From the NCBI RefSeq assembly GCF_003086295.3, contig NC_092055.1:119580692-119644691 (forward strand): a stretch of 64,000 nt of DNA, read 5' to 3'. The notes below the pieces were generated by a model that was not told the origin of the DNA, did not search any database, and saw only the letters and a list, made by a program, of their open reading frames with translations. The stretch comes from Arachis hypogaea (Eukaryota > Streptophyta > Magnoliopsida > Fabales > Fabaceae). Below, one piece after another: positions 1-64,000 of the stretch. The position numbers and the translations under genes are program-made. How positions within the stretch are numbered: position 1 is the stretch's first letter; each line of letters opens with the position of its first letter.

Positions 1-360
1 CGCAGCGGTCCCAGCGCCGCCTCAAGCCCATGCACAGATCACCTATACTTTGGCACAGTGGCAAGTTCAGAGTTTAGAGCCACCGGATTCAAGCTCCAGC
101 AGCGCCGTTGCACAGAGATGCCGCAATGCCTCTCCGGCCAAGACCCCGTCTAATGCTGCCACAAGATGGAGAAGCTCCGAAAGCGAGACTGAACCGAGAT
201 CCAGAGCGCAAGGTCCCTTCCTGTGGTGCGATCCAACTCCTCCTAGGTCCACTTCAAGCTCATGGACTCCATGGAGAAAGGTCCTATATATACAACAGTA
301 CAAATTACAAATTTATTATATAATTAACGAAGTTGAACAAATCTCCTATAACTAATAATT
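1..360. other. GC-richer unassigned segment at the window edge
   Basis: This stretch is clearly richer in G and C than what follows. It can be read through on both strands (about 100 codons on +, 78 on -), but neither translation shows a motif I recognise. It could be the edge of a gene lying mostly outside the window, or low-copy relic sequence inside an element. I assign no function. Confidence 0.3.
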
Positions 361-1230
361 TATTTATTTTTATCTATACCCAAATTGAACTAATTGAGTG
401 TATTTATTGTTCAAATTCTCTCACAAATCTCCAATAATATTTATGTTAGGATACTTGTCAAGTCAAAGAATGACTCCGATAACCACAATGGCAATGGAGG
501 TGCGTGGCGTTGACCGTGACGAAGATGACGCGGGATTTAGGGAAGAGGGGGAGAGAAAGGAGGAGAGGGATCCGGTTGGAGAGGTTGTGTCGGTGATCAA
601 GTTTCTTGGAGATGGGTTCATGAAGATGGAAATGCCGTCATGGTAGAGGTGGTGGAGTAGCAGAGAAAAAAGGTGGTTAAAGTGGTGGTAATAGAGGGAT
701 GTGAAAGTTTGAGTGGGAAAGAAGAGGTTGTTGGGAGTTGATGTTGAAGATAATGGTGGGGATAATTCTGGAATTTTATTACAAAGTCAACATAAATTTA
801 GGGTTTGGATACTTTTGCCGTATGGAATTCATCTTTGATGGATACAACATTAGTTTCCTTCTTTAATGGGTATTTTTGTCGGCGTTCATAAAGTTCATGG
901 GTACAAATGGTTGTTTTTCCTTATTTAAATCAAGTTAATCTAAAATATTATTATTCTAACACATTTTCCAATTAAATAAATAAAAATATCCTAATATATC
1001 AATTAAAAGTAAGTAAATCAAAATATCATAACATATCAACTAATTAATTATTTTAAATAAAAGAAAAATAAACTAACCTTAAAATCTAATATTCCAACTA
1101 TGTACCACGTCACATTTAACTGGTTGATGTTCCCAAAATGTATGTATTATAGGCCTATCATAGTACTTCAAAGAACTTTAAAAAAAATTTACCTCAAATG
1201 AACGTTGATTTCGACGGCACCTTATATACA
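361..1230. other. Intergenic, no supported gene
   Basis: AT-rich DNA with a purine-rich patch (about 480-760) that yields a short open frame without recognisable domains. The text around 800-910, with phrases such as ttttgtcggc, looks like old transposon-terminal sequence, but I found no matching end. Confidence 0.4.
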
Positions 1231-1730
1231 GGTGCAACCTATGAAGCACGTACACTTCACTGAGTTGTTGTGTCCGCGTGTCGTTCACATTTTGAACACG
1301 ACACTTACCGATATTTGTTCGACACGTGTGTCTGCTATATCCAAACCGTATCTTAATAAAAAATAAAAAATTCTTTATCAGACACGTTTGGATACACCTA
1401 AATATCATCACGTGTTAGCGTGTCCAATCTTATTCTTAACATATATTTTTGAAATAAATTTAGATATAGTATATATTTATTATTTATTAAAATAAAAAAT
1501 ATTTTAAATACTTTATATAATTAAAATAAGATATTAAAAATAATTAAAAAATTAATTTATATTTTAATATTCAATAAAATATCAAAATACCATTATGATT
1601 TATCTAAAAAATACTTTATATTTTATATGTATATGTGTCTCCGTATCTTATAAAATTTTAAAATTCACGTATCAGCGTATTTCGTGTCGTGTCGTGTCCT
1701 GTATCGTGTCAGTGCATCATAGGATGCAAC
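1231..1730. mobile_element. 500-bp non-autonomous TIR element (MITE-like)
   Basis: The left end (ggtgcaacctatgaagcac at 1231) and the reverse complement of the right end (gttgcatcctatgatgcac, ending at 1730) match over about 24 bp with a few differences. Just inside both ends lie runs of cgtgtc/gacacg. The interior is AT-rich and non-coding. The GTGTC-rich style resembles hAT-like plant MITEs. The flanking target duplication is unclear (tatataca on the left, gatacatg on the right), so the superfamily is tentative. Confidence 0.55.
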
Positions 1731-2053
1731 GATACATGTCTCGGGTACTGAGTTCCAAAAACTAATATAGTAGTATCTCGTGTGCACTCCGATTTATGCA
1801 TTTATCACAAATCCCGAGTGCATTTATCATATATACTTGAAAAATACTTTTTTTAGTTCTTTAAAAATTTTTGACGAGTTACACATTTTAAAAATAAAAT
1901 ATTTAAATAAAAAAGATATGTTGAATAATTGGGTCAACTCAATTTTATTTGGGCTAAAATATATTTTGTCGGATGCAAATTTTTTTATTTCCATCCAATA
2001 TAATTTTTGGGTAATACTTTGGATTAATTTGAACCAATTAGAAGTATATTTTA

Positions 2054-2600
2054 AAAAGATAAATTATCAAAAATGCACTCGAATAATTTTTTTGTTGACA
2101 AAAATATGCTCGAATTTTACTATCGATAAAAATATCTTTAAATAATTTTAAAACATGACAAAAATATCCAACATTAAATATGTATTTCTCAAAAAATGCT
2201 TTAGAGATTTATTTTGATACAATTTTTTGCAAGTATGATTAGAAAAATAAGATATTATTATTTTTTAAATTTGGTAATTTTTTGCTAAATATATACTTTT
2301 TGTGTTTTTTTTAAGTATTATTGGTTGTTGACAAAAAATCACGAAAAAATATATACTTAGCAAAAAATACCAAATTTTAAGGATAAAAATATCTCATTTT
2401 TTTAATCATACTTGCCAAAAATCATATCGAAATTCAATCTTTAAAATATTTTTTGAAAATATATATTTAATGTTGTGTATTTTTATCGTGTTTTTAAATT
2501 ATTTGAGGGCATTTTTGTCGATAACAAAATTAGAGTGTATTTTTGTCAACAATAAAAATATTCAAGTGTATTTTTGATGATTTATCCATTTTAAAATTTA
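2054..2600. repeat. Large fold-back (hairpin) element
   Basis: The two halves are imperfect inverted copies of about 270 bp meeting near 2325-2330. The left arm starts around aaaagataaattatcaaaa and the right arm ends with its reverse complement near tttgatgatttatccatttt. Landmarks such as gcaagtatgatta and its complement recur at matching distances from the centre. No coding capacity. Only the right arm recurs at about 6950-7210 and 23630-23885, which places the left breakpoint of the downstream tandem duplication at the hairpin apex. Confidence 0.8.
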
Positions 2601-4242
2601 ACAATATCTTTTCTATAAATTTCATAATAATATATTTTATATTTTAATTAATTTTTATATAATATAGAATCATTTACATTTTAAATAATTATTCTTATAT
2701 AAATGTTATATAACATTATATAAAATTTTATTTATTCGTTATAAAAATGATATATTTTAATTAAATTAATTTAGTTTAATTTGATTTATTTTATATTAAT
2801 TTAAAATCGTATTATATATTTAAAATAACTTGATAAAATATTAAAATAAAATCTAAATCTAATTAAATCCAATTCATTGCATTCGATATATATTCAATTT
2901 TTTTTATTATCATTCAATTAGAACTACTTATATCAATGAATAAAAAAATGATTTCATTAAAAATTTCATACTATTAATATAATAAAATTAATTTTCGTTA
3001 AACAAATGAATAGTTGATTTTTCAGGAAAATAAAGCAACTAATAGAATAGAGAAAATATATAATAAAATAGAGACACTAAAAAATATTTTTTGTGTATTA
3101 TATTTAAATAGATATGAATAAGACAAAAAATATTATATAAAATAACTAAAATAGTGATATGATTTTAAATTTTTTGCATCAAATATAAATTAATTTAATA
3201 AAAAATAAGAATACATAAGAATATATAAAATTACAAGAAGAATTAGTTTATGAACCAACAAAATAAAAATAATATTAAAATAATAAAATTAAAAATATAT
3301 AAAGTAACGCTTTATTAAGTAAACCTGCAGATAAAAAATTCTACGAGTAAAAAAGAATACCTGAAAAAAAGAACGTAGACACAGAGAAAAAGTAAAATAA
3401 GAAAGTACTTTTGTGATAATAATATAAAAAAGCTCAAATTAAAAATAATAATAAAATAATAAAATATTTATGGTCAATAAAATTTCACAAAAAAAATACG
3501 TGTCTACTTTATTAAATTTTGTTGATCATATAAAAACAAAAATACAAATAAAAAGATAAAAAATGGTTTTAAAGATAATGTGTCTAATGTCTATATTCTC
3601 TGCTTTTAAATATTTTTTAAATATTTGTTGTTTATATATATATATATATTCTGTCTTCAAAAACACATGCTACCTAAATGTGATTATTTAGTTGAAATTG
3701 AATGTTGTGAATCTAAAAAGGATCATTATCCGTTTAACTAGGTATCCTTTAAATATGGTACAATTTTCAGCATTTTCTTACAGTAATTCAAAAAAAATAA
3801 AACTAAAATTGTAAATAGATTTAGTGTCTTTAAGAATTAAATTTATATTTAAAATTCAAATTAAATCAAACTAATATTTAAAATTTAAATCTTAAATTTC
3901 TGTTTTAAATTTAATATATTTAATATAATAATATTTTATAATTTAAATACACATCTAAAATTCAAATTACTCAAAATTTAAACTTTAACTTTTAAAATTC
4001 TAAAAGTTTTTTTACTTTTTAGAATGGATTAACTCTGACGGGTGCAAGGAAATTATGATTAAGTTCTATTTAGTAGTGTGTTAATGATCAAAAGATATTA
4101 TTTTTGTTGCATAGTTTCATAGTCAATTAGCTTGTTGGGTTGGTTGCATGGGCTGGTTACACTGAAATTAAAAGAAATACATCTATTTGTTGGGATGAGA
4201 ATAAAGATAAGAACTTGTACAAGTAATTATGTGTACTTAATT

Positions 4243-4914
4243 AGTTTGAATAAAGAAGATGTAGTTGGTATAGTCATAAAAAATTGTGTTTTTATTTTTC
4301 AATTATAACACATCTAATAGTATGATATTATATACAAAATATTCTTAAAACACATCTAAAATGATAAAAATATAGTTTTTAGATATAAACGTTTTCAAAA
4401 TTGTTAAATTCTAGTTTTTAAATAAAAAAGTACATAATACAATTAATCTTTTGATTTTTGATTCAATAAAATGCATCTAATATTTATTATTTAAATTATT
4501 GGTTGGATTTTTTCGTTACTTTTCAATGATAACACGTCTAATAGTATGATATTATATACAAAATATTTTAAAACACATCTAAAATCGTAAAAATCTATGA
4601 TGTGTTATAATCGAAAAATAACAACACAATTTTAAATTAATTGTTGATTATAATAATTTTGAAAACTAATAATAAGTATCGAAAAAAATTCAACTAATAA
4701 TTTAAATAATAAATATTATATTCATTTGATCGAATAAAAAATCAAAAGATTAATTGTATTATTAACGTTTAAATTTAAATATTTAAAGTTAGCCTGATTT
4801 TGGATGTGTTTTAAAAATATTTTGAATAAAATATCATACTATCATATGTGTTATAATTGATAAATAACAACAGAATTTTTATGACAGTATCAACTATATC
4901 TTCTTTCTTAAACT
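4243..4914. mobile_element. Non-autonomous TIR element, about 670 bp
   Basis: The first about 105 bp and the reverse complement of the last about 105 bp align closely (shared aagaagat, agttg, gtcataaaaa, caattataacaca, tagtatgatatt and aaaacacatc). A second internal copy of the terminal sequence lies near 4520-4610. It is AT-rich with no open frame, and it sits in the part of tandem unit 1 that units 2 and 3 lack. I could not settle the target duplication, so the superfamily is open; the long TIRs suggest a MULE-type MITE. Confidence 0.6.
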
Positions 4915-6657
4915 CCAGATTTTTTTTGCTTCTTTACTCAAATTACTTACGTAGAAAGTACTTTATTTGCAACAACTTTATTAATAAAATTAAATAAGAT
5001 CAACCTTGTTCCAATTAAATCAACAGAGTGTTTTTATGTTTAAATTAAAATATAATTAAAAATATTGAACATGATATTTCTTAACAAATTATATAAATAC
5101 ATGTGTGAAAAATAATGATACCTTTCACCAATGCAAAATGAGAGAGTGCTTCAGCTGGAAGGTGGTGATAGTCTTCACCAATGAAGACGAAATGGAAAAT
5201 TCAGCTGGCAGCGTTCTTTTTGGTTTGGGATTCACTAATGCGTGTGAATGTCCCGTAGAATAAGGAATTTAAAAAACTGTGTCTGTTACGTAAGTTACGA
5301 AAGTAAAGCAAAGTCACCGTAACCACCAATGAAGTGGGTGGGTTTTAAAATTTAAATTTAAATTAAAATCTAATTATAGATATGTATCTACAAAATAAGA
5401 ACATGCTACACTAAAAAATAATTAAATATTATTTAAATTTTATTAAAGGCCGATTAAAAGCCGATTAATATTGTACAACTAGCATTTTCCATGATATAAA
5501 ACTACGTAGACACATAAAACAATTTTTGTTAGTGGAGCAATGAATCATCTGCACAGACATTGTTTTAAAGCATAGTTAAAAAAAATCAACATATACTACT
5601 TTTGCATTTTTTTATATATTATTAAAAATAACTAATAAAAATTTAAAAGAATAAAAATTTATTTTTTATTATATAATACTTAAATATAAAAATTATATAC
5701 CAAAAATAATAAAAACATTATTTCTCGAATAATAATAATAATAATAAAATATTTGTTACTTAATTGAACTTAAAAGTTAGAATTTACTATGCCACTCTTA
5801 TTAAAGATACCAATCCTTGGAATAGTTATAAGATGCTATTTATGTGTACTATCTTTTAGTTCAAATATTGAGTAAGTATACATTTTTTATTTTTCTACAG
5901 TTAATATACTTAGATTTTATTTAATATTAGAGTTTAGTTTTGATGTATTAATAGTGTAAAACATTTTAGTCGTATTTAATATTAAAAGATAATTATTTTC
6001 TTTGATATCGTGTACGTAATTAGATGTACGTGTAAAACTATTTTATACTGATAGCGCGTTAAAATTAAATTTTTAATATTATAAAAAAAGATAACCATAT
6101 AAAATAATAAAAGAATATTTCTTTTCATTTTCACATAAATTTGTGAGAAAAATACAGAAATTAAAATGATAGGAACAAAAATCTGTGTCTAGACTTGCAC
6201 TATAAAAATATCTCTATACTCCTGTATCTATTTGTTGATCAAAACCAATACTCTCATACTCAGATTTTAATTCTATTCGTTATTTTTAGTTTTATAGTTC
6301 TACTTCTATACTACAAAATAATTAATCTAAAAACTTGATCTTCTTTATACATAATTAATATAAATATTTGATCTTCTTTATACATAGTTAATTATACCGA
6401 GGTCGTTCACAAATTGAGGGAAATTGAATTTTAATAAGGTTTAATTATTCTGTTAGTTCTTATAATTTCACAAAATTTTTAATTAGATCTCTATATATTT
6501 TTTTAATTGGGTCCTGCACCAATTTTTTTTTAAATTAAGTCGTTCTTAATAATAATTGGCTTAAAGATGTGAAATGTGCCACAATCCATTTGAAGAAGTT
6601 GTTGTATTGCTTTTTGTTGGGCACAAAGCAGAAGAGGTTCAGTGGGAGAAGGAGCAA

Positions 6658-6937
6658 TACCAGGACACAAGTAAAACTTTCATACCATTTTAGATACTAT
6701 TCTTCAAAGGATTGAAGGTACATAAAATCTCTGAATATACTTCGTATTGAATTTGATTACAGCAATTTCAAGTACCTTGATGCCATAACGGGTACAAAAT
6801 TAAAAAACCTTCGGTTTCAATAATCTCTTATTTCTCCCTCTTTCTCACTCTGAAAATTTCAAAACCTTTACAATTTTGAAAAACCGTTAATAACCATACT
6901 TGGCTTAATTCTGCTTTTCCTTATATATGAGAATAAT
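6658..6937 (+). promoter_or_regulatory. Duplicated DUF1677 core-promoter copy (unit 1 end)
   Basis: About 280 bp closely matching the sequence immediately upstream of the DUF1677 gene (26445-26719): the ggacacaagt start, the pyrimidine-rich ctctt tract, the ctgaaaatttcaaaacc block and the TATA-like ttatatatgagaataa. Here it is followed by fold-back sequence instead of a gene, so it has no visible coding target. Confidence 0.7.
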
Positions 6938-9747
6938 AAGCACTTAGTAAAAAATTACACAAAAATATATGTTTAACAAAAAATTATTAAATTTTAAGGA
7001 TAAAAATATTTTATTTTTTAAATTATAATTATAAAAAATTACGTTAAAATTTAATTTTTAAATTATTTTTTAAAAATACATCTTTAATATTGTAAATTTT
7101 TGTCACGTTTTTAAATTATTTGAAAGCATTTTATCAATAATAAAATTAAAGTGCATTTTCTTCAGCAACAAAAATATTCGAATGTATTTTTAGTAGTTTA
7201 TCCATTTTAAAATTTAACAATATATTTCCTGTAAAATTTATAATAATATATATTTTATATTTTAATTAATTTTTATATAATATGGGATCATTTACCTTTT
7301 AAATAATTATTTTGATATAAATGTTATATAATATTATGTAAAATATTATTTATTTCTTATAAAAATTATATATTTTAATCAAATTAATTTAGTTTGATTT
7401 AATTTATTTTATATTAATTTAAAATCGTATTAGATATTTATAATAACATGATAAAAATATTTAAAAAAATCAAAATCTAATTAAATCTGATCCATTGCAT
7501 TCAATATATATTCCAATTTTTTATTATCATTCAATTAGAACTAACTATACCAATGCAAAAAAAAAATATCAATGGATAAAAAAATTAAAAAAATCATATT
7601 ATTAATATAATAAAATTAATTTTCGTTACACAAATGAATGGTTGATTTTTTAGTAGAAGAAGCAATTAATAGAATAGAGACAAATAGATAATAAATAATA
7701 GAATAGAAATATTAAAAAATATTTTTTTGTGTATGGTGTTAGAATATAAGGTATAAAACACAATATAATAACTTGTATTATGTTTGAATAGACATAAATA
7801 AGACTAAAATATTATGACAAATGATTAAAATAGTCATGTAATTTTAAAATTTTTGTATTAAATACAAACTAATTTAATAGAGAAGGAGAGTACATAAGAA
7901 TACAAAGATTACGAAAAGAACTAGTCTATGAACCAACAAGATATAAATGGGATTGAAGTAAAAATTAAAAATAAATAAAATAATGTAAGGTAGAAGAGTG
8001 AATTAAGCCTTTATTAACCTGCATTATGCCATAAAAAAGAGAATAAATGATGAGAAGGAAAGAATTATCGAGTGTCAAGTAAAAAATTCTAAAAAAAAAA
8101 TACCCGAAAAAAATTAGAACGCAGAGACAAAAAACAGAAAAAAGAGAATAATTTCTGAAAACTGGAATAATAATAGAATAATAAAAAATATTCATAAACA
8201 AAAAAAATTTATAAAAATTTTGTGTCCACTTTTTTAAATTTTGTGTCTATTATTATTTTGATAAAAAATAAACACAAAAAATAATAAAAAAATTATCCCA
8301 AAAATAATGTGTTTAATACTTATATCTCCTTTAAATATTTTTTAAATATTCATTATCAATATCTCTATGTTCTGTCCAAAAAAAACAAACGTTACCTAGA
8401 TGATAATGGTTATTTCATGGTGTAATGAATTTTGGTTGAAATAGGATGTTGTGAACCTAGAAAGGGTTGTTATGACAGCTAGCAATGTCAATCTTCCGAT
8501 GCATTTTGTTTATTGTAGTTAGTAGGGTGTCAAAATTTTACTGTCCTACTCTTCACAATAATCAATGGTATAAAGTCACCTAGACACAGAAAACAACTCT
8601 TTTTTTTACCGAAGATATAGAGACTCGAACTCGCAACTTCTTAATTGAGTATGGGAAGACTATGCCATTTGAGCTATTGCTTCTTGGCCACAGAAAACAA
8701 CTCTTGTTAAGGCGCAATCAATCAGCTGCATAGATATTGTTTTAAAGTATAGTTAAAAAAAAATTCAATATATACTACTTTTATATTTTTTATTTATTAT
8801 TAAAAATAACTAATAAAAATTTAAGAGAATCAAAATTTATTTTTTATGATATAAAAGTTAAATATAAAAATTATATACCAAAAATAACAAAAACATTATT
8901 TCTCGAATAATAATAATAAAATCTTTGTTACTTAGTTGACCTTTAGTATTTACTATGCCACTCTTATTAAAGATACCAATCCTTAGCATATTTACAAGAT
9001 GCTATTTATTTGTATCATTTTTTAGTTCAGATATTAAATATACATTTTCTATTTTTTTTACTGTTAAAATATTGATATACATGCAATTATTTTTATATTT
9101 TATTTAATATCAATATACTTAGATTTTATTTAATATTAGAATTTAATTTTGATATACTGATAGTATAAAACGTTTTAATCGTACAATTATTTATTTTTTA
9201 ATGATTATTCAAGCAATTAATGATAATTATTTTTTTCTGATATTACATAATTAGATACACATGTAAAACTATTTTATACCGACCGCACATCAAAATTAAA
9301 TTTTTAATATTATAAGAAAAGATAACCATATAAATTAATAAAAGAATATTTCTTTCCATTTTCACATAAATTTATGAGAAAAATACAGAAATTAAAATCA
9401 TAGGAACAAAGATCCGTGTCTAGACTTGCACTATAAAAATATTTCTATACTCCCGTATTTATGTGTTGATCAGAGCCAATCCTCTCATACACTCGGATCT
9501 AGATTCTATTCTTTATTTTTAGTTTTACTGTTCTACTTCTATACTACAAAGTAATTAATCTAATACTTGATTTTCTTTATACATAGTTAATTATACAGAG
9601 GTCGTTCACAAATGGAGGGGGATTGGATTCCAAGAATGAGATAGAGCCAACTAAGGGTGTGAAATGTGCCACACTCCATTTGAAGTAATTGCTGTAGTGT
9701 TTTTTGTTGGGCACAAAGTAGAAGAGGTTCAGTGGGAGAAGGAGCAA
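6938..9747 (+). repeat. Tandem unit 2 of the DUF1677 5' flank, left part
   Basis: Near-identical to 23613-26444 over most of its length. It is cut at 9747 by the 13.6-kb Mutator-like element and resumes at 23331-23612. The uninterrupted sequence can be read at the unit 3 junction (about 26431-26455), which serves as an empty site for that insertion. It contains one small SINE absent from unit 3 and lacks the SINE that unit 3 carries. Confidence 0.85.
8602..8688 (-). mobile_element. Short tRNA-derived SINE
   Basis: An 87-bp insertion absent from the matching place in tandem unit 3. It is flanked by a perfect 17-bp target duplication (cacagaaaacaactctt at 8585-8601 and 8689-8705). On the minus strand it has an A-box-like tagctcaaatgg, a B-box-like gagttcgagtct, and a short A tail that appears as T's at 8602. 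Confidence 0.85.
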
Positions 9748-10452
9748 GGCTCAGGATTCGATGGTCCTAGAATCTTTGGACCACTTAATGGTCCCATTAG
9801 AAAATATGTTTTTAGAGTTTTTTTAACAATTGTTATATAGTCCTTGAACTAATTTTAATTATAAATTAACTCTATATATTTTATTTAATTATAAAAACTG
9901 TTTTTTATTTTATAAATTATTATTTTATCAATTATCTATTATATTTATTAACAATCAAATACAAAAACAACAACCAATTATATCCTCCATTGATCCTAAT
10001 AAAGCTTTTGGCCATTCCAATCGATTAAAATACTAAATTTGATCTTGTGACGTTCGTCCATGGCTTCCAAATCGTGTTTCCTTCAAATTCAATCGATTGG
10101 TTTATCAACACAATCGATTGAATGATCACTCAATCGATTGGATTACAGGGTATCACAAAACAATCGATTGGAAGTTGTAAGGTAGAATGGTTTTCGCTTA
10201 AACCAATCGATTGTTTATACTTTCCAATCGAATGAATGCCTCAAAACAATCGATTGTTTTTGTTACTCAATCGATTGAATTCACGAAAACAACATGGATT
10301 TGCCAAATACAATCGATTAGAAAGTGATGACATTGAAGTTTTAGCCAAATTCAATCGATTGGTAATGTAATCCAATCGATTGGAAGGTGATGAAGTTGAA
10401 TTTTTTGCCAACTTCAATCGATTGATAAGGCTACCCAATCGATTGAAATGTG
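9748..10452 (+). repeat. Left terminal inverted repeat of the 13.6-kb element
   Basis: It matches the reverse complement of 22625-23321 at roughly 95 % by eye. The outer 270 bp are AT-rich, and the inner part is an array of CAATCGATTG palindromes. Its inner edge continues into extra 63-bp tandem copies (to about 10580) that the right repeat lacks. Confidence 0.9.
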
Positions 10453-10571
10453 ATGACTTTGAACTTTTTGCCAAATTCAATCGATTGGTAATGCAATCCA
10501 ATTGATTGAAAAGTAATGACATTGAACTTTTTGCCAAATTCAATCGATTGGTAATGTAATCCAATCGATTG
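10090..10571. repeat. Phased CAATCGATTG palindrome array, left
   Basis: Exact or one-to-two-base variant 10-mers start at 10090, 10111, 10131, 10161, 10204, 10225, 10247, 10268, 10310, 10352, 10373, 10415, 10436, 10478, 10499, 10541 and 10562; one more variant lies near 10018. Most spacings are 20-22 or 42-43 bp, that is two or four helical turns. From about 10310 the DNA is a 63-bp tandem repeat holding two motifs each. The conserved 10-mer within variable spacers suggests a protein-binding array, plausibly for the transposase. Confidence 0.85.
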
Positions 10572-10800
10572 AAATCTGAAACGTGCTATGTATTAAAGCA
10601 GCTAACCCTGTGTATTCACACCCACTCTCTCCCCCTTTTAAATGTTCGAACGCCATTTCTGCACCTCTCTCCTCTCTCTAAAATCCAGAAAGCTTCTGTC
10701 TTCTTCTTCTCCATTCTCACCCACATCCACTCCAAACTACATACATAATTCCAACCCTCATCAAAATCCCTACAAAATCCACAAAACCAGTATCCCCATA

Positions 10801-11964
10801 ATGGCCAGAACTAAGAACGCCAAAAGAGCCAGGGTTGAGGGAGAAAGCTCTGCCCCCACCAAACTAATTGCTTCATCCCATTACATGGCAAGGTGGCTGC
10901 TGTCTCGCAGGGCACTGAACAACTATGTGGAGAAGTTCGAGTCTAGGGCAATTGTTCCTCCCAGGTACATAACAGCCGAGTTCATTCAGGATAGACATTA
11001 TAATTTGGTGTGGAATGCATTGCAAACACAGCACTTAATTGATTTTGTACAAACTAGGGATGATTATTACCTGCACTTGGTTAGGGCTGTTTATAGTACT
11101 TTAAATTATGTTGTTCCTGAACCTGATGAAGAGGGTGAGGAGGTAATGCCGCTGATTGAGTTTGATTTAGGGAAACAGCATTATAGAGTTACTTTGCAAG
11201 AACTAGCTGAACAATGGAGTCTAGTTTATCATGGGACAAAATTTACTGGAGGTATTGCGGCAGATGAGGAATGGAGTGAATACAACAGATTAGTTGGTTT
11301 GCAGAGTTTACAATATGAGAATCCACACATGGATGCTAGAGGTAATATAAATTGCAGTGGGTTGGACAATGAGCAGCGTATATTGATGTATTTGTTTTCA
11401 TACATGTTGATTCCAAGAAAACATAATCATGGAATCTTGTTTAACGAAGATATTCTAGTGCTTTGGGCTATGGTGACTGGAAAGGAGATAAACTGGCCTT
11501 ATTTTATGGTTCATCATATGCTTGAAATGAAGAAAGAAAAATCAAGTGTTGGTTTAGGATATGCTTGCCATTGGACCAAGATTTTCAAATGGCTTGGAAT
11601 TGACTTGAGTGAAGAGAAAAGCGTCGTCTTGACTAATGTAGCCAAGATTGATGACAGCACTCTGAGACAGATGGGAAGAGATCCGGATGCCCAAGAACCT
11701 CAGGCCCAAGGACAACCACAAGACCAGGTGCAAGCACAACCACAGATACCCCCACCACCACCCCCTCCTTCGCCAACAATGCAAGATTTGATGGATGAAT
11801 TGCGAAGCATGAGAGTATATATGGAGGAGCAATTTGCTGATATGAGGCAGCATCAAGACAGGCAAACGGAAGCTATCAATCATCAAGGAGAAGCAATTGA
11901 TATTCTATACACTAATCTGGGCATCACAAACCCAATGGGCATCATCCCAAGGCCTGGACCATGA
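10801..11964 (+). CDS. Transposase_32-type plant transposon protein
   Basis: An intact 387-codon frame. I start at the ATG at 10801 (MARTKNAKRARVEG, a basic N-terminus typical of these proteins) instead of the upstream in-frame ATG at 10642, whose extra 53 residues are Ser/Pro/His-rich and look like leader sequence. Residues of about 25-270 resemble the 'putative plant transposon protein' domain abundant in legumes (for example the YITAEFIQDRHYN and NCSGLDNEQRILMYL stretches). A PQ-rich and poly-Pro linker follows near residues 305-325, then a probable coiled coil (MQDLMDELRSMRVYMEEQF). The biochemical role of this family is unknown. It is the first gene inside the left TIR and is bracketed by palindrome arrays on both sides. 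It lacks disabling mutations, unlike the transposase in the same element. Confidence 0.75.
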   Translation: MARTKNAKRARVEGESSAPTKLIASSHYMARWLLSRRALNNYVEKFESRAIVPPRYITAEFIQDRHYNLVWNALQTQHLIDFVQTRDDYYLHLVRAVYSTLNYVVPEPDEEGEEVMPLIEFDLGKQHYRVTLQELAEQWSLVYHGTKFTGGIAADEEWSEYNRLVGLQSLQYENPHMDARGNINCSGLDNEQRILMYLFSYMLIPRKHNHGILFNEDILVLWAMVTGKEINWPYFMVHHMLEMKKEKSSVGLGYACHWTKIFKWLGIDLSEEKSVVLTNVAKIDDSTLRQMGRDPDAQEPQAQGQPQDQVQAQPQIPPPPPPPSPTMQDLMDELRSMRVYMEEQFADMRQHQDRQTEAINHQGEAIDILYTNLGITNPMGIIPRPGP

Positions 11965-12378
11965 AGAAATTGTTATCTAGAACTCCACATCATCCTATGA
12001 TCTCTATTGATGCTTGGATGGGAGTTAATATTTTTGAGTTAAAAAAAATGTAGGACAAAATCTAGGTGTTATCTTCACTGTATCATGAAATGTGTCATTT
12101 CACTTTTGAGAGTCCCAGGTATTATTGTTCATTGTGTCATTTCACTTTTGAGAGTCCTAGGTATGTTTGATGCTGCTACTATTGCAACAGAAGCATAAGT
12201 TATTGATCAGCTTATTTTGTTTTTAAATTATTATGGCAATCTAACTTTCTTATTATACAAAGAAGTTAAAGTACCCAAAAACATCTTAGCTATGCATGTA
12301 AATCTGGGAACTTAAGCTGCAATCAGTTCTTGTATTAAATTGATTGAAGAATGCTTGCAATCAGGTGTGTATGGAAAC
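11965..12378. other. 3' flank of the Transposase_32 gene
   Basis: Non-coding. It contains a tandem duplication of about 44 bp (tgtcatttcacttttgagag, twice, near 12093 and 12137). Confidence 0.5.
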
Positions 12379-12669
12379 CAATCGATTGGTTTGGTAGTAA
12401 AATCGATTGTTGTACCCTCAATTGCTAATTCAATCGATTTTTTTTACTGCAATCGATTGAATATTCAGTGAAATCAATTGGAGTACTCTTATATATACTA
12501 TTTCAATCGATTGGATTTTAATGCAACCGATTGAATAATACACACACCTCTCATTCAATCGATTGTGTTGTTGTTGTAATCGATTGGAGTCGATTTAATT
12601 ACTGTTTCAATCGATTGTTTTCTAAGTGCAATCGATTAAAGTATCCTCTTTTATTATTTCAATCGATTG
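12379..12669. repeat. Phased CAATCGATTG palindrome array, internal
   Basis: Twelve exact or variant 10-mers start at 12379, 12400, 12431, 12450, 12471, 12504, 12524, 12556, 12577, 12608, 12629 and 12660. Spacings alternate between about 21 and about 31 bp (two and three helical turns). This block is not part of either TIR and has a different spacer sequence, so the motif and its phasing are kept while the spacers are not. Confidence 0.85.
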
Positions 12670-13141
12670 GTGGGCTTATCTACCAGTTTTGAATCTTGTT
12701 TTATTTAGTTATTAATCTGATGCGTCTAATCTTATTATTATTATTTGAGTATTTAGCTACTTAAAAATAATTATAGATAAGATATAATTATATGAATTGA
12801 TCAAATTTAATTTCTTAAATTGGAAATAAAAATTAACTTAAAATTTGAAATGTATTTGTTTTTAATTAAAAGATAAGATATCTTAAACAGTTTTAAGATT
12901 ATTCGGCTGATTTAAAAATATTTAAAAATTTTTAAAAAGATAGAATTAAAATTTTGTTATCTTTTTTGGGTATATATATGTGTTCAATCCGACTAATTTT
13001 TTATACGTTGACAAATTATTTTAAGTATTTGCCTTTCAACCAAGTCTACTCGTAATATATTCTTCCGTTGATAATAATCATGGATATTCCTTCTAACGAA
13101 GATATAGTGGGGTCTCCAATGATGCATGTAACACACAGAAT

Positions 13142-15485
13142 ATGTCACTGGACTGTGATGTTATCAAAGTTGATTTTGGTGATCAACTTGGAACTACAAT
13201 TCCTAGTGCTAAGGTAAGACTTAATGGGTTTTTAATTTCTAGTATAATGTATTACGAGTAATTTAAACTTTTATTTTTTTTATTTTCTACAGGATGACCA
13301 AGTTATTAATGACGATGTTATTCAAAGCGAGGATCTAAATAAAGTTCAAGTATTGTCTAGTAAAGTGGATAAGGTCCTCTCTAGCATGGAGGTAATTTGA
13401 TGTGACAAACAGTAATTAATATATATTATGTAAAATAATTTATATATTATAACCTTTTTTATCATTCTTTTTTGCAGTCAATGAGAGTTGTAAACATGGC
13501 TCGGGACGAAATAATTGATAAAATCCTTGAATTAGTAAGTCACATTGAGACAATGATATCACAATTCAGTCTAAACAATGATTCCGAGACTCCGACCAAG
13601 CTCTCTGTAGAAAACACACATCCAATCTCAAGATTGAAGGCTAAGAGTTTGTCTATTGATATTCATACTGCTATATCAGACGATGAGGATGATCTTACTG
13701 TACTGGATCATATGTCTTTCACTCACGATGATCCGTTCCACATCAAGATCAATATGGACAAACCAGTATCCCCAACTATAAGATCCGCATCAAAAAAGAA
13801 AAATATGTCAAAGGTATATGCATGTGTAGTAAAATTTCATAACTCTTATTATTTGAATAATATATTCTTAACATGATAATAAGAATATACTGAAACTGTT
13901 TTTTTCTTAGGGTAAGAGCATTATGGGGACGCAGAAAAAATTATCGTTCACTCACCCAGGCGGAATTAGAAAGCCAAAGATTGAGCCCAAATCAGTCAAT
14001 AAATCGAAGGCATCTTATGCACTGAGCCGACCCACAAAAGACTATAGAAGACCTGTTTATTTCTTTTTCATTACCAACGTAATTACCACTTAAATTATCT
14101 AGTTTCTTAAAGGCACTGCTAATTATTACGTTTAGTGATGAATTGTTAATACTTTTGTATTAAAATTTGTAGTCAATGCTGCCAACTCCAACCATGCGTC
14201 TTTTGGAAGATCAGATAAAGGCCTGTGCATATATACTTTCAGCATCGCTAGATCCATCGTAAGTTAATTTGATATTATCTTTGTTGTCGATGAAGGAGGG
14301 CCAATCTAATGTGTTTCGGTTTTTAATTGATACAGTGAAGAACTTGTCGTAACAGATACAATCAGAGCAACTAGATCAGACTTTGAATATTTCATACGAC
14401 CCATTACTGATAAGGTACACAAGTAATCTATTAGTTAATCTACGTTCGGTTCTGGGCATAATCTCGTAATATATTTGGATTGTGATTCAGATTCTTGAAT
14501 TAGCGGCATTGAACTGCACTGATATACAATCTGATATAAGTTTCAAGACAACATGGCAACTTCCACCAAGATTTGTGGTATGTTCTATAACCCCTGACAA
14601 GATAATTTCATTTATCATAAGTTACAGATGTAATGCTGATATAGAACCATACTTTATCATGTACTAAAGACTATATTGGTTTGCATTTATGAACTAGGTG
14701 GATGTCTTCAGCAAGACAGATTTAAAGAAGAAGATGGAAGACTATATTTATAAATTTATGCAACCTACTGCTGATTTAAAATTTGTAAGAATTTTTTCTT
14801 AATATTCATTGTTGGATATAGTTTTTCATCATTAGCATACATAACTGATGGGCAAATTTTTATGGTCTAGATATATGTTCCTATTCAAGAGGGTGACCAC
14901 TGGTATCTAATGGTAATCTCGCTTTGCGAGCGAACAATCTATCACCTGGACACCCATTTTAAGGATGACAGAATTCACTATCGTGAACGTGTTATGAAGA
15001 CACTAGTAAGTCCGTGAAAAAATTTATATAAGCTTATTAGATCTTATTTTGTTTTTATTATTTAACCAGTGAAATGAACTCAGGCACACGTACTGAAGCA
15101 AGTCATCACGTCAAACTTTTACAAGGATGATGGCATTCAAGAGTATAATAAACAATTTCATGACTACAAAATTGAAAGACCAGAAGATATACCTCAATGT
15201 TCCTCAAGCTTGAACTCTGCAACTTGGGTGATGAAGTGGATGGATATGACTTATGATTTCAAGCCAAATGGTAACAATAAGGTGAGCATTTATAAAACAA
15301 CTCTCTAAAATTTAATCCCTATTTTTTGGTACTAATTTATAATGAATAAATTATAGCTTGAGGATCACGATATTCGCATAATAACCGCAGTGCATATACT
15401 CCGGAGTCGGATCAACCATAAGAAGTCACAGATTATAGCATCGGTCCAGGAGTTTTGGAATATGCACAGTTCTTATGAGATATAA
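13142..15485 (+). CDS. Ulp1-like (C48 family) protein, catalytic Cys replaced
   Basis: Eleven exons join into one open 491-residue frame with canonical GT..AG introns: 13142-13213, 13293-13391, 13478-13813, 13911-14078, 14173-14258, 14336-14414, 14491-14577, 14698-14784, 14871-15005, 15084-15281 and 15357-15485. The C-terminal third is the SUMO-protease fold typical of Ulp1-bearing MULEs: GDHWYLMVI supplies His348 and YHLDTHF supplies Asp365, 17 residues apart as in Ulp1. The usual Gln...Asp-Cys-Gly segment reads PQCSSSLNSATWVMKWM, so Ser428 sits where the nucleophilic Cys is expected. The protein is therefore probably not a standard cysteine protease and may bind without cutting. The N-terminal half is acidic and Ser-rich with no known domain. 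The start is tentative. The lack of stops over eleven exons suggests recent constraint or recent arrival. Confidence 0.8.
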
Positions 15486-15882
15486 AGATAATAGTAGTAA
15501 TCTAGATAGATTATAATACTTTGGTTATTGCGTATTTATTTGTTAGAGTTAGTGGATGTACTTCTTGTGAATTTTTTTCAATGACTTCTTAAATAGATAT
15601 ATAATGCGTCATTGCTTTTGCAATTTTGCTCTATTTCTATGCACCGTGTCTAGATTTAGTTTAAAAACTCATATTTTTATGATGAAGTAATGTCATTTCC
15701 ATTTATTATTTCAACAACCATCCCATACAAATATTATTTCAAACCGTTCTAGTAAATGGTTCACTGATTCAGTGGTTCAACCAAAAAAACCGTCTTAGAA
15801 TAGAATAATAAATAATCTATAAATAAAAATCCAAAAATATAATTATAGCCTAGTAATTCATATGCACATATTTCCTTTTAAT

Positions 15883-16011
15883 TCAAATCAGTTTTCCATT
15901 AATAATCTCACTTAGCATCCCATAGAGTTCATCTCTGGCTTCAAATATTCTTTCTCTGTCATAGCTATCTACCACAAAGATAAGCCCTTGTGTGTTTTGA
16001 AAATAATGCCT
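15883..16011 (-). pseudogene. Captured ADP-ribosylation-factor (ARF) GTPase fragment
   Basis: The minus strand encodes [20 protein letters not shown] followed by [15 protein letters not shown], then a short unrelated tail and a stop. This is the ARF-family segment around the conserved [18 protein letters not shown] stretch. The P-loop and the rest of the GTPase are absent. It is a host-gene piece carried inside the 13.6-kb element, as in Pack-MULEs. It is not expected to be a functional GTPase, though it could feed small RNAs against host ARF genes. Confidence 0.8.
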
Positions 16012-16514
16012 CGGTTGAGAACTATTCGGTTTTTTTAATTAATTCAAACAAAAATAATGAACAATATGATCACACAGTGATATAAAATTATAATTAAAAA
16101 GCTAGATTAATCAAAAAATGATTACAATAGTTGATCACATAGTAGATGCAACTTCTATAAAACAAGGAACAATCATAACAAATACTATTTGTAATTAAAA
16201 AGCTAGATTAATCAAATTATGATTACAATATTACATAACATTTCAATTCCACCTTCAGTTTCACTAATCTTATCCCTCATACTATGATCAAACTGCAAAA
16301 ATATCACAGATACAACAGTAAATAGCAACACTAACAGTGAATCAAAACCAAAAACAAAACAAGAATAAATAATTGAATCAGTAACAAGTGAGAAGCTAAA
16401 AATAGCAGCAGCCACCAATTTCTACTAAATACGATAGATTCCATGACAAATAGATCCTACTACGTGAACATGGGGAACCAAATAGATACACTAAAATGAC
16501 AAGCCTAACACATC

Positions 16515-16636
16515 ACCTGTACTGCGAGAGCATCTCATCACGAGTTCCATGCTTCTTTTCAGTTCCATTGTCTGAAATCACTTCTTCCTGCACCTGCGCC
16601 TCAATTTCCTGGCTATCCTCTATTGGACCAACTCTG
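16515..16636 (-). pseudogene. Captured host exon, unidentified (possibly OTU-protease N-terminus)
   Basis: A minus-strand open segment with splice-like borders (cag before, gtgatg after) encodes VGPIEDSQEIEAQVQEE and then KHGTRDEMLSQYR. The TRDEML(S)xxR motif recalls the N-terminus of plant OTU-type deubiquitinases, but the match is from memory and short. It lies upstream, in the same orientation, of the ARF fragment, with no continuous gene joining them. Confidence 0.35.
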
Positions 16637-18420
16637 AAACAAATAAATAGATGTTAACTTAAAGTACCCAAAATTATCTTACAGTTATAAGAAATCATAT
16701 GCAAACAGCAACAAGAAAAGAATCGAAAGGAAACTAATCATCGAAGTTAGAAAGGAAACAGTGAGGCTATACGCTATGCAACAAATTCTCTAAATTAGAC
16801 AGTTAAACCAGGATCAACCAATGCCAAATTTTATTAAAATAATTTTAACAAGTTTAGCACAATGATTAATAGCAAAAAAAAGGCTAGCACTATCAACTCT
16901 CCAATTGCTCAATGACCTCCTTTCCTTCCCAACACCTTCAAAGTAATCTCTAGCTCATCCCACAATAAGTTATATCAATTAGAAATTATCAAACCACATT
17001 CATTTTGTATGCAAAAATAGTTTTAACATAGAAAGCTTCATTGCAAGAATGCAAGTTGGTGTGCAGGTCCTCGGACAGCTAATCAATACAAATATTCAAG
17101 AAAAAGAAATATAACACAGCAACAACACAACAAAGAGTCAAAGGAACATTTAAAACACAGCAACAACACAATACCTATAGGAACATTTAAAACAAAGCAA
17201 CAAAGAAAGAAATATCTAAGAACACCCAAACGAAGGAAACTTCAATCATAGCTTAAACCAAAATTCACAATCCCTTTAAATTGAAGTAGCAAGTAACTTG
17301 AGAACTAAAGCAAGGTTAACAACTAAATCAGTCTAAATTTAACAAAGATTAACTGAGCTAATTTAACTAAATATTCAATGATTCAATCCCAAACAAGAAA
17401 ATAGTATAATACAGTGCATGAGCAGAGCTAATCGATGATTTAAATTTCATTTTGAGTAGCACTAACAGAATAAAAAAAATCAATGTTCTAGCAGAATCAC
17501 AAAAAAAATCATTGAATCAATGTTCTGAGCAAAGATAATAAAAACAGATCAAAAAATAAAAAAGAAAATGAAGCCATTGCCTTCGTGAGCTCGAGGAAGA
17601 CGCACCAATTATTGAATGAGGAAGAAGCGTGGAGCCGCAGACGACCGGACGAAGACACGATGGTGTCTGATCGCAACGGCGGCGTTGAGTGAGACCCTTG
17701 CGGTAGTGGCGGAGTAACCTAGGGTTTCTGTTTTGGGGGTGGGGCGCTGTATACCTGTATTTGAATGAGGAAGAGGAGGATAAGTGGGGAACCTGCGCGA
17801 CAGAGGCTTCCACGTTCACACAATGGCTGCGCGATGGAAGGGAAGGAAGGTAGCGATGGCTGCGGTGCGATGGAGGGGACGTGAGGGAGCATGCGGTGGC
17901 TAATCGAAGTTCCGACGGCGGCGCTAGCAGGCGGTGGCTGGACAGACGTCCAGGAGCTCGAAGAGAGGAGCCTGGACTGATTGTGAGAGAGGCACTGAGG
18001 GCTGAGTTAGATGCGCGTTCTGGATCTGGATTTGAGTTTGGAATCTCGAAGATGGAGTCTGGGTAGGGTTAGTCAGTGTGCAGCACAATGAAACGCCAGC
18101 GTTTTGTTCCTTTTTCAAATTACCGGCCAGGTCACGGTTCGGTTCGACTGACCGGTTACCGGCCGGTTTGACGATTTAATTGCGGTTTTGGAAATTGACG
18201 GTTTTAACCTTTGTCCGAATCGTTTTTTATAGCAGTTCACAGATCAACCGGTTCGATCCAACCAACCGGTTCTCATCTGATTTAACGGTTATCCAGCGGT
18301 TTTATCTCCAACGGTTATTACAGGAGGATCGGACCGCGTGCTTAACCGGTTCGCAGTTAAACCTGTTCGACCGGTCTGTCCAGGCCGATTTTCAGAACCC
18401 TAAAAATTAGGGATTTTGCC
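16637..18420 (-). other. Probable captured host 5' region and CCGGTT-rich sequence
   Basis: 16640-17500 is intron-like AT-rich DNA. 17560-18070 is GC-richer and resembles a gene's 5' untranslated or promoter region read on the minus strand; its short open frames show no domain. 18120-18400 is packed with accggtt/aaccggt motifs of a kind common at plant DNA-transposon ends, and a weaker match near 15720-15800 lies on the other side of the captured pieces. A nested carrier element spanning about 15.7-18.4 kb is possible but I could not prove its ends. Confidence 0.35.
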
Positions 18421-18627
18421 AGTGAGAGTGAGACTGAGAGTAAGCGACAAGGGAGAGGGGCAATTTACCCGTTATCACTAACCGATATTTATTTGACAAT
18501 TATTACATCTAAAAAGCATAAGCACGACTATTGGAAGAATGTATAAAATCTCATTAATATAGTGAGAAAAAAAATACAACTACGGAACTGATTTTCTACC
18601 CAAAAATATTAAAGTTTATGGAGGTTG

Positions 18628-20984
18628 CTAATTATCACTATCTAAATCAGCCGTCGCTTCGGTACACATGTCGCCATCGTCCGAACCGTTAGCTTCATTT
18701 TCTATAACGTTTTTGTTAATGTTCTTTTGCCAAGGACATGTTGTCTTCTTATGTCCTTCCATTTGACAAACACTACAACGTTGCCGCTTCTTCTTCTTAG
18801 ATGGTTGTCCTGAGCCTCCAGTGGTTTGATGCACATACGGATTGCTAATTCTAGCTACACCTGACTGAGGTTGATTAGTGCCTTCGTCTGCAGCCTTGTA
18901 AGATGAGTACAATCCCATAATTATGTCACGTGTCTCTTCATATCTCTCTGGTACTTTAGCAGCAACAGCAGCCAATTGTTTAGAAAATTTCACCAAGGCA
19001 CTTTGACGACTAATAACAACAGCATCCCTGGTGAACCCACTTGGATCATTGAGTGCTGATTTAACCTTTTTTGTCCATCTATCCAATACCAATGATCGGG
19101 GAATCTCACAGATGTCTCTGTCAACCAGAACTTTCACAATATGTTCGCAAGGAATACCAAATGACTCCATTCTTAAACAGGTACACATGAAGATCATTTC
19201 TTCTTGACGAAAATCAACGGTCCACAATAAATCGGGCCTCCCATGCTTACACACAATGTACTTTATGCAATCATCGGTATTATCTATGTTTAGCAACCAC
19301 ATTGATCCAGCTCTAGAGAGAAATGGCCGAAAGAAAAGAAATATCTCGTGAGTGTATAACTCAGCAGCATATCTCTCTAGCAGCTCTATACAAGTTTGCT
19401 TGACGGGCACCCCACGTGTAGATTCATAATCAGCATTAAATTCTTTAAAGCGCATGTGTGCAACACACCTTTGAAAATGCTCTACAAAACTTGTCAAATC
19501 ATACCGCGACCCCACATACCTTCCCACAACTGAGTGTAAACCTTCACATCTTGATGTAGTTCTAAAGCCAGCAAAGAATTTTCCTCTTAGATATGCAGTA
19601 GCCCACATATGCTTCTCTTCGTACATGTTGATCACCCACGGCTTATCCTCAATGCCAAATTCTTCAATAAGCTGAACCCACTTACGCTTAAACACGGGAA
19701 TCTCGTAGTCTCCCAACATGATTTTTCTGAATTTAGATGTAAACGATGGATTTCCAACATTGCTAGTTGCATTTCGAATAAGGTGCCAAGCGCATAAACT
19801 ATGTCTGACTTCAGAAAATACATCTCTCACTGCATTCCTAATCGCCATGGCCCCATCAGTTATGATTGAGGTAGGGGCCTTGCCCCTCATTGCAAACATG
19901 AGCTGACGCAGGAGCCAAATATATGTATCAGTAGTTTCGTCCGCAATTAACGCAGCAGCAAAAACAATTGTTTGGTTATGGTGGTTAACCCCGCTGAATA
20001 TGACTAATGGACAACTATACTTGTTCTTCTTGTACGTAGCATCAAAAGCAATAACATCCGCGAAGAGTCGGTAGTCTAGTTGGCTAATCCCATCAGACCA
20101 GAACAAATTACGTAACAAACCTCTTGAATCGTGACATGCCTTGAAATATAATTGTGGATCCTTCAACCGCATATCCTCCAACTTCTTCAACACTCGTGCT
20201 GCATCACCAGGAATTTGACGCCTTTGCCGAGCAATCTCATTGTACATATCTCTGGGACCATAGCCAACAAATTCGTACCCGCCTACTTGACTAGCTAGAA
20301 GACTAAATATCTGTGAGGTGCTAATCCCTGACTTTAGCATGTTCATCATTTACATAATATTTGCCTCTGACATTTTTCTGTGGGCAGGCAACATAGCACT
20401 GAATTGTGTATCCAATAGATCATGGTTGTGTTCGTCAGAGAAATAAAAGATATGCCACCTTCCACTTTCTGGTACAAATTTAACATCCATTCGGGCTTCA
20501 CATCCAGTTCTTGTTTCCAATCTAGGCTCCTTCTTCCTTTTTTCCACCGTGTAATATTTCTCCATCCTGAATCCTTGCCTATGACATACAAACTTTTATT
20601 TGTAAATCTCGCCAGTACTATTCTTGAAGGTCTTGCTCCTCCTTGCACTAATGCCCTTCGACTTTGAGTACTTCATATAAAAATCAAATGCAAGCTGCAA
20701 AGTAGAAAAGTGGTATTTGCCAATTTCCTCCGCAAAATTCTCACTAAATTTCAAAGTTGTAATGTCTTGCACGGAGTCAACCGCATAAGCGGCTTCAAGG
20801 ATATCTTCTGACATATCAGATTCAGAAAAAATGCTCCCTCAGTAAATTCATCTCTGAAATCTTGTTCGAATTCATTCTGTTCATCCATCATATCTTGGTC
20901 ACTTACTAGCTCTTCTTGTTGGTTAAAGTCATCGTCCTCCTGGTATTGCTCATTCATCTCAGTGTCCGTAAATATACCTGACAT
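18628..20984 (-). pseudogene. FAR1/MURA-like transposase, disabled
   Basis: Read on the minus strand, it has an acidic N-terminus (MSGIFTDTEMNEQYQ), a FAR1-type DNA-binding region (about 20740-20480) and a MULE transposase core. Counting from the internal ATG at 20349, the acidic triad is Asp103 (FDATYKKN), Asp165 (ITDGAM) and Glu269 (SRCEGLHS), with CAWHL between the last two. A SWIM zinc finger (CTC...CEH, 389-403) follows, then a basic KKKKRQR and a CCHC knuckle (C525, C528, H533, C538). Two in-frame TAA codons (20596-20598 and 20350-20352) and one frame change near 20830-20840 break the 5' part. Both stops occur where Gln codons are plausible (CAA to TAA). The last 573 codons remain open. 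FAR1/FHY3 light-signalling factors derive from this family; here TIRs and cargo mark it as a transposon gene. Confidence 0.88.
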
Positions 20985-20999
20985 CTTAAAAATGTCCAA

Positions 21000-22620
21000 T
21001 GAAAAAAATTATTTAATACACAAAGTCATATATTTTTATTTGTGGTAAAAGTTAAAAATTAAAAGTAAATAATATTTAAACTTTTTTGTTTAACAAAATT
21101 AAAATAAAGCACAAAAATAAGAATAAATTTGTATAGGAGTATATTCATTATGTTATAATTTTAATAATTAATATAAATTTTAAAAAATTGAATAAATTTA
21201 TATTTATTGTGATTACATTCAGTGAATTATATGTATTCTTATAATCAAGAAATATACTTAACTTCTTTTATAATAAGCAAGTTTTTTAATAATTTAATTT
21301 ATTAAAAAAATCTCATCTTTTTATTTATCCTACAAAATAAAAATTCATATTAATAGTTTTGAATAAGACAGTTAAAATAAAATATAAAAATAAAGCTTGA
21401 ATAAAAAAAATACAAAATTTTTAATCTAAAAATATAAAATAGTTAAAAAATAAAAAAATTATTTAAATATGATTTTTCAAGACACTCTATAACTTAGATG
21501 AATAAATATTATTTTTAAAATGAATCATGATATATTGATACAAAACTTATTGTATGTAAATTTTTTTTAAAATTAATAAACCTCTCTCGTTAATAACAAT
21601 ATTGGAACTTAAATTTGAACGCTAATTGATATTATATATTGTATAGGTACTTAGAGTATATTAGAAAAGTACGTTAATAATTTGAAGAGAAAAATTATTA
21701 GTGTAAATTTATTTTTTTTTAAAAATTAATCCTTATTGAACTATTCTACTTTTATTCCTTTAAAACATATCTTAATAAAAATATTTGTAACAATAATTTA
21801 CATCCAATAAGAATATCTTAACGAGCAGTTACATCATTCTGTCATGGGTTAATGCAAAATTTACAGAACGTGAGTACGTGATTGAGTATATTGTTTTAGA
21901 TTATAAACATAGGGATAAAATAGGAAAAAAATAATTGACACCCAACCCTCTGTATTCCTAATATAAATTGTTATAAATAAGTATAGTTTTTTAAAATTTT
22001 GGGATGTCCAGGCCATTACTCACCCCCTCTAGGTCCGTCCCCGATTGCTAACTAATTAATTAATAATAAAAAATAATAACATCTATTTACTTTTTAGTAT
22101 TTCTCAATTTCTATGAATTAATAAAAGATAAAAAAAATATTTTTTCCTTACACAATCAATTTCACGAATAAAGTATCGAAACGAATAATTGCAAAATTAG
22201 AGATTCTATTCACTGACCTCGATTTTGTAATCAAAACGATAGTTTATTTTTTGAATACTACAATGAAAAACTTGATTGGACCTTTGCTGATTGCTGCAAC
22301 GGTGATTAAAGATGAAGAAATAGTGGATATTAAATAGAAGGATAAAAAATTAAAAAAAATTGGATATTGAGTAGATGGATGTTCCAAAGAAAAACAATTA
22401 AATTTTTTATAATCAAAGAAAATGATACACAATTTCAATGGTAGGATTGAATAATTAGTGATGGATTATTCACCAATTTATAATGTTAATATTAAGGAAA
22501 AGATAAGATTAGTTTATCTACATCAAAATAAAACAGCAAAGATTGAAGATAGAATTTTAAAGATAAGATAGATGAATAATAAGATAATTTCTAAAAAGAT
22601 AACAAGATTGAAATAGGCGC
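21000..22620. other. AT-rich non-coding interior of the 13.6-kb element
   Basis: This is the promoter side of the transposase pseudogene on the minus strand. I see no gene. A phrase near 22000-22045 (tccaggccattactcacccc) is richer in C and may be older transposon sequence. Confidence 0.4.
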
Positions 22621-22624
22621 AGGA

Positions 22625-23321
22625 CACATTTCAATCGATTGAGTAGCATTACCAATCGATTGAAGTTGGCAAAAAATTCAACTTCATCACCTTCCAATCG
22701 AGTGGATTACATTACCAATCGATTGAATTTGGCTAAAACTTCAATGTCATCACTTTCCAATCGATTGTATTTGGCAAATCCACGTTGTTTTCGTGAATTC
22801 AATTGATTGAGTAACAAAAATTGTTTTGAGGCATTCATTCGATTGGAAAGTATAAATAATCGATTGGTTTAAGCAAAAACCATTCTACCTTACAACTTTC
22901 AATCGATTGTTTTGTGATACCTGTAATCCAATTGATTGAGTTATCATTCAATCGATTGTTTTGATAAACCAATCGATTGAATTTGAAGAAAACACGATTT
23001 GAAAGCCATGGACGAACGTCACGAGATCAAATTTAATATTTTAATCGATTGGAATGACCAAAAGCTTTATTAGGATCAATGGAGGATATAATTGGTTGTT
23101 GTTTTTGTATTTGATTGTTAATAAATATAATAGATAATTGATAAAATAATAATTTATAAAATAAAAAACAGTTTCTATAATTAAATAAAATATATGGAGT
23201 TAATTTATAATTAAAATTAGTTCAAGGACTATGTAGCAATTGTTAAAAAAACTCTAAAAAAATATTTTCTAATAAAATTATTAAGTGGTCCAAAGGTTCT
23301 GAAACCACCGAATCCTATGCC
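22625..23321 (-). repeat. Right terminal inverted repeat with palindrome array
   Basis: Inverted copy of 9748-10452. Motifs or variants start at 22632, 22653, 22695, 22716, 22758, 22800, 22836, 22857 and further right to about 23043, again mostly 21 or 42 bp apart. Relative to the left repeat, a 7-bp deletion around 22820 removes one motif, and several others carry single changes. Confidence 0.9.
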
Positions 23322-23330
23322 AAAGAGCAA

Positions 23331-23612
23331 TGATAAAAGGACACAAGTACAACTTACATACCATTTTAAATACTATTCCTCAAAGAATCGAAGGTATAAA
23401 TCTCTGAGTATCTTTCTTATTTTCTTATTGAATTTGATTAGAGAAATATCAGTACCTGACGGTTACGAGTACCAAGTTAAATAGCCTTCAGTTCCAGAAA
23501 TCTCTTCTCTCCCTCTCTTTCACTCTGAAAATTTCAAAACCGTTAATAACCATACTTAGGCTTAATTATGCTTTTCCTTATATATATATATATATATATA
23601 TATGAGAATAAC
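23331..23612 (+). promoter_or_regulatory. Duplicated DUF1677 core-promoter copy (unit 2 end), TATA expanded
   Basis: The continuation of tandem unit 2 after the big insertion. It matches 26445-26719 and 6658-6937, but the TATA element has grown into a (TA)n tract of about 25 bp at 23579-23603. It is followed by fold-back sequence, not a gene. Confidence 0.7.
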
Positions 23613-26600
23613 AAGGACTTAAGTAAAAAATTACACAAAAATATATGTTTAACAAAAAATTATTAAATTTAAAAGATAAAAATATTTTATTTTTTAAATC
23701 ATAATTATAAAAAATTACGTTAAAATTCAATTTCTAAATCATTTTTTAAAAATACATTTTTAATATTGTAAATTTTTGTCACGTTTTTAAATTATTTGAA
23801 AACATTTTATCAATAATAAAATTAAAATGCATTTTCATCAGCAATAAAAATATTCGAATGTATTTTTAGTAGTTTATCCATTTTAAAATTTAACAATATA
23901 TTTCCTGTAAAATTTATAATAATATATATTTTATATTTTAATTAATTTTTATATAATATGGGATCATTTACCTTTTAAATAATTATTTTGATATAAATGT
24001 TATATAATATTATGTAAAATATTATTTATTTCTTATAAAAATTATATATTTTAATCAAATTAATTTAGTTTGATTTAATTTATTTTATATTAATTTAAAA
24101 TCGTATTAGATATTTATAATAACATGATAAAAATATTTAAAAAAATCAAAATCTAATTAAATCTGATCCATTGCATTCGATATATATTCCAATTTTTTAT
24201 TATCATTCAATTAGAATTAACTATATCAATACAGCTAATGAGTTATAACTCAAATGGCATAGTCTCCCCATACTTAATTAAGAGGTTGCGGGTTCGAAAT
24301 TCCTATCTTTGGTAAAAAAAAAAAAATTATATCAATGCAAAAAAATATCAATGAATAAAAAAAATTAAAAAATCATATTATTAATAAAATTAATTTTCAT
24401 TACACAAATGAATGGTTGATTTTTTAGTAGAAAAAGCAATTAATAGAATAGAGACAATAGATAATAAATAATAGAATAGAAATATTAAAAAATATTTTTT
24501 TGTGTATCGTGTTTGAATATAAGGTATAAAACACAATATAATAACTTGTATTATGTTTGAATAGACATAAATAAGACTAAAATATTATGACAAATGATTA
24601 AAATAGTCATGTAATTTTAAAATTTTTGTATTAAATACAAACTAATTTAATAGAGAACGAGAGTACATAAGAGTACAAAGATTACAAGAAGAACTAGTCT
24701 ATGAACCAACAAAATATAAATGGAATTGAAGTAACGAAATTAAAAATAAATAAAATAATATAAGATAGAAGAGTGAATTAAACCTTTATTAACCTGCAGT
24801 GTGCCATAAAAAAGAGAATAAATGATGAGAAGGAAAGAATTATCGATTGTCAAGTAAAAAATTCTACAAAAAAAAAAATACCTGAAAAAAATTAGAACGC
24901 AGAGACAAAAAAAAAAAACAGAAAAAAGAGAGTAATTTCTGAAAACTAAAATAATAATAGAATAATAAAAAATATTCATAAACAAAAAAATTTAAAAATT
25001 TTTTGTGTCCACTTTCTTAAATTTTGTGTCTATTATTATTTTGATAAAAAATAAACACAAAAAATAATAAAAAATTATCCCAAAAATAATGTGTTTAATA
25101 CTTATATCTCCTTTAAATATTTTTTAAATATTCATTATCAATATCTCTATGTTCTGTCCAAAAAAACAAATGTTACCTAGATGATAATGGTTATTTCATG
25201 GTGTAATAAAGAATTTTGGTTGTAATAGGATGTTGTGAACCTAGAAAGGGTTGTTATCGTGACAGCTAGCAATGTCAATCTTCCAATGCATTTTGTTTAT
25301 TGTAATTAGTAGGGTGTCAAAATTCCACTGTCCTACTCTTCACAATAATCAATGGTATAAAGCCACCTAGACACAGAAAACAACTCTTGTTAAGGCGCAA
25401 TCAATCAGCTGCATAGACATTGTTTTAAAGTATAGTTAAAAAAAATTCAATATATACTACTTTTGTATTTTTTATTTATTATTAAAAATAACTAATAAAA
25501 ATTTAAGAGAATCAAAATTTATTTTTTATGATATAAAAGTTAAATATAAAAATTATATACCAAAAATAACAAAAACATTATTTCTCGAATAATAATAATA
25601 AAATCTTTGTTACTTAGTTGACCTTTAGTATTTACTATGCCACTCTTATTAAAGATACCAATCCTTAGCATATTTACAAGATGCTATTTATTTGTACCAT
25701 TTTTTAGTTCAGATATTAAATATACATTTTCTATTTTTTTTACTGTTAAAATATTGATATACATGCAATTATTTTTATATTTTATTTAATATCAATATAC
25801 TTAGATTTTATTTAATATTAGAATTTAATTTTAATATACTGATAGTATAAAACGTTTTAATCGTACAATTATTTATTTTTTTAATGATTATTCAAGCAAC
25901 TAATGATAATTATTTTTTTCTGATATTACATAATTAGATATACATGTAAAATTATTTTATATCGACCGCACATCAAAATTAAATTCTTAATATTATAAGA
26001 AAAGATAACCATATAATTAATAAAAGAATATTTCTTTCCATTTTCACATAAATTTATGAGAAAAATACAGAAATTAAAATCATAGGAACAAAGATCCGTG
26101 TCTAGACTTAGCACTATAAAAATATTTCTATACTCCCGTATCTATGTGTTGATCAGCGCCAATCCTCTCATACACTCGGATCTAGATTCTATTCTTTATT
26201 TTTAGTTTTACAGTTCTACTTCTATACTACAAAGTAATTAATCTAATACTTGATTTTCTTTATACATAGTTAATTATACAGAGGTCGTTCACAAATGGAG
26301 GGGATTGGATTCCAAAAATGAAATAGAGCCAACTAAGGGTGTGAAATGTGTCACACTCCATTTGAAGTAGTTGCTGTAGTGTTTTTTGTTGTAGTGTTTT
26401 TTGTTGGGCACAAAGTAGAAGAGGTTCAGTGGGAGAAGAAGCAATGATAAAAGGACACAAGTACAACTTACATACCATTTTAGATATTATTCCTCAAAGA
26501 ATCGAAGGTATAAATCTATGAGTATCTTTCTTATTGAATTTCATTAGAGAAATTTCAGGTACCTGACGGTTACGGATACAAAATTAAATAGCCTTCACTT

Positions 26601-26719
26601 TTAGTAATCTCTTCTCTCCCTCTCTCTCACTCTGAAAATTTCAAAACCTTTGCAATTTTAAAAAGCCATTAATAACCATACTTGGCTTAATTCTCCTTTT
26701 CCTTATATATGAGAATAAT
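23613..26719 (+). repeat. Tandem unit 3 of the DUF1677 5' flank
   Basis: A direct repeat of unit 2, nearly identical over about 3 kb, ending in the promoter that actually precedes the DUF1677 gene. Differences include the SINE at 24231, the missing SINE of unit 2, and a short tandem duplication of tgtagtgttttttgt near 26380. Confidence 0.88.
24231..24327 (+). mobile_element. Short tRNA-derived SINE
   Basis: An insertion of about 97 bp relative to unit 2, same family as the one at 8602. It shares ctcaaatggcatagtct, has a B-box-like gggttcgaaattc and ends in an A-rich tail. It is flanked by tatatcaat (24222-24230 and 24328-24336). The two insertions at different places in near-identical repeats date after the duplication. 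Confidence 0.82.
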
Positions 26720-26791
26720 CAGGTTCAGAGCATTCATATCAAGCTAGCCAGCAGCGGCAATAATAATAAAATTCTGAGAGAAACGAAGTGT
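26445..26791 (+). promoter_or_regulatory. Core promoter and 5' UTR of the DUF1677 gene
   Basis: A TATA-like ttatatat at 26703-26710 lies about 80 bp before the ATG at 26792, leaving room for a short 5' untranslated region. Upstream are a ctctctccctctctctcac pyrimidine tract and an attttcaaaacc block that recur in both upstream promoter copies. Confidence 0.6.
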
Positions 26792-27280
26792 ATGTCGGCG
26801 GCCGAGACAACGGCCGCGGCAGCGGTGGAGGCAGTGTCGTCCGTGAAATGCTACTGCTGCGGGCTGACGGAGGAGTGCACGCCGCGCTACATCGACCGCG
26901 TGCGGGAGAGGTACGAAGGTCGGTGGATATGTGGACTGTGCGCGGAGGCGGTTAAGGAAGAAACGTTGAAGTCTCGGAGGGACATGAGCACCGATGAGGC
27001 GCTGAAGCGCCACGTAAGCTTCTTCCAAGAATTCAGGTCTTCGAGTTCGAGTTCGGGCCCTCAGGATTTGATCCTTGCAATGAAGCAACTCCTTCTGAGG
27101 TCTCTGGATTCATCTTCTTCTTCTTCGTCGCCGAGAGGTAGTGGCGGTGGAAGAAGACTTGGGAGATCTCAGAGTTGTTTTTCCAGCGTGAATAGTGGAC
27201 CAACCTCGCAGCCAAATCCACACTCTCAGAATAGGATTGTACATGGTAGAGACATTAGAGAGGCATTGACCACTGAATAA
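26792..27280 (+). CDS. DUF1677 family protein (putative zinc-binding)
   Basis: An intact single-exon frame of 162 codons. After an Ala-rich start (MSAAETTAAAAVEAV) comes the DUF1677 core: KCYCCGLTEECTPRYIDRV, with Cys20, 22, 23 and 29, then RWICGLCAEAVKEE, with Cys47 and Cys50. This spacing suggests a small metal-binding fold. The rest is Ser-rich and probably disordered, with a conserved-looking helix (DEALKRHVSFFQEF) near residues 68-82. The family is plant-specific and has no established function. GC content is much higher than in the surroundings, as expected for a real host exon. Its 5' flank has been triplicated and a 13.6-kb element sits 3.1 kb upstream of the promoter copy in use, so expression may differ from orthologues. 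Confidence 0.9.
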   Translation: MSAAETTAAAAVEAVSSVKCYCCGLTEECTPRYIDRVRERYEGRWICGLCAEAVKEETLKSRRDMSTDEALKRHVSFFQEFRSSSSSSGPQDLILAMKQLLLRSLDSSSSSSSPRGSGGGRRLGRSQSCFSSVNSGPTSQPNPHSQNRIVHGRDIREALTTE

Positions 27281-28900
27281 TCATAATTAGGTCTTTTCTA
27301 GTTTGTGACATTTACATCATCGTCATGATTTTGATATCAATCTCTGTTTCACTTTTAATTTGATTATCTTTCTCGGTTTGATTTGATTTCGCTCTCTCTT
27401 CAATTGTTCAGCTTATGAATTTACACCTTAAATTGTGCAATCATATTTATTATCTTTCTTTCAATCATGGAACCTTGGTACAATTCACATTGATTATCGT
27501 TCGTTATACGTACTTTTTGTTAATTGATGGAAAGAGTTATTTACAAATTTAACAGTGATTCTTATATTATACCTTGCGTGACATCAAAATGGAAAGTAAA
27601 AATGGGTATACTTTTGAACTTTGTCACTCTCGGTATCATTGTTAGTTAGTGTTGTTGTTGCATTGAAAAATGTTGGGAAGCAATCAGGATTCAGAAGGTA
27701 TGCCCTTGGCATTAATAATAATTATGGGATATTTGATCACTGTAGTTCGAAAAGTTGTTGCAGATGATTCTTAAAGCAAAACAACAAACAAAAGATGTTT
27801 CTTGTTCCCAATGATTTATTTTCTTTTTCTTTTACCAACCCAATTTTTTTGGTGCACTATACTTCTACTTGGTTGTGATACTGAAAGACGAAAACCTTAA
27901 AGCTACAGCTCTGAAGTTAAGCCATATATTAACTAGATTTGGCGAGGCATTAGAAAAATATCTGCAGTGTAGGGGTCCATTGCTCATTTGCTCCTATTGG
28001 GACATGATTGTGCTTTTAGTGGCAAAATAATGTTCTATCAACATTCGAATTGTCATATTTTGTATTAACACTTATTCTATCCCTTCTATCACTTCTATTT
28101 AGCATGGCTTCTATTTCAACTATAAAATTCTTATATTTTAACAGCATTAGTAATATAGAGTATGAGAAGAAGAAGAACAAGAAGAAAATTGACAAAACAC
28201 AAAGGAATTGACCAATTAAAATACATTAGTATATTTGCATTAAAAATTGCAAAAATATTATATCTTCGTAAATAGTTTAGGTAACAAAAATTCTTTCGTA
28301 TCAATAAGCATTTGTCATATTTAATCTGACCGATGACTACGTCCATGTGCAGAAAGAGTTTTCAAGAAAGAACTTACTTACGCTTTATAGGCCCACTAAA
28401 ACTACGAGTTGGAAAGTGCTGGAACCCTGCTGATAATTGATAAGGATACACAGTAACTCAAACCGTGAAATCTTATCTGTAGTCTGGTACATGCCATTCA
28501 GCCATTCTTCTGTTTTGGTTTTATGCATACCACAAGTTACGTTGACTATAGGGCGTGTGCGTGATTCCCCAATATGATTATCTACCTGTGTTTTTGTGCT
28601 GTCATTTCTATATAAAGAGTTTTTGTTAGGTCTATGATTTAGTTAAATGTGCACCAACCCACCAACTAATAATGTCTTCGGCACATATGATTGCACAGAT
28701 CTACTCCTTTTAATATACAATGCAGTAGTATCTTGTATAGTATATTATAGGAGGCATTTCAAGTGTACCATGCTTTCAAAATGTTTTTAGTAGATCTCAA
28801 ACACCTAGAATCATAAAACACTTTTTTAAACGTATCCTATATTATAAAGAATGAGGTTCTAGAATCTATGATATCATTTCTGTGTGTATTCCATAGTAAA
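27281..28900. other. 3' flank of the DUF1677 gene, intergenic
   Basis: It probably includes the 3' untranslated region for the first few hundred bases (T-rich). No further gene or element end is supported. Confidence 0.45.
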
Positions 28901-28919
28901 AAAGGTTATGCATGTATGA

Positions 28920-29217
28920 TATCATTTCTCTTTGTATTTTTCCACTCTCTAGTCGTAGTTTGAGGATCACTCATGCAATAATGCCTATGCCTATCACTCG
29001 TTGGTACAGTTTGCATCGTCATAGATGAATAGATGATGGACCTAATATTCTGTTCAAAGTGCTAACATGACACTAGATGTTTTTTTTTTTTTTTTTTTTT
29101 TCTGTCCAGCAATTTGGTTAGCAAATTATTAGGATCGTTGAAGTTGACCTACATTTTTGGCATATAGCATCGTTCATCAATGATTTTAAGGTTTTGATGA
29201 AAATTAAAGATGGTTAT
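28920..29217. repeat. Local duplicated block, first copy (A-B)
   Basis: Part A (28920-29052, containing ggatcactcatgcaataatg) recurs at 33006-33122. Part B (about 29057-29217, containing ggatcgttgaagttgaccta) recurs at about 41198-41335. The two copies were probably adjacent tandem repeats before elements were inserted into each. A run of T's lies at about 29080-29100. Confidence 0.7.
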
Positions 29218-32200
29218 TATTTCTCTGTGAATAACCGATTTCAAGGTATAGCTCGTTTTTTCGATATTTGGACTCATTTTTTTTTAGCTTTCTCCGGCGG
29301 TGGACATCTGCAAAGCACTTCAATGCTCAAATTAGTAAGAGTAGAAGATGAATATGAAGTTATTCATTCTGAATAAAGTACCTTTTTGTGTAGTTGAAGT
29401 TTTGTATTTATAGAAGTATTGCGTTGAAGACAGTTACCCAATGGGCCTAATATTATAGAGTTGTTGAGGATATTAGCCTATTTATGTGGTAACTACTCTT
29501 TAGTGATGTGCAGAGAGCAAAACACATACTCCACGTACTCCCTACTCCCTGATGTAGCACGTGTTTATTTAGTTTTAAGCAGATTTCGATTTATAGCTTT
29601 ACCTGAGTCAGATTATATAGTCAACGGATCATATCCCCAAGCTTGACCGGTCAAAGTTTTCAATTAAACGGGTTGAGTTTCTAACCTATAAATCAGAATT
29701 GTGATTATAGCAGTCCCAAGCTCAACTTGTTAAATTAAAAAAAAAAGGAAAAATTGGTAGTGAAAAAGTTATATTGAAAGAGTGTAAATGATCGAACAGA
29801 TGAAATAGATAAACAAATAAATAAAGATGGGTAAAAAAGATTAGAAAGTGAGATAGTTATGTCTATCTATAAATCGGAATGAGTGGTAGCGCCAAAACTT
29901 AGTCAGTTAGTCGACATTTATTCAAAAACCAATTGAAAGGTAAGAGTTGTTCGATCAATATAATTGTGTGGGGATACTTTTCCGAGAACAATTTTTCATG
30001 GCATGCATATAGTATTTGATTGACGCAAGCTGAAAAGTTCGAAAATATATATTCGTTGACGGAATCGATTGTATGATCTGAGGATATAATGATCAATTGT
30101 TTTGAGAATTTTTTCAATACACAACAACTTATTGACAAATTTCTTGCTCAAAATAATTAATTATTAAATATTGAGTAAATAATAAAGATGTTATAACATA
30201 AATAAAATGTGTTGAAAGTAAACATGTATAAATTATTGTAAAATAGGAAAATAAAATTAAAGGGGTGAGCCAATCACTGATATCAAGTAACGATAATTGC
30301 TAATTAAGATAATTGCTAATTAAGTTTGTTTTAGGATTGGTAAAAAGTCTTTTTTTTTTTCGGATTGATTAATTAATTGATTTCGATATATGAAATGATA
30401 AGATACATAAATAATGTAAATCAATTCGAGTATATAGAGTAGTGAATACCTTGTAAGAAGCTATGATGTATTAAAATTTGATATAAAAAATCTATATAAG
30501 CAAACTAGATTATGCATATACATAATTTTACCAAGGTAGAAATGACTTAGTAATTTAATTTTGGTCATTTGCCTTTCATTGCATTCTGTTGTTGAGCTAA
30601 TAGGTCGGTCATCATATACCGGTTTGTTTGAAATGATAGATGGCTTAGTAGTTTGAAAACCGAAGTATAGCTTGATTTTGATTAGTTGATTGAGCCATTT
30701 GTCGTGGTTTGAAAATTGGTACTAATCGAGCACAAGATCAGTAGTCGATTGTAAGTATTTGTTTAAATTATTGGAATATTTGTTTGTGGATAGTATTTAA
30801 AATTATTTATCAGAGAATAGAGGAGTAATAGTCGTGATTGCTTAAAAGTCGAATTATAATTCGGTAAGGAAAATTGGATTTGAATATTGGATTAGTATAT
30901 CCCTTGGGTATTTTTACTTGATATTGATTGATTTGTATTTTGCTTTTGGGATCTAATCATTTGAAGTTTAAGTTTGTGTTTGTACGAAAAAATTGATGGT
31001 AAATGACTTGGTAATCTGAACGCTTTATAAAGGAGTATATCTCGATCGGAGATTTGGTGAGTTGAATGTATGTGATTTTGAAGATTCGTGGTAGAGCAAT
31101 TTATTTTGATCGATTATGCATAAGATAGTTATAGATCAATGAATAATAATGAATGAAATTTAATAGATAATATTGGAAGTAGAGGAATAAAAATTATTAA
31201 TGGAAGAGTAGAACATCACCGTGTTTTGACTTATGAGTTTATCTGTAATGCACTCTTAGACTAGTCTTATATGTTGATTTGAAAAGTTGGCTTATGCTAG
31301 GTGTAAGTTGTCCAAGTTATAGTCCGTCTGGTGGTGTTGCTGCGGGGTTGTTTTGGTGAGATGGTCTATAGCATTGCCTGATTTTTTTTATCGGTGTGAT
31401 TGTGTTGTCCTGTAAATAGAACAGGGTGCAGAAATGTATAGTAAAAATAATAGTGTTAGATATGCTTAAGGAAAGTCAATCGAAAATGAGATACAGGCTG
31501 CTAATTTTTTTTTTTTTTGGTTATCCACTGTATTCCCCAACCCAACAGGTCAAGGACTAATCCATCACGGATCTGAGCTCCATTTAAGGGTCTACCGCTG
31601 GCCAATGGGTTGCTGCATGTACAAGGCGGGATTCGAACCCCCGACACTTGCTAAAGCGGACGAGTGAGCTGACCACTCAACCAACCCAAGTTGGTTAGAT
31701 ACAGGCTGCTAATTCACGACGATGTATAGCATATTGGTATATAAAATGGTAAGATATGTAAAAGTAAAGTGGTTGATGTTTACCTTATAAGAGGTCATGT
31801 CGTATTGAAAATTAAAGTAAAGAAATTATATAAGCAGGTTAGGTCATGCGTATGCATTGTTTCTCCATAGTATAAAACATGTTAGTTTGATACATTGAGG
31901 TTACTTGCCTTATAATTATCTTCCAAGTTATTTTTTTAATTGTAAACACATTTTGAATTCGCCGACTAAAGTTAAAACTGAATCCCCTTATTCCGGAGGC
32001 AAAGTAATTGAAGAAAATGAAAAGAAAAAAACTTGAATAAAATAATATGGACTATCACTGAGTAATCAGGAAAAAATAGTAACTATAGCAATAATAATGT
32101 AAACAAAAATGAGAGAAATTCGTTACAAGTTGGCTTAGATTCATATGTGATTCGATTCTTTGTTGTATATCAGAAATAATAAATTCGATTTATTTGATCA

Positions 32201-32972
32201 AATACTTGCATCATTGTGCTAACTCAGAATTTCTAATAAAAATATGGAAAACGAAAATATTTTATATTTAGCTAAAATTATATACCATTAGACACGGTTA
32301 CGAAAGCATTTAGCAGAATTTGTTTTCTTTGTTGATGGGTTTGGAGTTACTACTACCACGATTGTTATTCCCGAGATGTGGTCATCACCGCTGTTGTTGT
32401 TGTCAGGACTTTTCTGATCCTTCTTATCACCTTGTTTCTTTTATTTTTCTGCCATCGATTAAAACTTGCAAAAATCGGACAAAAAAAAAAGTGATAGTGA
32501 GGTTAAATAAACTCTGTCCCACGATGGGCGCCAAATGTTCTTGCGTGAATAACCGATTCCAAGGTATAACTCGTTTTTCCAATATTCGGACTCGCTTTTC
32601 CTTAGACAAAATGGATGATATGTCGGCTTTCTCCAAGAACGGTGGCGGGCACCTGCAAAGACACTCCAACGCTCAACTTAGTAAGAGTAGAAGATGAATA
32701 TGAAGTTATTTAGAATGAATAACATACCTCTTTGCGTAGTTGAAGTTTTGTATTTATAGAATTATTGTGTTGAAGACGGTTACCCAGTAGGCCTAATATT
32801 GTGGAGTTATTGAGGATGTTAGCCTATTTATGTGGTAACTTCTCTTTAGTGATGTGCCCGTTAGGAGAGCAAAACACGTACTCTACGTACTCCTGATGTA
32901 GCCATGTTTATTTAGTTTTAAACAGATTCCAATTTATAATTTTACCTGATCCGAGTTATAGCCAACGGATCA
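29218..32972 (+). mobile_element. Non-autonomous LTR retrotransposon with 5-bp target duplication
   Basis: LTRs at 29218-29631 and 32536-32972 are clearly related, with shared stretches such as gaataaccgatt, aagagtagaagatgaatatg and cctatttatgtggtaact. Both end in ggatca and are flanked by gttat (29213-29217 and 32973-32977). The related block at 41325-41335 reads aagatagttataatg without the insertion and acts as an empty site. The 2.9-kb interior has no gag or pol frames, so it is a LARD-like element. The right LTR starts tgttcttgcg, while the left one has tatttctctg. It carries a nested SINE. Confidence 0.85.
31507..31696 (-). mobile_element. SINE of about 190 bp nested in the LTR element
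   Basis: A perfect 18-bp target duplication (agatacaggctgctaatt at 31489-31506 and 31697-31714) flanks it. On the minus strand it begins aaccaacttgggttggttga, contains an A-box-like gagtggtcagctcac and a B-box ggttcgaatcccg, and ends in an A tail (T's at the + strand start). A diverged relative lies at 51912-52096. Confidence 0.92.
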
Positions 32973-33005
32973 GTTATAATTCATGTTTTTATTATTTTTC
33001 ATCTA

Positions 33006-33122
33006 TGATATTTTCTTTTTGTATTTTCCACTATCTAGTAGCTGAGGATCACTCATGCAATAATGCCTATGCTTATCACTTGTTGGTACAGTTTGCATCG
33101 TCATAGATGAAAGACCTAATAT
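33006..33122. repeat. Local duplicated block, second copy, part A
   Basis: It matches 28920-29052 and is interrupted just after cctaatat. Its partner part B is found 8 kb away at 41198, so everything between (33123-41197) was inserted or shuffled in later. The first inserted bases, cactacaact, resemble a CACTA terminus. Confidence 0.65.
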
Positions 33123-33339
33123 CACTACAACTCATGCTAATTTTACTGACAGCGCGTGAAAAAATCGAGTGTTCGAAAAATTCGACAGATATTACTAATG
33201 GCTTCGAGCGATTGGTAATAATAAAAAATAATAATACAATAAATTAAAACGTGGGAAAAATTATGGATTTTTTATTTAAATAAATTAAATAAATGTTTTA
33301 TTTACTAAAACAAATACTTTTAAAAATGATTACAAAAAT

Positions 33340-33500
33340 GGGTGGGATTACTTATCTCGTTCATATTGTAAACAAGATAAGTAAGTGCGCATGACACGTG
33401 CATATCTAGTTTACCGTAAATAAGATATGTGCAAACTTATCTTGTTTACACTGTAAACGAGATAAGGTTGGGTCACACCTATATATAGATGTCGTTTACA
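33340..33500. repeat. GTAAACGAGATAAG direct/inverted motif cluster
   Basis: Copies and inversions of gtaaac(g/a)agataag occur at about 33352, 33370, 33412, 33440 and 33458, before a tatatata box and the first MAIN-like exon. This looks like the terminal or promoter array of a MULE that carried the MAIN-like gene. Confidence 0.5.
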
Positions 33501-33720
33501 ACGACGTTCTGAGCCCCATTTCAACCTTTTCCTCCACTTTCTCCTCTCTTCTATCTCTTTTTGACCATATTATTGAGTAAGACGCATATGACGCGTGCAG
33601 TGATCCAAATATCAACAGGCTGAATACGACATGGCACTATGCCGGAGCAGCCGACTTTGTGGTTAGTTATTTTATCTTGACCTTTATGTTATCCCGTATA
33701 TGTATAGTCATGGTTAGGAT

Positions 33721-35947
33721 TAGGGGTGTTCAAAATCGATCCGGACCGAACTAAACCAACGAACCGAACCGAAATAACCGAAAACTGAACAAATCGATAA
33801 CCGAAAAAACTGAAAAAAAAAACAAGTTTTGCTGTTTTTTTACGGTTCGGTTCGATTTTCGGTTTTGACCATGAAAACCCTAACCGAATCGAACCGAACC
33901 AAACCGATTCGGCAAAAACCCCTAAAAATTACCCCCACCCCCACCCCCCAAACGAATGAAATGAGTGCTGCTGCAATGCTGCGCGAGTGTGTGTCCAGCG
34001 TCCCTAACCCCCAAATCCCCAATCGAAACCTAGCTTAGTACTCAGTAGCTCTCTCTTCTCCAAATCTCTCCCTCTGCGCACCCACCACCCAGCCACGGAG
34101 CCAGCCACCCACGTCGTTGAATCTCCACACCTGCGACACCCACGTTCCTCCTAAGTCCCACCACCGTGAAGCCTTCCTCGAATCCCAACGTCGAAGCCTT
34201 CCTCTTCACGGACAGAGCAGAGATCCTCCCAAGTCCCACCACCGCGAAGCCTTCCTCTTCAGCCCAGCACGCCACCCATTGACCTAGCAGGCCAGCAGCA
34301 TTTCTGGGTTCTGGCCACGATCATCAGTTCAACTCAGCACCTCCCAGTCTCCCACCCAGCCCTCCTCCCAAGTCAATATGGAGCTGTTGAGGGATTTCTT
34401 GTGGGATGACGAGTATCGGTTGAAGTGGGATGACATGCTTATACATGCTTCAACCTTACAAGAATGCCCTGTTACTGGGACTATGATGGTGCATTGGGTT
34501 CGCAAGGTAAGTACTGGACACCGGAGTCAATCTCAACTTCCTTTTGGATTTAGATGTTTCTTGCAACTGCCTTTGGCATATTCTAATGTGTTGCGAATTG
34601 CAATTCTCGCTTGCTGCAGTTCTCCTTCTTCTTTTGCAGTGATAGAGAATATATCATTGGTAGAAGAATTTGGGATGCTGGACAAGCTTACTACTGTGTA
34701 ACAAAGGTTTGTAAATGTTTTCTCTGTTGTCTAATAGTGTGAAATGGTGATGGCTTTGTAACAAAGACTTGTGATGTTGCAATTTAGCTTTCAGTTTTTT
34801 AGTTGAAAATTTGACTATTATCAAGTTTCTAGGATACTTCAGCTCAAAAGAATCATTGTCTTATTGTCATAAAAAATTTATGTTGATTCATCTTGATTAT
34901 CCATTCTAGAAACATAATTTATGTCAAAACATACCATTTTCCTTTCTCTTCCCTTGTCTGCAAATATTTACACACTAATTTTTTATAACTTCATCAGTAC
35001 GGAGAGACTTGAAATCCATGTCACTAATATTGTGAAGTGTGCTGCCTTATTGTTTACTCAACCTCGTAGCAATATTAAAGTGAAGTTATTGGGATTCAAT
35101 AAGTCATTTCCCTTGACATGGAATAGCTTGTAGCTAAATATGATAATGATCTTATTCTTAGCTAGATATGATTTCTCATTCTTTTGGGATTGAGAATTTA
35201 TATTATATTTCTAATCTCTTATATCAATTTGTTTAGGGTGTCCCTTGTCCGTCTATGCCAAGGCACAACAAACCTAAACGAGTTGATCTTCATTATTCAA
35301 GCTGGTGCATTCGTCTAGGTAAGAGGAAGCTTAAAATTTAACTCAAAGTACTTTTTACTTATGTGTGTGTTGCATGTGTTAAGAAATCTTTTATGTGTCT
35401 AGATAACTACTTATTATTGAAACTATCTGATGTACTTTCTAAAAAGACAGCCAATACTATTATATATAGTCTGATCCTTGGATGAAAAAGATTATGTTAG
35501 GAGCCCACACATTACTAAAGTACATAGAAGAAAGGATATATTAAGAAATAGATATGATGTGAACTAGATAGTAGTGGGGACAGACATATACTTGTATCCA
35601 ACTTGTTCAGTTGTGTTGACTGTTGAACTATTAAACTTCTTTAATTGTCGTATTTGAATTCTTTTGTCATTAAATTTCATTAGATCAAGACTTTGTTAGC
35701 TATTGTGTATTTGTGTTTGTCGATTTCAATGTTATGACTTTGCAAAATAGTATGGTAGTATTTTTCTTGAATTGATTGAAAAAACCAAACAAACCGAACC
35801 AAGCCAAACCGGTTTTAATTGGTTTGGTTTAGTTCGGATGGCCTTGACAAAAAAACCGAACCAAACCGAACCGTAATTAAATTAGACGATCGAATCGGAT
35901 GACTTTTCCCTCAAAAACCGAACCAAACCGCACCACGAACACCCCTA
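33721..35947. mobile_element. hAT element carrying captured START-domain exons
   Basis: It starts taggggtgttc and ends gaacaccccta, an 11-bp perfect terminal inverted repeat. It is flanked by a perfect 8-bp duplication gttaggat (33713-33720 and 35948-35955), the hAT signature. Sub-terminal ccgaacc/ggttcgg repeats line both ends. No transposase is present. The interior carries host-derived exons with their introns, so this is a 'Pack-hAT' type element sitting in an intron of the MAIN-like relic. Confidence 0.92.
34378..35318 (+). pseudogene. Captured START lipid-transfer domain gene fragment (3 exons)
   Basis: Exon 34378-34506 encodes LLRDFLWDDEYRLKWDDML and ends MMVHWVRK. Exon 34620-34706 encodes DREYIIGRRIWDAGQAYYC and VTK. 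Exon 35237-35318 encodes GVPCPSMPRHNKPKRVDLHY and SSWCIR. Splice sites (AAG|gtaagt, gcag|TTC, AAG|gtttgt, tttag|GGT, ag|gtaaga) are intact and the frame is continuous, without stops. This is the StAR-related (START) domain of the plant PCTP-like membrane proteins. The rest of that gene is missing on both sides, so the piece was captured together with its introns by the hAT element. The short ATG-led frame could be transcribed, but a complete lipid-binding pocket is not encoded. Confidence 0.88.
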
Positions 35948-37222
35948 GTTAGGATACTTGCCAAAAACTAGAATACAATTTGTATCGTTAGGAACAGGTC
36001 ACTGATAGTATTTAATAATGCTAGGAATGTGGTTATCATTTTTCTGTAATTAAGTTGTTAACTACATAATTATTAATTTAGAGATTAAATGCTGGGGTAG
36101 ATGTTTTCGAATCGTTGAAGTTAGCTTATTGGTTATACGTTTCTTAATTTATTAATTTAGTTATTAACTATCCAAGTTTGATAATTGGTGGTGCAACTGC
36201 TCGGTGCCAGGCCTCCAGTGCTTCCACAGCAGGGGACACAGAGGAAGGAGTCATTCTCGCTGAAGCTTACATGGCTACAGGACCGTGTCCGCCATATGCC
36301 ACGGACGGACGATACAGAGACATTCTGACAGTATGCGAGGTGTTAGATCTTGTTACTAATCGGGGGGTACCTAATGATGGACAAGTCGAACAACCTTGTC
36401 CATCAGCCGGCGATGTCTGTCGTACCATTTGTTGTGCTCTGCAGCACACCGAGGCACGATAGACATTACCGGCTACACTCCACTGTTGATGTCCTGGATA
36501 TACCAGAGATTTTTTCGGTGGTATCCACCTGACCGACATGTTTTCATTTATCCTATGGCTGCGAGGTAACAATTGTTTATGTCTTGCTTATGTTTTGAAT
36601 TTGTAACTCGTTATGACATTCCATAAATTGAACTCGTGTTATTATTGTAACCGGTGACAGGTTGATAGGGTTGATGCAGCAGAACAGGGACCAACACGAG
36701 ACAAGGGTTCTCCAATGACGTCTATCGCTAGACCAGTTACAGATGGACGATGTTAGCACTACGATTTTATTCCCTGGTAGTTCCTTTTGATTCCAGTTTT
36801 TCTTCGATTTGGGATTGCATATAGCTAAGCAGGGTAGTTATATATAGTAAATGCATTGAAACCTAATTACAGAATTTAGCCTTTTAGATAGGCTTTGTTA
36901 TTTAAATAAATTAAATAAATATTTAATTTATTGAAATAAATAATTTTAAAGATTATTGACTTTATTAGTACATGGACATTAGATATTGACTTCTATTTTT
37001 ATATATTGATTCATGTACTTTTTAATTAAACATTTATAACAAATAATAATTACCTATTGAGATATCAAATATTTATTTATTTAACAACTGTCGTTTCAGT
37101 TTGTTTAGATGTTGTACGATGACCTTGCTCTGCAGGCTCTATGCCTGCCATGGTTTATGGAGGAGGAAGAGTAGGGGACATGGATGAGTGTCGTCTCCCT
37201 CGTCTGCTTCAACATCATCGAG

Positions 37223-38337
37223 GGGTATATAACATTAATACCAAACGACATAATGGATTCAAAAGGGTTTCTTAGCGATAAACAAAGCAGTAAAGGTTCA
37301 AAAATTATTAAAGAAACCTCAAGACACAGGTAGCGGCAACACAAAAACAAAATTCATTACCCATCAGAGTAGCATTCAACCCAGGAATAGTCAAAACAAC
37401 AAACAAAAAGAAGTAAAAACACCAACCTTGATGAAACTCAAAAACGAAGGGGCACGTCAACACAGCAAAACTCACATGCTCCTCTTCAAAGTGTCAGAGA
37501 AATCTTCAAAGGGATCAAGATGGAGAAATCTTGGAACTGAAAACAGTTATGAAGCAAGAAACAAAGAAAAAATTGAAGGAGCTTTTTGCGATAAAGGAGG
37601 CAAATGGAGCGTTTTCAGAAATGAAAAAGGGAGAAGAAGGAGAGCATGAAGCATTTTATAAGAGAGAAAGGGCAAAATAGTCATTTCACACTCCTCTTTA
37701 AAGCTATGCACGGATTCCAAGGAAACTACCACGTAACGTTTTCCTCGCATTCAAAGTGGTGAGGTTCAAAATTTCAAAACACGTCGAGTACCCCACCTCT
37801 TGAAAGCAGCGTACTTGAGAACAAAAACTAAAGCCACAGAATACTTGAACCCGAAAACATAGCCCAAAACATAGAGCCATGTCCAACAAAGACAAAAAGG
37901 CCCACCCAAAAAGGGTGGTCTCCACCATTTACCCGACCTCTTTAAAGAGGTCGGACACGTCGACAAGAACCAAGAGTTACTTATTCAAATAAGTAACTGC
38001 CTTCCTAAATCTCTCCTATTATCTCTATCTTACCTAAAAGATAGACCCCCAATAAACTTTGAAGATCAAGGGAACGGTCATCTACCTAAAAAGGTGGTTA
38101 TTGGCTCTGTTATACATACACTAACACCCCTCAGGTATATTCACGTTCTAATCTACTAAAAACCTACCTAAAGCCCTTAGTGACTTAAGCATCAGAGTCT
38201 CTTGCAGGTACCACCCCCACCTCCTCACGAGGAACTCAGACGGTGGCACCTCGACACGAGAACAAGTCAGATGTTGCCCTAGAAAGAGTCTGAGCCTCAC
38301 GCTCATACCCAAATCAACATTTCAGGTAACCTTCGGA
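37223..38337 (+). mobile_element. LTR-like segment (Ty3-type, possibly solo LTR)
   Basis: The end (gacttaagcatcagagtctc, ttgcaggtacc, and tttcaggtaaccttcggaat) is the style of Ty3/gypsy LTR 3' ends in legumes. The earlier part has a TATA-like cattttataagagaga near 37650. It abuts the broken MAIN-like exon at 37222. I could not find a second LTR or a target duplication, so the borders are approximate. Confidence 0.5.
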
Positions 38338-38549
38338 ATAGTTAGTATTTCTAAATTCAAACATTTGTTATCTCATTCAAATATTTAAATAAAATTTGAA
38401 ACCAATTAATAATATAAAATAATAATTATTCAAAACTGAACAAATAGTAAATGTACAACCTTATTGCAAATTCAAATACAATGAAATAAAATAAATAAAA
38501 AATGTCATGAAAACTGAAAATATTATCAGAATTAATTAAGATCTTAACT

Positions 38550-39937
38550 AGAAGTAATTGTCCAAGATGAAGTTGGCATCATCATCCCCTACTGATCATC
38601 ATCTCCCTGCTATTGTGATGGTGATGGTAGTGGCGTCGATGGCCAAGGATGAGATGAACAACAAGGTGGAGGCGATAGAGGAGGCATGGGTGGTGCACCA
38701 CTGGATGAGCTACTCACTGACATTTTCTGCATATAGGAGTACATGTCGATGACAATGTTCTTCCACTTGTCGAGATTGGAGTTTAGGTGTGGACGGTCTA
38801 CTGGAGGGCGTTGATCTTCCCTTTCTACCTTTGATAAGCATGCGTCCACTCTTCCTGCTCTTGCTGATAGTGTGCGAGCACGCGTCCATTCCTCCAGCTC
38901 TTGCTGATAGTGTGCCTCCAGCTCTGCGTATTTCATCATGTAGTATGCAAGTCCTATTGCTGCTCCTTGTTGAGCACGATCACTTTCTCCCTTATATGCA
39001 CAAGTCCATTGACAGTAGACTCAATATTAGAGAAATGTGGAGTAGTAGTGGTGGAGACACGTCTGTCCCTATATCCCTGCCTCACTTGAGTCCGCCTGTA
39101 ATCTCCGTCCAAAATGCATCCTCCTTGATGGGTGTCGGCTTTGGGCCCCTTGAGCGATCTGATATGCATGCTCCTCGTGGGTCCTGGTCATGGTCTCCTC
39201 GAATAGGCGTTGATTTCATATCAAAGAAGGTTTAATACTATTTAAATATAAACCATAATTTGAATATCTATAAGGGTTTAAATAACTTACAACAGTATCC
39301 TCGGAGCGTCAGTCAACCCACCAGGAGCAATCTTCCTTGCTCGTGTGCATTCTCTCGAATATCTCTCTTTGAGTGGGGTGTGACCCAGCTTGCCGTCCTG
39401 ACAATACAATTTAGAAAAATAGAAAGTCATTATATATCATATTTATGAATAATAAAGTAAACACATGAGTGACACAATTAAACAATTAATGTATACGAAC
39501 TATCTTCTTCTCTATTGCCCAGTAGGTGGTGGATCCCCGAGTGTGGATATATCTTCCGGTCTCGGATGCTCAACAAACCCGCTTCATAGTCTGGATCACC
39601 TGATAATTCTATATGTTACATTACTCCTTGAGCTGGGCGAAGATATTGTCCAGGGTCTAGTCTGCAAGAGCACCCTTGTTGTGGATGTCCAAAAGCATCT
39701 CGCAGAGGCACTTGGCGGCTCTCACCCACTAAATAATGTACATCTTCTACTCCTCACCCTAGATGAGCTTAAAGTGGTCGTGCAATATCAAACATAAAAA
39801 AGTTAAATGTTTTGCAAATTGACAGAAGTTTATAATTTGAACTAAGAAAAAGAAACACTTAACTACCTTAAACAAATGCCACCAAAGATTGCGAACGTGA
39901 TCTGGAGCTATACTAAACTTGAATATGAACCACCCAT
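38550..39937 (-). pseudogene. Ptta/En/Spm-type (Transposase_24-like) gene relic
   Basis: Minus-strand pieces: about 39937-39840 encodes FIFKFSIAPDHVRNLWWHLF; about 39420-39290 encodes GSHPTQREIFERMHTSKED followed by RSEDTV, the type of motif seen in plant Transposase_24 proteins; 38939-38610 encodes YAELEAHYQQELEEWTRART and then a Ser/Pro-rich tail. Stops and frame changes interrupt it. A hAT element is inserted in its first recognised exon; the exon's other side continues at 41118. The family assignment is from motif style only. Confidence 0.5.
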
Positions 39938-40114
39938 TAGGACTGAACATGGATCGGATAATATTCACAGATCCGCGGTATTTATCCACATCTGATACGT
40001 AATATGCAGATATTATCCGATCCGCACTATAAGAGGATCAGATCGCGGATATCGCACCTAGATTGGTGGATCCGATCCGCAGATCCACACACTTAATAAA
40101 TAAATATATAATTG

Positions 40115-40158
<44 letters not shown>

Positions 40159-41109
40159 CTAACTTAAAAAATCAGAAACCTTACCTGTAATTCCATAAAC
40201 ATTTTATTTTAGAGTTGTGCACTCCTTGTGCATTTCTCTCACTCGTCTCCCTCCCTTTGTTCTTTTCACAATCTCACTTCTCAGACCTCTCAAACTCTAA
40301 TATGCTCATCAGTGACCATCACCAATGATCACTACTTCTTCATCCATTCACGGTCTTGCAGCCGCGTCTCCTTGTCGTCTCTCAGCCTCGCCATCTCGCA
40401 ATTGCGTTGAATTGTCGTCTCGCAGTTGTCTTCTCTTCTCTTCCTCGTCACCCATCCTAGTTGCCGTTGCGCCGTCTTTTCGCCTCTTTTCTCGCCTTCA
40501 TCGTCCTCTGTTCTTGCTAGAGCTACCTGGTTTCTTTTGAGATATGACTGGTGCTGCTGTGGTGCTCCTCTGTCGTTGTTGTATTCATTGTCTTCTCTTA
40601 TTGCTAGAGCTACCTGGTGTTGTTTTGTTGTTGTGGAATGCTTTGTTCATCAAGTAAATTTTTTGGTTAATTTTTTATATGAAAATTGTTATAGTGAAAA
40701 AAATTATTTTTTTGTTATGAGGATGAGCTGTTGTTCATAAGTTTATTTTTTTGAAAAAAATAATTTTAGTTGTTTAGTTATTAAAAGATTTGAGTTGCTG
40801 CTATTATGATTTCTTTTTATTTTTAACAAATAGATATTAATGATCATATATGATTTTTGAGGTGATGCTATAATGGTTTAAGCTTTTGTTATTTAAAAAA
40901 AATAGATTTAAATAGTTTTAGTTCTAATTTTCGGATGTTTCTTATATCCGATCCAATTTGCAAAATAAATATGCGGATAAATATAAATATAAATATGCAG
41001 ATCGGATTGGATCCGAGCATAAAAATTGTAGATATTTGATCCGATCCAATAAATTTGTATATTGCATTGAAAATTCGATCATATCCGATCTGATCCGTGT
41101 GCAGCACTA
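39938..41109. mobile_element. Non-autonomous hAT element, 1.2 kb
   Basis: The left end taggactgaacatggatc and the reverse complement of the right end tagtgctgcacacggatc pair with a few mismatches. Flanks ccacccat (39930-39937) and ccacctat (41110-41117) form an 8-bp duplication with one change. Sub-terminal ggatccgatc/gatccgcag repeats occupy the outer 150 bp of each side. The interior has an (AT)n tract (40117-40157) and a pyrimidine-rich stretch with no real gene. Confidence 0.85.
40117..40157. repeat. (AT)n microsatellite
   Basis: About 20 units inside the 1.2-kb hAT element. Confidence 0.9.
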
Positions 41110-41197
41110 CCACCTATAGTGATTCTTGAATACTCAAGTAGTTCTCTCTCTCTTTAGTCTCGAAGAGTCTCAACTGTGATAAACCAAATAAAAAAAT

Positions 41198-41335
41198 TGC
41201 TAACAATAAATTAGATTTTTTTTTGTTCGTCAATTTTGTTAGCAGATTAGGATCGTTGAAATTGACCTACTCTTTTGGCATGTAGTATCTTTCATAGATG
41301 ATTTTAAGGTTTTGATGAAAGTTTAAGATAGTTAT
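41198..41335. repeat. Local duplicated block, second copy, part B
   Basis: It matches about 29057-29217 (ggatcgttga, gacctac, tttggcat, gattttaaggttttgatgaa). It lacks the LTR element and so preserves the pre-insertion sequence aagatagttataatg. Confidence 0.75.
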
Positions 41336-42284
41336 AATGAATACATACAAGAATGCTATGATATAGATCAGATTAATAAAAATATCTATACCTATAAAAA
41401 TGATGTGGCTTAGTTTTTAAGTGACAAGTGGTGACTTACATGTTGCTTTTGCAAGTCCAAGTCCAAAAATTGTCATACGTTGATTGATAATTGACAAGAC
41501 ATGCAGTAATTTGTCTGTTTAAAATGTAATTAACAATTAGAGTTTATTTTTTTTTTGTACTGAGCCAAACAAAAATTAGACCAACCATAATTTCTAGTTA
41601 AAAGTCTAAAACAACTAAATGTTGGCTTCCTTCATTTTTTTTGCTGTTATCTCTTTTTTTAAACATTTTTTTTATTAAAGTATGGTTGGACATAAAAGAC
41701 ATTCGTGTTGGACGAATGTCGTATTAAAAATGTGTCCGATATATGGACATAACAACTCAGTGACATGTCCATATTTCATATCTCTTCTTTTTGTTATGCA
41801 TTTTTTTATTTTTCTTCTTCTTGTTCTCTTTTGAGAGAGAGAGAAGGAAAATAGAACAATGATGATGATGCAGATGAAGAGAACGGAGAAAAAGAAAAAG
41901 ATGTAGAAGAAGGAAGAGAAAGAAGAAAAAGACGATGCAATAGGGTGTGTACTACGTCAGATTTGGTAGATATAACTTTAAATTTCTAAAATAAAGTTTT
42001 GTTAGTTTAAATAAGAAAAAATAGTATTCATATTATAATTAGACTTTTTTAACTTGATTTTGTAAAGTTTTTTGAAAAAGCTTGCACAAACTTTTTATTT
42101 TGTATTTGGTAAGTAAAAAAGGTCATGTACTTATATTTGTAATTTTTAAAAGATATAAATGAATTTGAAAACACTTAAGATGGAACTTTTTAAAGTTAGT
42201 TTTTGCTTATTGAAATTTAAAAAGTCTAATATAATCTCATACATTAATAATTTTTAAATTTATTCTTATATTTATGTCTATTAT
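41336..42284. other. AT-rich intergenic DNA, no gene seen
   Basis: Contains a GA-rich patch (about 41825-41940) and scattered possible relics. Nothing is assignable. Confidence 0.4.
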
Positions 42285-44289
42285 CAATACAAGAAAATGG
42301 AGCATTTGTAACAAAAAATTTGTATCAAATTTAAAATGGTTACAAATTATGATTTTTTTCGTAATAATGATTAGTTATTGTTACAAAATAAAAATATTTT
42401 GTAACAATGTGATTTTTTTTGTTACAAATTATGTTGGCTTTCGTATCAAATTGTTGTTTTGTTGCAAAATATTATAATGTTTTGTAACAGAAAATTAATT
42501 TGTCACAAAATGCACTATTTTTGTAACAAATTCTTTATTTGTCACAAAATTCAAAGATTTTTGTAACTAATAAAAAAATTTATTTAAACATATTAAATGT
42601 AAGACTTCGAATTTTTGAAAATTACCATAATGAATTATTTATGAATTATTATATTTATTTAAGATTTCATATTCAAAAATTTATTTCACTCAGAATATTT
42701 AACTCAAATTAATGATACTTGAGTTTAAAATTATTTTAAAAATTAAATAATAAGTCATTTATGATTATTATATTTGTTCAAAATAAATTTTTAAAAATTT
42801 TTATATTGAACGTGGTATTTACTTATTTATAATTTAAAATTTTAGTAATTGAAAAAAATATAAAAATTTTATATGATTTGATTTAAATATTTGAGATTTT
42901 TAAATTCAATATTTTAAGTTTTATAAATAAAAAAAATTAATTTAATTATCTCTAATTTTATCTTAATTAGTGTTTATTTGAAAATAATTTATAAATTAAT
43001 AATAAAATGATATTTCAAGAATAATTAGTTTAATTATCTCTAATTCTTAAAATTAGACTATTTATTTTTAAAAATAATTTAAAAATTTATAATTAAATAA
43101 TATTTTTATATAATTATTATTAAATTAAAATTTATTTTTAATTACTATACTACTTTTATTTTATTATTTTTATAAATTATTTTATTAAAAGTAATTAAAC
43201 CAAATTTTGATAGTTAAACTAAAAATTTTATTTAATTTTATAATTATTGAGTAATTTTTTATATTTAAATTAATTTTAGTAATTTTAAAAGAATAAAAAA
43301 TTTATATGATTTAGTCTAAATAACTTAGATTTTAGAATTTGATATTTTAATTTTATAAAAAATGAAAATAAATTATATTATTTCTAATTTTAAATTAAAA
43401 TACTTAATTAAAAGTTAATTAGCTAATTGATAATTAAATAATATTTTTAAAATAATTTTAAGAGATTAAATTAAAATTTAAATTAATACAATATATCCTA
43501 ATTTTATCTAACTCTAACCCTAACCCCCTAACACAAACAGTGTAACCTCCTGCATTTATGAAAATATAAATATGAATAAATTGTGATTTTATCTTATTAA
43601 GTTTAAATTTTATAATTTTAAAAATTATTTTATTAGAAATAATTAAATAGATTCGAAGATAATTTTATTTTAAACCAATTAAAATTCTTAAGTAATTTTA
43701 TTATAATTAAATATTTTACATAATTTTAGTAATTGAAAAATAAGAAAGAATTGTACACTTTAATTTAAGCAATTCCTATTATAAATAAATTGTGACTTAT
43801 TTTATTTTGAACTTCTTATTTTTATAAACTAATCCATTAAGAGTAATTAAATTAATTTTATGAATATTTGGAGTTAAGTTCATTAATATTTTTGTGTAAT
43901 TTTATAATTGTTATTTCATATAATTTGAAATTAAAGTTGTGATAGAGAAATAATAAAATGTCATATAATATAATTTAAGTAATTGATATTTTAGGTTTAA
44001 AATTGTATTTTATAAAATGCGATTACTAGATTTATTTTATAATTTAAATTAGAAATAATTATTTAAACTCAATGATATGTTGATAAATAAAATTTTACGT
44101 GTTTCGAAAGTGATTTTTAGTATAGTATATTTGAATCCTAAAATTATTATTCTATCTCAAATATTTTGTAAAATTGTTATATTACTCGTATATTTTACCC
44201 TAACTCTAAAATTCCCAAATTAAAACTTAAACCTAACCTAATTTCACAAAACATAAACGCATATACGTTTATAAAGGGAAAGAAAAGAA

Positions 44290-44665
44290 ACAGGAAAGAA
44301 TCTGAGCAAGAGGAGCTCAAAGGGGGGAAATCAGAGAACAAGAAGAAGAGGAGAGGGAATGAGGGAGACAGCGCCGGCGGGTTAGGTGCTGCCATCGTCA
44401 TCGCTATCGCATGGAAGGGGAGAGGGGGGCCGAAGCTGTCACGCGAGAGAGGGGGAAGATGCTGTCCGCGCCGCTGTGTTTCCACCACTGTCAATCCATT
44501 GCTGCCGCTGCTAGGGCTTGTTGGAGAGAACGTCGCGTTCTGTTCTGTCGCCATTTAAGGAGTCGCCACCGTTGTGTTTGGCCATTGCCGCTGCTATTCC
44601 ACGCGAGAGGAAGAGAAGCGATGAGACGTAGGAGATGCACAAGAGACAGAAAGGAGGAAATTATT
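44290..44665. other. GC-rich island inside the CACTA element
   Basis: Base composition changes abruptly to GC- and purine-rich. Open frames run both ways (about 119 codons on -, 85 on +) without recognisable domains. It may be a captured host-gene 5' end. Confidence 0.4.
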
Positions 44666-44851
44666 TGAAAGAAATTTTTGCTTTCACTATGAATGTATCT
44701 CTTAACTTCATTTAATTTTAGTGCTTAAACAATATTTTAATGCTTTATGTGAGTTTAAATCTTATAATTGCTAGTTTTTCATTATCTGATATTATTGAGA
44801 GAGCTTATGTTTCTCTCTCTAGCATATGTGGTGTGTGTATCTCTCTCTTCC

Positions 44852-44852
<1 letters not shown>

Positions 44853-44890
<38 letters not shown>
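44853..44890. repeat. (ATT)n microsatellite
   Basis: About 12 perfect trinucleotide units inside the CACTA element. Confidence 0.9.
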
Positions 44891-45661
44891 TTGAGTTGGT
44901 GCTGACCCTACAGCATTGATAGTTTCCAAGCTTTGTTAGTTCGGTTAATAATGTTATGAAAGTGTAAAAATTCTAATATTTTATTTCGATTTTTCTCATT
45001 TACAGGAGTGCTAAAATGGTGACAACATGCCACCTAAAGGCTCAAGAATATTTTGAATCATAGAGACACTAATCTATGTTAGACTTTTAACTTTTGGTTG
45101 AACTTGTGTAAGAAATATAACTTGTAGAACTAATCGATGTAGTCACTAATGTTATTTTGTTTTAAAATAATTTTAGTTAAGTGAAGCATGTTTGAATTAT
45201 TTATGTTTTTACATATTATATAGATGTTGACTTGCTCAATAAAATAGTTAATATATCAGTTAATTAAAAAAAATAATTTGATAAATTATGCATGCAATTT
45301 GTATTAAAAAAATTGTTACAAAATAAATATTGTGCTTTTGTAACTAAAGAAAAAAATGTTACAAAATCAAGTTATATTTTGTAGCAAAATTTTATGATAG
45401 GAAAAAATATATTGTCACAAAAAATATTTTGAAAATCAAAATTTGTTATCACTTTTGTAACGAATTTTGGTTTTTGTATTAAAAAAATTTGTTACAAAAT
45501 ATTACTTTGAATTGTAACAGTTTCATTTTTTGTTACAAAAACTTTTTGTAACGGGACATACTGCAACGACCCTCTTTTTTTTGTTACAAATTTCTTGTTT
45601 CAAAATTCTGATTTTTTTAATAATTTTTTTGTTACAAATATTATTTTTTCTTGTAGTGTAT

Positions 45662-46600
45662 AGTATTTTTAAATTTTAAAAATTATTTTACCAAATATAA
45701 TTGTTATTGCTTAAATTTATTAAAATATATTTTTAATTTGATTTACTAAAATTGATGTTATAACTTTTAAAATGCTATTTTCTAAAAGCTAATTTTAAAA
45801 AAATAAAAATTTTATTAAACCAAGTCTTTTGTCTTAAAATATATATATTTTGTATATATTTCTTTAATTAAACAGAAATTTGCCTCTTACAGATCTTCTT
45901 CATTCTCCATAATTCTACAGATTCCAAATATTTATTGATTGCAACAAATAAGTGACTTTGAGAAATTAATTTGCTTTTAAATGCAGTACAAAAAAAATGA
46001 AAAAATAGCATCAACAAAAAAAGAGTCTTCTTAATATATGTTTTAAAAACATATTTTAAAAATATTATAAGAAGATATATTTTATTAATTTTATTTTTAA
46101 TATTATAAAAAGTGTAAAAAAAATTATTATTATCCTCTTAAAATATAAAATAGCTAAATTATAAAAAAAAATACAAAAAAGATAGCTAAATTTTTTTACT
46201 GTTTTGGTGTATTCGATTTCTGATCTGATCTGAACCACCAGTTTTCAGTCAATTTATCGATTCTCGTCTCATTCTTTGCGTGACCAGCTTTTTTTACTAA
46301 AGAGAATCGATTTGCTATTTTGCCAACCTGTTGACGGTTCAACCGGTTCAAAATGGTTTTCAGAAACATGAAAAACTAGAGCATCAGTAAAAGGTAAAAA
46401 ACTAAAAAGCAGTACAAATACCAGAGCCTATAATTGTTTCCATGTTTAAAATTTGACACAAGAAAATTGTACTGCCGTACTACTATCCACCCAATTTGAC
46501 TCGCTTTGGAAATTCCATAAGTGACCCTCTTAGTCATGAAACTGGTAATGATTAAGACAAGAACAAGGGGAAGATTCAATGGAATAAAATGGTAATTACG
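45662..46600. other. Intergenic DNA upstream of the copper-transporter gene
   Basis: AT-rich. A patch at 46205-46360 with gacggttcaaccggttcaaa resembles DNA-transposon terminal sequence. No gene seen. Confidence 0.4.
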
Positions 46601-46863
46601 GAACACTTTTGAGGGCATTTTACGAAACTATTGTCCCTGTCGTAACAAACGGGCAACGTAGGCAACAATCCAATTACAACTATACGCCCAATCCAAAAGC
46701 TCACCCTTTGGGATCTGTGGAACTTGTCCATCGTTTTTATCACACAAACCAACCCCTTGAAAATTCAGAGCAACAAATTAGTAGAATTAAATAACACAAC
46801 CCAAACCTAATCGATAATAAAGCATAGAATTGCGAGATCAAGATTCACAATTTAATAGCGAAG

Positions 46864-47304
46864 ATGATGCACATGACCTTCTATTGGGGCAGGTACGTTA
46901 CGATTCTCTTCGATTCGTGGAAGACCGATTCGTGGCTGAGTTACGCGCTGAGCTTGTTGGCGTGTCTCGTGGTCGCGATTTTCTACCAGTATCTTGAGAA
47001 CCGCCGCATTCGCTTGAAGCTGTTCGCCACGGGGATTCCATCTTCGGCGGCGGCGCCAGAGATCGAGGCGCCTCTGCTGCGGCGGAAGTTGGCGGGGGAG
47101 AGAGCGAGGTTGGGAGTGAAGGTTGCGGGATCGGTGCTGTTTGGGGTGAGCTCGGCGATCGGGTATTTGCTGATGCTGGCGGTGATGTCATTCAACGGTG
47201 GGGTGTTTCTGGCCATCGTTTTGGGTCTTGCAATTGGCCATTTCATTTTCAGGAATGAGGGTGAAGCTTCCGTTGTTGTTGATAGTTCTTGTGCCTGTGC
47301 TTAA
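46864..47304 (+). CDS. COPT5: CTR/COPT-family copper transporter, COPT5-like
   Basis: An intact single-exon frame of 146 codons starting MMHMTFYWG, the methionine/histidine-rich N-terminus of COPT5-type proteins. Three membrane segments are visible: about residues 24-44, 85-108 and 112-129. The second carries the Cu-selective MxxxM pair (Met104, Met108) and the third the helix-packing GxxxG (Gly121, Gly125). A basic cytosolic loop with a dileucine (APLLRRK) separates the first two, and the protein ends with Cys-Ala-Cys, a typical CTR C-terminal Cu ligand. In Arabidopsis, COPT5 exports copper from vacuole or prevacuolar compartments, so a similar endomembrane role is likely. The protein assembles as a trimer in this family. 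The gene is convergent with the GCR1-like gene. Confidence 0.93.
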   Translation: MMHMTFYWGRYVTILFDSWKTDSWLSYALSLLACLVVAIFYQYLENRRIRLKLFATGIPSSAAAPEIEAPLLRRKLAGERARLGVKVAGSVLFGVSSAIGYLLMLAVMSFNGGVFLAIVLGLAIGHFIFRNEGEASVVVDSSCACA

Positions 47305-48533
47305 TTATTCATTCCCTTCAAAATCACTTTTTTTTTTCTTTTTCTCTTTTAGTCCTTTTGTTTAATGTTTGATGGAATTTGTGATCTGGGGGTATTTGGG
47401 AGGATGGAATTTGGGATTGTGTAACTAGTTAAGTACTTGTAAACTGTTTAGACAACGTAGAAATGTACTATTTACATTGTGGCTGCTTGATTTGGGTGTG
47501 TTTCTATGGAGAATGTCCCAAGTGTGGTTGCAATTTGTAAGACAATTTATTTTGTTGGTTCTATCATTTTCGCACAGTTGCGGTGTTTGATTGTCTGAGT
47601 GCTGGAAAATGCTAATAACGACAACCATGTGGTGCAAACGAATTTGTGCAGGTACTAAGTTCCCAAGATGCAAAATGCTTTTCTCTTACGGGACCATCCA
47701 AGTCCAATTACTGCAATACGATAAGATCATAATTTTCTTTCTCTACACTTCCGGAACCGAGAATGCCATTATTAGACATTAGAGAGAGAGAAAGAAGGCA
47801 CGCCTTTTTCGGAAGCATAACTAGTTTACTAAATGGACAAGTGATGTGTAAATACTTGGAAAGCAAAAACGTACAAGTAATCAGGAACGGCGAATTAATG
47901 AAACATCTTTTATGAGTTACTTCATGAGTTCATCGGCAAATGATGTTCTAAAAATGTTAAAAGGGTGGTTCTTTCCCCATAATAAATTAAAATGGGAATA
48001 TGTTAAAAACTGAAACAATGGAAGAAATATAAAAGACTAAGCATTGTACTTACTGGCAGAGAACTAAAAGACTAGGCAAATTTTGAGAAGACAAAATGTT
48101 ATGCTATTTTAAAAATGCATCAACTATAGAACTGGAATTTTTAGTATATCTAATTCCCAAAACTAGGAAGAAATACAAGAATATGCAACAATGCTCGAAG
48201 TTAAAACTTGTCCACGATGAATCAGAGACTCACTGAGCCTTTTCTGAATAAGTGCACTTGCCAAAGCCACAGCAACGGATCTTCAATATAAGCATAATAA
48301 TGATGGCTGTTAAGCAGAGAGATCGACTGATTGAATGAACTGGAGCATCCACTGGTTTCTTTGAGAAGGATCCTTGGCACTATAAAATCTATGTGAATGC
48401 CACGATTCAGCAACACAGCCTGGAATGACTGCTGCCAAGTGCCAGCAGATCCTCTGCTGTTGATGAAAACAGCATTTCAGCATATTTACATGTCGAAATA
48501 TGGTATTGGGGATCACAATATATCTGTTCATGG
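47305..48533. other. Intergenic region between two convergent genes
   Basis: Contains the probable 3' untranslated regions of both genes. No further gene or element is supported. Confidence 0.5.
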
Positions 48534-51500
48534 TTATTTATCTTCAAATTTTAAGGAGACCAGTTCATTTTCTTGCTGCTGGTTCCTGTACTTGAAATTG
48601 TTTGGCAGCCATCTGCAGACTCTCTCTGGTAAGAACCTGATTAACAAATGCAACTTCAGTCCAGTTTTAAATTAAATGTGCCAAAAAGGCAAGGAAACAG
48701 AAAAGTATGTAAGAGTTAAGATGAGAAGGTTGACAAGAGAGGGAGAGACAAAAGAGGTTGAGTACTAGACACAAATCCTGTAAGGACAGTGGCAAGATGC
48801 AAGTACACAAAATCAAATGGTAAATCTAGCACAATTAAAATGGCTACAAAAGTTGCACAAATTTACAAACCAGAACAAATGACGAGGATAACCCATCTAG
48901 ACAGGCCTTGAGAATCATGCGTACAATGCAAAAATGCTAAGGACTTACATGTCCATTCTTTCACAAATTGCACGACGAACTGAAGAATTGAGGCCATATG
49001 CAATTGAGTTGAAGAGGCCCTGCAACCGGAAGACAAATATTAACATAATATTGTGTCATTGTTGTACCATACAATGCTGCATTTCATGTGCAGCCTATGG
49101 CAACAAATTTGTGCTGATGGTGCCAGTAAATACAAACCATGATAAGCTTCCAGATATGTCATAGAAGATTAATAGGGAATCTAAAAAAGGCGAAAACGGA
49201 AGGTAAGGTGACTGGTATATACCATAAGGGCAGCCATTCCGACGTCAAGAAATGACAGCCAAAATATCTTATGGCCAGGCTCAATAAAATCATGAATAAG
49301 GTTAATAGTGCCAAATGCCCATGATCCAATTAGAATCACTGGATAGTATCCCCATCGATTCAGAGACTGCAACGTAAAACAGAAGAAAATAGATTATCAT
49401 TCAATGAAACCTAGATAAGACCAAACTGAGATAAGTTCACCTTATTAAAGAAGCATTGATATAATACTTGCACTTGACCATAACTTTTAAAAAATAAAAA
49501 ATAAAAAATATAAGGGGGAAGCATCTCTAAGCCATATTTGAAAGTATAATAGTGTGTGATTGTTACTTTATTCCACGCACAAGCTCCAAAAGATACGTAC
49601 ATATATACATCAAGCATACATGACATGCATGTTAAAAATGATTGTCGTATACACACCTTCATGTTATCTCTTGCATCTGGAACATAAACTCGGTCTGAGA
49701 TACCAACTGCCATCTGAAATAACAGAGAAGTAAATAAAAAGATATGCAAAAGTCTAGGTCTCAACAAGTGAATAATTCGTTCTTTCTTCGAGATAGAATC
49801 AGCAAGGGTGGTTACATACACGGGTTGCGTTATTCAGCATGCGTATTACTTGAAAGTATGTAAACCCGTTGTATAAAATTGCACCCCAGAGAGGTGTGTA
49901 AAATGTTACAAAATGAACTGCCTGCATGGAAAATGGGCTCAACTTTTAGAGGACAGAAGATAAAGAAAAGTAAGTGTGATAATTCTGTTGAACAAAATAT
50001 CAAATACAAAGTACAGCAGATCTCATTTCATTATCTTCCTATTGTTCACACTATTTAAAATAAGTTTAACTCCAGATGCCAAAAACATTTGCTAAGCTCT
50101 TAGAAATCACAAGCTTCTTATCAACAATACCATAATATGGAACAGAGTGTTAGGTCCTTATTAAAAGTATAGATAAAAACAACGAAGTGATCTTTTAGCA
50201 GTTTGAAGGCATGTAATGCATGGATTTGTCTCTGCTGTTAAACTTAGCTTTTTTACATGTAGATAACCACATTTGGTTCTTAAGAATAGTACAGTATTAG
50301 AAAAAAATTTTCTTGCAAGCAACCATGTCATGGTTCTTGATTGGCTAGCAGTCAATTATAATGAATTAGACACCCATCTTATACAACATTAATATATAAA
50401 AGGAAAAATATTCCATTTAGCAGCATTTTTGCAGTTACTTGCCTTCCCTGTGCGGCCTGTTTGAGTCCAACACCATATGCCGAAATGTCTATGGTCATTA
50501 CCAAAGGAGCGGATCACTGTCATAACCAGCGAAGTACCTATTGTCAACAGGTACATCAAGTGAGCTCTCTAACCGAGTAGTATATAGAGATAGGAGATTA
50601 TTATGAAGTAGCATATTTGGAATAAAAAAGCTGATCCATTCATAAATACATACCCCATACATACAGGTGAAAGATTGCCTCCAATTCTTCAACATCAGCT
50701 TTGTGCCTAACTACAGTTCGATGAAGAGTAAAAGCAATTGTTGTAGTCCACAGGAAAGACGCCACACAAAAGAAATGCGTGCTATAGCCTTGAGCATAGC
50801 AGAAGAAACCTTTGGCTGGGTCCCTGTATAAAAAATAATTATATCAATCAAAATTCACAATATACATTCTGGGAAGACGGCACTCGATTCAGAAGGTATA
50901 CCCTACTATGCTGAAGAAACTGCAAAGCATATCCTGAAAATAGAGAAAATGCCAAATAACCAAATTATATTTATACACAAGGCTCGTATGCAGAAAACAA
51001 GGCGAAAATAACATGGAAAGTGAATAGGCACAAATATATTCGTGTATGCATCTAAATTGAAAAAAACCAACGGAAGCAAAACACATTAAAGTGGATAAGC
51101 TTACTGCAATTTAAGACAATAACAAGCAGGCAATAATAACTTTGACAAATTACATGAATAGGCTTAATGCAAAGTCTGTAATTACTTGCTCACACACTCA
51201 CTTCTAAAACAGAACATAATTTGATCTTAATTCTAGTCCAAATTAAAATATTAGTAGCTAACCCTGTAGAGTTCCAGAAGCAACTAATTAGGTTAAATTT
51301 TCGCATTTGGCAAAGAGCTAAACTGCTAAGGAGAAAAAATGAAGGAAATGAATTAAGTTATAGATCAGAGGAAAGAGAGAAGGAAAAGAATGCGTACGGA
51401 GAGGGCAAGGTAGAAAACGAGCTTGAAAGAAAACTTGCGAAGTTCCTTGAAGAGAACGTAGCAGAGCACGATGAAGCCTGAACCCACAAACGACAGGCTG

Positions 51501-51580
51501 GAGGCTCCGGTATTCACAGCTGTCAGAATCTGGCGATCGTGCGCCGATAGAACGCCGGCGACCGCGGCCGAGCTGGCCAT
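48534..51580 (-). CDS. GCR1: Seven-transmembrane receptor, GCR1-like
   Basis: Nine exons on the minus strand join into an uninterrupted 318-residue protein: 51398-51580, 50902-50933, 50654-50823, 50443-50537, 49820-49921, 49657-49713, 49223-49366, 48949-49019 and 48534-48636. It begins MASSAAVAGVLSAHDRQILT, and SLSFVGSGFIVLCYVLFKEL is the first membrane helix. KGFFCYAQGYSTHFFCVASF, LYNGFTYFQVIRMLNNATR and RWGYYPVILIGSWAFGTINL are hallmark segments of GCR1, the cAMP-receptor-like plant candidate GPCR (about 326 residues in Arabidopsis). The fourth exon ends AAG|gcaagt, a GC-AG intron; the other introns are GT-AG. The length and all segments indicate an intact gene. Its signalling role and any G-protein coupling remain disputed for the family. 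Confidence 0.95.
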
Positions 51581-51599
51581 TAAACTAGTCTTCTCCGAT

Positions 51600-51911
51600 C
51601 ACTTATCACTGATCACTATTCAGTAGATTTCTCTCTCTGTTTTTTCTCCTCGCGAAATTATTTGCAGATTATTTATTCTCAGTTACAAAAATTCGAACCC
51701 GAAGATGACGAGGAGGAGAAGAAGAAAATCTGAAAAAGAACTACGAAACGGTTGTTCAACGAACACTTTGCTATCACTACGACACCGTATAGAGCGTGGT
51801 TAAAGGCTTAGCCGCTTTATTAGGGAGCTTGCTGGCTTAAAGTAAACTTCAAGGTCGCATAGACCAGTCACTAGACAGTAGTGTTCATTTCACTCTCACT
51901 AAGGTTATAAC
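51600..51911. promoter_or_regulatory. Upstream region of the GCR1-like gene
   Basis: On the minus strand this is the 5' flank. It has a CT/GA-rich segment at 51630-51730 probably in the 5' UTR. No clear TATA box is identified. Confidence 0.35.
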
Positions 51912-52096
51912 AAACCAACTTGGGTTGGTCATTGTAAGCTCATTCGTCCGGTTAAGTAAGTATTAATAGTTCGAATCTCGTCTTATACATGTAATAATCT
52001 ATTGATGAGTAACAAACTCTTAAATAGAATTCAGATTCATAACGAATTAGTCCTTAACCTACTGAGTTAGGAGATATTATGGACAATAAAAAAAAA
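51912..52096 (+). mobile_element. Diverged SINE, same family as 31507-31696
   Basis: It starts aaccaacttgggttggtcat and shares a degraded B-box (agttcgaatctcg), the gaattagtccttaac segment and a terminal A tail (about 52088-52096) with the nested SINE. Possible flanking duplication gttataa/gtttataa is imperfect. Confidence 0.75.
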
Positions 52097-52433
52097 GTTT
52101 ATAATTTATAGGAAGAATTTCTGGTAGGATAGTGTACGTTACAGAAGGTAAATGTTCCACGTACTTTCAAGTGGCCAACTTGTATTTTGTCGTTTTGAAG
52201 AATAACAATGACATAAATGTCTAGTGAAAAGAGGTGCAAAAAGACTAATTTGGGTAGCTAGTATATTTTTTATATCGGTGAGTGGACTGAACATATGAGT
52301 TTGGTTTAGCTTTAATTTTTTTGGGCAGCTTAATTTTTTTGCAGAAGCTTAATTTGTTTTTATTGTTAGGTGTGGGTAAAAGAATAGGTTGGAGTTTTTG
52401 GAATAGGTCTTGAGTGGTAGGCTGAGGAACTTA

Positions 52434-52640
52434 CACTACAAGAGAGGCAAAGAGTTGCGGTGAAAAAGTAGCGTCTGTGTTCGAACTCGCCGCAAATTGA
52501 CAGAATCGCAGCAGAGGTGAGCTGCGGTCTGGCAGAAGCTGCAAAACTGCCCTGGATGGCGGTTGTGCAGTAGAAACCGCTGCAAAGTTGGGTATATATA
52601 GTCAAGATTTAGCAGATTATCTTATCTTCTTGGCACAAAC
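52434..52640 (+). mobile_element. Left terminus of a CACTA element
   Basis: cactacaagagaggcaaaga is a CACTA-type end, preceded by tta. The next 200 bp repeat gcggt/accgc and gctgc/gcagc motifs (for example agttgcggtg, gagctgcggt, aaaccgctgc) as expected of sub-terminal binding sites. I found no right end in the window; the chromovirus-type sequence that follows may have replaced or split it. Confidence 0.6.
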
Positions 52641-53029
52641 AAGAGCGGGAGCAGAGGCGCAAAACAAATCTCCAAGTGCGAATCCTTGCCGTCGTGTAGC
52701 ACCATCTGTTGCATCGCGCTTCCCCTTGCTGGTGGATCCACCGCTGATCTACTCTCTCCTCCCTCTGGTTCCATTCCTATGTCTGCCCATCTTCTTGGTT
52801 TAGATTATTGGCATCTAAAACATCCCCCTTTCAATTTGGTTCAGTTTTCTTTTTGGTTTCAGATTTTAATTTGGTTCACATTATACTTTCTCTTTTTGAT
52901 TTGGTTTCAATTTACTCTTTTGGTTTGTTTTTGTTCTTGCCAAGAACATAAGACAAAAGGGGGTGAAGCAAAGCACGAGGGGATGTGCATAGAGGATTTG
53001 CAAGTTGTGCGTGGCTGGAAAATTCTTCT

Positions 53030-54612
53030 GGTGCGTGCATATGCATAGCAATTATGCGTACGCACAATCCATGTTTTTCACATAAAATTCTATTTTTTCC
53101 TGTTTGACCTTCTCGGTAAACTTATAAACCTCTGAAACTACTGTTTTGATGGAAACAGACTATTTTTGAACTATCAATCATTCTTTTAAGTTTTCCAAAC
53201 CTCTAAAAACTTTGTTTAAGGTTTGATAGCTAGGTCTTAGGCTACCGAATAGGGGTAAGGGTGTGAAGATTTAAGAAGTGAATGATTAATTCGATGAAAT
53301 ATTGAAGGTGATGAATGAGATAATGATGAATGAGTTTGATTGAGATGATGATGATAGATTAAGATCAAGATATATATGACCGGGTAAGAGGCAGTGGCAT
53401 TGTCCACCTACTCTGGGTATAAGTTGAGACTCCAAGTAAGATGCAGTGGTTTTGTCCATGTGCTCCGGATAAGAATCGAGAAGCTGGGTAAGATGTGGTG
53501 GCATTGTCCCCTTGCTCCAGGTAGGAGATAAGCAAAAAGAATGATTGAAGGTGATTATGAGGACAATGATTATAAACGTGAATGTTGAGAATGAACTTTT
53601 GGATGAGATACCTGGGCAGTAGCAAGGATTGTGGTTTGCCCCACTTGCTCCGGGTCAGTGATTGAGATACCTGGGCAGTAGCAAGGATTGTGGTTTGTCC
53701 CGCTTGCTCCAGGTCAGTGATTGTGATGCTTGGGTAGTAGCAGCAATAGTGGATTATTCCACTTGCTCCAGGTTGAGTTTTTAAACACCCGCCTGGGTAG
53801 TAGCACCAACAGTGATTTATTCCACTTGCTCTGGGTTAAGCGGGTAGTAGCAAGGGAATTGTGGCTCAGACCCACTTACTCTGCGATGGGATGTTTCTGT
53901 CCAAAGTTAGCTACCAGGACATGTTAGGTTCGGCTATATAACCGACAGATGATATCATCAGCCATAGGACAAGCATGCATCATGTGCATTTGTATGATTT
54001 ATTTGAGTGTGCATTATTTTGGTTTGCCTAATTGTGATATGTGATTAACTGCTATCTGAGTTATTTGCTATAACTGCTACCTATACTTGTGCTTTCCTTA
54101 TCTGTTTTGTATGTGTTTACAACTGAGAGATTCCTCGTGTGGTGTAGGTGTGATGAGAGTTGTTTCACCAGTGATTCGGAGGGTTGGAAGAGAGTGAGAT
54201 TGAAGTATTAGGTTATATTTGGATTAGAACCTGAGTACCTTAGATAGTTTTGCCTAATTTTTGGTTTAGTTAGATCTTAAGTTTAAATCTGAGTGTTGAA
54301 GTTCTAGGAATGCCTCTAGCTTTTTTGAGACCTTATATATTATCTATGCGGGTACCTTTACTATGCTGAGAACCCCCCGGTTCTCATTCCATACATATGT
54401 TGTTGTTTTCAGATGCAAGACGCGAGGCACCTCACTGAGCATTCTAGAGACTCTTTGGAAGCGAAAAACTCTTGGGTTTTAGTGTTGTATTTTGTTTATG
54501 TTTATATACGTGTATAGATTCTTCACCTTGTATATATTTATATTTTGTTCCTCTTAGAGGCTGACTTAGAGAAATAGGTGTATTTATCATGTCTTTTGGG
54601 CTGTTGGTTGTT

Positions 54613-54677
<65 letters not shown>

Positions 54678-54975
54678 TCTCTAGCCGGCCTTTACTTCGC
54701 AAGTCGAGTTTAGAGCTTGATTATGTAACTTATCTTTTGGAGCTCTACTTATATAACATGTCTTTTGGCTTTTCTCTATAAGCTTTTGATCTTAATGATT
54801 TTCAAGTGTGACTCAATTGTCTGGTCTTAGTTTCTGCTTATCTTTTCCTTCAAGGCTCATAGTTAAAATTTCTTTCAACTATATTATATACGTATTCTTA
54901 TTTTTAGAGGTCGTAGCACCTCGCCACCTCTGATTTACGTCCTAGGCGTAAAGCTTTGCATGGTAGGGTGTTACA
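53030..54975 (+). mobile_element. Chromovirus-type (Ty3) LTR, first copy, 5'-truncated
   Basis: It ends tagggtgttaca at 54975, followed by tgatattagagc (54979-54990), which is the Met-tRNA primer-binding site tggtatcagagc with two transitions. The segment 54440-54975 matches 57103-57630, and 54680-54975 matches 56810-57102. The block 53370-53930 holds degenerate repeats of gggtagtagcaag...ccacttgctcc (about 75-100 bp period). The beginning of the LTR is not found. Confidence 0.75.
54617..54675. repeat. (GT)n microsatellite
   Basis: About 29 perfect units inside the LTR. Confidence 0.95.
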
Positions 54976-55296
54976 TTATGATATTAGAGCAGTTTATTCC
55001 TGTAGAGCCTGAGGAACGGACTGACTATGCTTCTGGGCATACTTTGTGTTATGTGTATATGCTACTTAGGATATCTGACTGATATGTATAGCATACTTGT
55101 TTATGAGCATGCATTTGGGACTTTAAAGCACTAAACTTGAGATATTGAGACTAATCACCTTGATATCAATTATTTGGTGTGAATAGGAAACAAATGGTGT
55201 CTCACGGACCAGGGCAACGTAATCGGAGAGTGCTTCCATCTACTTTCTTTAGTAACCGAAATTTTCGAGGGCAAAAATTTTTATTAGGGGATAGTA
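54976..55296 (+). mobile_element. Deleted internal region of the LTR element
   Basis: Only 320 bp separate the primer-binding site from the next LTR. A 35-codon frame (55194-55301) starts MVSHGPGQRNRRV, like a gag start, and ends NRNFRGQKFLLGDSM, like the end of a chromovirus pol with its ttcgagggcaaaaattt signature. A purine-rich aggggata precedes the LTR. Nearly all of gag-pol is therefore gone. Confidence 0.7.
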
Positions 55297-56752
55297 TGTA
55301 ATCCTCGGATAATTAATAAATAATTAACTCAAATTAATTATTATTTAAAGAAATTTAAAACTTAAATTTATTAATTTTGAAAGGTAAAAATAATTAAAAT
55401 ATAATTTTGACACTAATTTTAAAGTTTTTGGCCCAAAAACAAACTAACAGGCCGAACCAGTTGAACCGGATCCAATTTGGGCCCAGCCCAACATATAAAG
55501 CCTTGTATTCAGCCTTCTTTTCCCACTTTCATTTCAATTCCATGCTGGGAAGGTGAAGAGAAGAAATGAAAACCTAACACCATTCTTTTCAAATTTCAAT
55601 CTTCCATAACTTTCGATTTGGAGCTTCGATGACGAACCGTCAGTGGCCACGCGTTCATCTAGGAATTCTCTATAAAACTCATTGAATAATTTGGTAAGAA
55701 CTTTGCAATTTCTTACCCAGCCTTCCTTGCTTCAAATTCGAAAATTTTAGGTTCTTGAATTTTGAGATTTTGTGATTTAATGATGTTAGGTGTGCTCTAG
55801 TGGTGAAGAATTACCAGGTTTTGCTTCGATTATTCGTGGGAATGGTAAGAAACCCTTGAATCCTTGTGAATTATTGATATTGGTAAACCCTATGTTGATT
55901 ATAGTGAAATTGAATGGTGTTAGATTAAATTGTATAATTCGGAATCAAATTGATGGTATTGGAAGCTTGAGATTGAACCTTCAGAGCTGAATTTTCATTT
56001 GGAAAGAAATTGGAGCTTTAGAGCTTGAGGAACGGTGGACATTTGAGGTATTTCGGGCTTAGGGAGAAATTGGCCAAGGTATGATTTTGGTTTCTCATAG
56101 ATAATATATAATGTTACGTGAATAGTTAGACTAGTTGACTGTAGGATAAGTTGAACTAAGTGAATATGTTGAGGTTTAGTGATTTCTAGTGAGAATATTG
56201 AGTCTATTATGAAAATGTGATGATAATTGTTATTAATGAGATTGATGATAGTTAATGATTATTGTGATTATTGATGATGATGATAATAAATTGTGATTTG
56301 ATGTTATTTAGATGAATGATGTTTGAAGTTGGGTTGAAGATTATTGGGTGGATTAATGAAATTGTATGTATTGACGAATATAAGTATTTGGAAAATAGGT
56401 GGATATGATTTTGGGAGCATTGGAGTTGTTTTGGAAGTAAAATAATGGTTATGAATTGAGGTTTTGGAAGTATAAAGTTTTAGTGGTTTTTGGCAAAACT
56501 TAATTTTTAACCAACTTCAGCAGACCATAACTTGAGCCTCAAATTTTGAATTTAAATGAAATTTTTTTCAAATTAAAGATAATTTCAAGAGCTTTAAAAC
56601 GGTATAAATTTTGTGAAAATCGAAATTTTGTAGAAGAAGTTATGGATATCGGAAGTTAAGTGTTAAAAACTGAATTTTTTCTAAGTTGCAGAAAACCAGG
56701 ATTTTTGGTGTGCGTGCGTATGCACACTAGTGTGCGCACGCACTAAATAGGT

Positions 56753-56814
<62 letters not shown>

Positions 56815-57102
56815 CCGGTCTTTGCTTCGCAGGCCGAGTCTAGAGCTTGATTATTAACTATCTTTGGAACTCTACTTATATAACATGTGTCTTGGTTTTT
56901 CTGTATAAGCTTTCGATCTTAATGCTTTTCGAGTGTGACGCAATTGTCTGGTCTTGGTTTCTGCTTATCCTTTCCTTCAAGGCTCCTAGTTAAAATTTCT
57001 TTCAACTATATTATATACGTATTCTTATTTTTAGAGGTCGTAACGCCTTGTCACCTCTGATTTACGTCTTAGGCGTAAAGCTCTGCGTGGTAGGGTGTTA
57101 CA
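55297..57102 (+). mobile_element. Chromovirus-type LTR, second copy
   Basis: It starts tgtaatcctcgg directly after the polypurine-like tract and ends tagggtgttaca, giving 1,806 bp. Compared with the first copy it lacks about 1.5 kb between the gtgcgcacgcac palindrome (about 56731) and the (GT)n(TA)n tract at 56753-56811. Its 5' part contains a TATA-like catataaagcc (55490). Confidence 0.75.
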
Positions 57103-57493
57103 CTGAAGACCCTCCATACCAGCAAAAAACTATCTCTTGGGCTGTTGTATTTTGTTTTAGGCTATATATATATATATATGTATATATAGATTCTCCGCAT
57201 GTATATTTTGTATATTGCCCTCTTAGAGGTTGTTTTTAAAGAAACACGTGTTTTGTTTATGTTTTGGGATAACTTTGGAGTATATATATATATATATGGC
57301 CGGCCTTAGTTTCGTAGATCGGGTTTGGAGCTTGTTAGTTGTATCTTTGGAACTCCGATCTTTATGTATATGTGATATCTTTCCCTTTGATTTCGTTCAT
57401 CCAGCTTACGCGTATCTTTCCGAGTGTGACACGATTTTCTGTTTTCATTTTTGCTTAGCTTCCTGTTCAAGGCTTCTTGTTACAATTTCTTCA

Positions 57494-57551
<58 letters not shown>

Positions 57552-57630
57552 TTTTCTTTTAGAAGTCGTAGTGCCTAACCATCTCTGTTTTACGTCCTAG
57601 GCGTAAAGCTCTGTATGGTAAGATGTTACA
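57103..57630 (+). mobile_element. Third LTR tail, truncated
   Basis: It begins tgaagaccctccata directly at the end of the second LTR and repeats the final 530 bp of the LTR family (ctcttgggctgttg..., ggccggcctt..., gcgtaaagctctg...), ending gatgttaca. It holds a (TA)n tract at about 57496-57549. This makes an LTR-LTR tandem, probably from unequal recombination. Confidence 0.7.
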
Positions 57631-58315
57631 CAAAGCAAAAGCTCACAAGGGATTGTTCATTTGTATGCACTTTTTACGTATTATTAACCACATATAGATA
57701 ATGTACTTTAACTAGTGCATAATCCATAGGTAACTTTTTTAAAATAAGGTGCTACAAGATTTAACCCGTATATTTTCAGATTAGAAAAGCAAAAAACATA
57801 GACTAATCTAGAGAAAAAATAGACCACTATTAACACAAATACGCATACGAATAAAAAATTTAAAAATTGAATAAAAAGATGTTTGAAAAACAAGTAAAAT
57901 ACAAATAGTTATGCAACATTTGACTTAATTTTAAAGCCTTGAAGGAAGGGACAACATGCATTATCATAAAGTGATCGAGGGAAAAAGTAAAACATTGTAT
58001 TTGTTTTGTATCATGAATTGTTATAAAAAATTTTTTTTAACAAATAGTTAATGAATGTATCATGATTTATAATTTATGTTTATGTTTATTGTTTATGACA
58101 GTGGACTTTGAAGTCGAGTTTGACATTTAGGAACTGAAGATAAGTGTATCAAAAAAGATATATTATAATGCATAAGGTGAAATAATAGTTTTATGTAAAA
58201 CTTTAGTTTTGTTTTTTTTTCAACTAATGAATTGTTATATTGTAACAAAAAAATATAACTTTCAGGTTATTCTTATTATTGATACGTCCACACTAAACAT
58301 TATATTTTTATAGAT
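57631..58315. other. AT-rich DNA, probable 5' part of the Harbinger element
   Basis: No gene. I did not find a convincing terminal inverted repeat or TTA duplication. Confidence 0.35.
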
Positions 58316-59760
58316 GGATAATAAAAATATCGAAGATATAAATGTTGAATATAGAACAAACGTCATACATGGTGTAGAGTTTCAAGTAAATCAAGTGACT
58401 ACTATTGACCTTCATCATCTTGAAGTAACTCGTGTCAAGGAAACGTTAGAAAAGAGATAAAATATTTTTGTCACATCTCTTTCATGTGTTACAGTGCATG
58501 CGTTGCATTTATTGGTATTATTATCGCACTATAGGCATAGGAAAATTAATGATGACAACTTGGAAAGAAAAATTAGGCATACACAGTTAATGACACGTTT
58601 ACTGAAGTCTAAAAAATGCCAAAAAGTCATATGTATGGGCCATAAAGCATTTAAGCAGTTGTGTCAAAAGTTAAGAAGAATTGGTAGAGTAAAGGATTCA
58701 ACTCACTCTACAGTTGAGGAGCAAGTCGCTAAATTCCTACATATTATTGAGCATAATGTTAAAACTAGAACCATGTCTTTCTTCTTCAACTGCTCAGAAA
58801 AGACAATCAGTCGTCACTTTCACAATGTGCTACATGCTAGTTGTCACTTTTACAATGTCCTACATGCTATTCTATCATTAGAGGAAGAGTTCTTTAACCA
58901 TCTTGTGAGGATATTCCTTATGAAATCCTTAATAATGGTCGATTCTATCCATCTTTTAAGGTACTAACTCTTTTAATTTAGTTACTGACAATTATGTACT
59001 TGTCAATGAAATAATTATAAAAGTGGTATGTTAATGTCAATATATTTTCTAAAAAAGGTTCGCATTGGAGCCATAGATGGAACTTATAGTCGTCTGAAGG
59101 TACCAAAGGTGGAAGCCCCTCATTTTCATAGAAGAAAAGATCACCCCATATAAAATATTTTAGCTGCTTATGGATTTGATATAAAATTCACTTGTGTGTT
59201 GTTCAGTTAGGAAGGAACAGCCTTTGACTCAATAATTTTGAAAGATACTTTAAGTAAGGAATATCCACTTCGAATCCCTGAAGATCTGTGATAGCATAAT
59301 TTATGAAATTGACTTCATAAAATTAAATTCATAATCACGTTATGTGAGGCTATAATATGTGTATGCAACTATTGTAGGAAAATTTTATTTAGGCGATGCT
59401 AGATTTATACTAAAGCCTAGAATACTTACACCATATAGAGGTGTTCGCTATCACTTAAAAGAGTATTCAGTACGTAAGCCACAAAATCCTAAAGAACTAT
59501 TCAACCACTGATATTCTTCATTAAGAAATGTTATCGAAAGATGTTTCGGAGTTCTAAAGAAAAGTTTACCAATTATAGCTGGCGACACTGAAAGATATTA
59601 TTTATTTTAAACTATGAGAGCCGTTTTTTTTGCATGTTGTATATTGCATAACTTTTTTATGGGTATCGATGTTGATCAATTCATAATTGATTCAATCAAT
59701 CGAGATTTGCTACAAGAACATAACATAGATAGATCATAATTAAATCAACAACGTGATGAG
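58316..59760 (+). pseudogene. PIF/Harbinger transposase, decayed
   Basis: 58494-58967 encodes the helix-rich N-terminus (VICMGHKAFKQLCQKLRRIG, then SFFFNCSEKTISRHFHNVLH). 59058-59290 encodes IGAIDGTYSRLKVPK, which contains the first catalytic Asp, and AAYGFDIKFTCV. 59378-59690 encodes GKFYLGDARFILKPRILTPY (second Asp) and RNVIERCFGVLKK (Glu), then CILHNFFMGIDVDQF. This is the DDE nuclease of PIF/Harbinger (HARBI1-type) elements. In-frame stops (after HPI, before EGTAF, before YSSLRN) and an internal duplication of HFHNVLHA disable it. An intron probably lies at about 59291-59377. Confidence 0.85.
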
Positions 59761-59844
59761 GAATATAAACATGCAATATTGTTATGAGATAATATTGCTT
59801 ATAAAATGTGGAATGTGTATAAAACATTATGAGTAATTATATGC

Positions 59845-59847
<3 letters not shown>

Positions 59848-59897
<50 letters not shown>
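59848..59897. repeat. (AT)n microsatellite
   Basis: About 25 dinucleotide units between the two Harbinger genes. Confidence 0.9.
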
Positions 59898-59903
<6 letters not shown>

Positions 59904-60018
59904 GTCAAAGTTGTTTAATTCAATTTTTTTTAGGAAATGTTATAGATAAAATAATGCCAAATAAAGAGAATAAAATAACAGAAGCTAATCAACATTATAA
60001 ATACAATGTTTTATATAT

Positions 60019-61222
60019 ATGGATGAAGTGTTGTTGAATACATTAGCAGAAAAAGCAGTAAAAGGTAATAGACATAATGAGTCGTAGACAACCAAAACAT
60101 ATATCAATGTTGTAAAGACTTTGAGCACAGTGGTAGACCTGCACATAACAAAGAACCACATCAAAAATAGAATGAAGACATCGAAAGATTATTTTGTTGA
60201 GGCATATGACTTATTTCATCACTTAAATAGATTTGCGTAGAATCCTGTTACTAGAAAATTTGAAGATGAAGAAGAAGTATGGCAAGACTTTGTTAAGGTG
60301 TCTTAAACTTTGATTCTATTACTTATACTATTGATTACATTAGTAAAAAAAATTATTTCATATTTCTTTAACATCTTTCAACATTTCATTATGCAGGAGA
60401 AATCACATGCAAAAAAATGAAAAAAAAAAGTAATTAAGCATTATGATACTTTGAAGAAGTTGTTTGGAGTTGATAGAGCTACTGGTAGAAGGGCTGCTAC
60501 TTCACAAAAAAAGGATTCGATAACTTGATAGAGATCCAATTGACTTGAATGATTCATTTGAAAATATTGGGATTACTGACATAGATGTTAACATGAGACA
60601 TGCTATCCTTATATTTTTTACTAATTTGGATTCACTTAGTGCTCCTCATAGTCACCTAAATCAATTAGGAGAGACTTCAACTTCAAGAGGTACAAAGCAT
60701 ATGGCTCCTATAAATGATTTTCTGGAGGCGTAATATGAGAAAGTTGCATTGGAAATTAATACCATGGCTAGTGCTATAAAAGAGGGTAATTATTTTTCTA
60801 GCAAGTGACGTGGCTGAGCAACAGGTTGCTATGACTAAGAGGCAAGTTGAATCAGTTGAAAGACAAGCTTTTGTGGCCAAGAAGCAGGTTTTGATTGCTG
60901 AAAAATAAGCCCCATTAATTAAAAGACAAGTTCCAATTGCTAAAAAAGGGTAGGTATTATGTGACAAAGTAGGCCTCACATTTATAGCAAATTAGATGTA
61001 TGAGATATGTTGAATGAATTGAGTTTGGTAGGTTCATTCTATATGCAATGTTATCAATTTTTATGTGAAAATGAGAAGAAAGAGCGCCAACTTTTTGGTA
61101 TCCCACTTGAAATGCGACTTGATGATCTTTTTCATATTATGACTGTGGTTGGTGTTCTCGTAGGAGATACGGTATATCCAGAAAATATTCACTATTATAG
61201 GTATAATTTTATACGCACTTAA
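60019..61222 (+). pseudogene. PIF/Harbinger ORF1, Myb/SANT-like DNA-binding protein, decayed
   Basis: 60019-60300 encodes DEVLLNTLAEKAVKGNR, KTYINVVKTLSTVVDL and HIKNRMKTSKDYFVEAYDLF, the Myb/SANT-like domain of the accessory protein that works with PIF transposases. Stops stand where Trp is usual (two TAG codons, at about 60083 and 60238). 60420-60800 has the linker (HYDTLKKLFGVDRATGR). 61007-61222 encodes the leucine-rich end (QLFGIPLEMRLDDLFHIM). Order and orientation match complete Harbinger elements. Confidence 0.75.
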
Positions 61223-61665
61223 TTTCTGGTTAATTTGAAGTTATTGTTTTTTAACAATTGATTCTATGTTTTTTATTGCGATAAAATATAATGAGTAGTT
61301 ATTCATGAATTTGAATAACATATGTTTCTTTGTTATATTTATGTTAATACATGGTTACAAATCACTTTTGTTGGTACTTTGCGAATGATTGTTTGTTTGA
61401 AGAGAAAATGTCAGAAAAAATAACATATTATGATCAACTCTATATGTTAATTTATATTTGTTAGTTATGATTGTGCAAGAATGATAATACTTGAAATTGT
61501 TTGGGAACAATGAATATACTACATACTACAAGCAAAGATAGATGATGTGTTGCTATTTTTAACTCTGAAGAACTATTTTTTTCTTGAAGTAGATGTGTGC
61601 AGATAACTCTAACTATATAGAATTATTTCTTTGAAGTAGGCATATGCTAATGACTCTAACTATGA
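61223..61665. other. Intergenic, between Harbinger relic and next MULE
   Basis: No gene seen. Confidence 0.4.
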
Positions 61666-64000
61666 GTTAATAGTCATTTTCGTCCTTGAAAGATACATCG
61701 ATCTCCATTTTCGTCCCCGAAAGTTAAAATTAATCAAAATCGTCCTCCAAAGATACCGTACCTAATCACGTTCGTCCTTCCATCATCTCCATAGCTGAGT
61801 TGGCAAACGTCCGCTAACGTGGGCCATTAACTGCCAAGGTGGGAGAGAACAAAAATGACGCCGTTTTGGTGGAAGGCGCTACTAACCTTGAAACGTCGCC
61901 GATTTGTCTTCTGAAGGGGGATTCAAACGTTGCAAAGCTGTACCCTCGTCTCATATCAACCATCGCTCTGTCTTTCGTTCCAAAACGTATCGTCTCCCAC
62001 AAGGTATGCCCTAAGCGTCTGACCCAAGTTCTGAACCACCCCAACAATGATCATTAGTGCTGGTGGACGAGTACAGTAGAAAAGCTGTGGCCATTGAATG
62101 TAGAGTTGATATTATATTAGAGTAGCATTGATAGTGAAAGAAGGCATTGAGACGGTGAGAGGTAAGGATTGAACTTTTTTCATGATTTCTGACTTATTCT
62201 GTGATGTGGTGTATTGTTACTGTGGTGGTGTTAATGTTCGTCTGATTTAAGGTAGGGTTTGGGGTGACCAATGGTTTCTTTGTATAAGTGTTCTTTTACC
62301 ATTTTCGTGTATGAGATTGTGTTACTTTTTATGGCTCTATGATGATTTTTAGTGAGGGATGTTTGAATTTAGTGATGGTTCTGTTGCATATTTATTTTGG
62401 GTTAATGGTTGATTGGTACAAACTGGGTTTAGTAGCTGGTGATACATAGAGAGTAGTTGTTGCTGGTCATGTTTGTTTATGGTGTTTTTGTGTTTGTTAT
62501 TGTAGATGGAGGGTCCTCCAATGACGTTTGTTTTTCACCATGGCAGGTTGTTTAAAATGGGTGAGGACGAAGACATTGTTTATGAACCTGATAATACAGA
62601 GGTATTGATGGGTGTTGAGGGAGACACACTTGATGTATTTTTTGTAAGGGGTTACTATAAGGAGTTGGGATACATTGAGGCTGAAAACTGTTGGTGGAAA
62701 GTTCCTGGAGTTCCGATTGCATTTGGATTGAAGAAGTTGGTGATAGATGCTGACTTGATTGCAATGTGCAAGGATTATAGGAGGAACCAAGATTTGATCA
62801 ACCTATACTTTGAGGATTGCATCTTATAGCCCTGTGTAGTGGACAACATAGGGGAAGGTGTAGCTCTTCTGGAAGCAGGAAGTAGTAAGAAGAAGAAGTC
62901 CAGTTCCCAGGCCAAGATGCACAACTCTCAACCTGTCAAAACTCCCACAGTGATGTACCCTCAGCCCAAAAAACCAACCTCTCAGCCCACTAAGGCAGCC
63001 TCACAGCCCAGTAAACCCAATTCTCAGCCCACTAAGGCAGCCTCAGAGCCCAGTAAGCCCAATAAGTCTTACTCTCAGCCCACCAAACCAATATATAAGC
63101 CCACTAAGACTACCTCTCAACCCATAAAGATTCCCTTGCAGTCAACAAAACTCCACCCTCAACAAACCAAAACCAACATTCAGGGGAAGACAGTCCCACC
63201 TCATTCCAAAACATCCTCTCAACCAGCCAAGAACTCAGAAAAGAATAAGAACAAAAGAAATACCGATGCATGCAGAGTCACAAGATCTGGAAGATGTGTA
63301 AGAGAAGGTCCCATCCAGGAAGAAGATTCTGACTCTCATGACTCATATAAGAGTACTGAAGATGAGTTGTACAAGCCTTCCAAAGTTCTAGGAGACAATT
63401 TCTACAACAGTGACAGTGATAGTGACAGCGGAAAAGGTTCACCAAGAAAGCAAAAGAAAGCTGAAGCCAGGGAGAAGCATAGGCCTCCTAAGTCCAGATT
63501 AGGGGATAAAGAAATTAACACTAATGACTCAAGCTATGAGGGTTTCGAAGATGAAAAAAGCTCTAAATCTGGTATGTTTAGGGGGTTTTAGTTGTGGTAT
63601 TGATTTAATATTTTATTTGGCCAAACTTTTTAATGTCATTGATGTTTTGATTTGGTAGATGTAGAAGGAGATGATGATAATCTTGGAGGTGCCTCAGATG
63701 CTGACTCGTGGCACTCAGAGGACTCTGGCAAGGAATTAGACTCTGATGAGGAGACACCAACTGTTTATCCCCAAGTTAATGAAAAGACCAAGTTTGGAAA
63801 CCTGAAATTTGAGGTTAGTATGATATTCAAGTCAAAAGCTGAATTTATGCAAGCTACTAGGGATTACACTATCCAGTGGGGCAGAAATATTATATTTACA
63901 AAGAATGATAGAGTTAGGGTTAAAGCTATTTGTAAGTCAGAAGATTGTCCATGGGTGGTTTATTGTGCATGTAACAGTAAAGACTTGTCATGGCAAATTA
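61666..64000 (+). mobile_element. MULE, left part (continues beyond window)
   Basis: The left end begins about gttaatagtcattttcgtcc and has the repeated (a/t)ttttcgtcc(t/c) phrases characteristic of one MULE terminal family (61672, 61702, 61740 and 61769). The non-coding leader to 62505 includes a GC-rich zone. The transposase gene follows. The right end lies outside the window. Confidence 0.7.
62506..64000 (+). pseudogene. MULE transposase N-terminal part, one in-frame stop, runs off window
   Basis: Exon 1 (62506-63571) encodes a PB1-like domain (FVFHHGRLFKMGEDEDIVYE to INLYFEDCIL), then a TAG at 62827-62829, then the same frame continues through a SQPTK-rich low-complexity linker, RVTRSGRCVREGP and an acidic Ser/Asp region. 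An intron (63572-63658, g|gtatgt...ttggtag|at) leads to exon 2, which encodes FEVSMIFKSKAEFMQATRDY and then KAICKSEDCPWVVY, the DNA-binding N-terminal domain of MuDR-type transposases, open to the window end. The catalytic core would lie downstream. The single TAG is the only defect seen, so the copy may be young or may rely on readthrough or re-initiation at ATG 62839. Confidence 0.8.

Follow-up and report, generated by a model that had tools for sequence, protein, structure and literature searches.

Structure and gene content of the element

The window analysed here is a stretch of 64,000 nucleotides from peanut (Arachis hypogaea), and it contains a Mutator-like element (MULE) with three genes and three arrays of a short palindrome (Table 1). 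The left and right copies of the target duplication agree at 8 of 9 bases, and a paralogous empty site (AAGAAGCAA) is present at 26436-26444. The terminal inverted repeats (TIRs) are about 700 bp long and 94% alike when compared with each other. The MULE transposase domain, the long TIRs and the 9-bp target duplication are those of a TIR-MULE.

Table 1. Coordinates of the peanut element, its genes and its motif arrays in the window.
Feature	Position	Strand	Description
Left target site duplication AAGGAGCAA	9739..9747	.	9 bp
Mutator-like element	9748-23321		13,574 bp; 9-bp target duplication and paralogous empty site
Left terminal inverted repeat	9748..10452	+	about 705 bp
Left motif array	10018..10571	.	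18 sites at ≤1 mismatch; inner part a 63-bp tandem repeat; adjoins the Transposase_32 gene, upstream
Transposase_32 gene	10642..11964	+	PF20167, E 5.4e-11, 2 bits below the Pfam cut-off
Internal motif array	12337..12669	.	tandem repeat of a diverged 52-bp unit, with sites spaced 21+31; upstream of the C48-like gene
C48/Ulp1-like gene	13080..15484	+	11 inferred GT-AG exons; PF02902, E 7.4e-10
FAR1-type MULE transposase gene	18631..20984	-	PF10551, E 3.1e-27; SWIM
Right terminal inverted repeat	22625..23321	-	
Right motif array	22632..23051	.	13 sites at ≤1 mismatch; homologous to the left array in inverted orientation; lies upstream of the transposase gene
Right target site duplication AAAGAGCAA	23322..23330	.	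9 bp

The Transposase_32 open frame is intact in the present copy, and the relatives begin at the methionine at 10801 (MARTKN). The dN/dS analysis used the 8 stop-free genes among 16 examined; five long loci of the 20, whose matches were split or partial, did not enter it. The value was 0.39 for seven pairs, every one of which includes the B copy L095, and purifying selection on Transposase_32 was shown in these sequence comparisons. The predicted structure of the protein is of low confidence (pLDDT 38), and we know of no function for it.

Exon 1 of the C48-like gene is readable in two frames in the present copy. The encoded protein has an NSATWVMKWM stretch without cysteine; all nine aligned proteins covering this stretch, in an alignment of 11 of the 43 matches, have NSA, NST or DSG at what we take to be the position of DCG in C48 proteases. 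In the present copy the transposase gene is broken: the frame changes near 20826-20838, and an in-frame stop lies at 20350-20352.

Distribution of the palindrome

The initial annotation had described about 27 exact and 16 near copies of one 10-bp palindrome (CAATCGATTG) in three blocks. The 27 exact copies were recovered within 10018-23052; the near copies were also found in essence, with 15 rather than 16 sites at one mismatch (42 sites in total at ≤1 mismatch). At up to two mismatches there are 47 sites, 44 of them in the arrays and 3 scattered. The three blocks lie in both TIRs and in an internal region as described, and each is located upstream of one gene. The clear sites of the internal array span 12379-12669; two further sites, at 12337 and 12358, are weaker. 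The expectation that chance would give almost no copies was also borne out, as the shuffled element averages 0.03 exact copies; the runner-up 10-bp palindromes of the element occur just twice. The two-base centre of the palindrome is CG in 39 of the 44 array sites.

The presence of arrays in both TIRs could mean that they are transposase-binding sites for end recognition and cutting. Several transposases bind tandem sites, and two of two short copies, about 2.6 kb long and alike to the element in the TIRs only, keep both TIR arrays. Since these copies lack matches to the element genes, a factor acting in trans also fits. However, no palindrome copy lies in the outermost 270 bp of either TIR, and the third array sits 2.6 kb into the element, where it lies upstream of a gene and remote from either end. 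End recognition is considered an improbable role for the arrays.

Tandem units and helical phase

The start-to-start distances agree with the earlier description in the left block (72, 21, 20, 30, 43, 21, 22, 21, 42, 42, 21...) and in the internal block (21, 31, 19, 21, 33, 20, 32, 21, 31, 21, 31 for sites at ≤2 mismatches); those of the right block are 21, 42, 21, 42, 42, 36, 21, 43, 29, 20, 21 and 72. For a period of 10.5 bp, the resultant length is 0.90 in the left, 0.87 in the internal and 0.47 in the right block, where a 7-bp gap upsets the phasing and takes out one site. Four repeat units (21, 43, 52 and 63 bp) are within about 1 bp of whole helical turns, the interval sets for this comparison having been picked by hand.

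The phasing had been attributed to selection and not merely to copying, and the internal spacers had been called unrelated. The latter proved wrong: the spacers belong to a 52-bp unit that was duplicated in tandem and has diverged, with a mean identity of 60% among five of about 21 nt and of 56% among six of about 11 nt. Their mutual likeness exceeds that of 1,999 of 2,000 control layouts in each length class, and in the consensus of a related subfamily the internal block is a regular 52-bp tandem repeat. The idea that the 63-bp unit of the left array holds the remains of a third site was rejected, as the best matches reach 4-5 of 10 bases, which is background. Moreover, the left and right TIR blocks are not independent, because they are inverted copies of each other. 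Judged from these repeats, most of the phasing is inherited through tandem duplication and TIR copying.

The selection part of the proposal was retained in a reduced form. Internal intervals were altered in 4 of 96 cases versus 35 of 203 flanking tiles (p=0.0015), and in four B copies in 3 of 52 versus 25 of 86 (p=0.0008), where the tile counts are rounded means over 20 tilings; for all six B copies the comparison gave p=0.08. In three left-array sets the interval lengths were no steadier than the flanking DNA. Two of the three internal sets but none of the terminal ones had intervals steadier than the flanks; the phase is thus mostly inherited and possibly selected too, and selection on the helical phase is only weakly supported.

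Conservation of the palindrome among relatives

The selection on the site that had been proposed received good support, as motif bases change less than spacers in four of the five copy sets and in 12 TIR copies. The A internal set (8 of the 15 A-type copies, excluding six with additional array units and also the truncated L094) showed 13/1037 motif changes versus 66/1630 spacer changes (p=2e-5). The left-array sets are same-layout subsets: A left type 1 gave 26/1120 versus 100/2454 (p=0.008), and A left type 3 gave 2/900 versus 33/1612 (p=5e-5), although L092 and L093 in the latter have equal intervals and match scores and may be one segment counted twice. For the six B internal copies the counts were 22/797 versus 62/1279 (p=0.02), and for the four closest of them 15/557 versus 39/897 (p=0.12). 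B left, with three copies only, showed no significant difference (8/380 versus 16/764). In the search for internal blocks, 40 of 92 candidates were scored.

The 12 chosen TIR copies, which come from 9 elements, had 47/1450 motif changes versus 298/3159 spacer changes (p=3e-15), about a third of the rate; by subtraction of the rearranged L083, the counts are 37/1325 versus 216/2911. The consensuses of two subfamilies were also compared: the seven sites have no change in 70 bases, whereas the six spacers have 21 mismatches, and five of the six spacer lengths are equal. Between the left and right TIRs of the present copy, the changes were 5/133 in the motif and 30/564 in the spacers (p=0.66), with no signal of selection since their split. 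As a test for protection of the motif CpGs, those differing between these TIRs were counted: 2 of 13 in the motif and 3 of 8 elsewhere, a difference without significance (p=0.33). Since this motif/spacer difference is absent and the transposase is disrupted, the present copy seems to be decaying.

The arrays might also be passive tandem repeats, spread by slippage and unequal exchange and without function. Tandem units of 63, 52 and 43 bp, a copy number that differs among relatives, the unsteady left-array intervals and the TIRs of the present copy would all fit, as would the A internal motif, which is not significantly less changed than the flanking DNA (13/1037 versus 139/7098, p=0.14). However, neutral repeats should drift evenly, and the conservation of the motif relative to the spacers in most sets, even between subfamilies with diverged spacers, makes passive repeats very improbable. 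Selection on the palindrome itself is well supported by these alignments. Since relatives preserve the palindrome more faithfully than the intervening DNA, it probably serves to dock a protein, perhaps one by which the element is switched on.

Genome-wide occurrence

The palindrome occurs 12,171 times in the genome, versus 1,042 times for the reversed control. All 11 listed clusters with at least two exact sites (perhaps 7 elements) carry sequence of the element's family after masking of the motifs; in this small sample, the palindrome clusters were shown to be specific to the family. Arrays before and after Transposase_32 are present in 19 of the 20 long relatives, and L100 is without the first. 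Among four distant relatives (64-70% Transposase_32 identity), two keep arrays of the identical motif (9 and 18 exact copies); in the other two, exact copies are absent and just 5 and 3 one-mismatch sites were found. No second motif was found among the relatives examined. In the sister C48 family (about 38% identity), three of three upstream stretches have neither a site nor another clear array.

Possible function of the arrays

The best explanation is that the palindromes are the predicted targets of a sequence-specific protein that binds DNA as a dimer and would act on the promoters of this TIR-type MULE and keep its genes expressed; we give this explanation a probability of roughly 45%. With arrays in the two TIRs and the intergenic region, each of the three genes would have a cluster of binding sites upstream, where many dimers could be bound at steps of 21, 31 and 42 bp, on roughly one face of the helix. 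The bound dimers might hold the region open, by transcriptional activation, escape from DNA methylation or both, so that the genes would be expressed and the ends would remain usable. We infer the binding and its effect, as well as the identity of the binder, which is most likely encoded by the element and may work like VANC or TnpA; the Transposase_32 and C48-like products are the candidates.

The closest known systems are the anti-silencing arrays of the Arabidopsis VANDAL/VANC elements. Like the VANDALs, the peanut element is a MULE with extra genes, and in both cases noncoding tandem repeats of a short family motif adjoin several genes, with a copy number varying between relatives. The motif repeats bound by VANC were described upstream of VANA and within introns of VANB and VANC (PMC5735166, PMC10398659), and this layout, similar to that of the peanut arrays, supports an anti-silencing role. 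The VANDAL motifs are described as family-specific, differing between related families (PMC5735166, PMC10398659); the identical motif kept by two of the four distant relatives, the other two lacking exact copies, may count against the likeness to VANC. VANDAL TIRs are reported to be degenerate (PMC10398659), whereas those of the peanut element are 700 bp long. According to a review, some VANC genes have an Ulp1 domain. VANC carries DUF1985 and DUF287, whereas a search of both accessory proteins up to E 5 found neither, although HMMER filters drop most weak matches and a very remote relative could escape. Reversal of the methylation of its own element was also reported for TnpA of En/Spm and MURA of MuDR (PMC10398659); En/Spm belongs to another superfamily, and MURA is another protein.

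A MULE transposase together with a C48-domain gene in opposite orientation is shared with the Ulp1-bearing MULEs, such as KI-MULE of Arabidopsis and those of melon, rice and grapevine (PMC2528002, PMC13317346). The KI-MULEs are non-TIR elements, whereas the peanut element is of the TIR type; ULP-bearing TIR-MULEs were reported in melon. Palindrome arrays, as found in the peanut element, are not mentioned in the available text of these reports.

Alternatively, the arrays might serve as promoter or enhancer sites at which several plant transposons exploit a conserved transcription factor, perhaps a dimer of the homeodomain type, and no element protein would bind them. A host factor is pointed to by the tobacco Sirevirus Tnd-1, an LTR retrotransposon, which has the same palindrome: its 3' LTR contains eight identical copies of ACAATCGATTGT, a 12-bp consensus that includes the 10-bp palindrome (PMC2829016, Table 3). 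If palindromes were equiprobable, we estimate a probability of about 1% for this core to be shared by one of the 13 motifs listed there. The motif kept in two of four distant relatives also fits a host factor. However, the full 12-bp form is found in just 1 of the 27 exact copies, the listed clusters all carry sequence of the element's family, and sites at every gene would be expected of a VANC-like system too. HD-Zip I proteins, which bind CAAT(A/T)ATTG (PMC3060862), were considered as a candidate: the half-site is similar, but the 1-bp centre of their site does not match the two-base centre of the palindrome. A host factor alone appears rather unlikely.

It is possible, although doubtful, that the element is one of two things: a TIR-MULE outside Brassicaceae with its own anti-silencing, in which dimers of Transposase_32 or a protease-dead C48 protein would occupy one face of phased, CpG-centred palindromes at every promoter, or a case in which the peanut MULE and the tobacco retrotransposon each came separately to use a widely conserved plant factor that reads this palindrome. 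The detailed literature on sequence-specific escape from silencing, as far as the sources cited here represent it, centres on the Arabidopsis VANDALs. With motif copies in the thousands, candidate genes that are open and a single well-preserved palindrome, the peanut family would add a second such system, and Transposase_32 would gain a function that can be tested. Should a host factor be at work instead, the palindrome common to the tobacco and peanut elements would suggest that unrelated elements use one and the same control switch of plants. Scans of prokaryote and viral sequences revealed 79 and 1 stretches with the paired motif, respectively, each with at most four exact copies.

Structure of the element and its insertion site

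Target duplications of 9 bp (AAGGAGCAA / AAAGAGCAA) border the 13,574-bp Mutator-like element, and the target survives uninterrupted at 26436-26444. This paralogous empty site exists because the element was inserted within a run of direct repeats, which left one copy of the target unbroken. Three direct repeats (2333-9747 and 23338-26444; roughly 3-5 kb, 70-97% alike) host the insertion, and a DUF1677 gene adjoins them. The TIRs are about 700 bp long and 94% alike, and the nearest relatives of the element's proteins are from Arachis.

Features of the element and its palindrome arrays (window positions)
Feature	Position	Remarks
Element	9748-23321	Ends from target duplications and paralogous empty site
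Left array	10018-10571	Ends ~70 bp before Transposase_32 open frame, 230 bp before its conserved start
Internal array	12337-12669	Ends ~410 bp before C48-like gene
Right array	22632-23051	Upstream of transposase gene, 1.6 kb between
Transposase_32 gene		Match to PF20167, 2 bits below cut-off; frame open in this copy
C48/Ulp1-like gene	13080-15484	11 inferred exons; exon 1 in two frames in this copy
FAR1-type MULE transposase gene		Opposite strand to the other two genes; disrupted in this copy

One stretch of the C48/Ulp1-like protein, which reads NSATWV, NSTTWV or DSGLWV in the family, contains no Cys; the same was observed in 8 of 11 aligned relatives, those covering it. The sequences suggest that this family is protease-dead. 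The A. hypogaea gene model P0019 fuses a Transposase_32 N-terminus to the C48-like protein, which suggests that another locus has its genes in this order too. The region at about 15690-18410, whose sides are rich in AACCGGTT by eye, looks like a further nested insertion or captured sequence.

Palindrome arrays and helical phase

The element carries 27 exact copies of the 10-bp palindrome CAATCGATTG (the motif), as initially annotated; near copies with one mismatch number 15 in the annotated span, not 16. Chance copies are indeed essentially nil, since dinucleotide shuffles of the element average 0.03 exact copies. No motif site lies in the outermost 270 bp of either TIR, and the positions of the arrays would be promoter-like at all three genes, not end-binding. 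No description of these arrays was found in the literature searched, judged partly by titles and abstract openings; the full-text matches listed for the string CAATCGATTG included no Arachis title, and a search found no paper on a MULE together with Transposase_32.

The intervals between sites cluster at 21, 31 and 42 bp, in agreement with the initial annotation, whose claim of unrelated internal spacers did not hold: 1 of 2,000 control layouts matched the observed similarity, in each spacer class. Because the internal spacers are related, the arrays of the two TIRs are inverted copies of each other, and the inner part of the left array is a 63-bp tandem repeat, most of the phasing is, judging from the sequence, inherited by descent. 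The internal array of a related subfamily is a regular 52-bp repeat.

Related intervals were collapsed by hand into six distinct classes, which agree with a period of 10.5 bp (p=0.0014, or 0.005 when the period is fitted freely); inclusion of a broken 36-bp interval weakens the fit to p=0.02 (free period, 0.08). Among 841 non-independent intervals (up to 110 bp) from 39 relatives chosen by similarity to the internal block, 822 lay no more than 2 bp from a multiple of 10.5, as do 36% of possible lengths. At places on C1, one sequence of the genome, chosen without similarity, the proportion was 55/65 among the matches listed.

Selection on phase, as proposed in the initial annotation, is possible; the interval tests split between sets. 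Interval lengths were steadier than same-length flanking tiles in the internal arrays of subfamily A (4/96 vs 35/203 changes, p=0.0015) and of four subfamily B copies (3/52 vs 25/86, p=0.0008); however, the difference was not significant when the six B copies were taken together (12/78 vs 33/124, p=0.08), and left arrays were no steadier than their flanks (11/105 vs 8/59; 4/84 vs 5/90; 5/36 vs 4/44).

Conservation of the motif

The related claim of selection on the site is well supported. Motif columns were set by window or consensus position, not per-copy match, although the alignment may still draw matching motifs together. Departures from consensus are fewer at motif bases than in the spacers in four sets (A internal, the same-layout A left types 1 and 3, and B internal) and in 12 TIR copies (47/1450 vs 298/3159 changes, p=3e-15; outer TIR, 253/3099); whereas no significant difference was found in B left or the four closest B internal copies, and the motif and spacers do not differ between this copy's two TIRs. 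Measured against flanking DNA, the motif again changes less in B internal (22/797 vs 703/5149). In A internal, where the spacers evolve faster than the flanks, its lower rate (13/1037 vs 139/7098) falls short of significance (p=0.14). The Transposase_32 dN/dS between subfamilies is 0.39 (stop-free copies only, with a single B copy).

Family distribution and possible regulation

The genome holds 12,171 occurrences of the motif, compared with 1,042 for the reversed control. Among the matches listed, C1 has at least 82 distinct motif places, and all 11 clusters with two or more exact sites (perhaps seven elements) carry the family's sequence with motifs masked. Four of six single-site C1 places were examined; one has family sequence and three gave no match. 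Of four relatives at 64-70% Transposase_32 identity, two have clear arrays, with 9 and 18 exact copies; those of the other two are degenerate, with no exact copy. No motif site was found in three of three upstream stretches of the sister C48 family. Two short copies, each about 2.6 kb long, match the element in the TIRs only, and both keep arrays at each end. Eight place pairs with convergent Transposase_32 copies about 10-13 kb apart were seen on six sequences of the genome (C2, C3, C5, C6, C8 and C12, with the pairs on C2 and C12 perhaps a single segment), as if in these relatives the inverted repeats had grown to take in the whole gene.

The palindrome suggests binding by a dimer, and the grouping of sites near every gene suggests that a regulator controls the element's own genes; it would act in trans, given the arrays kept in gene-less copies. 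A host factor, not an element protein, might read the palindrome; this is a serious rival because the tobacco Sirevirus retrotransposon Tnd-1 carries ACAATCGATTGT eight times, all identical, according to excerpts of PMC2829016. However, the 12-bp Tnd-1 form is present in only one of the 27 exact copies here.

Regulation by an element protein has a known parallel in the Arabidopsis VANDAL MULEs: excerpts of PMC5735166 and PMC10398659 report that such repeats in VANDAL21 are bound by the anti-silencing protein VANC21, and that methylation is removed on VANC expression. Some VANC genes have an Ulp1 domain and act alike, according to part of a review (PMC13317346), and the present element also has an Ulp1-like gene. 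By analogy, it may work like a VANDAL; however, it is not classed as one because it has no DUF1985/DUF287 match and has long TIRs.

In prokaryotes (257 Gb), palindrome pairs 19-22 bp apart occur in 79 stretches, where a rough chance estimate is about one. Gaps of 11-12 are the most common, and 8 of 80 loci (L001-L080) show a LacI-type helix-turn-helix pattern.
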